Part shown: in pieces, positions 1 to 64,000 of the stretch
Layout of the letters: every line of letters starts with the position of its first letter
Position numbering within the stretch: the first letter of the stretch is position 1
Origin: Coptis chinensis
Taxonomy: Eukaryota > Streptophyta > Magnoliopsida > Ranunculales > Ranunculaceae
Assembly (NCBI GenBank): GCA_015680905.1
Contig: CM027379.1
Span: 91,411,501 to 91,475,500, forward strand
Reading direction: 5' to 3'
DNA length: 64,000 nt
Notes under the pieces: model-generated
Database searches by the model: none
The model's input: only the letters and a program-made list of their open reading frames with translations
Told to the model about the DNA's origin: nothing
Translations under genes and position numbers: made by a program

Positions 1-1000
1 CAAGCAATCCGGTACAAATGTTTCTAGTAACTAAAGCCAAATCTTTACTTTTAAAAATTTTGTCCCACAATTTTGATAGATGTACATGTGTAATGTACTA
101 TAGAAATTTTCTAAGTGTCTATCAATCCTACCAAATTTTTTGAATTAAAATAACAATAAACATGTTATTGCACTCCTACTTTACCTAAAAAGATAAGTAA
201 ATTGTTTAAAGTACAATAAAGTATATTAATCTTAATTATGATGTACATACCATCTAATAGAATGGTTTTAGTAGTTTAGTAGTCGTTTCTACGGTTGAAA
301 AGGAAATGAACAAACATATATGCATGCAAAGAGTCCTTGGAGTAGAGCAGATGATAATGGTTAAATGGTGGTCTAGTATGATGCACAAATGGTATAATGG
401 ACTTGAAGTATAATCTTGGCGCCTACTTGAAGTAAAAAGGACTAACGCCACTATATATCACTCATTATATATTCAATAATCTAGTACTAAAGCACCCAAC
501 ATTAAGCTGACCAAGTGCCGCATGTCACAATGAGCTGACTGAATTCACCAAGTAGTGTATTTGTTGAAGCACCAAATTTCTCTTAAGATATGGCAAAAAT
601 TAAGGGGGAAGGAGGAAGATTTTAGAATGTGTGAATAAAAGCTGCAAATTAAAGGGGGGGAGGAAGTTGTCATGGAAGTGGTAGTTTCATCTTATAGCTA
701 TGGAATCCATCCATATAATGATATAAAGTACAGTGCTAGACTATTGGATCAAGTTATAAGTGTCTGTGTGTTGGATTATTCAGCTTGACAATCCCAAATT
801 TTTATGGTTAAAACCTTTCAACCAAAGCATAACCGAAAGCTAAGATAGCTTAGGTAGCTATTGATCACACACATCTATAGTATGATCGAATTGGTACCTA
901 AAAAAATATAAAAACCAAATAATGATATAACATTTATAATTAAAAATCAGTCACAAACATATCACGATACTGAAATCAGTCAATTGGCTGGAGGCAATAA
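1..1000. other. AT-rich intergenic DNA, no gene seen
   Basis: I find no recognisable coding, RNA or mobile-element signature here. The longest open stretch (254-451, minus strand) has no recognisable domain and looks like chance. The sequence is AT-rich and without clear tandem structure. Confidence 0.6.
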
Positions 1001-1339
1001 AGCCTTGAACAAATCAGCGAAATAGTTCTTACCCTATTAGAAATCATCGGAATAGTCTCCCTAATATTGGGAGCTATCGTGGTATTTGAATTGATGAGAA
1101 GACATGTTCTGGGAAAAGCTACCATGGGCTCAGGCCAAGCTCAAACATTTTTGCTAATAGATCAAATTACATGTGTTTGCGAAAGCCAAGGTTTGAAGGA
1201 TATCTCTAGTGAAACTTGCTATTTTCGGCAATAAAGCCTTGAACAATTATTTCCACTTAAGGTTCCGAAACACTTGAAGATCGAGAAGGTTTTTTCTTTT
1301 CATAAGAAACCGATGGAATCAAATTTCTTTATAAGTAGT
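1001..1339 (+). pseudogene. Unrecognised open stretch between two copies of a 20-bp repeat
   Basis: One plus-strand frame is open for 77 codons (1001-1231), meets a single TAA at 1232-1234, and continues open for 35 codons to TGA at 1340. The first part reads like coding sequence, with a hydrophobic run (IIGIVSLILGAIVVF) followed by ELMRRHVLGK. The TAA lies inside a 20-bp motif (GGCAATAAAGCCTTGAACAA) that also occurs 234 bp upstream, at 993-1012, in the same frame. No start codon or splice site was settled, and I do not recognise the protein. It could be an exon fragment, an organelle-derived insert or chance. Keeping the frame across a repeat spaced by 78 codons is what makes it worth noting. 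Confidence 0.3.
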
Positions 1340-1348
1340 TGAATATTT

Positions 1349-1804
1349 AGAGAAGGAAATAAAATGTTTACTCGTAAAAGCCTTTTTTGTTGGGTTTAAT
1401 TTAGTTTTCCTTTTTGGGTAGGAAGAGTTTCAATCCGGAAAGACTGCTTTGGTTGTTTTTAGTAGTACTAAATAGGACTTTTAAATTAAAGTTTTTTTAG
1501 CACAAATCCAGAGAAAATCAGGACCACCACTTAAGCCCTTATAACTCTGCTTAAAAACTGAGCTGTTTTGTATTATAGAGAAGGAAATAAAATGTTTACT
1601 CGTAAAAGCCTTTTTTGTTGGGTTTAATTTAGCTTTCCTTTTTGAGTCGGAAGAATTTCAATCCAAAAAGACTGCTTTGGTTGTTTTTAGTAGTACTAAA
1701 TAGGACTCTTAAATTAAAGTTTTTTTAGCATAAATTCAGAGGAAATCAGGACCACCACTTAAGCCCTTACAACTTTGCTTAAAAACTGAGCTATTTTGTA
1801 TTAT
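1349..1804. repeat. Tandem duplication, two units of about 228 bp
   Basis: Unit 1 (1349-1576) and unit 2 (1577-1804) both begin AGAGAAGGAAATAAAATG and end TGTATTAT. They align with only a few scattered substitutions. The repeat stops at two copies. It is a recent local duplication of unremarkable AT-rich sequence and carries no recognisable gene. Confidence 0.9.
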
Positions 1805-2049
1805 AGATAACTAGGCTCTTTAAAAAGAAAATAAAAATGTTTTTTTACCAAAAAAACCTAAAATTTTCAATACACTATGCATTTCCAACTCGTTGTTATT
1901 CTAGTCCTCCTCTTGTCTTTTAAATAATTGACATTATACGCGCATAAACTTTTTTACACATCTTTTCAGATATAATTGATATTGAAAATAATGAATTATT
2001 TATGACTTCATAAATAATGAATTATTAAAGAGGAGTGTATTAAAAAGTT

Positions 2050-2085
2050 AGGGTTGTAGCTCAAATCGTAGAGCATTATGAGGAT
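2050..2085 (+). other. tRNA-like head, possible truncated SINE
   Basis: The segment GGGTTGTAGCTCAAATCGTA, followed by GAGCATTATG, resembles the 5' half of a tRNA, with an A-box-like TAGCTCAAATCG and the GTAGAGC that follows it in many plant tRNAs. No B-box (GGTTCGA-type) follows. The hAT-like element begins immediately afterwards. It is too short and incomplete to be a working tRNA gene. A broken tRNA-derived SINE head is the likeliest reading. Confidence 0.3.
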
Positions 2086-2708
2086 TAGGGGTGTCAATAA
2101 AATGGCCCTCAATCCCCTGTCCGCCTGTCTCGACCCGGCCCATAGGTCGAAAAAACCCTCAAAATGAGGCCCTCACACATTCGTGGGCCTGGCCTACCCG
2201 GCCCTCAAGCCTTTTAAGAGAGGGTAAGGGTCTAGACTTTGAAACTTAAGCGCTCCCTTAAGTCCGACCCTCATTAGGCCCTCAACATTTATCACATATA
2301 TTTTAATAAATCTTCATACAATATATTTTATTTTAACATTAATACACTAAAAATCACTTAAAACAACGTTTATCTCTTAAGTTGCCAACCTTATAATTTC
2401 ATTATAATATTTTATAAAATGAATTTAGTTGATCTAAATTTACTAATACAACTTTACCACATTTTTTTTTAATAGTTTGAAGGTTTAATTGTGAAGTGCA
2501 TTCAATTTTATCATTTTTAACTAATGTTTATAAATTTATTTTATAAATCAAATGTATAACATAATATCCGACCCTCACATTTGGCCCTCAAGACCGGCCC
2601 TTCAATCACTCTCGAGAGGGTTGAGGGACGGGTAAAGGCTTTGAGGTTTACGCATTAGCCTGACCCGACCTGGCCCAATGTGAGCGGTATTATCAAAATA
2701 TTGACTAC
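2086..2708. mobile_element. hAT-like non-autonomous element, remnant
   Basis: The left end TAGGGGTGTCAA is the terminal sequence of a widespread plant hAT family. Just inside are clustered GGCCC/GGCCCTCA motifs (2103-2285), and similar motifs recur inverted near the right side (2571-2680). The middle is plain AT-rich DNA without a transposase. The expected right end (TTGACACCCCTA) is only weakly visible as ATTGAC near 2700, and no 8-bp target duplication could be matched, so the right end is eroded or was disturbed by the neighbouring MITE. Confidence 0.5.
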
Positions 2709-2711
2709 TAA

Positions 2712-3259
2712 GGGCATCTCCAATGGAGAGTGTAAAAATCCACCTCCACATAGGTGCTATTAGGATTATACACTCTATCTACCTCCCAAGTAAATAAAGT
2801 CTATATTTACACCTTGTGGCTCTTCCAATGGTAGGTGGAAGAAAATGTGTAAAAACAGATAGTGGCTGACTTAAATTGTCATTTATTTAAAAATAAAGAA
2901 GAGTAACAGACTTGGCCCGTCGCAATGCTATTAAATAAATGTTTAAATGTGTGTTCAAGTGACGTCTGTGACTTCTATTTTCACTTAAACCCATAGAAAC
3001 GGACTGGATATGTGGCAAAGCCATTAAATAATCTTGAGCGTTATTTCAAGTGACGTCCGATTTTTTTTCTTTGGGACGTGTGTTGGAGTATCGCTCAGGC
3101 TATTTTATCAACTAATAGCGAGATGAGGAATTCTCCACCCCCTCTATCAACTGATAGGCTATTTACCTACGGTTTAGCACCCCATTGAATAGAGTTTTTT
3201 GAAACTTTGGGTGTAAACTTTTCACTCTATACGGTTTACACTCTCCATTGGAAATGCTC
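2712..3259. mobile_element. PIF/Harbinger-type MITE with TAA target duplication
   Basis: The 548-bp element begins GGGCATCTCCAATGGAGAGT and ends with the inverted counterpart (reverse complement GAGCATTTCCAATGGAGAGT). 23 of the terminal 25 bases match. TAA flanks it on both sides (2709-2711 and 3260-3262), the target duplication expected for PIF/Harbinger/Tourist elements. There is no transposase ORF, so it is non-autonomous. It inserted next to, or into, the end of the hAT-like remnant. Confidence 0.85.
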
Positions 3260-3262
3260 TAA

Positions 3263-5124
3263 AGATTGTATAGTTTGAGACCAAATGTCACTTATGTGAT
3301 CACTTATTTTTTTTGTAAACTATCGTTTGGAAATACAGGGTGTGCCACCAGTATACAAAAGATTGAAAATCCCAATATTAATAGTCAATATTTTTAAACA
3401 TTTTCGTACAATATCTTATATCTAACCAAGTATCCTTTCATTTTGATAGTACTACAATATTCACTAAGAGACTAATGATCGACTCTAAGGAAAGTACGGA
3501 ACCATAATCCGTACCATGTTCAGACGGTGGTCAATTTTGCGCGTGCGCTCACAACTCACAAGTCACAACTCCTGTTTACCATATTAACGCAAATGGTTCG
3601 CTTTCCATTGACCAGTGTACGTAAAAGTTTAGTTGACAACTTGACATTGATATCAAAAGTACATACTTGTTGATCCCAAATGCTGGCTTCTAATAAGAGT
3701 GTACCTAACTGTAAAGCATCAAGCCATCGAATAAGAATGTACATATGTCAAAACTCGTTTAGATTCATGTCCACACTCCACACCACACTAGCTTCTGCTC
3801 CGTTACAGTTCAAATTAAGATGACGATGCAAGCCTAGTGACCTATAGTTGGAGGATTTTCTTAAGAGGTAGTAGGAACAAGAAATTGGATCGAGGCTTTT
3901 GCGAGGAAGTTTAAGTTTTAGCGGCTCAAATATAATCAATTAATCATGCACCAGGACCATTTATGTACTTTTGGAACAAAATGTGCGATCAAGAGTTCAA
4001 GATGTCGTCCAACGTGTTTGAAGCACTTACATTGTCTGTCCCTGTTTTTGGCAAACACTAATCATTGTTGTAGTGTAGGATTAGCGTTTATCTATTGCTC
4101 AATCCCTTGTTTAACTTCCTTGTTGTGCTTCGTTTTATCTAATTTTTTTTCTCTAAACTGAAAAGATTACCAAGATACGAATTTCATCCAATTGGATGCA
4201 CCTTGCAATATGCATCCATCTTGCCTTGCTTCGTGTTCCATCCAAGTTACATCTATGCAACTTTAATGGGACGTTTGTATTTCCACGTACCAAAATAGGT
4301 GGATCGAAAAAAGCTGCAACCCTTAGTCAGTGTAGGGTGATCTGCTATTATCAAAACAACATGTTTAAAGGAACTCAATCGAGGCCGGGCATAATCGTTA
4401 GTTGTGTGAGCCACTGAGCTTGACAGGAATCAAGAGGGGTCATTTTATTTCAAATCAATATTTCATGCAAGTAAGATAGGGAGAAGATATTCTTGAACCT
4501 TTTGTTTGAAACTTTAATTACTTTATTCATCATCTTTGATTCTCTGTTGGCTCGCCCACACAATGAACAGTTTAAAGGTGCGACAGAAAGGAAGAACCAA
4601 AGAATGAATGAGCAAGATGTTAAAAAGAAGAAAGAAAGAAAATGCAAAAGAAATAGTGATATGGCTTTACGTTACTAGTGCTGCTCGTGCGTGCACCCTC
4701 GATCTTTATGCCCCCACACCAACTCTTTCTCGAAGGAATATACAGTGTGTGTGGTCTTTGTCACAATATAGCATGCTTTCTTTGCTTCTATTATCGATCT
4801 CCATTGTCTAGGGATTCTCTTTCACTCTCCCCCACCCTTCACCACTCAAAAGATCTTTTGAATTTATTATAACAGTATATAGCTATTTGCGATCGTTCCA
4901 CTGCCATACATTCAATTTATTTTATTTTTTTATTTTTTATTTTTTTTGGCTAAATAAACATAATTATTGTATTAAAATTACATCCATTTTAGCACTTTAA
5001 CCCAAACTTTAGCATTTATTTGGTGGTTGTTCTAGAACATGAGCAAAGTTTGACTCAATTTTATCTATCCATGTTCGTATTAGTAAAAGACGATCTCAAT
5101 GTCATCTTGTATACCAAACAAGCT
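3263..5124. other. Intergenic DNA, no supportable gene
   Basis: Several open frames of 60-73 codons exist on both strands (for example 3946-4161 and 4196-4417), but none has a recognisable domain. They overlap one another on opposite strands as chance frames do. A T-rich low-complexity run lies at about 4915-4955. I see no element ends or RNA gene. Confidence 0.6.
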
Positions 5125-5132
5125 AGGATTAC

Positions 5133-5912
5133 CGAGGCCCAAAATATCGAATTTGGTGAATATTTCGGTGTACTCAAAAACTGATATATATTGGATATAT
5201 CGGAAATATTGAATATATCCATTTTTTTGTGACCAGTCCAAACTATCTAAAATATTAGAAATATCGGTAAAAAAATATCGTAAAATATCAAAAATATCAG
5301 ATATTTATATCAAGGCCCAAAATATCAAATTCGGTGAATATTTCGGTGTACCAAAAAACCAATATATATCGGATATATCCATTTTTTTGTGACTAGTCTA
5401 AACTATCTAAAATATCAGAAATATCGGTAAAAAAATTCATAAAATATCGGAAATATCAGATATTTATATTAAAAAATGGTAAAAAAGTCAAATGATATAT
5501 ATCGTAAATATCACATATATCGGTTATATCGGCAATATAAAGTTTTATATCAGAAATTCTGATATATATCGGGAAAAAAAGAATTCAATATTCGGTAGAT
5601 ATATATCGAATATATCGATATCGGTGTACCAAAAAAAGATATATATCAGTGATATATCGGATATATCGACGATATTTTGGGCCTTGATTTTATATTAAAA
5701 AATGGTTAAAAGTCAAACGATATATATTGTAAATAGCATTAATATCGGTTATATGGGCGATATAAAGTTTTATATCGGAAATTCCGATATATATTGGGAA
5801 AAAAAAGATTCAATATTCGATAGATATATATAAGATATATCGATGTAGGTGTACCAAAAAAATGATATATATCGATGATATATCGGATATATGGGCGATA
5901 TTTTGGGCCTTG
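5133..5912. mobile_element. hAT-type MITE, outer copy of a self-nested pair
   Basis: The terminal inverted repeats are CGAGGCCCAAAATATCG at the left and its counterpart (reverse complement CAAGGCCCAAAATATCG) at the right. Flanking 8-bp duplications are AGGATTAC (5125-5132) and AAGATTAC (5913-5920), 7 of 8 identical, which is the hAT length. The body is saturated with ATATCGG/CCGATAT palindromes and encodes no protein. A second copy of the same element occupies 5311-5686. Removing it, with the duplicated target, leaves an outer copy of about 395 bp, close to the inner copy's 376 bp. Confidence 0.8.
5311..5686. mobile_element. hAT-type MITE, inner copy inserted in its twin
   Basis: This inner copy begins CAAGGCCCAAAATATC and ends GATATTTTGGGCCTTG, the same ends as its host element. 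The bases on its left (ATTTATAT, 5303-5310) reappear on its right as ATTTTATAT (5687-5695), an 8-bp target duplication with one extra T. The target ATTTATAT is the element's own centre: the intact inner copy carries the same sequence at its middle (about 5462-5469). The arms therefore appear twice in order: left, left, right, right. Confidence 0.75.
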
Positions 5913-6529
5913 AAGATTACTACATACAGTCCTCCACTGGCGCAAAAGGATTGTGTTGGCTTATTGAGCCATAAAGAGGAACAATTAACTCTTATCAACT
6001 CTTTGTACATATTATGCAGATTTTGGGTTTAATCTCCCTGGTTGATACATAACCAGCATAAAAACCCCCTCATTACGTACTAACCCATAAAACCCCCTAT
6101 TTTTTTAAAATACCCAAACAGACCAAAATACCCCTGTAAAAACCGGGCTGACGTCATCAATCTTTACTTATAATTTCGGCTTAAGGACAAACCGGGCTGA
6201 TGTCATCCTATGTAAATTTGTATTTACATATGACAATATAAAATTACACAGTCTTCTTAATCTATTTAAATTTAAATTTTCATATGAAATTTTTTTTCAT
6301 AAGAAAATTTAAATTTATATTTACATATGAAAATTCATATTTACATAACCTGTGTCACCTGTCAGTTGTCAGAAAAAACGTTTATGAAATTTTATATTTG
6401 CATATGTAAATTTGTATGTACATATGTAACTTCATATTTCCATAACTCGCGTCACCTGGTTAGAACTCAAATGTAAAAAAAATGTCTATAAAAATTCAGT
6501 GACTGTAAATATAGTTTTACAAAATGTGT

Positions 6530-6673
6530 CTATATAACATCAAAATGAACAATCAATGGAGCAGCGCCACCAAGGTCAGCTGGACGACGAGAAAGAGGAG
6601 CTTGAACAGGTTCTATAGCAGGTAGAATTTCAGGGTTCCTATTGAAACCAGAATCGCGCAATTCCCCAATTTA
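6530..6673 (-). pseudogene. Possible second captured coding fragment, unrecognised
   Basis: On the minus strand one frame is open for about 47 codons and ends at TAG (6530-6532). It includes the run PEILPAIEPVQAPLSRRPAD and ends PLIVHFDVI. The composition (P, A, R, L) is unlike the AT-rich surroundings and looks coding. I do not recognise the protein, and there is no clear start or splice acceptor. It may be a terminal exon piece captured along with the SKP1-like gene, or chance. Confidence 0.25.
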
Positions 6674-7056
6674 GAGTGACATTTAAGTTCTAACTCACCT
6701 GTTCTAAGTATTATTATGCAGCCCAGGAACAAACCCACAGTGTAACTGCCTCAAATAGCATATAAATGGAACAAACATAGAAAATATATTCATTTATAAA
6801 TATGTCCAAAGGAACCAAACAAAAGTATCTATATACATAGCAGAGGAACTACCGTTGGAGTTAAATGAGGTCAACCACACATGAATACATGATAAAAAGG
6901 AGGTAAGAATCCCACCATTCAAAATCTTCCTACCAGAAACCAACTATATATTCACTAACTACTAACCGTAAAACTAGCTATGTAATATGGTTTTAAAATC
7001 TTTCTAACCATCAAACTCTATCAAGCACTCTCCCAAATTCCAAGAGAGAACATCCA

Positions 7057-8164
7057 TCATTTGAATAACACCGTCCAGGTGCTCCTATTTTCGTTCACTT
7101 GAACGGGAAGAAAAACATCATTAATGTTGAATGTCGAGTAAATCTCAGTTGGTGTCTTTCCTTTCATCATGTCAGAGAAAGTTTGGACTACTAGATCAAC
7201 CAAGTTTTTAATGTTCAGATAGTTTGCTGCCTGTAGAAAAAGAGAGCAAACAATCAACTCGAGCTACCATCGAGTAAATCAAAAGAGAACATTGGACAAG
7301 AAACAAGTGCCCCTCAATCACGCACATTATTGCACATAATGCACATACAGAGAATCACAGAGCCTATCCTGGTATTTATGCAAGATTCAGATTAGTCTAT
7401 ACAAAAATTTACCAACATTGAGCCATAAACACCTGATCTAATTTAATTTCCAGTGAAAAGTCAGAGTTGCAGAGTATGAAGAAGACATTAAAGACACTCA
7501 GTGCCCAAAGATGATGTTTCTATACATGACTCTCAGGCATCAATTATGGTAATAATGTAATATGGTATCATGGTTCCAATTAGCTCTGAAAAAAAAAATC
7601 CGAAGATGAATTACAACTAGATAAAAATGAGAGGCGGATCACTATAGGCAGCGAGTACCGACCAGGCAAAGTACAACAGGCAGCGAATATCCGCGTGAGA
7701 TTTACTATTAAATCATCGTTTTATTCGTGTCGCAAAAAATGGCCTAGCACACTGTGGTCGTGGTATTGATTATGGGGATCATTGGCACAATCAATAACAA
7801 TATTCTAAGAAAAACCCCCTAATTTCAAATATATATATATTAAGATAAACAATAAGATTCACATAAACCCTAGCAAGCAAAACAGAGAAGGGAAAAAATA
7901 GAGATGAATCACGCATACCAACATGATCTCAGACAAAGTAACTTGATCTAGGTAAATAAATTGTGAATCCCATCAATATCATGACATTCAACATGCATCT
8001 TGCAATACTCGAGAACTTTTAAAAGAATCTTGCTATTCACGTTATGAAGAGGGATCCCATCATTAGGACAAGACTTATATTGGATCATGTGTTCAATCAA
8101 TCTTGATTGAAACGCAAATGCTTCTTCTATCACAACTTATTAGAGTCAGTTTCTTTGTGCTGAT
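7057..8164 (-). pseudogene. SKP1-like (ASK family) pseudogene with intron
   Basis: SKP1 proteins link F-box proteins to cullin 1 in SCF ubiquitin ligases. Exon 1 (8164-7919) shows KKLTL, then [36 protein letters not shown], and the tract ending DQVTLSEIML at the splice site. The donor is TTG|GTATGC at 7918 and the acceptor is TTTTTCTACAG|GCAGC at 7231-7230, giving a 688-bp intron at the usual plant SKP1 position, before AANYLN. Exon 2 (7230-7057) reads [20 protein letters not shown], then [10 protein letters not shown] and FNIND. It is broken in three ways: the ATG is ATC (8164-8162), a few codons are missing where DGETFE is expected, and one base is missing in the linker before WDSQF. The C-terminus ends WTVLFK instead of the usual QWAFE. 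Retention of the intron argues for genomic capture, not retroposition. Confidence 0.85.
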
Positions 8165-8431
8165 CGATGGGTTGAAAGAATCTATCAATTTCTTTATTGA
8201 TAGATTCTTCTTAGTCGAAATTACGATGAATATGGAAAAATGGTAAAACGGGTAATAAAATAAAATAGGAAATAGAAATCAGACTGGAATTTCGCTGATA
8301 TTAGAAAGTAGGGAGTTTATGTAATATGGGCCGATAAATAGGGAGGTTATGTGATATGGGCAGATAGGAAGGGGTTTACACTCATCCGGATTCAAACCAA
8401 GGGGCTGAGCCCCATTTCTTGACATATTATG

Positions 8432-9076
8432 TGATTTTGCACATTGTCTGAATAAATATTATTAAAAAAAAAAACGAAAAAAACCTGATCTGAATATTTG
8501 TCTAGTTAATTTGTATTTTGTATTGCCACTTGGTAGGTGCCCGCATACGCGACAAAAAGACAACTCTTGTACGCGTGTGAAGTTTATGTTCGTCACAAAT
8601 TATAATTGAGTTACATTTTTCTATTTGGAGACTATCCTATATTATATGCCCAATCCAATATGCTTCTTTAATGAGTGACTGTTTTTTATTTGATATCAGA
8701 AGACGAATCACGACTCTATGTTGTGAAGACCATTAACATCCAATAACAAATTCTAGTCTCTGTTCTTTTAGGTTTTATTTTAACTAGTAAACATTACTTT
8801 TAGATGTTATTTTCCTTGTTTAAGTGAGGAATGAGTGACGTTAAGCAGAGACATAGTTCATTTAACAAGCGAAGGTGGCTTTAGATTGAGATGAGTCGTT
8901 GGAAGGATCAAATCAAGATTACAGTTGTACTTCAATACACAGCAAAAGGCTTAATGGAGACACTTTTCACTGTAGAGTTGTTTGGTAACAATTATAAGCA
9001 AGAGATGGAAATTGTGTATCAGGGATTCATTTTATCGATATCTAGGCCAATGTATCAGGGTTTATTATATTGCTAA
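8432..9076. other. Intergenic DNA, no gene seen
   Basis: This stretch lies between the Mutator-like element and copia 1. A 61-codon plus-strand frame at 8891-9076 has no recognisable domain. A short A-rich run is present at 8461-8485. Nothing else can be supported. Confidence 0.55.
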
Positions 9077-9081
9077 CATCA

Positions 9082-9488
9082 TGTCGTGTTATTTTGTATA
9101 AAACAATTAGCTCATGGCTTGGGTTTGGGCTTGGGCTCTTTGATCTCCATTATTTTTTTAGTAAAGTGGTTCCTATTAGGTTTGGAAACAGAATTGGATA
9201 TGAATTGAAAAACAGAAACGTAGTGGACTCCAATTCTTATTGGAAAACTCAAGTAGTTTCCTACAATTTTGGATCTATTAGTGCTCCACGTTTTCCGCTT
9301 TATATATACTCATATACCAGCAGCATATATAGAGTTGTTTTTGGGCAGTCAAAATATCTGGAGGTTGACGTGGTCTGTCTGTATAGAGAAGAACAGACGC
9401 GAAACAACTTTAAAAAGAGTGTATTGATCCGTGCCTAAGCCTTCTTATATTTACTGTTTGGTCTTGTTGCAGAAATTATATTCTAATA
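9082..9488 (+). repeat. Copia 1 5' LTR
   Basis: It begins TGTCGTGTTATTTTG and ends TTCTAATA, matching the 3' LTR at both ends (TGTTGTG... and TTCCAATA). The open frame 9070-9438 lies within it and is not a gene. It is 407 bp, shorter than the 3' LTR, which carries an internal tandem repeat. Confidence 0.8.
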
Positions 9489-10001
9489 ATTTTAAAGTTG
9501 TTTAACAATGAATATGAAAAAAGGTTAAGATTTGTTTATTGACTTTCGTTTATGGGTTAAACGATTAAGAAGAGAAAGACAAGTGTTTGGGAGCAGTTGT
9601 ACCATATTATCTGATGAGGCTGGTTGGTTGGGGTTATGGGGTTACTGGTCTGTGACTTCTGATTCAGGGAAGCAATGAGAATCATGATCCTCGACTACCA
9701 CTGCTAGGGGAGAAACAAGTGAAACTGTGGCTTCGACAAACCTGGTCTGCCTCTTCTAACTTATTAAAGTAAGGGTGCCATCTAAGATAAGCAATGGGAG
9801 TATGGGACGATTATCCTCAACATCAATTGTGACATGTACTCCAATAACTCTGACTCGGTGAGAGATTGCTTTCATACATTATCCTAAGTGCTTCGACAAC
9901 CTGACCAAGAAAGATACAATGGCAGGTACGGTGGTATGGTCACATCCTCATAAAAAAAAAAAAAACACTCAATCTTTGGTCGGTTTGTAGAAACTGGAAT
10001 T

Positions 10002-10180
10002 ATGAGTAGCCAAGCGAGCAGGACTCTTTATGTTGGTAATCTTCCTGGTGATATTCGTGAAAGAGAAGTTGAAGATATCTTTTACAAGTATGGACCAATT
10101 GTGGAAATTGATCTAAAGATTCCACCAAGACAGGTTATGCCTTTGTTGAGTTTGAAGATTTCCGTGATGCCGAAGATGGT
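10002..10180 (+). pseudogene. SF2/ASF-type SR splicing factor, N-terminal RRM fragment
   Basis: Translation from ATG 10002 gives [20 protein letters not shown], then [20 protein letters not shown]. This matches the start of plant SR30/SR34-type splicing factors; LYVGNL is the RNP2 motif. The RNP1 motif (GYAFVEFE, 10133-10156) follows in another frame, because bases are missing just before it where the family has a proline-rich PPRPPG. Similarity ends near 10180, about halfway through the first RRM. An acceptor-like TTTGTAG precedes AAACTGGAATT upstream of the ATG, as if a 5' UTR exon junction was included. It is a dead fragment of a host nuclear RNA-binding protein gene, sitting where copia 1 should carry its leader and gag. 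Confidence 0.8.
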
Positions 10181-10739
10181 CTATTTGTTATAGAATGATT
10201 ACTCTTGTGCATCTCTTTTTTTATTTTAATTTATTCATGCAAAGTCGTTTGATTTCGAAATTCGGAATCCTGAGACACTCTCAACAAAAAACAGCCATAA
10301 CTTTCTGCTCAAAAGTTGGATTTGCGAATCGTTTTTTGTATTAGAAAGCTGAATCAGAGATGTTTCCAACAATGTGTGGCGTGAAGCCTAATTCATCCTG
10401 AGGTGGTTCAGTTTTACAGTTCTATGGGCCAATTTTCAGCCGAAAAGCGAAACGTGATAATTCGATTTTTCAATCGGATAGGTATCGTACTCTTTACCAA
10501 ATACATGTAATTCTTTGTTTTATATTGTGAGATGATTTGAAACTTAGAATTACATGTTAGGGTTTTTAATTTAAGGAAAATTTAAAACCTAAGACTATAT
10601 GTTATAGTTATTTATCTTGTCAATATATTGTGACACTGGGTGTTGATTAACATGCATTGAAAGTTTTTCCATTGACTAAATATAATTGTTTGAGATTAAT
10701 TTATCTTTTGCACATATATGATCACCAAGTGTAGTGTCT

Positions 10740-11040
10740 TTGTTGGTAAGAGATATGCATGTAAGGAGATATTGAAGTTTGTTGATCCCACATCAAGTAA
10801 TAATGGAGCTACACTTCTATTAATATAGAACCCCACACCTTATATGAGGTCCAACTGAGGATTGTGCCAAGTGAATGCTAAGGTTGGGGACAGTATTAGT
10901 CTTGGGTGAGAGATCTGTGCGGGTACCATGGATGGTCCCTAGGCTTGGCCCTGGTCATGCCTGACTAGTGAGACAAAGCCGATGGTTCGGTTAGACCAGT
11001 TTCGGTCCAAGGTGGAGATTGTTAGGTGTATGGACCGAAT
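10740..11040 (+). repeat. Possible copia LTR/3' end fragment
   Basis: The stretch contains TTGTTGATCCCACATCAAG, like the TAGTCCCACATC motif of many copia LTRs. It ends with a purine tract, GGTGGAGATTG, directly before TTAGGTGTATGG, which resembles a copia polypurine tract followed by an LTR start. I could not define both ends. It may be part of copia 1's own degraded 5' region or a separate fragment. Confidence 0.3.
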
Positions 11041-11099
11041 TAGATGTTATTGATCTTAATAATCTTATACGTCTACTTACATGATTTCTTATTCCGTTA

Positions 11100-12090
11100 A
11101 TGTTGGCATGGTAGATTATGTCATATTAATAGAAAATATGTTAAGAACATGAGCATACTTGGTTTAATTTCTAATTTGAATGATGATGATTTTGTACACG
11201 GTGAATCTTGCACTAAGGCCAAAATCACAAAGAAGCCTCACAAGTCAGTTGAAAGAAGTACAAATATTCTAGACTTGGTATACATTGATATTTGTGAGCT
11301 TAAAGGTGTTTTGACTAGAGGTGGTAAAATATATTTTATTATCTTCATTAATGATTGCTTGAAGCTTACATATGTTTATTTGCTGAAAAAAAAAGTGGTG
11401 TATTTTTATGTTTTTAAAACTTATGTACTTGAGGTTCAAAATCAGCATGATAGAAACATTAAAGTAATTCAAAGTGATTGAGGTAATGAATATGGTTATG
11501 TTGATTTTAATCTTTTTCTTGCAATCACATGGTATTATTCATGAGATGACAACTCCTTATTCAATAGGTGAACGTAAGAACAGAACACTTAAGGAATTAA
11601 TTATTGCTATGTTAAGTTGCTTAGTTCTGGAGCACCATCATATTTGTGGGTGAAGCTGTTTTGATTGTAAGCTATATATGTGTTGGATAGAATTGCTAAT
11701 TCTAATACAAATGTTACACTTGATGAGTTATGGAAGAACAATAAGCCTAATTTGAGTTACTCAAGAACATGGAGATGTTTGGCTTTTGTAAGGAAGCATG
11801 ATCCTAAAATCTTAAAGCTTGAGAGTAAGACTTTTGAGTGTGTCTTTTTAAGTAATGCTATGGATAACAATGCCTACGTTTTTCTAGATATGAAGAGTAC
11901 TATTTTTGTTGATCATCTTATGTTGAGTTTCTTGAAGATATATTTCCATATTTATCTAGAAATAGTGGGGGTGCTAGTGGGGGTATTATCCTCCAAGGCC
12001 TCTAATTTTGATGTTTCTGACTCTGACAGATCTAGATTGCATGATAGGATCATGGACACAGAAGATGGACCTAGAGAATATAAAAGAGTT
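11100..12090 (+). pseudogene. Copia 1 GAG-pre-integrase and integrase region
   Basis: The stretch opens with a WHGRLCHINRKYVKN-like GAG-pre-integrase motif. It continues with LDLVYIDICELKGV and IIFINDCLKLTYVYLL of the integrase core, and further on the region WKNNKPNLSYSRTWRCLAFV typical of the copia integrase C-terminal part. It ends at a K-R-V linker where the solo LTR was inserted. The integrase is broken in several places. Confidence 0.8.
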
Positions 12091-13575
12091 TAGGGTCCAA
12101 TTTATGCTTCACTATTTTTCTATTTATAAATTAATTAAATTATTTATTTCCAAAATTCGTCGGACCGGACTCGGGATACGTGGGCCTGGTTTTGGGCCCG
12201 AGTCGGTGTTGGGCTTGGGTTTCGGACCCAAGTATATAAACACTTTTCTAGAAAATAGGGTTCATAAAATAATAAAATATTAAAAATGGAGGCGAGATAA
12301 AAGCTGAATTTCGGAGGGTGGAAAAGGACTACGGAGGATTAAATCGGTTTTAATTCATTGAGTAGCTATTTGGCTATTTCACGGATTTATGGTTTTCGTG
12401 TATGGGTATATTTTTAATGTTTATGTTTATATATATCGCTCATGATATTGCTTTATTCGACGTCATCGTGTTTTGTCGATTTTGAATCTTGTGTTACTTG
12501 AGCTTTTAGATCGAGCGATGGAACCGTAGATCCGGGTTCACCGCTGATATAGTAAAACTTGTTGGGGTCGATATCGGGTCATCGAAGCTCCGTCTTGACA
12601 GCGCTCATGGCTACCGTTTGGGCTGTGTTTTTGGTTTAATTTGTTTTGTTGTGTTGGGTTAGGATGTTTGGAGTAGTGGGATTATGTTGGAGGTGATGGG
12701 GGTCGGTGAGTGAGTCTTTGTTGGGGGTTTGGAGCTTGAATCCGTCAATCGGCGGCTTCTTGCCATTCTGCGTTTCTGGAGGATTCGGTTTGATAACTTT
12801 TAAATTGTTTAAAACTGTGTTTATTTGGTTGTGGGTTGGTGTTTGATGTATGGTGGTAGTGGGGAGCTTCGATCCAATTTATGGGATAGTTGTTTTGGTT
12901 ATATGGAAATTGATTATTGAATGTTGGAATTTGGGATGGAGTCTTTGCTAATAGGTGCTATTAAAGCTTAGGAAAGCTTGGAGAGGCCATTAATGGCGGT
13001 GGGAAAAATTGTAGATCTAGTTTTGGGGAAAGATTGGATTTAAGAGTTGGGATTTTCGGCTTTGTTAATGTTGTGGGGTTTTCCCCGAGCATTTTCGGGT
13101 ATGTTTGGAGGGGTGGCGATTAGAATTGGTGGTGGCGGATTTGGGGTCAGCTGTGGTGGAGGGATGATGAACAGTGGATTTCGATTTGGGCTTGGGCACG
13201 GGTTGGTTTATTTGGGCCCGAGGTTATGTTTTTGTTGGGCGAACCAAGTTAAGTTATTTGGGCCAAAACCATTTGTTTGTTTGGGCGAAATTTCGATGGT
13301 AGTTGGGCGAAATTTCATTTAATTTTCTACCACATCGGTTTGTGTTGGACCAATTCTTTTTAGCCTTTGTTTTGTGGACCCGTTTTATATTAACGTTTTG
13401 GGCGAATCCACTTAACTTTGGGCGATTCGATTATAAGTTTTGGGCCCGTTGCTAATATTGATCCATTGGACTTAAAATAGATCTACATGGGTCTTTCACT
13501 ATTTAGACTTAGGGTAATAAGGTTTGGAGGGCTTGGCCATTGACCTTAGCCATGAGCCCACGAGCCATGTACCTT

Positions 13576-13898
13576 TTGACCTTAGCCATGAACCATGGCT
13601 ATGACCCTAACTTGTCGAACACGAGAACCAACTTTTGACCGGGACACATTGACTTTGACCAGGGACACGTTGACTTTGACCATGATGATTTGACTTTGAC
13701 AAGGACCCATTGACTTTGACCAGGACCGGTTGACTTTGACTATGGACGATTGACTTTTGACCTTTGACCATGGAACTTTCACCTTTGACTTTGGCGATGA
13801 TGGTTTGACTTTGACCATGGCATGTTGAGTTTGACCTTGACCATGAGGTGTTGACCTTTGACCGTTGACCGTTGACTTGGGTCATTGGAATGTTGACT
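13576..13898 (+). repeat. TTGAC (W-box-like) minisatellite array
   Basis: About 25 TTGAC motifs, nearly all TTGACC or TTGACT, lie within 323 bp. The core units (13640-13760) repeat every 20-21 bp as TTGACTTTGACCAGGGACA-type blocks. TTGAC[C/T] is the W-box core bound by WRKY factors. The array is inside solo LTR 1 and has no counterpart of this size in solo LTRs 2 and 3. Confidence 0.85.
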
Positions 13899-14993
13899 TT
13901 TCCAGTTTTTCATATGTTTGTTTATAGGGATATATATAGTAATAAAATCTTGTGGATATTGTATAACTTGGTTGGTAAATTATCTAATTTAGATTTGACG
14001 TGAGTAGTGTGTAAAAGCATATTGGGCTTTGATTGTGGACCGTATTTGTTTATTTGTGCTTTTATGTGTATATTATATGGACATATGTAGTAATAAAATC
14101 TTTGTGGAAGCTTGTATAATTTGGTGGTCATTATCTAAGAAAGATTTGACCTTGATGTTGTGTATTTTTGACACGCGAATATTGAGGTGTTAGGAGACAT
14201 TATATTCCTAATACGTTATAATAAAGATGTATCACGATCACGTTGAAGCATTGTGACATGATATAATATCTTTGGGATAGTTATATTAATGCAATATCTT
14301 GGAGAAATGTATATACACTCCATTATTTTATATGTGAGATGCTAATATAGTATCGGTGAATATTTGCCCACGGGATTGTGGCGTAGTGCAATAATATATT
14401 GGCGTTGAAAGAATGAAAGTGACTATGAGATATAATTGAGATGTTTCTAGATATTATGGCTTAGTGCAATAAGGTAATTGACACTTGCGTGATATAGTAG
14501 AAATGTTTATGAGTCATTAATGTATGACACCCGAATAAATTACATAACGAAAATCCTAGAACCAATAACTACCACAACTCATGTGATTGGCCCCGACATG
14601 GCCTTCTATATTACAATGGCCTTCGAATTCCCTAACCGAATAATTAACTTGATTATTCCGTTCGCAAAATAGAGCGATGATGCGCAATATTTTATGCCGA
14701 ATAGTGGCGGTTAAACATAGATTTGGCTTCGCGTGTGAGGATTTACGGTGTGCGGCATCCCGCTCGGTGGTTACGCACGAAGTGGCTCATTATGTAAGGG
14801 AGGCATGTGGATGTACATGTTCGGCGTTGGGTTGCGATTGTGGTAGCCGGGAAACTAGGTAAGACATAGATCTGACGTGATTTTAACAACAAAGAAAGCC
14901 CCTTTAATATAATTATGGTAATATGTTAGTTAATGATGTATCTTTAGATAGATGATTGTATATGCTTGGCTGGTTATAGTTTAGTTAGAACCT

Positions 14994-15167
14994 AAGGCGC
15001 CTCGATGGAGGAACTACATGCCTTATTTATTATGAGTGTAGGTTGTTGTGTGGTTAGTGGGAAGTTAAGGCGCCTCAGTGGAGGAACTACCTGCCTAGAT
15101 GATTGAACTTAAGGATGTTGTATTAGTCGTTAAAAGTTAAGGCGCCTCGATGGAGGAACTAACTGCC
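14994..15167 (+). repeat. Three spaced copies of a GGCGCCTC motif
   Basis: Near-identical 29-bp copies begin at 14994, 15067 and 15139 (AAGGCGCCTC, then TGGAGGAACTA, then TGCC), spaced 72-73 bp apart. Each can form a small CCTC/GAGG hairpin. The motif recurs inverted three times in solo LTR 2 (16749-16904) and twice in solo LTR 3 (24947-25030), so it is a conserved feature of this LTR family. Confidence 0.85.
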
Positions 15168-15239
15168 GTATGGATTGTGTATGTATATGTATAATTATAT
15201 GTTGTATTTTAGGGCTACTCACACCAAGAATAATGTCAA

Positions 15240-15285
15240 ACCCGATTTGCATGTTTGCTTATCGGGTGTGTTCATTCAATGAACA
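15240..15285 (+). repeat. Conserved twin hairpin in solo LTR 1
   Basis: ACCCGAT...ATCGGGT (15240-15267; 7-bp stem, 14-base loop) is followed at once by TGTTCAT-TCA-ATGAACA (15269-15285). The first hairpin is identical over all 28 bases in solo LTRs 2 (16644-16671) and 3 (24843-24870), although the LTRs differ by about a quarter overall. Such conservation suggests a structural or binding role in the element. Confidence 0.7.
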
Positions 15286-15605
15286 TAGTTGATAAGTTTT
15301 GACAGGTTTAGTGATGAAGAAGATTGGTTGCTGCTTGGGGTTTGCGTTAGCATTTCATCTCAGATTGTGTTTTGTTTTCCCTTGAGGTGATATAGATTTT
15401 CAGTTGAGATAATATTATTTGTATTTTCATTTGTAAATTGTTTTATAATGAAGAGGACTTTGTTTAAGTTAAAATTTTTATTGGTTTTAATTATCCGCAT
15501 ATTTTAAACTGTTTATGGGCTTTTGGGAGTGGAGAGTCGTCACACCTAGATCGAAGAGTCGAGGGGACAAATAATGTTTTCAAATACTGTGAAATTAGTG
15601 TGACA

Positions 15606-16247
15606 GTCACTAAGGTCTTGAGACCCGACTTTGTCACTGTACTTTGGAAGGAGATCCCTCCTCCATTGAAGAAGCTCTCATATATTTTGATTCCGAGTTT
15701 TGGAGAGAAGTCATTCAAGTGAGATTGATTCTCTCATGGAAAACAAAACTTGGAAACTTGTTGATTTGTCTATTGGTTGTAAAACTATAGAAATCAAATG
15801 GGTTTTAAAAAGGAAGTTTAAAACCGATGGTTCAGTAGACAAGTTTTAAGGCCTGACTTGTGGTCAAGGGCTTTAAACAGAGTAAAAACTTTGATTTTTT
15901 GACACATATTCACCTGTTACACAGATAACATCCATTAGAGTATTATTTTCTATTGATGCTGTTCATAATCTTGTTATTCATTAGATGGATGTTAAGACAA
16001 CCTTTCTAATCGGGGATTTAGAAGAGGAGATTTACATGGATCAGCCAACAGGTTTCGTGGAACTAGGTAGTGGTAAAAAGGTATGCAGATTACTTAAGTC
16101 ACTTTATGGGTTGAAACAAGCACCTAAATAGTGGCATGAGAAATTTGATAACTTTATCATTACCAGTGGGTTCAAGATAAATGAAAGTGAGAAGTGCATT
16201 TATTATAAGTATTATGATGGAATATATGTGTTATCATATGCGTATAT
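15606..16247 (+). pseudogene. Copia 1 reverse transcriptase, first part
   Basis: The region starts after the solo LTR with VTKVLRPDFVT, then IDSLMENKTWKLVDL and the canonical copia block [18 protein letters not shown]. It stops where solo LTR 2 inserted, just before the YVDD catalytic motif, which continues at 19512. It is broken in several places. Confidence 0.85.
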
Positions 16248-19200
16248 TGTCACACTCTGAATTTCGACAAAATCGGAAAAAACAATATTTGTTCCCGACT
16301 CTTTGATTTTCGAGGTATGATGCACTCTCAACTTCCAAAAACCCATTATCCGATTAATTATTCCAATAATTTGAAACCAATAATTTTTTTTTAAATAAAC
16401 AAAAGTCCTCTATATTACAAAAATTCACAATTATAATTAAGTTACAAATTTCTTTCCAACAACGCTTTAATTATAATTACAACTGAAAATACAAAATATT
16501 GTCCCAACTAAAAATCTATTGCACCTTAAGAGAAAATAAAACATATTATTTAATGAGACGCTAACGCAAACCACAAGCCGCAAGCAACCTTTTTCAACAC
16601 TAATCCTATCAAGACTTATCGACTATGTTCATTTTATGAACACACCCGATAAGCAAACATGCAAATCGGGTCAACATTATAAACAATGCTGGTATGAGTA
16701 GCCCTAAAATACAAATCATATTTATACATATATATACATAATCAATAAGGCAGTTAGTTCCTCTACCGAGGTGCCTTAGCATCCAACGAATAATATAACA
16801 TTCTTAAGTACAATAATTAAGGTAGGTAGTTCCTCCACTGAGGCGCCTTAGCTTCTAATTCAATAATAATAAGACATTTAGTTCCTCCACTGAGGCACCT
16901 TAGCTTCAAACCGTACTAGATCAACTATATCTAATAATAAAATAACAAAACTAAAACTTACTCTATACTTACACTGGTGTAGGCCTGATCACAGAGTGGG
17001 CCACACCTGCATAAATAATCAATTCAACCCACCCTTCTGTAAAACCATTGTGAATGCAACATAAATTATAATAAAACAAACATATCATATACATAATTCC
17101 AATCATCTCATTAAACCAACAAGAACAATCTCAATGACCAATTTCATAACCACAATCAATCATTTATTATAGATTTAACATACACTTTGATATATCATCA
17201 CAATTATTGTTTAGAGTTTCTTCAAGTGTCTCTAGAATCACGTCGTCTCTATGTTTTACCTAGTTTCCTATCTACCACAATCGCTCCCCTCAATCGAGCC
17301 GAACATGCACATCCGCATGCCTTACTCGCATAATAGACCACACCGGCGTAGTTACCCTAAACGGAATGTCGCATACAAGGTAACCCCCACACTGACGCCA
17401 AAACTATATGAGTAAGCCTTTACTAGGCATAAAATATTGCGCGTCTCGTTCTGAATTGGCGATGAGATAATGAAAGCCATCATTTGGCTACAAGGGCTCC
17501 AAGTTCCCTTAAATTCACATTCTCTTAAAAACATCTTTCATATTTATCACAAGAGTTGTGGTAACTAGGAGCTAGGATTTTCGTTACGTAATTTATTCAA
17601 ATATCATTCATTTGTATCTCATAACCATTTCACTCTATCACGTGCATGCCAAATAAATTATTGCACTAAGCCACAATATTTAGAAATATCTCCATGCATC
17701 TCATAACAACTTTCATTCTTTCATGTGCCAAATAAAGCGTTGCACTAAGCCACAAGATTTAGAAACATTATTATATCAATACATCTCATATTTTTTTTAT
17801 TTTTATTTCACGTGCTAAATAAATAATTATACTAAACCACAAATCCTTTAGAAATATTACAAATCTCCATAACCGCTACAATAACTTTTAGTAGCATATC
17901 AAAATTAAATCTAATCATTTATTTAATTATATCATTATCAAACAACAATATAACAGAGAATAATATTTAATACATAAATTCCAACTTACAACGAAATGCC
18001 ATAATCACTCCATAAAATATTGCACAATAACTTTATAGCATTTTAACAATGTCATAATATTACACCAATAATATATGTACATTTTGATTTATGGTTAAAT
18101 AATTTCTAATCCATTTCAAACACTTTTTAAACACCAAATACATGTCTTAACACTTAATAAATTTCCCATTACAACATTTCTACACATATCACGTGCTAAC
18201 AAAATAAATATAATTTCCCATACGAAAACAACACCTAATGCATATATTATAATAAATCTGAAAATCTATCATTTATTCATTTCATCGTTAAAACAAATCG
18301 GCTAACTACTACGTACACATTTTTCTTCTCTTATTCTCTATTTTATATTATACACTGGTAGTAAGGACTATGAACTATTAATTAACTTCATGTAATTAAA
18401 TGTCAAACGAGATTGATCTCCACCATTTCATGACAATTACAACTATACACAAACTAATATTTAGCATTTCAAGTACCAATATAAAATTAAATCGTGCATC
18501 TTTGTTTCTCAATTTAATTAAATTGATAATCAACAACTAAATAAATAAATAAATAACTAATTAGTGAGGTCTACTTACTAATACAATTTTAATAATTTCC
18601 TTTTATCTATTTTACGTTATTCAACGTTAATAAGTAGTTTGCAATATTATATTTGATTCATGTAAATAAAATGTAAACCTTTATAATTACAACAACCGTT
18701 TCAAGACTATTAATTATACACTAATATTTAACATTCCAAGATACGCAACATATATTTCTTTGTTTTATAATTAATTGAATGTAATATATAGGAATCAACA
18801 ATCAAATAATTGAAATGACTAATTAGTGAGGTCTACTCACCTTTATGTTGTTGCCATCGAAAGAACAATTATATAAAATAATCTACGCCACATAAAATCC
18901 ATATCACCAAGTAATAGAAATACTCCCTTTCTTCATTATCTATTTTTTCTTTTTCCTTATTCCTTTTAATCTTCTTTTGATTTCTTTTTCTCTTTTATAT
19001 ATTTTTTTCTTTTTGTTTTGTTCTAAGTGAAACCATGTTCTTATTTAGATACAAAGAAATAAACTAAGACAATTCCATAATTTTAAATTATCTACACATT
19101 AGTTTCCTTAACAACTAAAAACTTTCCATTACTTTCCTTTGAATAAAAATTAAATTTCCATAACAATAAAATTCTCTACCATATTATCTCAACTTAATAA

Positions 19201-19511
19201 AGAAATCTTATTTTTTACCAAATATCTCTATTCCTAAAAATAGAATATTATTCTCTATTAATTATATACCTTATATTAACATCTCTTTTGAAAACTTTCC
19301 AAATATTAAAAATCTTTACAAAAACTTAAAATTCAAAACACTAAATTCCTTTAATACAAATTTCAAAAATATTCTCTTGTTTTCCCTCATCTCTCTTTTT
19401 ATAATAAAAGTCAAACCAAATTTTCTAGCATATTGACCATGCATTAAATATCTAATCCCAAAATACTAGATATTGTAAAATAATAATGTATAAAAAAATA
19501 GGGGCTTTACA
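16248..19511. mobile_element. Solo LTR 2 of the 3.3-kb gypsy-type family
   Basis: It begins TGTCACAC and ends CTTTACA, with the 5-bp target duplication TATAT on both sides (16243-16247 and 19512-19516). It is inserted in copia 1's reverse transcriptase immediately before the YVDD codons. It is 3264 bp with no coding capacity. It shares the twin hairpin (16644-16671) and the GGCGCC motifs with solo LTRs 1 and 3. TG...CA ends plus a 5-bp duplication and no internal region identify a solo LTR left by recombination. Tekay/Del affinity is inferred from the tips only. Confidence 0.85.
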
Positions 19512-20260
19512 TATATGTTGATGATCTACTAATCTTTGGTTCTAATTTACATGTTGTGAAAGAAACCAAGAACCTGTTGTCTTCTAACTTTGATATAAAG
19601 GACTTAGGTGAGGCTGATGTAATGTTGGGAATTAAAATTATAAGATCATCTGATGGTATATGGTTGGATCAGTCACACTACATTGAAAAAGTGTTGAAGA
19701 AGTATAACTACTTCGATTGCGTGACTGTTAGTACTCTTTTTGATCCCTGTGTTAAATTATTTGCGAATAATGGTGAACTTGTGAATCAGAAGGAATATGC
19801 AAGTATCATTGGTAGTTTGAGATATGCTACAGATTGTATAAGACCTGACATTGCCTATGTAGTAGGTGTTATTTGCAGGTACACTAGCAGACAATAGATT
19901 CGGATTGGAACATCCTTTCAGAAGACTCCGAGATCACCAGTGGTTATGTGTTTAGCATTGGTGGAGGTGTTGTATCTTGGAAGTCCAAGAAACAGACCAT
20001 TATAGCATAGTATGCTATGGAGTCTAAGATTATTATTTTGGCTAGTACGAGTGAGGAAGCTAGTTGAATACAAGGCCTTCTTACTCATATACTAGTATGA
20101 GATAGACAGTATTAGTTACAATGATACTTTGTTAATAACATTACAGCTATAACTGGGAGAGTCCATATTATTTTGATTTTGTGAGATCTGAAGATAACCT
20201 TGCAGATTCACATACCAAAGCTTTGGCCAGAGATATAATGTGGACTGCTCTACTAGCATG
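19512..20260 (+). pseudogene. Copia 1 reverse transcriptase (second part) and RNase H
   Basis: The region starts with the catalytic YVDDLLIFG, then NFDIKDLGEADVMLGIKI, SLRYATDCIRPDIAYVVG (19820-19870), and the RNase H motifs SGYVFSIGGGVVSWKSKKQT and ESKIIILA. This is the normal end of copia pol. Several breaks are present. Confidence 0.85.
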
Positions 20261-20863
20261 GGACTAAAGCCAATTCAAAGATGAACATCTATGATGGTAA
20301 TCCACCCTAGGGATTGGAGATCCCAAGAATTAGGTTCAAATGGAAGAACAAGTCATAGAATGTTGGTGATGAGTCATGCATTGTTGTTTATTAATCATTC
20401 CATGCTTGATTAATAAAATGCATGATATCCTGAAGCGAATACATAGGTTGAGTTTACTGGGAAAACTCTTAATGAAGTTCTATGGTCCTTATGGGGGGAG
20501 TGCATAACTACAGGTGTACTCTTGATAGACTCACCTAGTGAATGTGAAAGTACAAGCCGCTTTCTATGAGAATGAAGGCTGATTCTCTAGACCATTCACG
20601 AATTCAGGAAGAGAGTACAGGGCCTTTAATGTGCAGGACATGAAAGGAGAACACTGGATGTGTTATACGTGATTCTAACTTATTGTATACTCAAGACCTA
20701 AGTTTAAGACTTAGTCACTTATGACTCTTATACTTTGAGTAATTTTCACTACGTAAAGGCTTAAGTCTTGGACACCTTCATTTATGCATAACATGTTGAA
20801 ACTGATATTGATTGCCCTTAAATATATTTTATATTTTTTTTTGATAAAAAATAAGTGGGGGAT
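20261..20863 (+). other. Copia 1 3' untranslated region and polypurine tract
   Basis: Non-coding sequence between RNase H and the 3' LTR. It ends in AAAATAAGTGGGGGATTG, where the purine run AAGTGGGGGA (20854-20862) is the expected plus-strand primer site directly before TGTTGTG. No ORF is recognisable. Confidence 0.7.
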
Positions 20864-21358
20864 TGTTGTGTTATTTTGTATAAAACAATTGGCTCGTGGC
20901 TTGAGGCTTGGGCTTGGGCTCTTTGATCCCCTTATTTTCTTTTTGGTAAACTGTTTCTTGATATGTTTGGAAACAGAATTGGATATGGATTAGGAAACAG
21001 AAACGTAGTGGACTCCAATCCTTATCGGGAAACTGAAGCAGCAGCCTATAGAGTATCTGCAAAACCTTATTTTCCCCTTTATATATACTCCTCTACCAGC
21101 AGCCTATAGAGTATCTGCAATATCTGCAAAACCTTATTTTCCCCTTTATATATACTCCTCTACCAGCAGCCTATAGAGTATCTGCAAAACCTTATTTTCT
21201 AAACTACGTTTTTGGGTAGTCAAAATATCTGGACGTTGATGTGGTCTGCCTGCATAGAGAAGAACAGATGCAAAATAACCTTAAAGAGAGCATGCCGATG
21301 CATGCTAATCCTTCTCATATTCACTGTTTGTTCTTGTTGCAGAATTTATATTCCAATA
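20864..21358 (+). repeat. Copia 1 3' LTR with internal tandem repeat
   Basis: It begins TGTTGTGTTATTTTG and ends TTCCAATA, followed by target duplication CATCA. A unit beginning CAGCAGCCTATAGAGTATCT occurs at 21039, 21097 and 21164 (58- and 67-bp spacing). This explains why the LTR is 495 bp against 407 bp for the 5' LTR. The expansion happened after insertion. Confidence 0.8.
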
Positions 21359-21363
21359 CATCA

Positions 21364-21549
21364 CAACTCACAAGTTCACAACTGACTTCGCCTTCATTAG
21401 TTCATATTCATTATATCCATGTGGTAAACAAAATAAGGATGAATGATTCGAAGATGAAGGATTCGAAGAGGAAGAGTAAAGCATGTAGGAACCGTTGTGG
21501 TTGCATGTCATCGACTACAAACCGTGAAAACCCATGCGCATCAGAATAA
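21364..21549. other. Flanking sequence, no recognised feature
   Basis: A plus-strand frame runs through here (lysine- and serine-rich, SKMKDSKRKSKACRNRCG) out of the LTR into the flank. The frame begins inside the LTR, and I recognise no domain, so a gene cannot be supported. Confidence 0.4.
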
Positions 21550-22690
21550 TGGTGTTCACGATTTTGTTTAGAAATCATACCTTTTATCAGCTGTGATATC
21601 TCTGAGAATCCAAGCTCTACGAATCAGCAATCTCTTGATCTTCTGTTGTATTCCTATCTTGGAATGGACATTGTGTGGGCAACAATCTACCAGCCCCTTC
21701 TTTCTCTCTTGGCCTCTCTTGAGCAATCACTGAATAATCCGGCCAAGAGAAAAGGGTTTCTTTATATATAGGCTACAACAGGGACTATGAGGAGAAATTT
21801 GGGTTAGGTCTCCTGACGGGCTTGGGCTTCCCATGTTCGCCCAGAACACACGGCCCAAGTCCGTCAACAAATGGCTTATTCCACTAAAGGCCATTGTTGC
21901 ACTACCGTCCTAATCCCAAATTATGTGTATTACGGTTATGGGCTCCATATTATATACTCGTTGATCTCCCCGTGTTAAGATATCGAATGCCCGTTGATTA
22001 AGTCAAGTTACTGACAACCACATTAATCAACTTCTTATGTCCTTGAGTACCACTCAACCTCATTGTCATGTCGGATTAAATCCACCTACAGGGTTTACAT
22101 GACAATCCTTATGAGCTCCTCAAGGGGACATCATCAACCCAACTTCTTGCGGGTCACGGATTCCTTCTATAATCAACAGCACACCTTACATACAATGTTA
22201 TTACCCAAACTATCGAGTTTGTTGATCCACAAATGAATCTCACTCATTGATGATTTAAGCAATGTACAATACACGTAAGTGCCCATTATTATATTCGGAT
22301 TAAGAGGAAAAACATCCATAATAACAGAGGTGTTTGTTCTCTTATATAGTAAGTATAAAGAGAAACAACCTTACTTGGTCCTATTCAATACACACAAAGT
22401 GTACTAGTGTAATCCTGTAGTCAAGAGAGACTAATACCAGATTATACTACAACCATACCAATGGTTTGTCCAAATCCATCTAGGTTGTGAACGTTTACTT
22501 ATACTTTATAAGGTAGTGAAGATATGATCTTCTGTGTGTCACCACACACCATATCATCTACAACATAAAGTATTAGACGCATGCATATAACTAATAACAT
22601 ATATAATATGCATAAAATTTTCCCATATGATTCTCATTCAAAATATAAAGAATTAGAGTTAATACAAAAGTAATACTTTTAGTATATAAC
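21550..22690 (-). repeat. Probable copia LTR-like sequence, minus strand
   Basis: Read on the minus strand, the block runs from AT-rich upstream DNA through a GTGTGTGGTGACACACAG palindrome (about 22535-22550), TGATGTCCCCTTGAGGAGCT (about 22115-22135) and CCTATATATAAAG, a good TATA box (about 21755-21770), to an A-rich leader. The TGTCCCCTTGAGGAGCTC segment resembles copia LTRs I know from several eudicots. Exact ends, target duplications and a partner LTR were not found, so element membership is uncertain. Confidence 0.4.
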
Positions 22691-23039
22691 CCTATCAAAG
22701 CAAAATATCATTAATTGTCCATGGGACTAATTGGGTTGGCCTGAGCAAGTTCCCAGTGCTATGGCCAGTTTAGGGAATGACTCCATACTTCCAAGCTCTT
22801 GGTCTTATTTGCACAATGTCAAGTGGAGGGAAAAAAAATTCCACTATATCAATCAAAAGTACAAGAGTCAGAGACGCTTACAAATGATAACCAATCCTAA
22901 GTTATCAAGACCGCCAACCCTCTTGCCTCTTTCAATCAATGCCTCACACGTTGATTCACACCAACTCTCTTCTTGCAGTCGCAGCAAGAAGAATCACCAA
23001 TGAACAACTCCAAATTAAATTGATATGGGAGATTTCACT

Positions 23040-23638
23040 AGGAAGTCATACCTCAACCTAGTTACTCTCTATCCCAAATGACTTCTCTTGGAGATCACAC
23101 AAAAGAAGTCACCCACTCAAGACTTTGGTAGTTATCACAACAAACTTCAATAGAGCAATAAAGGCTACTACTTAATCTATAAGCAATCAATAGCAAGCAA
23201 TAAGTATGAAAGTAAATTCAAAGAGACACAAAGATTTAAGGTGGTTCGGTAAATGTTACCTACATGCACACAAGAGCCAAGTTTCCTATATAGTAAAGAT
23301 TGGAGAGTTTACAAGAGTTAACTAGAATCAAAACTAAGCAACCTCACTCAAACCCTAGCTCAATAGAACTCCTACAATTTCTGTAAAAATGAATCTCTCA
23401 AAGTTATCTCAACCCTAACCATAAGTTTCCTTTTATATGTGGGGAGAAAATTTAGTAGTGAAAGTGGGCTTGGGCTTTAGACTGAAATTTCAACAAACTA
23501 TTGAAATTCCGGAATATCTCAAATAGGAGTGGGTTTGGCCAATGCCCACAAGTCATGGGATCAACTACGACACGGTACGGTCGTTTAAGCATGTTGGTCG
23601 GACACCGGAGCGAAGCTTGACGGTTCCATAACCCAACA
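23040..23638 (-). repeat. Copia 2 3' LTR (minus strand), outer end approximate
   Basis: On the minus strand a purine tract, AAGTGGGAGA (23640-23650), is followed by TGTTGGGTTATGG at 23638, the usual copia junction of polypurine tract and LTR. Inside are a TATA-like ATATAAAAGG (about 23430-23442) and the downstream ACCGAACCACCTTAAAT segment (about 23236-23252), typical of copia LTR R/U5 regions. The left boundary is uncertain. The open frame at 22731-23003 nearby has no recognisable product. Confidence 0.55.
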
Positions 23639-23752
23639 ATCTCCCACTTGGAACCTTCGAGATTCTACATGCATGCATATCACATCTCAATTATAACAAC
23701 TCCATCCAATTCCAATTTACTAATAAAACACTTAGCTCATCCAGCATGGTCT

Positions 23753-24480
23753 TCAAGCAAGAAGACCCGACGAAGTTGAACACTTCAACTTCATCTTCAC
23801 AACACCCTTACCATGACATAGACATGTCTCCGTGGTACTCCATGAATAACATAATATCCATTTTACCGCTTCCCAATGATGTTTGCCAAAGTTAGCAATA
23901 AACCTCCAAGCAACTCCTACTGCATGGGATATATCCGGGTGCGTGCAAACTATGTACCACTGCCTAGGGGCTTGTTGGAAACCATACAAGCTCTTTCTCA
24001 GTTTGCGCACCATATTTTCTCTATCCTTCCGTAGGAAACCCAACAGTTGTCACGTGTAAATCTCCTCAACATGGTCACAATAGAAGTGAGCAGTTTTCAC
24101 ATCTAACTACTTAAGATTTAAACCTTCCGCTACAACAATACTAAACACTGACTGAAAAGTATTTGGGGAGAATATCACTGCCATATATCTCTTGGAACCA
24201 TCATGTTCCTTCTTGACTCGATACACCCATTTGCTATGTAGAGTCATGTTCTTGGGTACTTTGGCCAACTCCCAAGTGACACTAGAAACGAGGGACTTCA
24301 TCTCATCGAACATAACAAGCTCCCACTTGCTAGCATCACCAACCTCCAATGCTGCATCATAGGAAAGAGGTTCACTTTCATCAGTAAATAAATAGGTGGA
24401 TGGAGGATACTACATGCTCGGTACAGTTTGCCTGGATAACCTCGTTAGTGCATGAGGTGGAGATAGACTTGGTGGCGTAG
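23753..24480 (-). pseudogene. Copia 2 reverse transcriptase region
   Basis: The minus strand shows WELVMFDEMKSLVSSVTWEL, then LAKVPKNMTLHSKWVYRVKK, the start of copia reverse transcriptase. Further on comes VRKLRKSLYGFQQAPRQWY, then the HPDISHAVGV and HWEAVKWIL motifs of the RT/RNase H boundary. The domain is decayed and shorter than a working copy. Confidence 0.8.
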
Positions 24481-25931
24481 TGTCACACCTCGAATTTTGA
24501 CAAAATCAGAAAAACAATATTTGTTCCCAACTTTTCGATTTTTGAGGTGTGATGCACTCTCAACTTCCAAAAACCCAAAAAAATTGTTTGATAAACAAAA
24601 GTCCTCTTCATTACAAAAATTAACAAATATGATTAAGTTACAAATTTCCTCTCAGCAACTCTTTAATTATAATTACAACTGAAAATACAAAATAAACATT
24701 GTCTCAATTAAAATCTATTGCACCTCAAGGGAAAACAAAATATATCCTGTAATGAGACGCTAGCGCAAACCACAAGAAGCAACCAACCTTCTTCAACACT
24801 AATCCTGTCAAGACTTATCAACTGGGTTAATTTTATGAACATACCCGATAAGCAAACATGCAAATCGGGTCAACATTATAAACAATACTGGTATGAGTAG
24901 CTCTAAAATACAAATCATACTTATACACATATATACACAATCAATAAGGCAATTAGTTCCTCCACCGAGGCGCCTTAGCTTCCAATTCAATAATAATAAG
25001 GCATTTAGTTTCTCCACTGAGGCGCCTTAGTTTCAAACCGTACTAAATCAACTACATCTAATAATAAAATAACAAAACTAAAACTTATTCTATACTTACA
25101 CTGGTGTAAGCCTATTCACAGAGTAGGTCACACCGGCATAAATAATCAATTCAACCCACCATTCTACAAAACTATTGTGAATGCAACATAACTTACAATA
25201 AATCATTTATTATAGATTTAACGTACACTTTGATAGATCATCACCATTATTGTTTAAAGTTTCTTCAAGTGTCTTTAGAATCACGTCATCTCTATGTCTT
25301 ACCTAGTTTCCCTGGCTACCACAATCGCTCCTCAACGCCGAACATGTACATCCACATGCCTCCCCTCACGTAATGAACTACTCCATGCGTAATTACCCTA
25401 CGCGGGATATCACATACCAGGTAACCCCTACACGAATGTCATTACGTGGGTACTGCCACTATTCGGCATAAAATATCACGCGTCTCGTTCTAATTTTGCG
25501 AACGAGAAAATCAAGCCACTATTCGGCTACGATTTCCCTACACATGGGTCAATCAACATCTCATACCCCTACACAAGGGCCAATCATATCACATACGCCC
25601 TTCACATGGGCCAAATCACATAAGTTGTGGTAGCTAGGTTCTAGAATTTTTTGTTACGTAATTTATTCAGGTATCATACATTTGTATCTCATAACCATCT
25701 CACTTTATCACGTGCCAAATAAATTATTGCACTAAGCCACAATCCCTTTGGGAATATCTACAAATACTATACTACCTCATCGTAGCATCTCATATATATA
25801 ACGATGAAGCATTTACATTTATTTCTCAAAAATATTGCATTTAATAGATATCCTAACACATGATATCATTTAATAGAACAATAATTACAACATACCACAT
25901 AATGTCACAATTGCTCTAATGTACCGCATAA

Positions 25932-27471
25932 TGATAAGAGCCCAAAACTGTAGTTTTAACCCTGTAACAGACATACTTTTAGACCAATTATGTGAGTAAT
26001 AATTAAGAGTTAACACCGATTCACGTGTTTTTATGCATTTCAGGGCTTCAAAGTCCATTATGTGCGAAATGTGCCACTTTAGCGAGATAAAGGAGCAAAG
26101 GTCGGTTACTAAGGAGTTCCATGATTAAAGGCCAAGATTCAAGAAGACAAAGCCTTTCTAAAGCCCGGGCCAAAAGCTGAAAAGTCGACGCGGCGTAAAA
26201 TGTTACACAAAGTCGTGAGAACTTCCGAAGGCCATATCTTTGGACTCAGACCTCGAAATGGGGCCTACCTTATGTCAAAACGACCGGCTCGGAAAGAGCT
26301 TTCCAATGGTCTAAGCCGTGATCCAATCAGAGGAGCAGAAGTGGACGAAAAGTCTGTTGAAGCCAACTGCAGCTGAAGAGGCTTTTTGAATTTGAAAAGA
26401 ATTGGGTTTTGGCCGATTCTCGGCCCAAAACATGGCTCCAAGCCCATGCACGATTTTTGGATCTGAAAGTATAAAAACAAAAGCTTAGATCTTTGTTAAA
26501 AGTAGATTTTTTAGTAGAGAATAGTAGATTTTTAGGTTAGAAAATAAAGGAGCTTAGAATAGAAAGTAGCAATTAGAATAGCTTCTAGATCTAGATTTAA
26601 TTGTTTTAATTAAGTTTAATTTCAAATCCAATTCTTGTTTTAGATTAAACTATTAGAATCATTACTCTTAATTAGTTTGATTAATAAAATAGCTAGTTGT
26701 TAAATTTCGATTATTGTCATTTACATTTGTGTTAGATCCGATTCATTTACTACTTGTTATTCAATTCTTAGTTATTAATTAGATTTTAATTATTGTTTAA
26801 TTTAGATTAGTAAATTTCAATTCTTTATATCATGTTTAGTTTAACTTTAATCGAAATGATTTAGTAATGATTCTCGGCTAAATCTCCATTAGAGGGGTTG
26901 AGAAGCCTTGATGAAAGCTTGATTCCGAACTATTGTAGAATCGCCGTAATTTTCTTTCCACTCTAGAAATGATTAGTTCACCATGAGAATGGGTTTAATC
27001 GTTCACATGCTAGTTATGAATTGGTAGGAATGCCATGTGTAATTAGGGATTAGGAAGAACCAATTGTTCTGCAAAGCAGTTCAATTCGGATTACAACGAT
27101 TCGTCGTTAATAGGATTAAGTCGAGTTAAGGTGGAATCAATCCCCCTCTAACTCCTTATCATCAAATCAATGTAGCATTCCCTTAGTTATTTTGATAACC
27201 GACTAGTTGCATCTTGTGGGTAGTTGCATCGTAGTCTAGTTGCCTTTTCGTAAATCTCTCATTAGACCTTAAGTAGAGTAATTACACGTGATAACATAGC
27301 ATGCGGAAGGACTAGGAGTGGAACGAATCACTCTACTCCACTATATCTCATAGGATTGAGAGTAGAAATCTTTGATAGAATAGGCATCATAAGCTAGTTT
27401 TAGTTTTACTTGCGTTTGTAAGTTTCATCGCTTTATTTCGTAGGTAAAACTATTAATTTTATCATTAATCA
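25932..27471 (+). repeat. Element A 5' LTR
   Basis: TGATAAGAGCCCAAAACTGT start, TTAATCA end, followed two bases later by the primer-binding site. It includes GAAAGTATAAAAACAAAAGC (26465-26484), a TATA-like promoter region conserved in the 3' LTR. Confidence 0.9.
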
Positions 27472-27473
27472 AA

Positions 27474-27492
27474 TGGCGCCGCTGCCATCTTA
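27474..27492 (+). other. Element A primer-binding site
   Basis: TGGCGCCGCTGCCATCTTA lies two bases after the LTR. The first 13 bases match the complement of the plant tRNA-Asp 3' end (TGGCGCCGTTGCC) except at one position, the primer used by Athila. The rest does not match. Elements B and C share the same site. Confidence 0.7.
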
Positions 27493-27958
27493 GTTGCACT
27501 TTTGCATTGTTTTCGTAGTGTAAATACTTTTCTTAAAAGTCCCATTTCACCCACCCACCCGTGTTTGATTCATACTGTGGCTTTCCGTTTCATCGTTGAA
27601 AAATTTCAGCGAGAAATTACACTGAAGCCCAGCCAGCTCGGAAGGAGCGCACTAGCCCTAGCTATGAACAATCGAACACCGACCACGCTACTATCTTCTA
27701 ATGACCAGCGCCCTTAGCAAATTTTTCCGGATTTCGACAGTTTTGATTCAAACTTTGATTTTTCATATTTTTCAGTGTTCTAACTTGTTATACACACTGA
27801 ACACGCGTAAACAAGACGCTATTCATAAGCTTAAGCAAGGACGCTTGTCGTTATTCCTTTCTTCTACACCTCGCGATCTCTCCGTAGAGGTTTATACTAG
27901 TATATCGAGAATTGTTTGGAGTGTTGATGTGTTTAGCTAAGTTTGGTTTTAGCCTTGT
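27493..27958 (+). other. Element A leader
   Basis: Non-coding leader between primer-binding site and gag. It carries AGCGCACTAG-type sequence in place of the clear GCGCTC tandem repeats seen in the leaders of elements B and C. Short open frames (27502-27717, 27701-27940) have no recognisable product. Confidence 0.5.
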
Positions 27959-30900
27959 ATGAGATTAAGGTCTAGCCGAACAAAACACGTAAGCGTAATT
28001 ACACAACAACGTCAACAAACAAGTCTATCTAGTATACCACCCACTACACCTCTAGCTACTATTTCACACACATCACGACACAATGCCCGGCGAAGAAGAG
28101 ACTCCTCTCGACTTCTACAAAGCCTTGAGCGATAGCCCCAAATCTTGCATCGTTCTAGTAGACCCGATTAAGGATTTCGAATCCCCCAAATATTTTAATT
28201 TGTTACCCGCTTTTCATGGATTAGACCATGAAAAACCTTATCGGCTTTACGCGTAGGGATTGAACAAGTCCTAACAAGATTCCACCATCCTACGGTTGGT
28301 GCGGAACAAATTAAACTCGGGGTATTCCCTTTCACCTTAGCCCGATAAGGCGGCGTCTTGGTTAACGCCCAAACGCCTAATTACGTGGACTCGTGGGCTA
28401 AACTTGTTCAACTGTTTATGGAACATTTTTACCCACCCCTAAAGACGGATGAGATGCTTTCCAAGATTCATTTCTTTCGACAAAATCCTCATGAATCATT
28501 TTCGTGAGGCTTGGAATCGTTTCACCGATCTCCTTATAGAGTGTCCACATCATAATTTAGCGAAAGACACGTTAGTTAGGTGCCTTTTTCAAAGGACTTC
28601 TACACCACCATAAAGAAGTCCTAGACATAATGAATGGGGTAGTTTCTTAAGTAAAGGAGCCTCGAGGCATATAAATTTTTGGAAGATCGGACTAAAGCGT
28701 AATAATAATGGGGGGTAGTGACGATTACTCCGCTCGCTAGTTCTTCTTCAACAGTTAAGGCTACCAAGATGTTTGAGGTTAAATCAGATCCCGAGCTTAA
28801 AACTCTAATTGAATCCCTCACAAAAAGGTAGAGGCCATTTCAGTACAACAAAAGCCAATCCCAATCATGAATGTAAATTCAAATCCATGTAGTTTCTGTT
28901 GGAGCCCCGAGCATCCCGACTCACACCGTCCCTATTGCCTATGAAACAGGCTTGTTCCATTAATAGTGAACCTAACCCCATGGAGACAAAATCCCAACTT
29001 CGGTTGGAGAAATAACCAAAACGCGTCACACCTCGAAGTACAATAATCAATATGTTAGGCCTACGCCGCGGCTTTAACCAAGCCCCACTACGACAAGGAC
29101 GAGGGGTCGGGGTAATTTAATAATTATAACAACCAAGTGCAACCTCGACAAGGTCAAGCACAAGGTCAAGGTAGTTATAATAATTATAATGCTAATAGAG
29201 GTATCGTTCCGGTAAATAATAACTATCAAAATCCACCCATAAATAATTCACGTGAAATAGTTCCAGTCACACCACCCGTGACTACTACACCCACACAACC
29301 GGATCGTCTTGACACCTTCATACAAGTGAGCCAAAAACTTTTCCAAACCATGGCTCAATCTAACCAACAACTTCTACAATCCGTTAATAATTTTACCCAA
29401 CAGTTGGCTCAAAATAAAGCCCAACCCAAAGGTGTGTTTTCAAGTCACGAAATACCTAATCCCAAAACAACAAATACAGCCTTTGAGGTAACCGATAATA
29501 CTAGTAAGGAACATGAAAATGTAGGTGAGCTAAAGGCCATCACCACTCTCCGTTCTGGCAGAGTGGTTGATAACAAAGTAACTATGCCTATAGTTACCCC
29601 ACCAGTAGCCCCTACACCTGCTATATTACTAGATACCGAAATAGAAACCAAAGAGCCTATCAACGTAGAGGTACCAGTTACAACACAACCTAAGAAACAG
29701 GAAGCCACGGTTAAACATCCAGGTAATACCATTGCTAAATATAAACAGAAACCGCCGTTTCCACAAAAATTAGCCGTGTTAACTAGGGATACAAATTATG
29801 AGGAGATTAGGGATGTTTTCAAGAATCTAACTATAAACCTTCCCTTCCTCGAAGCTATAAAAAAGCTACCACACCATGCTAAGTTTCTTAAGGAATTGTG
29901 TACTACTAGGCGTAAGACCAATATACCAAAAGACGCCTTTTTAACAGAACAATTCCCAACTCTATCTTAACATAATGGAATTGTTAAGTACAAGGACCAC
30001 GGTTAGCCCCATCGTATAATGCACCTTAGGAGATTCTTATCTGACGACCGCGTTATTAGACACGGGGGCTAGTGTTAACTTACTCCCGTTTTACTTGTAT
30101 AGACAAATAGGTCTAGGCGAGATGCAACCCACTAAAATGGCGTTGCAATTAGTCGATCGGTCTATTAAGTATCCTAAGGGTGTCGTCCGAAAATGTTCTC
30201 GGTAAAAATTTAGGATTTTTACTATCCGCTGATTTTGTCATCCTCGATCTGACGTCGTTAACAACTCTGTCCCGATCATCTTAGGGCGTCCCTTTTCGGC
30301 AACCCGCCAATGCGCTCATTAATTGCGCGATGGTTCAATGTCCATGTCTTTTGGCCATCTTGTTGTTGAAGTCAATGTTTTAAAACAAAGACCACGCATT
30401 ACCGATTAGTCTATGGATGGAGAGGTTAGCATGATCGAGAGCTTTGCTCGAGATTATTTCAACAACACGTTCCCGGATAATCATATACCCAAATTTCTTT
30501 CCTTTGGAAGTTCAGACTCCAACATTTCCATCCCTACACTAGTCGATACACATATTACGGATGAGGATGAGATAGATGACTTTCTCAAAGATGTAGAGGA
30601 CTATCATAGTAACGAGGATATGACCAATCTAGATGAGCTATTCGATGAGTTTCTTAGAGCAGGTGATGATTCACCCTATCAAGAACTACTTTGCACAACA
30701 TCCTCCTCGACCCCCTCCTTCCACCCTTTGAAAGGAATCTCGAGTTTGCACTCGATCCTTTTGTTTCTCTTGTGCTCCATAATTTTTTAAATCCACCTAG
30801 TAAACAAATACTTCAGAAGGACAACCCATTTGACACCTTCATTTTCAGACTTGAGACAGTCCCTACACACACAATGAATGAGTTTTGTGCTAAAACCACA

Positions 30901-31203
30901 TCCTCATTGTTTACAGGCTGTCTTTCTTTAACTTATCCATATCCACCATATTCTCCACAACCATTCACTTTTCCACACTTATTTACTAGAACACCCACTC
31001 ATTCAAAAATGAAAAAGAAGGTGCATGCTAGGTTACGTAATAGGGTTATCCGACTTCGCTTTCATTTCACTAGGTTGCGTCATAGGAAATATTGGTGCTT
31101 GATTGTGTTTGGATATGTTTTCTGTGATATTTATTTATGGAATGATCCACAACTATTTCGGTTGTTGATATATGGTAAACTGCATGTTCATACATACGTT
31201 TAG
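27959..31203 (+). pseudogene. Element A gag-protease region with conserved C-terminal domain
   Basis: It starts MRLRSSRTK, like element B's MRLRSGRRK. The capsid part shows DFYKAL.DSPKSCIVL, FNLLPAFHGLDHEKPY and the W...LVQLFMEHFYPPLKT block of Athila gag. The longest open part (29137-29970) is Q/N-rich, then LKAITTLRSGRVVD and FKNLTINLPFLEAIKKLPHH, which are Athila gag-protease linker motifs. Protease motifs follow (LLDTGASVNLLP, VILGRPF). After protease, where reverse transcriptase is expected, comes an acidic segment (DEDEIDDFLKDVEDY) and an arginine-rich, then hydrophobic, C-terminal domain ending FRLLIYGKLH. Broken in several places. Confidence 0.8.
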
Positions 31204-32150
31204 ATAAAGTCTCGAGTATCTGACTATAAATGACTCAACTTTTGTGTTTGGTGCATTTCATTTCATTTCCATATATTGGTGAGTGCACCATTAAGGTAAC
31301 CGGGCCCTCTCTATGGAGTGTGTGGCTGTAAGTACCGGATCCTAAGTCCATGTTTAAACATAATTTACGTTTTCCACTCTTGCATGTGTTCTCGGATTTT
31401 TGAGTCATGTTTCTCTATGGGGTGAATTATGTCCTTCTTGTTTATTGTTTTCTTTTTAAAATTAAAAATAAATATATATATATATATTAAAGAATAAACA
31501 TAGTAATATAGGAAGTCTCGGGAATCTGACTTTAAAAGACCCACTGCTAAAAACAAATTTTCTAAGCTTCGTTGTAAAAAATTTATTTGGGGGTGGGGTG
31601 TTCATGTTTCCGTCCTAGAATGTTTATGTCCCATTACAGTTGCTTAGGTCGTTTAATTGTATTACGATTCGGGTTGATATAATCCATGATTTTAGAGTCC
31701 AATTGTTCGCATAACGTATGTCATGCACGCACTTCGAGGCGTTTTACACTATCTTATATGTCATCCATGGTCGGAATAGAGTGTTTTATGGATCATTGGA
31801 TTGGAAATTCTCTCCTGATCATTTCCATATCTCATTCGCAAAAATCGGACCGGTAACGAAGCGGCAATTTTGATTTGAAGTTTTGCGAAAAATCGAAAAA
31901 AATCAAAAATTTCAATTTGGGCTTGGGCCCAACCCGCGCCCACCGGCAGCGCACCCGCGCCCTTACCTTAGCCCAACAGTACTTCATCTTCCACAAACCG
32001 CCATTAACGCCCAAAAGCTCCAAAACCACAAAAATTCGAATTTCGGTGCTGCCGCGCCACCACTCCACCACCACCACTGTTTGCTACAGTCGGTCGATTA
32101 AAATCCTACCACCACATCCCATTTAAACCCCCACTACATTCCAAACACCA

Positions 32151-33327
32151 ATGGCTCAACAACGCCGAATTTTGTCGGAGCAAGCTTTTACAGGCGACCA
32201 CTTTGCGCCGTTTTACGGTGACTAAATGATCAGTCGAGACTGGAATAGCTTGTGGTACTCGACTGAAGCCTATTACCACGAGGACTTAGTCCGACGGTTC
32301 TACAATACGAGGGAGTTGGAAGGGACGAGGATTTTTGTTGTGGTGGCGAAGAGGAGGAAGGAAGTGACGACCGGTTGTTAATTTGAGATTCTAGGCATCC
32401 CGCCTAGAATCCATTTGGATGTCATGTTGCAGGAGTCCCAACATAATGGGGTAGAGCCATTGATGAACGAGACAGTTATTGAAGGGAACTAAAATGCGAG
32501 GTCGCATTGTGTTCGTCAGGCTTCCCTTAGGACCAACCAGCTGGCTGCAGCTCAGTGGATTGGTCGGAACGTCCTGGGGAAGGAGAAGGTCAGCGACATC
32601 GGCCTGAACTACCTCCACATCTTATGGATACTCCAGGAGCGGAAGTATGAGTTCTGCATCTTGGAGTTTTTACTTAGCATGATTAGGGGAGTAGGGAAGT
32701 CTGTTGCACCTCTCCCTGTGTTGATAACAAAGATCATGCTGAAGTTGAGAGCAGCTCAGGCGACTGATAGGACGTACATCACCCTACACCGTAACCCTCG
32801 CATCTATAAGGAGTGTGTCCAACGGGTTTGGAGGTTGGCTGAGGATAGAGAAGAAGAAGAAGAGGCTGGTGGAGAGGAGAATGCCGAGGAGGCTGGGGGA
32901 AATCAGAATGCCTCGGAGGATGAGGAGGATTTGACTTGTTTTGATGCGGATGCCTTGGAGAGGTGTTGGTCGACGCTAAGCGCATGGCTGTGATTCATCG
33001 TGGGTACATGCGTTAAGCTCAACACCATCTGCGAAGACCTCCGGACTCGACGAGCAACGATGCATCATAACCGAGATCCGTTACCGCAGAGAGGATGAGA
33101 GGTGGGAATAGATGAGGGCCGAGCTAGAAGCTCGGCCGCCGATTCGGGAAGAGATGCTTACACGATTCCCACCTCACGGGGACTCTCCTTCTGAGGACAC
33201 ACCATCGAGGCACGAGCGTCGTCGCCGAAAGACGAATGGTGCTGGTCCATCAGGAGCTCAGGAGCAGTCTCCGGAACATGTGCCCTCCGCTACCAGTTCC
33301 GGAGTAGTTAGGGATAGCATCGGTTGA
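32151..33327 (+). pseudogene. Element A ORF2: plant-transposon-protein-like domain
   Basis: The region begins MAQQRRILSEQAFTGDHFAP and contains WNSLWYSTEAYYHEDLVRRF, a motif of the 'putative plant transposon protein' domain found in Athila-related ORFs. It continues with AQWIGRNVLGKEKVSDIG, LHILWILQERKYEFCILEFL and PLPVLITKIML, an acidic E-rich stretch (about 32850-32935) and a basic, serine- and proline-rich tail. The role is unknown; in related elements this class is uncharacterised. It is flanked by its own leader and a downstream purine tract (33495-33507). Element B carries the counterpart. Broken. Confidence 0.65.
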
Positions 33328-34158
33328 TGTTTTTATATTTAATTGTAGTTTGATTATTGTTATTTATTTTAATGTAAGTTTTATGTCCGTAATTTGAATT
33401 TTTTGTAGTGAAATGTACTTCAAATGAAAATTTTAATATAATGGGTTATTTTCATTATGCGTGGTTGTTTAATATTGATCCCACCTTCCCAACTTGTTTG
33501 GGGGTGATTTTACCTATTCCAGCATGATTTTTATATAACCCTCATGTTAGAATTTATTGCGAAGTCAAGGTGAAAATATGGCCGTTTAGGCATATATATG
33601 AATAAGTATCATGGTAGGATGAAATCTCAATTAAATAGGTACACTCTATCATAAAATTAACCTTAAAGATACTAGGTTTGAATTAGAATCAAGAAAATGA
33701 GTTGTTTCCGTTTTCGGGTTTGGAAATTTTAGAATTTCTGGAAACTGCTGTAAATACTTTTGGCAACTTCCCGATCCGTTTTAGCAACTTAAAACCTATA
33801 TAAACTTCATATATTCTACACTCACAACTCACACTACACCTAAACTCCATCACTCACCTTTCACTCCCACGATTCCCACGTGTCGGCTCATTTTCCGAGT
33901 TTCATCAACTCCGAAGCAAGACTCAAGGCTTCTACAGAGCGCTTTCGCTTCTCAGTATTTTTTCACATTTTTGTCGAGTGCACTTTCGCTTTTAGATTTG
34001 CTGAGCGACCAGCTCAAACACTGGAAATTCCAATACTCAGAGCGCTTTCAGCTCAATCGAGAGCGCTTTCGCCATACGACTCGTGGACCAGAAAATTTCC
34101 GGTTTTCTCACGGGTAGTATATCGGATCATTCGCAGCTATTCCAGGCGTAATTTTGAG

Positions 34159-35074
34159 ATGACATCTCCAACACCGATACCGAACAGTCTTTCAAGATTT
34201 GTTCCAAAGCACTACTTATGGTGCTTGGTTTCACGAGGCGATCACATCGTTGGTAGGGAGCCACTTATGGTAAGACCCGATGCACTTTATTCTCCAACAC
34301 TAGCATCTTATTTTTATGATAACTGCATTTTTTTCTTTGAAAGACCGGATGGAGAACAAGTTGTTCTCCATCAACATTGATAATGAACCAATGGAAATTA
34401 CCGGTTCTTGCTATCATTTGTTCTTGGACTTGCTATGCCCATTTGAAATACAAGACCCATGGTGCTATTGGGTAGATAATATGTATGTCTACACTTACGA
34501 GTTCTTGCATGAGTCGTACGGCGCAGGCATTTTCCGTATCGAGGACCAAGGGGACTATAACGTCGCTTTTGGTAGCCTGTCCATGAACATAGGAACTGTT
34601 ATGTTTTGGATCATGCTAAATATTTTAGGGGAATGGCGTTTTTCTTCTGTGAATGATGCCACTTGCAGCGTTTTCCTTGCTTTAGCCACGGGACGTATGT
34701 GTCATGACCTTCCCCGAACCTTGATGTCTAGTTTAGCTCGATCCCATAGCATGAGGCATAAGTTCCTTCTTATGCCCGTTCTAGTTTCCCGTATTATGCT
34801 ATGTTTCTTTCCTGTTTTTTGTACACGTTTCACGGATTGGATTACGGTCGACACGGTACGACCCACCAATAGTATTATTCGATCCTTCCGTGCAATGACT
34901 TGGCAAGGGTGGAGGATACAACCTCATCAGGTTGCACCCTACACCCCATCAGACCAAGTGGCTCTTAATAGGTTAGCAATAATAGATGATAAATGGCGGG
35001 AAGCCTGGCAAATTATCATGGCATGGCAGGATGCAAATGAACCTCACTTCTTTATGGAAGAAGAGGATGAGTAA
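34159..35074 (+). pseudogene. Element A ORF3: paralogue of ORF2, function unknown
   Basis: ORF3 begins MTSPTPIPNSLSRFVPKHYL. It carries L..P..LYSPTLASYFYDN, the pattern seen in ORF2 (L..S...YY.EDLVRRFY), and later LLMPVLVSRIMLCFF against ORF2's PLPVLITKIML. A helical-looking region with IEDQGDYNVAFG and several aromatic-rich segments lies between. The C-terminus is acidic (FMEEEDE). It has its own leader with repeated GAGCGCTTTC motifs (about 33937-34075). I know no named family for it. Element B has a decayed counterpart; element C lacks it. Broken. Confidence 0.6.
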
Positions 35075-36881
35075 TGCGGGAGATAAGGTAAGTTTTCATT
35101 CTAGTTAGTGACTGCTTATGTCCCAAGCAATTTCATTCTTGTTAACCCCATAATGGGTAGAACTCGTATAGAGTTGCGTCAGTTTTTATTTCCTATATTA
35201 GTACGTTCTAACTTTGTTTTGCAGATATCCCTGAATTTCACGCGTTTCAAAGGTATTTTTCCTACCCTCTTTATTTAAATGCTTTGAGGACAACGATTCT
35301 TGTTTTGGGGCATAGAAACACGTGTAATTAAGGCATCTGTTAGGATATAGATAGAGTTAATATGCATTTGTTTTCTAGTTAAAATTTTAAAAATTCAAAA
35401 ATATAAATAAATAAGTTCATGCTATACACTTAGGAATAGTGGTATTGTTTTCCTTCTCTATGCTCTTAACAATCTAGAAATCTCAATGTAGCTTTTGCAT
35501 CGAATAATTTTTAGAAACATAGGTTAATATATAGGTAATAATCTTTGCATCTATTTATAAATATATTACATGAGTGTCGATGATTGTTAGCAGTAAGTTT
35601 CTGAAATCTAGGCTAGAGTACTTATTCTACAAATCCTGTGAGAATATAGCCTAAAGCCTTATCTGAGCGAAACATTTGAGAAATGACACAAGGGTGAAGT
35701 AAAATCCGGATAGAGATATCACATGTCCACTTGCTTGATCACTAAACCATATCCTAAGCGAGAATTTAGGCCCTCTTTGGATCGATATAGCCAGAAATTC
35801 AAACCTATGAATTATTTTCCGCTAGTCGCCCCTCTGAGCCTTTCTTTAGCCTTTCATAAACCACAAATTCTTTACCCTGTTACAAAATAAAAATAAAAAT
35901 AATAACAATAATATTCAACCTACCCAATTAAGATAAGTCTGAGAATAGAATGAGGAAGAAAGAAGAAGAGAAAAACCTGTGTAAACAAAAGTTAGTTAAT
36001 TGCTTCAGAAAATAAAGAAAAGAAGTTTCCATCCAAAGAAAAGAAAAATAAAAACTCCAAAAAAAAAAAGAATAAAAGGGAGTCAAAAGCCAAAGTAAAG
36101 AAAAAGAAAAAAAATATGGCTAAGGATGGAAACAAAGTATAGAAGCAAAAGAAAATAACAAGGTTTTCTCTAAGTTACATAATATGAAGACTCTATTATC
36201 TCAGACTTGTTCTTTTGAATATCCATTTCCTTCCTTCTTAAACCATCTCCTAATCCCCGCAACACCTAATAAAGACCTCTAGCTCAATTAGGAATATGTT
36301 AGTGTGATAGTAAGTGGCAGATGTGTTTGATCGACTCCGGCTTCCTTGTTGTCATTGAGATTGTAAGGTAAAGTATGCCCACTGCAAGACTAGAGTAAGC
36401 TTAAACTTGAGTGGAAAAATCAGAGTGTTGGATCTTGACTATTATTGTGAGAACCTACTTAAGGACGCTATTCCGAGTTTCAGAAACGGACCTGCTATTG
36501 CATTTCATAGTATTACTCATTGTATATATATTTATTGTAGATGATTGATTATTATGCATATATTAGCTTAGGTTTCGACTTGATTACTCTATATACATTG
36601 CTAATGAGAGGTATAGATAATTTGGAGCATGAATAAGGAAACAATAGTTTTATTTCTTAGTCGTTGTAGTATAGATGAAGTTTGTGAGTACCTTCACTGG
36701 AAAACTCTAACGAGGCTATAACTCGTCCACTAGGGAATTCCTAGTGGTTTAAGGCCTTGTTGCATATGGTCAATGCAATCGCACTCAGCGAAACGAGAGT
36801 AGTTAGAACTCTATTTTTGGTCACTTATTCTAATTTCTCATCTTTGCTTGAGGACAAACAAAATGCTGTTTGGGGGTGGTT
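35075..36881 (+). other. Element A 3' non-coding region and polypurine tract
   Basis: About 1.8 kb without recognisable coding. It includes A-rich, polypurine-like DNA (36000-36120) and ends in TGTTTGGGGGTGGTT (36867-36881), the plus-strand primer tract directly before the LTR. Conserved blocks (for example TAGGCCCTCTTTGGATCGAT near 35768) recur in elements B and C, so the region is under some family-wide constraint or is of recent common descent. Confidence 0.7.
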
Positions 36882-38424
36882 TGATAAGAGCCCAAAACTG
36901 TAGTTTTAACCCTCAGAAATGACATACTTTTAGACCAATTATGTGAGTAATAATTAAGAGTTAACACGATTCACGTGTTTTATGCATTTCGTGCTTCAAA
37001 GTTCATTATGTGCGAGAAATGTGCCACTTTAGCGAGATAAAGGAGCAAAGGTCGGTTACTAAGGAGTTCCGTGATTAAAGGCCAAGATTCAAGAAGACAA
37101 AGCCTTTCTAAAGCTCGGTCAAAAGCTGAAAAGTCGACTCGGGCAGAAACAGCACACAAAGTCAACAGAACTTCCGAAGGCGATATCTTTGGACTCAGAC
37201 CTCGGAATGGGGCCTACCTTATGTCAAAACGACCGGCTCGGAAAGAGCTTTCCAATGGTCTAAGCCGTGATCTAATCAGAGGAGCAGAAGTGGACAAAAC
37301 GTCTGTTGAATCCAACTGCAGCTGAAGAGGCCTTTTTGGACTGAAAGAATTGGGTTTTGGGCCTGATTCTCTGGCCCAAAACATGGCTCCAAGCCCATGC
37401 ACGATTTTTGGATCTGAAAGTATAAAAACAAAAGCTTAGCTCTTTGTTAAAAGTAGATTTTTTAGTAGAGAATAGTAGATTTTTAGGTTAGAAAATAAAG
37501 GAGCTTAGAATAGAAAGTAGCCATTAGAATAGCTTCTAGATCTAGATTTAATTGTTTTAATTAAGTTTAATTTCAAATCCAATTCTTGTTTTAGATTAAA
37601 CTATTAGAATCATTACTCTTAATTAGTTTGATTAATAAAATAGCTAGTTGTTAAATTTTGATTCTTGTCATTTACATTTGTGTTAGATATGATTCATTTA
37701 CTACTTGTTATTCAATTCTTAGTTATTAATTAGATTTTAATTATTGTTTAATTTAGATTAGTAAATTTAAATTCTTTATATCATGTTTAGTTTAACTTTA
37801 ATCGGAAATGATTGCGTAATGATTCTCGGCTAAATCTCCATTAGAGGGGGTTGAGAAGCCTTGATGAAAGCTTGATTCCGACTATCGTAGAATCGTCGTA
37901 ATTTCCTTTCCACTCTAGAAACGATTAGTTCACCATGAGAATGGGTTTAATCGTTCACATGCTAGTTATGAATTGGTAGGAATGCCATGTGTAATTAGGG
38001 ATTAGGAAGAACCAATTGTTCTCGCTGGCGAGTTCAATTCGGATTACTGACGATTAAATCGTTAATAGGATTAAGTTGAGTTAAGGTGGAATCAATCCCC
38101 CTCTAACTCCTTATCATCAAATCAATGTAGCATTCCCTTAGTTATTTTGATAACCGACTAGTTGCATCTTGTGGGTAGTTGCATCGTAGTCTAGTTGCCT
38201 TTTCGTAAATCTCTCATTAGACCTTAAGTAGAGTAATTACACGTGATAACACAGCATGCGGAAGGACTAGGAGTGGAACGAATCACTCTACTCCACTATA
38301 TCTCATAGGATTGAGAGTAGAAATCTTTGATAAACATATAGGATCATAAGATAGTTTAGTTTACTTACGTTTTGAGTTTCATCGTTCATTTCGTAGGTAA
38401 ACTATTCAATTTTATCATTAATCA
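36882..38424 (+). repeat. Element A 3' LTR
   Basis: Same ends as the 5' LTR and nearly the same length (1543 against 1540 bp). Followed by target duplication CATAA. Confidence 0.9.
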
Positions 38425-38735
38425 CATAACATTTTTATAGAGTTTTAGGAATATTATATCTCCTAAAATTTCAATCTCATCACGTGTCAAAAATTGCACA
38501 ATATCAACGTCAAATCTGTCTTAGATAATGACAAACCAGTTTATACAGGCTTCCACAACATTCTACCATTGGATTAGTCCATAATATTTAATATATAAAA
38601 AGTAACGCAATTAAACAATCAACAGTCAACAGTCAAAGCCCAAAAGTTTAAACAACTTAAAGACTCAATTGGACCTATTTTAAATCATATGGACCCAGCC
38701 CAAACAAAAATAGAACTCGCCGAAACAAAATAAAC

Positions 38736-38872
38736 GAAACTAGCCCAAAACACTAATTGGTTCGGCCCAAAAACAAAAGAAATGAAACTGGCCATAAACA
38801 CTAATTGGTTCGCCCCAAAACAAAAGAAATGAAACTGGCCCAAAACACTAATTGGTTCTCCCCAACCAAACA
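38736..38872. repeat. 47-48-bp tandem repeat in solo LTR 3
   Basis: Three units begin GAAACTAGCC/GAAACTGGCC at 38736, 38784 and 38831 and share CACTAATTGGTTC. The open minus-strand frame here (38685-38873) simply reads through the repeat and is not a gene. Confidence 0.85.
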
Positions 38873-40106
38873 AAACTCAAATTTTGGCCCAAGGCCCAAC
38901 TAAGAGAACAGAGTCACTGTTCTCTTCTTCTTCCTCACCAGCGCTCTCCTCCACCACCATCTTGAGTTCTGGCCACCACCTCCCCTCTTCCTCCACTCTC
39001 ATCCTTGCGGTTTGACTCCTGGACAAAACCCCTACTACTTTAGTAAACACAAAACTCGATTTAATTAACTTTTGAAATCACTCCCCAACAGATCTCGACC
39101 GCCATTAAAGCCCCCTCCAGAGCTTCAACAACACCCATCCCATTAAACAACCCAAATTTACATTCACCAAACACAGTTCACCCAACAACACAATTTACCC
39201 ATACAACCCGACAGTTGAACCACCGATTTTAAACTCGACATTACCCATAAACCAACAACCCACAATCAATTCAACATACCCAATACTTTACGACAACAAC
39301 CAAGAATCCTTCAACCATAACCACAACAATAGGAGTTCAAAACCATAACCAAAATAGTTCAGAATCAAATCATATATAGGACAATTTTTCTTTGGGTTTG
39401 CGGCACCATTAACGGGCCCATAAAGCTTCAACAGTTCACTTTCATAGTTTCAATAATTAAGCAAATCAATAGGGTAACCTTTAACCGGTTTTAGCAATTC
39501 GACAGAATAACTACAGAAGAATAAGCAGAAAAATGGACTAAAATATTGGACAGAAAAATATGTCTGTACACGTAAAACTATAGGTTCGATGAAATAGCAA
39601 AATAACTACTCACCTCTCGTATCACCGAAATAAAGTATATAAAATATCAAAGAGAACCGATCCCAAGCTAGCTAAAAGATGCACGATCCGTGTCTCCGTT
39701 CTTCTTTGTTTTAGCTGTTTAGTTCTTAAGAAAACCTTATTTTTTTCTAAAAATCTTGAATTTTGATAAACCATTCAATTCTATAGAATTTATATTATGC
39801 TTAACTTTTAGAAACTTCCTATTTTACCAACTATCTCTATTCCTAATTATAAAATATTATTCTATACTATAATACTATATTTATTATATACTTTATATTA
39901 ATATATCTTTTGAAAACTTTTCAAATAATAAAAACTCTCTACATAAAAATTCAAAATTCAAAATACTAATTTTCCCTCATTTATCTTTCTATCAAAAAAG
40001 TCAAGCCCACATTTACTAGCCCGTTGACCGAGAAATAAATATCAAATTCCGAAATGCTGAATATTGTTACGAAATAATGGAAAAATAATTGGGGTCTTAC
40101 ACGTAG

Positions 40107-41634
40107 TCTCCTCATCTGAGTCACTACTATCATCATCTGACTATGGAACTTCCACAACATCTCGACTTATATCAAAGTCTTCCAACTCAACATACTCAAT
40201 GTCACTCTCTGTAACCGGCTCCGTGGGTTGTGCTTCATTTCTGTCCTTGTACAAAACCATCTCATTGAACATGACATCTCTGCTTTAAATAACTTTCCTA
40301 TTTTGGTCATCCCAAAAACGATAACCAAAATCATCGTCGCCATATCCAATGAAAATACACTTGACATCAAGCTTACTCATAGCTTGGTCACTAGTGTGCA
40401 CATATGACACACACCCAAACACTCTCAAATGAGAAAGGTTCACATCTTTCCCACTCCATACTTCCTATGGAATCTTGAAATCCAAAGGTATTGATGGTCC
40501 TTGGTTGATTAGGTAATTAAGCTGCTGTGCTAACACTCTTTGCCCAGAATTGCTTAGGCAAGCCTGCTAGTGTACGCATACACCTAGCCCTATCTGTCAG
40601 TGTTCTAATCATCCGCTTTGCGACCCCATTCTTCTTAGGTGTCCCTCGCAAAGTCTTTTCTATCTTGATGCCACTGTTAGCACAATACTTCTCAAAACCT
40701 GAATCAACATACTCTTCACTATTATCGGATCTCAGCTTTTTCACCTTGAAGCATGTCTCATTATCAACCCTGGTCTTCCATGTCTTAAACACTTCCAATA
40801 CCTCGGATTTGTGTCTCAAGAAATAGACCAACACCTTCCTCGTATGGTCATCAATGAAAGTCACAAAATATAATTTTCTGCCAAGTGAAGAGATATTAGC
40901 TGGCCCCCAGACATCTGTATGAATCAACTCAAGCTTCTTAGCTTCCAAAGTTTAACCCATCTCTGAAAACTCACCCTTCTTTGCTTTCCAAACATGCAAT
41001 TCTCGCAGAAGTCAAAGTTCATTGACTCTAACGGGAGTTTACCAGTGGAGTGAATGATTTGCATTCCTTTCTCACTTATGTGACCAAGTCTGCAGTGCCA
41101 AACATTCAGATCCTCTTTGCCATTTGCCACAATAATCGACCCACACCCGTGTGCGGTCATGTAGAGAGTACCATCCTTGTCGCCTTTATCGACTATTAGT
41201 GATCTTTTAGAGACTTTCCAAGTATCCATCATGAAGATTATAACAAATCCTTCACTAACCAATTGACCCACCGAAATCAAATTCTTCCTCAAATCCGGAA
41301 CGTGTCGAACATCCATCAATAACCATGTCTTATCTTTCCACTTGACACAGACATCACCTTTGCCAACAATGGCACAAGATTGGTCATCACCAAGAAAGAC
41401 CTTTCCAAGGTCACCTTTGGTGTAGTTCTCAAAGAACTCTCGATTTGAGGTCACGTGGAATGATACACCGGAATCTAAAACCTAAGACTCCTTGTTGTTC
41501 TCCATCGAACATATTAATGCATCATCTTCCACTTCAACTACATTAGCTTCTTGATTCTTTTTGTAGTTGTCATTCCTTGGTGCTTGACATCGGTTACTAT
41601 AGTGATCAGGCAAACCACAAATGTAACAAATAAT
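40107..41634 (-). pseudogene. Copia 2 integrase, GAG-pre-integrase and zinc knuckle
   Basis: Read on the minus strand from the right: a CCHC knuckle, CYICGLPDHYSNRC; a protease-like stretch, SCAIVGKGDVCVKWKDKTWL; GAG-pre-integrase LNVWHCRLGHISEKGMQII; then the integrase core with LIHTDVWGPANISSLG, YFVTFIDDHTRKVLVYFL and KKLRSDNSEEY. Further left are the acidic linker and the solo LTR insertion. The order gag-PR-IN before RT is copia-type. Moderately preserved, broken in several places. Confidence 0.85.
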
Positions 41635-43269
41635 GACTACATTAGAAAACCTCACAAACGACGGCAAAAACCGTCCTAAAATGAGATTTACAACGGTAAA
41701 AACCGTCTTCAGTTCCATCGTATATCCCTCTGTCGTTAATATTAACAACGGAATATATTGTCATATCATTAATTAGAAAACGACGGGGTAACGACGATAT
41801 ATCTTTTACTAATATTAATGACAGAATTTATTGTCTTAAAACCACTTCCCAAATGACTTTATTTTTTTTGAATATGCAACCCCTTAGACCGTCGTAATAT
41901 TTATTTTTTAATTTTATTTTTTAATGTTTAATATTTTGTTTATTTTTTTTTTCTATTTTTGACATTATTATTATTATTATTATTTCTGTTTTAACATGGA
42001 AGGATCATTTTTTGGTTGCTTGTGTTCCGAAATATCCAAAAAAAGGAACATACATGTAAACCATGCACCATATCCAAAAAAAAAAAAAAATAGGAACATA
42101 CATAAACAACTTGTCATTTCAAATTAAGACATTGAACTAGTAGTACAACTTAATATTCGTCTTCTTACAAAAGAACAGACCTATAAGATTTACATCTGAC
42201 AGAATTAAACATCGGTGTACAAAAAACATATCAGATAATCTAATCCTTCACATGCATCCTGATATACAAAATGTTAAAGCTAAGACCTGTAGAAGCATCT
42301 TCCAAAACCCCCATAAATACCGATATAAAAAAAAGGAGATGAACTTACAAAAGTCACATCCACATCCTGCAAACAAATTTAAAGTATATATGTATTAGTA
42401 TCAATCGAAAACGTTAATATAAGTTACTATAAGATCATATATATATAAGTCAGCATATATATATACCTAACAGTTAAAGACGGTAAAAGCTTTAGGCCAT
42501 TCGATAATCCCGCCTATCTATTCCTCCCTAAGAGTTTCCATGTGTGTACTTTGAGCAGTAGGTACAAGCACCAAATCCAAAACAACATCATAAGTCTGAA
42601 TTATTTCTTGATTGCCTTCTTCTCCTAAGATAGCCCTGCCACTCGCCACATGCACACGACACATTGAGAACAATTTACAACTCACTGAGCTTAGCTCAGA
42701 AGGAAATGCATCTAGTGCTGGTCCGTGATGATTCAGCTAGACATAGATTTAAAATGTAATGGCAAAGTTAAAACATTGAAAGTTTGGGTCAAATATGCAA
42801 TAGCTATAAAAAGTGAAAACTTACACGAGAAGAATTAGGAGAGAAATGTGCATTTGACCCTTGAGCAGACTTCATGATGTTGACATCTTCTTGAATCTTT
42901 TGGTATAACACTTTTAGGTTTTCAACCTCTCCCACAAGAGCTAATTCTTTTTCCTTCTGTTTTTTGAGTTGATACTTTGCAGGGGCTGAAGTATCAAGTC
43001 CCCTTTTAGTAACCCCACTACCTATACCACGCACACGACCCTTAGAATCAGGACCATAGACACGTGCAATAGGGTCATGATCCAAATCTAACAAAGTGCT
43101 AGAGGGATCATTTGTAGCAATTTCCTTTATGCTTTCCTATAAAAAGATAACTTGTATATTAGTTAGAAGATACTACATGACATAAAATTTTTACCACTTA
43201 TTAACATTCTTACCACTTCATCTCGATGCTCTTCGGTGGGGCAAGTGTCGTCGTCATTGGTATGTAAAG
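41635..43269 (-). mobile_element. CACTA transposon, 3' part; continues beyond element C
   Basis: The left end GACTACATTAGAAAACC resembles the CACTACA...AAA tip of CACTA elements with its first base changed. Behind it are repeated ACGACGG/CCGTC subterminal motifs (41667-41900), as expected for CACTA. The transposase gene runs leftwards on the minus strand from 43269 to about 42478. The element entered copia 2's gag and was cut by Athila-like element C inside a transposase exon. Its other end should lie past the window. No target duplication could be tested. Confidence 0.7.
42478..43269 (-). pseudogene. CACTA (En/Spm) transposase, C-terminal exons
   Basis: Three exons with good splice signals: 43269-43214 (CPTEEHRDEV, donor GTAAGA), 43136-42825 (acceptor TTTTTATAG, donor GTAAGT) and 42736-about 42478 (acceptor GTCTAG). 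Exon 2 carries ARVYGPDSKGRVRGIGSGVT, the G-R-V-R-G-x-G motif of plant CACTA transposases, then a lysine/glutamate-rich coiled-coil-like stretch. Exon 3 carries VASGRAILGEEGNQEIIQTY and IGGIIEWPKAF, a conserved C-terminal part of these proteins. An in-frame TAG after METLREE, before IGGIIEWPK, suggests a pseudogene. The N-terminal catalytic part is not in the window. Confidence 0.75.
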
Positions 43270-44853
43270 TGATAAGTGCCCAAAACTATAGTTTTAACCC
43301 CTTAAAAATATTACTTTTAGACCAATTATGTGATTAATAAGTAAGAGTTAGTACTGTTATCGTGTTCTTATGTATTTTAGGCATTAGAGTCGAATACGTG
43401 CAGAAATGTGTCCCTTTTGCGAGATAAAGAAGCAAAGGTTGGTTGCTAAGAAGTTCTATAATTAAAAGACAAGATTCAAGGAGAAAAAGCCTTTTTAAAG
43501 CCAGGTCAAAGCTGAAAAGTCAAAGTCAACGCGGGCAGAAATAGCGCACAAAAGTCAGCTGAACTTCCGAAGGCTGTATCTTTGAATTCAGACCTCGGAA
43601 TTGGGTCTGCCTTACGTCAAAACGACCGGCTCAGAAAGAGATTTCTAATGGTCTAAGCCTTGACCCAATCAAAGGAGTAAAAGTGGACTAAAAGGCTGTT
43701 GAAGTCATTTCCAGCTGAAAACCCCTATTGTGGACTGAAGTAATGAGGTTTTGGGCTCGATTTTTCGACCCAAAACATGGCTCCTCAGCCCATGCACGAA
43801 TTTGTGGATCTTGTCTCCTTTATTTGAAGAGAGAAAGACTTAGCTCTTAAGGATACTTAGTTTTTAGTTAGTGAGAATCTAATAGTTAGTTTTTTTTACT
43901 TAGCTTTACTTAGGCTAGATCCAAATAGTTAGTTTTATCTAGTTATTTTTCATAGATTCAGTTTGTAGAACCAATAATTTATTGTTTATCTAGTGAATTA
44001 TCAATAAATTAGTTAGAACAATAATTTTAGTTTTTGGAATCCATTACTTAGTTCATTTCATTTAGTTTGTCTTAAATTGATAATTAGTTATTCATAATTT
44101 TAGTTTTAAATATTGTTCATTTAATTCATTTTGAATATTAGACTATTGTTAAATTAGATCAATAAAGTTAATTACTTATTTAATAATGACTTGTTTTGAT
44201 TGTTCTTGTGTTGGGAATGATAGTCCAATGAATCAAAGCTAAACTTCCATTAGAGGGAGGTTAATGAAGCTTTGAGAGGACTTGATTTGTTGATTAAGGT
44301 TTAAAGTTTCGATTTTTCTTGACTTAGAGATAAGAAGAGAAAAATCTAAACTAGAGGATTGTGAGTTTTGCCATGAGAATGGAAAACAAACCTTCCTCTC
44401 ATGCTAATTTGATTATGACTAGAGATGGTATAATTGAATTAGGGATCATAAAAGTCTAAGATTTATATTTAACCTTTTAGTGAGAATATAAAGATTAGGG
44501 TTTCTTAACAATCTATTCTAACACTTCTAGGAATTGAAAAGTAGATTTAATTCTCTCTCTAACATTCTCTATCTTTGATTCACATCATTATATTGTTAGT
44601 TAATTTAGTATAAATTCGTAGTATCATCATAATAGTTAATTTCTTATTTAAATCATTACTCTCATCATTGTTCCTTTTGTTTGATTAGTTGAATTCTATT
44701 TATGTCTTCATAGTTTATGAGTGGAACGAATCCGTATTCTTTATATATTGCATAATGAATTGAGAGTAGGAATATTGATTAAGCACTTATTTAGTTAATT
44801 GATTATTTGTGTTTACGCATAGATAGTTAATTTACACGTAAATTTGTCTTTAT
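43270..44853 (+). repeat. Element C 5' LTR
   Basis: 1584 bp, TGATAAGTGCCCAAAACTAT start and CTTTATCA end. It aligns along its length with the LTRs of A and B but is clearly more diverged from them than their own pairs are. It is followed two bases later by the primer-binding site (44856-44874), with the same TGGCGCCGCTGCC core. Confidence 0.9.
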
Positions 44854-45710
44854 CAAATGGCGCCGCTGCCATCTTAAACTCTTTCAGGACAAGAATTCAA
44901 TTGCTTGAATCCAAGGGGCAATCCCCCATTCTCAATCCACCCACCCTTTCAATTTTTCATTCTTATTTCTTGTATTTTCGGTACTGTTCACTGTTTTAGG
45001 CATAGGGCTGCGGATTCACAGAGTAAAGCACTGCAGTAAAGGTATTTGTAAATTTTGAAAAATTCGGAAAATTTATAGGCATAATCCTTAAGGTGTTATT
45101 GATTTATTGTAATTGTTTCATATTTTTCCTAGTTGTTTTATTAAGTGAACTAATACGATCTTTACAGTACTGCATTTCAGTTTTCAAACCGTAAGTTCTT
45201 GAAAAATAGACGAGTATGGTTTCTTTAAGTAGTTTCAAAACATTTAAATTTTTTAGAGTATCTATCATAAGTCAAGAGTTTTCAGTAAAAATTTGACGAG
45301 TTATTGATTTGTTTTGACCACCTAACTAGTGGATTATTTTCAGTGTGTTTCTGCAGTTTTACAAACACTTAATTTTTGGAACACCAGCCAATAAGGAGAG
45401 TTTGTAGAACTCCAATTGCTCTAAAACTTTTATAGGAACACGTCCAATATGTCAGGAGTCTTCAGTAAAGTTTTGGCGATTTTGGGCTCTGTTTTGATTG
45501 GTTAACCATTCAGTTGTTTGTATTGTGTCCGAAAACTGTTTCACAAACTTTGAAGGGCAGTAGAAGGACTTTCATAGCTCCGATTGATCTGAAAATTTAC
45601 AGACTACTTGATAGATGTCTTAGCAAACTACTGTAAAAATTACAAATTTTTTGGAGCAAGATAAAATTACTAGACATTGCCAAAGGCAAGAGCGCGACCT
45701 GCACCCGTGT

Positions 45711-45888
45711 CAGGCAAATTCTGAGTGCCCCCTGCGCTCAACTCACTGGAAATTGCCTCCGCACGAGCATGACATGCGCCTTTCACAGGCAAATTCTGAG
45801 CGCCCCCCGCACTCAACTCACTGGAAATCACCTCAGGCACGAGCGTGACCTGCCCCCTTCACAGGCAAATTCAGAGCGCACCCCTCGC
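45711..45888 (+). repeat. Leader tandem repeat of element C
   Basis: Units begin CAGGCAAATTCTGAG at 45711, 45786 and 45862 (period 75-76 bp), rich in GAGCG/GCGCTC and GCGCC. It lies in the leader between primer-binding site and gag. Element B has an equivalent array of 77-bp units at the same place. Confidence 0.85.
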
Positions 45889-46151
45889 CCTCTTCTGAAT
45901 AGCCCGATCTTCACAGGTTAGTACAAAGTTCCACTTCTGCAAGTTATTAAGTGTTTCTAACTTGTTAAATACATTGAGCTCGCGTATACAAGATGCTATT
46001 CATAAGCATAGCAAGGAGGCATTCATGTACTCCTTCTTACACTCCTCACCTCTTCTGTCAGAGGAGTTTCAATTCTATATAATCAGGCTTGTTTTTTTGT
46101 AGACGCAATATCACATGCCTATCTAAAATTTCACACACTACACCTGTATCA

Positions 46152-46998
46152 ATGGCTAAAGAACCAGAGACACCTCTCTATGATTTTTATAAAGCACTAA
46201 ACGATAGCCCTAAGTCGTGCAACGTTCTTGCAGACCTAGTGGGGGATTTTCGAATTCCCCTGAATATATTTAACTTGTTACCAGTTTTCTATGGTTTAGC
46301 CCACGAGAAGCATTATCAATATATGCATAGGAAAGAACAAGTTCTCACTACATTCCATCATCCTAGCGTAAGTCCGGATCAAGTTAAACTTAGGGTGTTT
46401 CTATTCACCCTAGCCGACAAGGCGGCGTCTTGGTTAACTGCCCAAACGCCAAACTTTGTGGACTCATGGGCTAATCTTGTTCAATTGTTCATGGAACGGT
46501 TTTACCCACCACTGAAGACCGATGAAATTCTTCAAAAGATTCATTTCTTCCACCAAAACCCTCATGAATCCTTTTCAGAGGCCTGGAACCGTTTCACTGA
46601 TTTTCTCATAGAATGTCCGCATCACAAGCTTGCAAAAGACACGCTTGTTCATGCTTTCTTCAAGGGGCTTTCACATTATCATAAAGAGGTTCTAGATATC
46701 ATGACTGGGGGTAGTTTTCTTAGTAAAGGAGCCTTGGTGGCTTATAAATTCTTAGAATATCAATCTAAGAGGAACAACAATTGGGGAGGTAACGACTCTT
46801 CCCGCTCCACTCCTTCTTCTAAGGTTAAACTTGATCCCAAGCTTAAAACTCTTATCGATGTCCTCACTAAAAAGGTAGATGCCATATCTATTAAACAACA
46901 ACCCACTCTTGTCATGAACATTAAATCTACTCGTTGTAATGTCTGTTTTAGTCTTGAGCATTTCGACTTCTATTGTCCTCTTGTTTATGCACAACCAC
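46152..46998 (+). pseudogene. Element C gag, N-terminal part
   Basis: From MAKEPETPLYDFYKALND the capsid reads ILFNLLPVFYGLAHEKHYQY-like motifs, LFTLADKAASWLTAQTPN and LVQLFMERFYPPLKT, then HESFSEAWNRFTDFLIECPH, all Athila-type gag. A cysteine-rich stretch (C.VCFSLEHFDFYCP) resembles a degenerate zinc finger and is shared with B (C.FCLSPEHPDSYCP). The host gene is then interrupted by element B. This is the best-preserved gag N-terminal part of the three elements. Confidence 0.85.
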
Positions 46999-48496
46999 TG
47001 ATAAACGTAAAAAGATAGTTTTACTCACAAATAAAGCGATGAAACTCTAAACGCAAGTAAAACTATAAACTGAACTGTTACTAGACTTATCAAAGATATT
47101 TGTTTTCTACTCTCGAATCTATTGACGTAGAGTTGGAATAGAAGATTTGTTCCACTCCTAGTCCTTTAGCATTCAAGTTTTCTACAATTGATGGTTTATC
47201 CAAAGTCAATGAGAGATTTACGAGGGAATTTATACTACGATATGAATTCAAATAATAAGATACGAATAACGAAATGACAGGATGCTAAGGGTTTGAATCT
47301 AGATAAAGAATTAAAGGGAATTGAATCCACCTTAACTCGACTTAATCAACTAACAAAGACTCGTCGTGATCCAAATTGCAATATTTCACATATCAAAATG
47401 GTAATTCTAATCCCTAATTATACCTGACATCTCTACCAATTAATAACTAGCATGTGAGGTCGTCCACCCATTCTCATGGCGAATCAACGACCTTCTAGAG
47501 TGGAATAAACTCTCACGACGATTTCTAAGTTAACAAAGATCAAGTTTCATCAAGGCTTCTTCAACCCCTCTAATGGAGGTTTAGCCTTGATTCATCAAGC
47601 TATCATTTCCCATTGAATTAACACTAGACATAATATAAAGATTTGGACTTTACTAATTTTGATTAAACAATACTTCAAATCTAATTAATAACTAAGAATT
47701 GAATAACAACAAGAACTGAAAGTAGATCTACAAATTTAAATAACAAAATCGAAATGAACAAGAATAAACTATTTTATTTATCTAATCAATGAAGAACAAT
47801 GATTCTAAGAATTAATCTAAAACAAGGAATAAAACTAATTAATTTAACTAATTGAATTCAAAAACTAGATCTACAAGCTATTTTAATGGCTACTTTCTAT
47901 TCTAAGCTATCTAACTATATCTTTCTTAAGAGCTAATTTTTGTTTTATGTAAAGAAGGAGACTAGATCCACAATTTCGTGCATGGGATGAGGTCTCATGT
48001 TTTGGGCCAGAAAATCGAGCCCAAAGCCCAATTTCTTCAGTCCACAGAGCTCGTTTCAGCTGGCTTTGACTTCAGCAGACTTTTCATCCACTTTTGCTCT
48101 TCTGATTGGGTCAAGGCTTGGACCATTGGAAAGCTCTTTCCGAGCCGGTCGTTTTGAAGTAAGGTAGGCCCAAATCCGAGGCCAGGTCCAAAATTATGGT
48201 CTTCGGAAGTTCTGCTGATTTGTGCACTATTTCTGCCCGTGTTGATTTTTCAGCTTTTGAGCGGGCTTCATAAAGGATTTGTCTCCTTGAATCTTGGCCT
48301 TTATCACAGAATTTCTTAGAAACCAACCTTTTGCTCTTTTATATCGCCAAAGTGGCACATTTCTGCACATAATTGAGTTCCATGCCTAAAATACATAAAA
48401 GCACGTAATTAGCATTAACTCTTATTTATTACTTGCATAATTGGTCTAAAAGTAATATTATTAAGGGGTTAAAACTATAGTTTTGGGCTCTTATCA
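46999..48496 (-). repeat. Element B 3' LTR
   Basis: On the minus strand it starts TGATAAGAGCCC at 48496 and ends TTTATCA at 46999. Immediately to the right, 48497-48511 (AACCACCCCCAAACA) is the complement of the polypurine tract TGTTTGGGGGTGGTT. Confidence 0.9.
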
Positions 48497-48511
48497 AACC
48501 ACCCCCAAACA

Positions 48512-50329
48512 ACATTTTGCTTGTCCTCAAGCAAATATGAGAAATTAGCATAAGTGACAAAAAATGGAGTTCTAACTAATCTCGTTTCGCCGAGTTCGAT
48601 TGCATTGACCATAAGCAATAAGGCCTTAAACCACTAGGAATTCCCTAGTGGACGAGTTATAGCCTCGTGAGAGTTTTCCAGTGAAGGTACTCACAAACTT
48701 CATCTATACTACAAATCTCGAAATAAAACTATTATTTCCTTATCTATGTCTCAATTATCTATACATCTCACTAGCAATGAATACGTAATAATCAAGTCGA
48801 AACCTAAGCTAATATATGCATAATAATCTATCATCTACTTAATAAACATATATACAATGAGTAATACTATGAGATGAACTAGCGTGTCCGTTTCTGAAAA
48901 CTTCGAAATAAGCGTCCTTAAGTAGGTCCTCACATAAATGTCAAGATAAAACCACTCGATTTTTTTCTCGCTCAAGTTTCACTACTCCAATTATGCAGCA
49001 GTGGGCACACTTTACCTTACAATCTCTATGACACACAAGGAAGCCAGAGTCGATCAAACACATCTGCCACTTACTATCACACTAACATATTCCTAATTGA
49101 GCTAGAGGTCTTTATTAGGTGTTGTGGGGATTAGGAGATGGTTTTAAGAAAGAAAGAAATGGATATTCAAAAAGGACAAGTCTGAGATAATAGAGTCATC
49201 ATTTTATGTAACTAGAGAAGACCTTGTTCCTTACTTTTACTTCTACACTTTGTTTCCATCCTTAGCCATATTTTTCTTTTCTTTGGCTTTTGACTCCTTT
49301 GATTCTATTTTTTTTAGGAGTTCTAACTCTTTATTTTCTTTTATTTATTTATTTATTTTTATTTCGATGGAAACTTCCTTTTCTTATCTGAAGCGACTAA
49401 CGAATTCTTGATTTCAAAAGTTCTTCTCTTTTCTATTCTTCATCTCTATTCTCAAACTTATTCAAAGAATTGGGTAGGTTGATTTTTTATTTTGTTTTGT
49501 TTTATAACAGGGTAAAGGATTTGTGGTTTATGAAAAGCTAAAGAAAGGCTTAGAGGGGCGACTAGCGGAAAATAATTCATAGGTTTGAATTTCTGGCTAT
49601 ATCGATCCAAAGAGGGCCTAAATTCTCGCTTAGGATATGATATAGTGATCAAGCAAGTGAACGTGTGAATTTTCTATTCGGATTTTACTTCTCCCTTGTG
49701 TCATTTCTCAAATGTTCACTCATATAAGGCTTTAGGCTATATTATCACAGGATTTATAGAATAAGTACTCTAGTCTAGATTTCAGAAACTTACTACCAAC
49801 AATCATAGATACTCATGTAATATATTTATAGATAGATGCAAAGATTATTACCTACATATTAGCCTAAGTTTCTAAAAACTATTCTAATGCAAAAGCTACG
49901 TGAGACTTCTAGATTATTGAGAGTATAGAGAAAGAAAACAATATCAATATTCCTAAGTGTATAACATATTTTTTATTTATATTTTTAAAATTTTTAAAAT
50001 TTTTTAGCTAGAAAACAAGTGCATATTATACATATCTATATCCTAACAGATGCCTTAATTACACGTGTTTCTATGCCCCCCCCCCCAAACAAGAAGCATG
50101 CTTTGTCCTCAAAATATTTTAAATAAAGAGGGTAGGAAAATACCATTGAAACGCGTGAAATTTTGCAACATCTACAAAACAAGGTTATAACATACTAATA
50201 TAGAAAAGAAAACTGACGCAACTCTATAAGAGTTCCACCCGTAATGGGGTTAATGAGAAATAGATTGCTTGGGACATAAGCATACACTAATTGAAATAAA
50301 ACTTACCTGTACTCCCGTTTAAACATTTT
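48512..50329 (-). other. Element B 3' non-coding region
   Basis: Counterpart of A's 35075-36866. It has conserved blocks such as the complement of TAGGCCCTCTTTGGATCGAT (about 49600-49620), an A/T-rich purine-pyrimidine stretch near 49300-49400, and a run of 11 C (50076-50086) in the complement of a TTTGGGGG tract. No recognisable gene. Confidence 0.6.
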
Positions 50330-51226
50330 CCTCCTCATTCCCCTCTTCATCCTTAATAAAGAAATGAGGTTCCTTAACGATCCTACCATGCCATGGTAAT
50401 TTTCCAAGGGCTTCACGCCACTTATTGTCTACTATAGCTAACTGTTGTCAAAGAGGTCGATGGGGTGTAAGGCGAAACCTGATGAGGAATCCTCCACCAC
50501 TTAGAAGTCATTTACGACGAACTATAATACATATTGTCGACCCCAACCCAATCCGTGAAACGGGCACAAAAAAGGGGTCATAGCATTATATGGCAAATAA
50601 AACAGCGTAATCGGTACTCATGCCTCTTGCCATGGGCTCGGGCTAAACTAGACATTAAGGTCCGGGGAATATCATAGAGTGTACGTCCCCAAGCTAAAGT
50701 AAGGAAAATATCACAAGTTTCGTCATTCACGTAAGAATAACGCCATTCCCTCTATCGAGCATAATCCAAAACATAACAATTGCCCACGCTCATAGACAAA
50801 GCTACTACCAAGGGCTTACATTATAATCCCTTGGTCTTCTATCCTAAAGATTCCTGCCCCGTAATACTCATGCAAATCATCATAGTTATACATGTACATA
50901 TTATCTACCAAATAGGCCCATGAGTCTTGTATTTCGGCCGGCATAGCAAGTCCAAGCACAAAGGCTATCAAGAACCTGGAAATTTCTATTGGTTCATCCC
51001 CGATGGTGATGGAGAACACTTGTTCTCCATCTGGTCTATCAAAGAACTTACAGTTATCATAAAAATAAGATGTAAGTGCGGGAGAATAAAGTTCATCAGG
51101 ACTTACCAATAGTGGCTCCCATCCTGCTAGAATGATCACTTCACAAAACCACGCACCATAGGTGTCACTTTGGAATAAATCTTCAAATGACTGTTCCAGT
51201 ATGATACGAGGGAATGTCATCCCCAA
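50330..51226 (-). pseudogene. Element B ORF3 counterpart
   Basis: On the minus strand the clearest part carries AGWEPLLVSPDELYSPALTS, then YFYDNCKFFDRPDGEQVFSI and LHEYYGAGIFRIEDQG, closely matching element A's ORF3. In this copy the tryptophan (GW..L..S..ELYSP.L...FY) makes the relation to ORF2 (GWNRLWYSTHEFYHPDLVEQ) obvious. The downstream half is more decayed. Its leader (51360-51480) has repeated GGTGCGCTC motifs. Confidence 0.6.
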
Positions 51227-52079
51227 TAAACTTGCTGGAATAGATGCGAAGGATCCTGGAACAACCCTCGGAAAACTAGAAATTTTTGGTGCCCATTGGG
51301 GGTCGTATGCAGTGGCTTTTAAGGTATGCCGGATGGGCGCTGGTTATGCTCACGGATGAAAACTAGAATTCCAGTGTTTTGGGAGCAGGTGCGCTCAGGG
51401 TAGAATTTCTTTGACAGGGCTTAGGGCGCAGGTGGCACTCCACTGGGGCGCAGGTGCGCTCGGGGAGCTGTTAGGCCGAAGTGCGAAGGAAAAATAAGGT
51501 AAAGTGGGAATGAAACGTGAGAGATGAATGTGAGATGTAGTTGGGGTTGTGAGTGTAGAATGAATGCAGTTTTTATAGGATTTAAGTTGATAAAACGAAT
51601 CGGGAAGTTACCAAAAAGTTTTAAGGCAATTGCCGGAAACAAAAAAAATTTCTAAAACCGAAAATGGAAACAACCCATATTCTCTTTTCCAAAACAAACC
51701 TAATATCTTTTAGGTTGAATTTAGGTTAGATATTGTCTAATTCATTGAGATTTCATCCTATCACAATATCTATTCATAGTGATGCCCATATCGGCAATAT
51801 TCTCACCCCGTACTCCAACACAAGTACTAAAATGGAGGAGCCTATAACAACTCATGCTAGAATAAATAATACCACCCTCAAACAATTTAGGAAGGTGGAA
51901 ATAACGATGAACACTACACAATTTGAAAAGAACCAAAGTATATTAAAATTGAAATTCAAATACAATTAACTACAGAATTTAAATTTAACTACTGAATTTA
52001 AACAACTTAATATCCGGACTAAGAAAAACAACAATAAAAAGCAACTAACTAACATCGAAACCACATATTTTTAGAAAAC

Positions 52080-54101
52080 CTAGCCACGTGATGAAGATGG
52101 ATCCTGAGATGGAGATTGGGCCTGGGATGAAGAAGGACCCGAGCCATTCGTTCTTTGGCGACGATGCTCATGCCTCTCAGACTCATCTGAAATAGAACCC
52201 TCCAAGGGTGGCATGCGTCGTAGAATCTCTACTCGGAACAAGCACTGTGCTTCCATCTCAGCCTTTATTACTGTATACTGGGCCTGGTGACGCTGGTGGA
52301 TAATCTCCATGTTATACAAGATATCTTCCTGACCCTTTTCGAGTATTTCTAAACTCGTCTGAAGGTTTATTTGTTTATTTCGAACTATAATTTGCCTATC
52401 TCGTACATCTTCACAAATATCGTACACTACTAAAAAAATGAATTGTGATGACGACTTTTAGCCGTCATGAAACAGATTTAATGACATTTTTTCGTTTAAA
52501 AAACAGCCGTCATTATAGAGCTCGTCATAAAAGTTAACAAAAAACGTCATAAAGTTGATGGCAGTTCTGGAGAAGTTGACATCAAAGCTCGAACTTAATA
52601 TGACAAAAATTCATTTATAAACGTCATAACTGGATCCTTTTGCATGACATGTTTTACTTAACCGTCACAGTTTATTAGAAAAAGTGTCAAGAACTAAACC
52701 TTCATTTATGACTATTTTTATTTAAGCGTCACCATGAGAAACAAAAGCGTCAAGAAATTAACACTAAAAACTGTCAAGAATTGGTATGCCACATGACACT
52801 TATTTAGAAACTGTCATAACTCTCTTTTTTTTTTCCTGTAAATCTGAAAATTCGTGTAAATTTGAAATTCATTTAAACCAATGCACTCCGACACCACCAA
52901 TACATTCAAACACTTGACAATTGGAATCCTTTACGGAAACAATAATCATATTTTTATTACCAACATAAATCATTCCAAGAACTTGTTCATATTACATGAT
53001 TTATTCACGGAGGAAAAAATTAAATAACTCAAGCACTTGATTCAAAATCAAGTTTCATAATCCAACAACAATGCAATTTACATAACCCATCCAACAAATT
53101 GCTAATCAACCGATCCATCTCAAACAAACTTAATTGAGCTACCGTGTTATCTCACTTATAACCTAAAAACCAATATGAAGAAAAATGTGTTAGTTTGTTT
53201 AATAAGTAAACTAAAAATATAATCATATAACGACTTATACACAGTATTAAAAAAATACACAAATAATGTGTTAGCACACTAAATGTAACACACACTAGTG
53301 TGCAACAATTACATGCATTCTGAATCAGACGTACACCTCTCCAAGGCTTCTTCATCCAAACATGTCATGTCCTCTATTTCCTCATCCGAATCCACCACCC
53401 TATCCTTCGGCAACATCCAAGTCTTTTGGATACACCCCTTATAGCTGGTTTCATTTGCATGCAATTCCAACATCCTCCGCTCAGTTTTTTGGTTTATTCC
53501 CCCAAGACAACATTATCTTCGTAATTAAAACAGGAAATGGTGCGATACTCTTCCCAACTCCTCTAATCATATTTAGCAAAAACTCTAGGATACAGAATTC
53601 ATACCTCTTCTCTTGCAATATCCAGAGAACGTGCAGACATGTGAACCCGATGTCGCTCACTTTCTCTTTCCCAATGACATTTCTACCAATCCACTGAGCT
53701 ACAACCAGCTGGTTGGTTTGGAGAGATGACTGTCGAGCATAATGAGAAGTCGTATTATATTGACCCTCCATAAGGGTGTCGTTCATCAATGCAGGAACTC
53801 CAGTATACTGGGACTCTTGCACTGTGGCTTTTAGGTTTAGATCCAGGCGTAATGCCTAAAATTTCAGCCAATTTAAACAAATATATAATTCTCTCCTAGT
53901 CCCAGCCACTTTCATAAACATTTTCGGACCGTCCAACTCTCTCTTCTTATAGAACTGCTCGACCAAATCGGGGTGGTAGAATTCATGTGTCGAGTACCAC
54001 AACCGATTCCAACCCCTCTTAATCATCTCGTCACCGTAAAACGATGCGAAGCGGTCGGCCTTAAACTCTTGTTTCGGCAACAACCTTTGTTTTTGAGTCA
54101 T
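52080..54101 (-). pseudogene. Element B ORF2, interrupted by a CACTA-like insert
   Basis: On the minus strand it begins MTQKQRLLPKQEFKADRFAS and has GWNRLWYSTHEFYHPDLVEQ, then RRELYICLNWLKF. Next come LVVAQWIGRNVIGKEKVSDI and IAPFPVLITKIML, as in element A's ORF2. The part from 52424 down to 52080 carries a coiled-coil-like stretch (RQIIVRNKQINLQTSLEILE) and a serine/proline tail. A CACTA-like element (52425-53300) separates the two parts. Broken. Confidence 0.7.
52425..53300. mobile_element. Small CACTA-like non-autonomous element
   Basis: The left end CACTACTAAAAAAATG is a CACTA tip. Behind it, GCCGTCAT/ATGACGGC-type subterminal motifs (for example 52461-52469 and 52504-52513) repeat, as in CACTA elements. 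It interrupts element B's ORF2: A's uninterrupted ORF2 aligns on both sides. The right end is set at the TAGTG of CACACTAGTG (53291-53300), where ORF2 similarity resumes, but the 3-bp flanks (GTA and TGC) do not match, so the right boundary is tentative. No transposase. Confidence 0.55.
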
Positions 54102-55064
54102 GATATCTTAGAACGATTTGGGGGTTTAACTGGATTATGGGAATGGAGTTTGAGACTCCTTCACTAACAAAACAATAGTGGTGGCGCGGCACTTCCAAAT
54201 TCTTTGAGGTTTTGGGTGTTTTTCGGTGGTGGAAATATTTGGGATTGGTGGAGGAGTGTTTTGGAGAAGAATTGAATGTGGAATTGTATTTGTGGGTGTA
54301 TTAATGTTTCTTTTTATTTTTATTTTTGGTTAGGTTTTTGAATTTGGTAATGGCAAAAATGGAAAGAATCGCGATTCAGTTTGATTCGGAGGAAGGAGAC
54401 GCACGTGCGTGCGTTGGGCCCAAGCCCAAATTGATTTTCCGATTTTTGTCGATTTTTTGCGCAATTTTAAACTAAAATTCCCGCTTTGTTACCTGTCCGA
54501 TTTATGCGAATGAGATATGAAAATGATCAGGAGAGAATTTCCAATCTAATGATCTATAAAACACTCTATTCCGATTGTGGGTGATATATAAAAAGATGAA
54601 AATATCTCAAAGTGCGTGCATGACGTAAGTTATGCAAACGAATGAAATCTAACTTAATAGAAAATGTCAACCTAAATCGTAATACAATTAAACGGTCTAA
54701 CCAACACAACTGGAGAGTTGAACAATCCAGGATGGAACGAACACCCCACCCCCAAACAAATTTTAGACACAGAGTTGAGAAAATTTGTTTTTAAAAGTGG
54801 GTCTTTTAAAGTCAGATTCCTGAGACTTCTCAACTTATTATGGTTGTGATTTTAACGATTTTTAATTTTTTATGAATAATAGTTAATATAAGAAAAATAA
54901 GAAAGCAATAAATGCATAATTCACACCATAGAAGAACATGACTCAAAAATCGAGAAAACATGCAAGAGTGGAAAACGTGAATTATATTGACCGTGGACTT
55001 AGGATCCGATACTTACAGCCACACACTCCATAGGGAGGGCACGGTTACCTGAATGGTGCACTTA

Positions 55065-56880
55065 TCAGTGTACGAAAGTGATAGGAAGTACACCAGACAA
55101 CCAAATGAGTCGTTTATAGTCAGATACGCGAGACTTTAACAAATAACTGGATATATATATTAATACCCTGCAGTTTCCATATATCAACAACCTAAAGAGT
55201 TGTGGGTCTTTCCAGAAATAAATAACATGGAATGCACCCCTAAACATAATCAGGCACCAAGATTTTCTATGGCGCAACCTAGTGGAATGAAAACGAAGTC
55301 TGATAGACCTAGAACGTAACCGAGCATGCACCTTCTTATTCATCTTTGAACGAGAGGTTGTCCAAGTGAATGAGTGTGAAAAAATGGATGGTTGTGGAAG
55401 ATATGGTGGATAAGGATAAGTATTAGAAGAAAAGAATGGAAAGAATGAGAATATGGGTTTAGCATAAAACTCATTCATGGTGTAGGTAGGAAATGTCTCA
55501 ATTCTGAAAATGTAGGTGTCATGTGCCTTTTCTTTGGGAATTATATCCGTATTAGGCGGATTTAGAAAATCATTAAGCACAGAAGAAACAAGAGGGTAAA
55601 GTGCAAACTCCAGGTTCCTTTGAAAAGGTGTAGGACTGGGTACATTGATGGAAGGGGAATGATGTGAGGTGGGTGAATGGTTATCAATAGGAGGGGACTC
55701 TCGAGGTGGTGAAGAAGAGTTGCAAAAGAGTTGAAGGAAATCTTCCTCAATTCCCTCCACGTCCAAGGAGTCCTTATTAAAGTTAGAACGTCCAAAGGAA
55801 AGGAATTTGTGCATCTGATTATTTGGAAACGTGGTTTTGACATAATCATGAGCTAAACTCTCGATCATACTAACCTCTCTATCAATATTGGTATCAAGAA
55901 CCTGTGTGATCGGTTTAAATACATTGACCTTAGCGAAAAGATGGCCAAAAGATAAGGACATCGAACCATCACAGCAATTTATAAGCGCATTGGCAGTTGC
56001 CAAGAAGGGGTGCCCTAAAATGATTGGGACAGCGTCGTTAGCGACTTCTGTATCAAGGATAACAAAATCCATAGGATAGTAGAAATCTTGAACCTTAACC
56101 AGTGCGTTTTCCACTACACCGTTAAGATACTTGAGAGACCTATCAGCTAATTGCAACGTCATTGTTGTAGGTTGCATTTCTTGTAGACCTATTTGTTTAT
56201 ATAAATAATAAGGAGAGTAAGTTAACACTCGCCCCCAGGTCTAATAAAGTAATGGTCGTGTGAGTATCTCCTAAGGTGCATTGTACAGTAGGACGACCAG
56301 GGTCTTTGTACTTAACTATTCCATTATGTTCTGATAAAGTTGGAACCCTCGCTCTCGATGAGAAAGGCGTCTTTTGGAATATTTGTCCTACTCCTAGTAA
56401 TGCACAACTCTTTAAGAAACTTAGCGTGGTGAGGTAGTTTTTTAATTGCGTCGAGGAAGGGTAGGTTAATCGTTAGATTTTTGAAAACGTCCCTAATCTC
56501 GTCAAAGTTTGTATCTCTTTTTAACATAGCTAATTTATAGGGAAACGGTGGTTTCTTACTATGTTTAGCATATGGTTCTACTGGATATGTAACCTTTGCT
56601 TTTTGCTTCTTAGGTTGTGGTTTAACTGTTACCTTTACAGGGGTAGGATCTTCAGTTTGTGTTTCGGTATCTAGTATAATATCTGGTGTAGGAACTCCTT
56701 GTGGGGTAACTATAGACATAGTTACTTTGTTATCCACCACTCTGCCTGAACGGAGAGTGGTGATGGAATTTATCTCTCCTACGTTTGCAATTTCGTTACT
56801 AGTATTACCGTTTACTTCAAAGGCTGTGTTTGGTGTTTTAGGATTAGGTATTGCTTGTCTTGGGTTGTACTTTCTCTTGA
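55065..56880 (-). pseudogene. Element B gag end, protease and conserved C-terminal domain
   Basis: On the minus strand: the Athila linker (VDNKVTMSIVTP, FKNLTINLPFLDAIKKLPHH), then protease-associated motifs MTLQLADRSLKYLNGVVENA, FYYPMDFVILDTE and IILGHPFLATANALIN. After protease there is a proline/serine-rich segment, then the basic stretch KVHARLRSRSIRLRFHSTRL and the hydrophobic WCLIMF...PQLFRLLIYG. The last two segments are conserved in all three elements and occupy the place where reverse transcriptase would start. Broken. Confidence 0.8.
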
Positions 56881-57173
56881 GCTAACTGATGTAAGGAAAG
56901 TTGGATGGCTTGTAAAATTTGTTGTTGAGATTGCATAAAGGTATCAAAATGATCTGGTTGTGGAGTAGTATTTGCTACTGATTGTGTGACAGGAACTATG
57001 TCACGTTGATTATTAATGGGTGGATTTTGGTAGTTATTATTTATCGGAATGATACCTCTATTAGCATTATAATTATTATTGTTATAATTATTATAATTAC
57101 ACTGACCTTGTGCTTGACCTTGTCGTGGTTGTACTTGGTTGTTATAATTATAATTACCCTGACCTTGTCCTTG

Positions 57174-58341
57174 TCATGGTTGAGCTTGGTTATAATTGTT
57201 TGCTTGCCTAACATTTTGATTATTAAACCCTGGAGGTGTTACTTGTTGATTATTTCTCCAACTGAAGTTGGGATGTTGTCTCCAAGGGGCGTTAGGAATA
57301 GGAAAACTATTAATCGAGCAAACATTATCTTGTTGTGATTGTTGTTGCTCATAAGCGAAAGGACAATATGAGTCGGGATGCTCTGGACTCAAACAGAAAT
57401 TACATGGGTTGGAGTTGACATTCATAACGGGGATAGGCGTTTGTTGAACAGAAATAGCCTCTACCTTTTTAGTTAGAGATTGGATTAAATTTTTAAGTTC
57501 CGGATCGGGTTTCATCTCAAACATACCGGCGGCTTTTACTGTTGTAGAAGAACTAGCGTTGCGGGAGATATCGTCACTACCCCCCCAGTTATTATTACAC
57601 TTAGTCTGATCTTCTAAAAATTTATAAGCCTCTGAGGCTCCTTTACTTAAGAAATTACCCCCATTCATTATGTCAAAGACTTCTTTATGGTGGTGTAGAA
57701 GTCCCTTGAAAAAGGCACGAACTAACGTGTCTTTCACGAGGTTATGATGTGGACACTATAAGTAGATCGGTAAAACGATTTCAAGCCTCTGAAAATGATT
57801 CATGAGGATTCTATCAAAAGAAATGAATCTTAGAAAGCATTTCAACGGTCTTCAGTGGTGGGTAAAAATGTTCCATGAATAGTTGAACAAGTTTAGCCCA
57901 CGAGTCCATAGAATTAGGCGCTTGGGCAGTTAACCAAGACGCCGCCTTATCGGCTAAAGTGAAGGGAAATACCCTCAGTTTAATTTGTTCAGCACCTACC
58001 GTAGGATGGTGGAATATAGTAAGGACTTGGTCAATCCTACGCATGTGCTGATAGGGCTTTTCATGGTCTAACCCATGAAAAACGGGTAACAAATTAAATA
58101 TATTTGGGGGGATTTGGAAATCCCCCACTGGGTCTGATAGAACGATGCAAGATTTAAGGCTATCGTTCAAGGCTTTGTAAAAGTCAGAAAGAGGAGGCTC
58201 TCTTTCTTCAGCCATTACTTTAGGTGATGTATGTGGTATGCTAGCTAGAGGTGTAGTGAGTGGTATACTAGAAAGACTTGTTTGTTTATGTTGTCGGTTA
58301 ATTACGTTAGGTGTTTTTCTTCGGCCTGACCTTAATCTCAT
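57174..58341 (-). pseudogene. Element B gag
   Basis: On the minus strand it begins MRLRSGRRKTPNVINRQHKQ, and the conserved core starts at MAEEREPPLSDFYKALNDS. Capsid motifs FNLLPVFHGLDHEKPYQHMR, FPFTLADKAASWLTAQAPN and LVQLFMEHFYPPLKT are Athila-type. Later come VRAFFKGLLHHHKEVFDIMN, a C.FC...H...YC degenerate zinc finger and a Q/N-rich tail. This structural protein would form the particle. Broken, few breaks. Confidence 0.85.
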
Positions 58342-58615
58342 GCAAGGCTAAAACCAATCTTAATGAAACACAACAACACTCCAAACAATCCTGATATGTT
58401 AGTATGAACCTCTAACAGAAGATGCGAGGTGTGGAAGAAAAGAGTACCTGAAAGCCTCCTTGCTTTGCTTATGAATAGCGTCTTGTTTACGCGTGCTCAG
58501 TGTATATAACAAGTTAGAACACTGAAAACTTTGAAGAAATGGAAGTTCGAAACAAACCTGTGGAAATCGGGCAGTTTCAGCAGAGGGCACGGGTGCGCTC
58601 AGAATAGGCCTAGAC

Positions 58616-58790
58616 AGGGCGCAAGTCGCGCTCAGGCAAAAGTTAGGATTCCAGGCGTGTGGGTGCAGGTGGCGCTCAAAGTTGGCCTTGGTAGGGCGCA
58701 AGTCGCGCTCAGGCAAAAGTTGGAATTCCAGGCGTGTGAGTGCAGGGTGCGCTCGTGTTTTGCCTTGGCAAGGCACAGGTGCGCTCCGAG
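58616..58790 (-). repeat. Leader tandem repeat of element B
   Basis: Units begin AGGGCGCAAGTCGCGCTCAG at 58616 and 58693 (77-bp period), with a partial third copy from about 58770. They are rich in GCGCTC. Short overlapping open frames on both strands here are artefacts of the repeat. The primer-binding site follows at 58915-58933 (complement), then the 5' LTR. Confidence 0.85.
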
Positions 58791-58935
58791 TAATTTTTTC
58801 CGAGGAAAATTTAAGTGCTGAAACAGACAACCACAGTGAGAATCAAACAAGGGTGGGTGGGTTATGGGACTTTGAAAAACTATCAATTCTAAAGAAAACA
58901 ATACTAAAGAGTACTAAGATGGCAGCAGCGCCATT

Positions 58936-60433
58936 TGATAAACGTAAAAAGATAGTTTTACTCACAAATAAAGGGATGAAACTCTAAACACAAGTAAAAC
59001 TATAAACTGAACTATTACTAGACTTACCAAAGATATTTGTTTTCTACTCTTGAATCTATTGACGTAGAGTTGGAATAGAAGATTCGTTCCACTTCTAGTC
59101 CTTTATCATTCAAGTTTTCTACAATTGATGGTCTATCCAAAGTCAATGAGAGATTTACGAGGGAATTTATACTACGATATGAATTCAAATAACAAGATAC
59201 GAATAACGAAATGATAGGATGCTAAGGGTTTGAATCTAGATAAATAATTAAAGGGAATTGAATCCACCTTAACTCGACTTTATCAACTAACAAATACTCG
59301 TCGTGATCCAAATTGCAATGCTTCGCATATCAAAATGGTAATTCTAATCCCTAATTATACATGACATCTCTACTAATTAATAACTAGCATGTGAGGTCGT
59401 CCACCCATTCTCATAGCGAATCAACGACTTTCTAGAGTGGAATAAACTCTCACGACGATTTATAAGTTAACAAAGATCAAGTTTCATCAAGGCTTCTTCA
59501 ACCCTTCTAATGGAGGTTTAGCCTTGATTCATCAAACTATCATTTCCCATTGAATTAACACTAGACATAATATAAAGATTTGGACTTTACTAATTTTGAT
59601 TAAACAATACTTCAAATCTAGTTAATAACTAAGAATTGAATAACAACAAGAATTGAAATTAGATCTACAAATTTAAATGACAAAATCAAAATGAACAATA
59701 ATAAACTATTTTATTTATCTAATCAATGAAGAACAATGATTCTAATAATTAATCCAAAACAAGGAATGAAACTAATTAATTTAACTAATTGAATTCAAAA
59801 ACTAGATCTACAAACTATTTTAATAGCTACTTTCTATTCTAATCTATCTAACTATATCTTTCTTAAGAGCTAAGTTTTGTTTTATGTAAAGAAGGAGACC
59901 AGATCCGCAATTTCGTGCATGGGTTGAGGTCTCATGTTTTGGGCAAAAAATCAAGCCCAAATCCCAATTTCTTCAGTCTACAGGGCCCGTTTAAGCTAGC
60001 TTTGACTTCAGCAGACTTTTCGTCCACTTTTGCTCTTCTGATTGGGTCAAGGCTTAGACCATTGGAAAGCTCTTTCTGAGCCGGTCGTTTTGACGTAAGG
60101 TAGGCCCAAATCCGAGGTTTGAGTCTAAAGTTATGGTCTTCAGAAGTTCTACTGATTTGTGCACTGTTTCTGCCCATGTTGACTTTTCAGCTTTTGACCG
60201 GGCTTCATAAAGGCTTTGTCTCCTTGAATCTTGGCCTTTATCACAGAACTTCTTAGCAACCAACCTTTTGCTCCTTTATATCACCAAAGTGGCACATTTC
60301 TGCACATAATTGAGTTCCATGCCTGAAATACATAAAAGCACGTAATTAGTATTAACTCTTATTTATTACTCGCATAATTGGTCTAAAAGTAGTATTATTA
60401 AGGGGTTAAAACTACAGTTTTGGGCTCTTATCA
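58936..60433 (-). repeat. Element B 5' LTR
   Basis: 1498 bp, same ends as the 3' LTR at 46999-48496. Followed on the right by target duplication ACCAC (60434-60438), where element C's gag resumes. Confidence 0.9.
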
Positions 60434-62430
60434 ACCACTACCACAACCATCAAACTTCAACAAGTTAACTCAACCTCAAGGACAAGGAAACTTAGGTGAC
60501 CAGAATAGAGGTTTAATGCCCATGACCCAGAACTATCAACATCAAGACATGAATGCTCAACAAACCTTAATTCTAGTTCAACCATCTACAGAAGTAGTAG
60601 TAGTAACCTTGTTGGAAAAACAAAATCAAATTATGCAACAAAACTCCAACTTGATGAAAGATCACCATGATCAAAACTCTAATATGATGAAACAAACGAT
60701 GCAAATGATGCAGTCTTTGTGCCAAAAGGTTATTGACATGTCTCCTAACCAAAATAATAACCAAACAGGCGTGTTTCCAGGTCAAGTAGTGCCTAATCCT
60801 AAGTCAATAAACACCGCCTTCGAAATAAAAAGTATTAAGTGTAATGGTAATATAACCCCAGGGGACCTACATGCAGTCACTACCCTTCGTTTAGGGTGAG
60901 TAGTTGATAACCAAGTGACTATGCCTAAAGATCACCCACAAACTAAAAATGATACTATACCAAATACTATAATAGAAACTGAAGACCCTACAACTGTAGA
61001 AGTACCAGTTAAACCACAACCAAAAGGGAAAACCCTACAAGACCCAATAATAGAAATTGAAGACCCTAAACCTGTAAAGGTTCCAATATGGACACCTAGA
61101 TGGAAAACGGCTAAAGATAAATCAAAGACTAATAATACTGTTGACCCTTATGCTAAATATAGAGATAAACCACCGTATCCCTAGAGACTAATTGTGTCTA
61201 AAAAAGACAAGAATTTTGATGAGATTAGGGAAGTGTTTAAAAATCTGACTATAAGCCTACCGTTTCTAGATGCTATAAAAAGTTTACCTGGACACGCTAA
61301 GTTTCTAAAAGAGTTGTGCACCAAGAAGAGGAAAACCAACATACCCCACGAAGCCTTCTTAACTAAACAATATCCCTCTTTATCTGAACATAATTGAATT
61401 GTTAAGTACAAGGACCCTGATCGTCCTACTGTACAATGCACCTTAGGTGATACCTTCATAACAACTGCTTTATTAGACCTAGGGGTGAGTGTTAACTTAT
61501 TCCCTTTTTATTTATATAAACAACTAGGTCTAACAAAACTTCAACCAACCAAAATGACTTTGTAGTTAGCCGATCGCTTACATTAAGTATCCCAAAGGTT
61601 GAAAACATTCTCGTTAAAGTTCAGGATTTTTACTACCCAGTTGACTTCGTTATTCTTGACACAGAAACTACTCATGATTATATTCCCATCATCTTAGGGC
61701 GTCCTTTCTTGGCAACCGCCAACGCCCAAATGAATTGTCGGGATGGCTCAATGACTCTTTCTTTTGGAAATCTTTCTGTGGAGGTTAACATATTTAGACT
61801 CAAACAGGGACAACTAGGTTTGTCTGTAGAAGGAGAAGTGAAGTCCATTGAGAGTTTTGTATCTCACATTAGTGTGGCCTACACTTTTGTCCCCACACTA
61901 GTAGATACCCCTCTTATGGAAGAAGATAAAGATCACAATTTCGACTCCTTGGATGAGATTGATGACTTTTTCAAAGATGCAGATGAATACCATAATTATG
62001 TAGATGCGACCAAGCTAGATGAGAAATTCTATGAGTTTCTAAGAGCCTGTGATGATCCACCCTCTCAAAAACTACCTAGAGCACCACCCGACCACTATCC
62101 ACCTGAGCTAATCCCTTATAGAATCCAATAATTTTTTCCACCCTTTTCTTCTAACACTTATCCACATTCCAAGTATTTTCCATATCCATTCTTTTTTTCA
62201 CGATTATTCACTTGGATACCCTTTCGTTCAAAAAAGAAGAGAGTACACGCTCGATTAGGTTCTTGGTCCATCAGATCTCGCTCTCATTCCACTAAGTTGC
62301 GTCGCAGAAAGTCTTGGTGCTTGATTCTGTTTGGTGGTGCATTACGTGTTAACTATTTATGGAAAGATCCATAATTATTTAGATTATTGATATATGGTAA
62401 ACTACATGCTAATACATATATATTATATTA
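60434..62430 (+). pseudogene. Element C gag end, protease and conserved C-terminal domain
   Basis: After element B, gag resumes with Q/N/M-rich sequence (MMKQTMQMMQSLCQK), NPKSINTAFEIK and LHAVTTLRLG. Then comes FKNLTISLPFLDAIKSLPGH, protease motifs (TALLD.G.SVNLFPFYLYKQ, IILGRPFLATANAQMNCRDG), the acidic segment DEIDDFFKDADEYHNYVDAT, and the basic/hydrophobic end KKRVHARLGSWSIRSRSHST with WCLILFGG and LFRLLIYGKLHANTY. The layout equals that of A and B up to this point. Broken. Confidence 0.8.
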
Positions 62431-64000
62431 AATCTAGGAAATCTGACTTAAAAAGACCCATATAATTTTTTGTAACATAACACCTTTTTGGAGTATAGGC
62501 CAAACAAACATTTTCAAACTAAAAAAGAGTTTTCCAATTTTGTTTGGTGGTGGCGTATTTTGGTATTTCATTTTAAATCTTTTTGCCACCCTTTGCCTGC
62601 CATGTTTACTCCAGTAGAGTTTGTGTTAGTTAGTACGTAACAGTTTAATTGTGCTTCATGTTATCATATCATCTTTATAATATTTATGTTATAGGTACTG
62701 CCAATTATTGCCACGTTTCTATGGTAAATTCTTTCCCTATCTCTTTACACTTTGAGGACAAAGCGTTCGATTGTTTGGGGGTGGGATAGAAACATTTGCA
62801 AATATGAATTAGACACTTTTAGGATGTAAATTACGCACTTTTCTTTATAAAAAATTAAAAATCATAAATAATTTTTATGCTAGGCACTTAGTGATAATAG
62901 TATTGTTCCCTTCTCTATGATGATATTAGTCTAGAAATCTCATGTAGTACTTGAATTAGGATTTAATTTTTGAAACTTAGATTAATACGTAGGTAATAGT
63001 CATTGCATCTTTTCACGAATATCTTGCATGAACATCTTTGATTGTACTTGGCAGTATTTTTCTGAGACCTAGGTTAGAATACTTAATACATATCCTATGT
63101 GCATCTAGCATAAAAGCCTCATAAGAGTGAAATATCTGAGTGATAACACAAGGGAGAAGTCAAATCCGAGTAGAGAAATCACACATCCACTTGCTTGATC
63201 ACCACACCATATTCTAAGCGAGAATTTAGGCCCTCTTTGGATCGATATAGCCAGAAATTCACACCTATATGAAATTTATTATCCGCTAGTCGCCCCACTG
63301 AGCCTTTCATTAGCCTTTTCACAAACCACAAATCCTTTACCCAATAAAACAAAATAAAAAAATAAAATCAGCCTACCTATCTGAATAAGTATAAGAAATA
63401 GGATGAGTAAATAAAAGAGAAGAGAAAAACCTGTGTAAACAAAAATTAGTTAGTTGCTTCAGAAAAGAAAAAGAAAAGAAGTTTTCATCCAAAGAAAAGA
63501 AAAGAAAATAAAAATAAAAATAAAAATAAAATAAAAATTCCAAAAAGATAATAAAAGGAGTCAAAAAGCCAAAATAAAAAGGCTAAGGATGGAAACAAAG
63601 TGTAGAAGCAAAAGAACAAGGTTTTCTCTAGTTACATAATATGAAGACCCTATTTTCTCAGACTTGTCTTTTTGAATATCCATTTCCTTTCTTCTTTAAC
63701 CAATACCTACGCCCCGTATCAGCTAATAAAGACCTCTAGCTCAATTAGGAATAAGTTGGTGTGATAGTAAGTGGTAGATGCGTTTGATCGACCTCGGCTT
63801 TCTTGGATTGTCATTGAGATTGTAAGGAAACGTGTGCCCACTACACACTGGAGTTAGCAAACTTGAGTGGAAAAATCAGAGTGCTATGTGTTTTGACACA
63901 TTCCTCGTGAAAACCTACCTAGGCACGCTACCCAAAAGTTTCAGAAACGGACCAGCCATTGCATTTCATATCATAGTTCATTGTATAGTTGTTTATCTTA
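62431..64000 (+). other. Element C 3' non-coding region, cut by window edge
   Basis: The counterparts of ORF2 and ORF3 are missing. The sequence passes from the post-gag region (GTTTGGTGGTGG, about 62548) to the last internal purine tract (TTGTTTGGGGGTGGGA, about 62774) and then follows A's 35280-36530 closely. No gene is seen; 63480-63545 is AAAATAAAAAT low-complexity DNA. Confidence 0.7.

Follow-up and report, generated by a model that had tools for sequence, protein, structure and literature searches.

Three retrotransposon copies in the window (the whole 64,000-nt stretch of Coptis chinensis DNA analysed), here called A, B, and C, are most likely members of a large and ancient group of semi-autonomous, helper-dependent Athila (Ty3/gypsy) elements in which one coding segment, X, has taken the place of reverse transcriptase (RT), RNase H (RH), and integrase (INT). 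In A and B, X (~0.7 kb) replaces about 3.07 kb of RT-RNaseH-INT; X is also found in C.

Element A (25932-38424, plus strand) is an Athila-type insertion with an LTR pair and a target-site duplication, CATAA (25927-25931 and 38425-38429). Its 5' LTR (25932-27471; TGATAA...TTAATCA) and 3' LTR (36882-38424) are separated by a K2P distance of 0.058. Between them lie a primer binding site (TGGCGCCGCTGCC..., 27474-27498), a frame-shifted gag remnant (28080-28932; 43% amino acid identity to the gag of C, 3e-42) recovered by tblastn as overlapping pieces in different frames, a protease-like region (30119-30514; 57% amino acid identity to the pol-bearing locus L043), X (30517-31231; 64% to B by tblastn), ORF2 in two frames (32382-33300; tblastn, 48%, 1e-64), an open ORF3 of 256 amino acids (34304-35074; 53% to its homologue in pol-bearing L044), and a polypurine tract (GGGGGTGGTT, 36872-36881). 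Most ORFs of A are broken. The putative protease is so called because the corresponding part of pol-bearing copies is homologous to it and because LDTGAS, which we take to be a protease motif, is present in A at 30020-30205; Pfam returned no protease match in the A, B, and C pieces searched.

Element B (46999-60433, minus strand), also of Athila type, is nested in C and flanked by ACCAC (46994-46998 and 60434-60438). The K2P distance between its 3' LTR (46999-48496) and 5' LTR (58936-60433) is 0.052; A and B are both fossils, about 2-4 My old. A broken ORF3 (50349-51076), ORF2 in pieces (52137-53855), and gag (57345-58254; PF03732 in a 177-aa piece) were located by tblastn. The protease-region homology (55785-56180; 76% amino acid identity to L043) runs in frame into X (55105-55784), both within one 391-aa ORF (55065-56240). 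The 5' part of C (43270-46998, plus strand) comprises the LTR start at 43270, a leader, and an open gag (46089-46997; PF03732 and tblastn); the 3' part, resuming after B (60439-64000, plus strand) and extending past the window end at 64000, has a protease region (61571-61858) and a piece of X (62132-62422), with no pol detected. Pfam Retrotrans_gag was matched at 2.7e-6 in a B piece and 8.1e-17 in a C piece. The first-pass annotation had described A and B as two insertions with LTR, gag, protease, ORF2, ORF3, and purine tract in the same order, and the distinct target-site duplications, tblastn, and alignment bear this out, at an A-B identity of about 69-79%. The protease-ORF2 gap is not empty, however, as X lies within it.

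The absence of detectable RT, RNase H, and integrase was confirmed. The three L043 proteins gave no tblastn match at E ≤ 0.01 in A, B, or either part of C; as a positive control, the same queries matched 30, 29, and 28, respectively, of 30 loci (L009-L038) that an RT motif had retrieved. In L043 Pfam recognised the domains RVT_1, RNase H, and rve, whereas ten stop-free pieces of A and B gave one match above cut-off, to gag. EVFMDDF, presumably the Athila-type RT motif, has 5,272 exact matches in the genome (backward-pattern control, 0), a corrected integrase pattern has 2,578, and loci retrieved with EVFMDDF have a protease region that can be aligned to that of A, B, and C. The pol-less form has amplified in this genome, as had been proposed: 37 of 40 scored genome matches to the gag-end/protease/junction segment of A, A included, align end to end, although the search design is biased towards copies lacking pol. 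Two genome searches gave 12,323 and 10,572 candidates, of which 40 each were scored; on this sample the elements are of a type with Gag and protease but no detected RT/INT, in a high-copy population.

The pol-bearing loci L043 and L044 have the order gag remnant-PR-RT-RH-INT-ORF2-ORF3-PPT-LTR; their alignment to A and B runs as far as the end of the protease, breaks off, and is taken up once more at the pol stop codon; against L043, homology ends at A offset 4585 and returns at 5301. In L045, also pol-bearing, ORF2 again lies behind INT, and the stretch stops short of ORF3. On this comparison of sequences ORF2 and ORF3 are inherited from pol-bearing relatives. The first-pass annotation had treated them as added genes, a view rejected here since both follow integrase in L043 and L044; the likeness it drew to gag-only elements with added genes holds for gag without pol, but not for the additions. 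TR-GAGs are LTR elements with gag as sole coding region and no pol; A and B likewise have LTRs and gag and lack pol, but differ in also having a protease region, X, ORF2, and ORF3. When ORF2 and ORF3 were compared with each other by hhalign, using alignments of three to four rows (A2 and A3, rows with stops left out), E was 0.006 at a probability of 6%.

The cis signals are shared with pol-bearing elements. The primer site of A is identical to that of L045 over 25 nt; the first-pass annotation had taken A and B to share a primer site, but theirs are unlike at one of the first 13 bases. A, B, and L044 have the same purine tract, and their LTRs begin with the same 18 bases. Athila-type features found in A and B are the LTRs, a 5-bp target-site duplication, a primer site beginning TGGCGC, and the purine tract; the pol-bearing relative adds ORFs between pol and the 3' LTR. 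According to PMC9744471, primer sites of the TGGCGC type match tRNA-Asp. The LTRs of A are only about 80% identical to L044 (0.5 kb) and about 70% to L045 (1.2 kb), so there is no closely matched partner among the copies compared: a pol-bearing relative with the same primer site exists in L045, but near-identical LTRs do not accompany it.

X closes with DPQLFRL..Y. The genome contains 6,292 exact matches to the X motif (backward-pattern control, 14), a count only roughly comparable with that for RT because the two patterns differ in degeneracy. Across the initial 32.8 Mb of contig C1, the 29 ORF3-motif matches had X upstream in 13 cases, RT in 3, both in 0, and neither in 13. X was also found in divergent elements with zinc knuckles, in which no protease or RT was detected; one, followed to both LTRs, has kept knuckles, X, and ORF3. 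In IMG/VR, eight pattern matches to X were obtained and none was confirmed; the letters DPQLFRLL were found nowhere in the literature text searched. A search for PF03078 in the element's own genome gave 0 matches, with control queries silent too.

Recent and separate loss of pol in each copy is hardly credible and, for the copies examined, refuted. Pol-bearing relatives are indeed plentiful in the genome. Yet the breakpoints of A and B closely match, with the same replacement and with X in C too, despite the modest A-B identity; the scored junctions were mostly continuous; and none of 19 X-bearing loci had an RT, RH, or INT match at E ≤ 0.01, so the RT/INT remnants at the protease-ORF2 junction that the first-pass annotation named as counter-evidence did not appear. 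Its claim that the loss predates A and B is likely, but is complicated by the lower divergence of X and by the protease tree described below. It is also quite unlikely that X is an old module of an unsampled pol-bearing Athila lineage, merely kept by pol-less elements. For 28 of the 30 pol-bearing elements searched, the sequence covered went no further than 1.5 kb from the RT motif, and two were followed past INT, which leaves that reading some room; but X was absent from all 30 as covered (best E 1.7), X and RT did not recur at any fixed distance (12 pairs lay within 12 kb where 7.4 were expected, 3 of them same-strand), and no element examined carried X and RT together, the ORF3 matches included.

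It is possible, though doubtful, that X is no working protein: it may be decayed filler sequence, or RNA that acts in cis (in packaging, for example), captured at pol loss, its coding signal a relic and its tail perhaps scrap of the lost integrase. Mismatches by codon position (0.18/0.14/0.21 in X) show a low third-position excess compared with PR (0.15/0.11/0.34), the following spacer being flat (0.18/0.19/0.19) and, like X, little diverged; only 11 of 43 indels in X are multiples of 3; and the 18 stop-free copies among the best 40 are no excess over the 25-51% predicted by neutral decay. AlphaFold gave X a pLDDT of 53 and a pTM of 0.21. Within the tail, YFWKDPQLFR shares 7 of 10 residues with a conserved Athila integrase stretch, YFWDDPYLFK, but at E 1.7, which is chance level, as 46 of 100 shuffled tails also gave a match at E ≤ 2. 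Against this, X diverges in the manner of coding sequence and appears to be under weak purifying selection: of 21 hand-chosen pairs, 19 had dN below dS in 95% or more of the bootstrap replicates. The X proteins of L046 and B match (32% amino acid identity, 1.6e-17) across divergent classes where the DNA hardly aligns, and dN/dS in L046-L048 is 0.32. DPQLFRL..Y is present in 13 of 13 rows of the X alignment (A1; stop-free pieces from 19 loci, without A, C, L040, L051, L052, and L057), although these rows were selected as stop-free and several were fetched by the motif itself.

No significant relative of X was found: Pfam named nothing, Foldseek of the AlphaFold model against BFVD gave 0 of 16 at E ≤ 0.001, IMG/VR was negative as above, and hhalign did not place X within ORF2 (A1-A2, E 0.32) or ORF3 (A1-A3, E 0.15). 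A piece spanning the protease end and linker of A had a low-scoring match (27% over 109 amino acids) to the linker of pol-bearing L030, which was gone once the linker was searched alone (best E 3.5). Maximum 19-residue Kyte-Doolittle means reached 1.64-1.73 in the three rows of the knuckle-X type, compared with 0.63-1.36 for the remaining ten; with 1.74 in PR and 2.17 in ORF3, these values do not settle a transmembrane reading of X.

Synonymous divergence between A and B was 0.39 in X, 0.71 in PR, 0.97 in ORF3, 0.98 in gag, and 1.65 in ORF2; dN/dS was 0.37 in gag, 0.42 in PR, 0.24 in ORF2, and 0.35 in ORF3. In a protease tree built without L016 (same place as L043), L019, and L047 (short), and with one long branch, L054, kept, X-bearing rows fell in two places (AU p 0.044), the well-supported branches being compatible with one origin. 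Given this uneven divergence and the two-place tree, modules have probably been exchanged between elements.

Under helper dependence, X would have been fused behind Gag-protease in place of RT-RNaseH-INT, with gag, protease, ORF2, ORF3, primer site, purine tract, and LTR ends retained from pol-bearing relatives. The element RNA, perhaps with its own Gag and protease, would be given to particles carrying RT and integrase from pol-bearing Athilas; the putative helpers are residents of this genome whose primer site, purine tract, and LTR ends match, and we infer mobilisation in trans by these relatives from the sequence similarities. Co-packaging would permit template switching and hence module swaps, which may account for the mosaic of A and B modules. 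The tail of X, basic and (at low confidence) helical, might bind a helper component or RNA, which is a guess. More speculatively, and rather improbably, X could be a parasite-specific protein, a Pol-replacing tail that would bring element RNA or Gag to helper RT and integrase, and a cassette that would move between Athila lineages and define a freeloading class; in a class reduced still further, it follows zinc knuckles alone.

The pol-less gag-protease Athila type is already in print; the excerpts of the sources drawn on here describe gag(-protease)(-env) families from Arabidopsis in 2008 (PMC2410132) and from barley and wheat in 2017/2021 (PMC5738225, PMC9744471). RLG_Sabrina_SA and RLG_WHAM, of the Athila clade in wheat and barley, are there described, like A and B, as high-copy with Gag-protease and without RT/INT (PMC5738225, PMC9744471), and have a primer site and LTR ends in common with a pol-bearing partner (PMC9744471). 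The wheat case for semi-autonomy rests partly on these same signs (PMC9744471, section 2.8), found here in L045 for the primer site and in L044 for purine tract and LTR start. Other Sabrina variants also carry replacement coding segments (PMC5738225, PMC9744471), but in those variants the replacement takes in all of the Gag-Pro gene, whereas in A and B it is confined to RT-RH-INT and consists of one cross-subfamily module; homology of Sabrina to its partner is minimal, that of A and B to a pol-bearing relative extensive. In those excerpts no mention of an X-like module was found for Sabrina or WHAM (PMC5738225, PMC9744471). In Arabidopsis, the portion of Marco and Marin (2008; PMC2410132) drawn on reports pol in only four of 11 gag-defined Athila families, purifying selection on gag or gag plus env in pol-less ones, and inter-family recombination; unlike in A and B, no replacement module in place of pol is described there.

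Pol-less Athila families have thus been known since 2008, and the role of their remaining genes is a standing question. ORF2 and ORF3 require no explanation special to parasites. A coding module that has to date turned up in pol-less elements alone, and that persists in one or more which have also lost capsid and protease, X would make that question tangible.

Three copies of the Athila-like element were located in the window. A is a complete forward-strand insertion (25932-38424, +) with LTRs of 1,540 and 1,543 bp, the TSD CATAA, the PBS TGGCGCCGCTGCC and the purine tract GGGGGTGGTT. B, also complete (46999-60433, -; TSD ACCAC), is nested in C, which starts at 43270, continues from 60439 past B and extends beyond the window end. 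Identity between A and B is 74% for the LTRs and about 69-79% across internal aligned blocks. Their LTR-LTR distances (A, 0.058; B, 0.052) suggest insertion about 2-4 My ago, depending on the rate. Three rates lie behind this range, of which 1.5e-8 is the one used by Marco and Marin 2008 (PMC2410132).

Other repeats surround these copies. Immediately upstream of A lies an older LTR-like repeat pair (16245-17694 and 24478-25762; 75-77% match) with an inverted relative at 14376-15580; an ORF of an RT-motif locus, L034, matches 16248-16376 and 24510-24626. Two pol remnants outside A and B, presumably Copia-type, were found at 40517-41454 (-; Pol_BBD, gag_pre-integrs, rve) and 11104-12093 (+; SH3_retrovirus), both matched by an ORF of RT locus L005. 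Tandem duplications are also present at 1344-1810 and 5135-5913; they are short, their units measuring roughly 180-230 bp.

Pol-bearing relatives in the same genome locate what A and B lack. Read separately as adjoining stretches, L043 and L044 carry, in order, a gag remnant, protease region, RT, RNase H, integrase, ORF2, ORF3, purine tract and LTR (Pfam on L043: RT 8.7e-18, RNase H 2e-31, integrase 1.5e-15), and match A at 69-81% in common blocks. Homology with L043 breaks at A offset 4585 (L043 5102) and restarts at 5301 (8167); for B it breaks at 4653 (5099) and restarts at 5335 (8175), the right breakpoint lying no more than a few bases from the pol stop codon. Both elements lack RT-RNase H-integrase, about 3.07 kb, and have in its place module X, a different sequence of 0.68-0.72 kb. 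A second pol-bearing copy, L045, has the PBS and gag through ORF2, its stretch stopping short of ORF3. The first-pass annotation had taken ORF2 and ORF3 for added genes; this fails, because homologues of both follow integrase in L043/L044 (and of ORF2 in L045), and they are inherited.

Its description of A and B as pol-less gag-protease-ORF2-ORF3 elements was borne out. The L043 RT, RNase H and integrase proteins matched 0 of 19 X-bearing loci (tblastn, E<=0.01); the same queries at the same threshold recovered RT in 30/30, RNase H in 29/30 and integrase in 28/30 loci (L009-L038) that had been retrieved with an RT motif. The X-bearing loci are A, B, the 3' part of C, 2.6-kb pieces picked for variety (L046-L057) and four (L039-L042) of the 40 scored genome places matching A's gag-end/protease/junction segment. 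That search, by design biased to pol-less copies, gave end-to-end matches at 37 of the 40 places scored among 10,572 candidates, A included; these run from query position 1 to 2201 or beyond (of 2207) and occupy a genomic length similar to that of the query. A pol-sized gap split the match at none of the 40. In the LTR search, 40 of 12,323 candidates were scored; every match covers 1,516 or more of the 1,543 positions, with 92-95% identity (query itself excepted), and at least five same-strand pairs among them, A included, are spaced 10.95-11.2 kb.

In B, X lies in frame behind the protease in one 391-aa ORF. Aligned over thirteen stop-free rows, X shows a linker rich in proline and serine, a segment resembling PFQRNLEFAL, a run of basic residues (present in most of the rows) and a tail in which DPQLFRL..Y is unvarying, partly by construction, several rows having been retrieved by that motif. 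The X motif occurs 6,292 times in the genome (backward control 14) and the RT motif 5,272 times (backward control 0), with no fixed X-RT spacing seen; 30 pol-bearing elements yielded no X, 28 of them having been read only to 1.5 kb either side of the RT motif. Among 29 ORF3-motif matches in the first 32.8 Mb of contig C1, 13 had X upstream, three RT, none both and 13 neither, as counted with exact degenerate motifs that miss decayed copies. X-to-ORF3 distances there form two groups, 3.4-3.7 kb (9/13) and 1.3-2.1 kb (4/13), which may separate X-type elements that carry ORF2 from those that lack it.

X also persists in a class of more strongly reduced elements. The L046 element has its own LTR starts, PBS and PPT; its ORF's Met stands directly ahead of three zinc-knuckle repeats, the knuckle ORF is split into overlapping open pieces ahead of X, and ORF3 lies downstream. 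Searches of this element detected neither a gag capsid (leader, best E 5.9) nor protease, ORF2, RT or integrase. Two 2.6-kb pieces, L048 and L053, likewise have knuckles then X, at 28-29% identity to B's X; L051 has a short X match only. L060, an element without detected capsid, carries a zinc-knuckle unit (PSPCSCCGSP.HWASQCPSYQE) in three tandem copies at 3577-3999; a nucleocapsid-like motif has here been duplicated in frame.

Between A and B, dN/dS is 0.37 for gag, 0.42 for protease, 0.24 for ORF2, 0.35 for ORF3 and 0.53 for X. For X, 19 of 21 hand-chosen pairs had dN below dS in 95% or more of the bootstraps, and across the 133 pairs with a finite ratio, some of them near copies, the median dN/dS was 0.50 (range 0.27-2.8); these values come from tblastn alignments, biased to protein likeness, and some are inflated by frame-shifted pieces. 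DNA mismatch by codon position is 0.18/0.14/0.21 in X, 0.15/0.11/0.34 in the protease region, 0.21/0.17/0.49 in ORF2 and flat (0.18/0.19/0.19) in the spacer 3' of X, which marks X as coding, though weakly so. Most X indels are frame-breaking, and X is stop-free in 18 of the 40 best copies, the level given by neutral decay.

The modules probably differ in history. Synonymous distance between A and B is lowest in X (0.39; flanking protease region 0.71, ORF2 1.65), and between B and L056 it is 0.13 in X and 0.91 in the protease region. The protease tree puts the 12 X rows in two places, marginally (AU p 0.044, one long branch), and its starred branches are compatible with a single origin of X rows. 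The simplest account is template switching between co-packaged RNAs; alternatively, the low synonymous distance in X could reflect constraint at the nucleotide level.

Pol-less elements of this kind have precedents. As reported in the consulted parts of these papers, pol is present in only 4/11 Arabidopsis Athila families, and the pol-less ones recombine and have retained gag/env under selection (PMC2410132); Sabrina and WHAM, assigned to the Athila clade by PMC5738225, have Gag-protease without RT/INT, their PBS and LTR ends being common to them and a pol-bearing partner, and replacement segments occur in variants of Sabrina (PMC5738225, PMC9744471). The window's family is of this kind. The portions consulted of PMC7264820, PMC10881000 and PMC11963269 do not describe X, and neither a shared replacement module in the RT-INT place nor its persistence in a knuckle-X element was found in the part of the literature covered. 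Pfam, BFVD, IMG/VR and paper text gave no significant relative of X. Its tail (YFWKDPQLFR) agrees with YFWDDPYLFK near the Athila integrase start at 7/10 residues (E 1.7), a level at which 46/100 shuffled tails also find a match (E<=2). X is a real, shared variant feature of these elements; its function is a guess, and if the likeness to integrase is real, the X tail would be a scrap of integrase.
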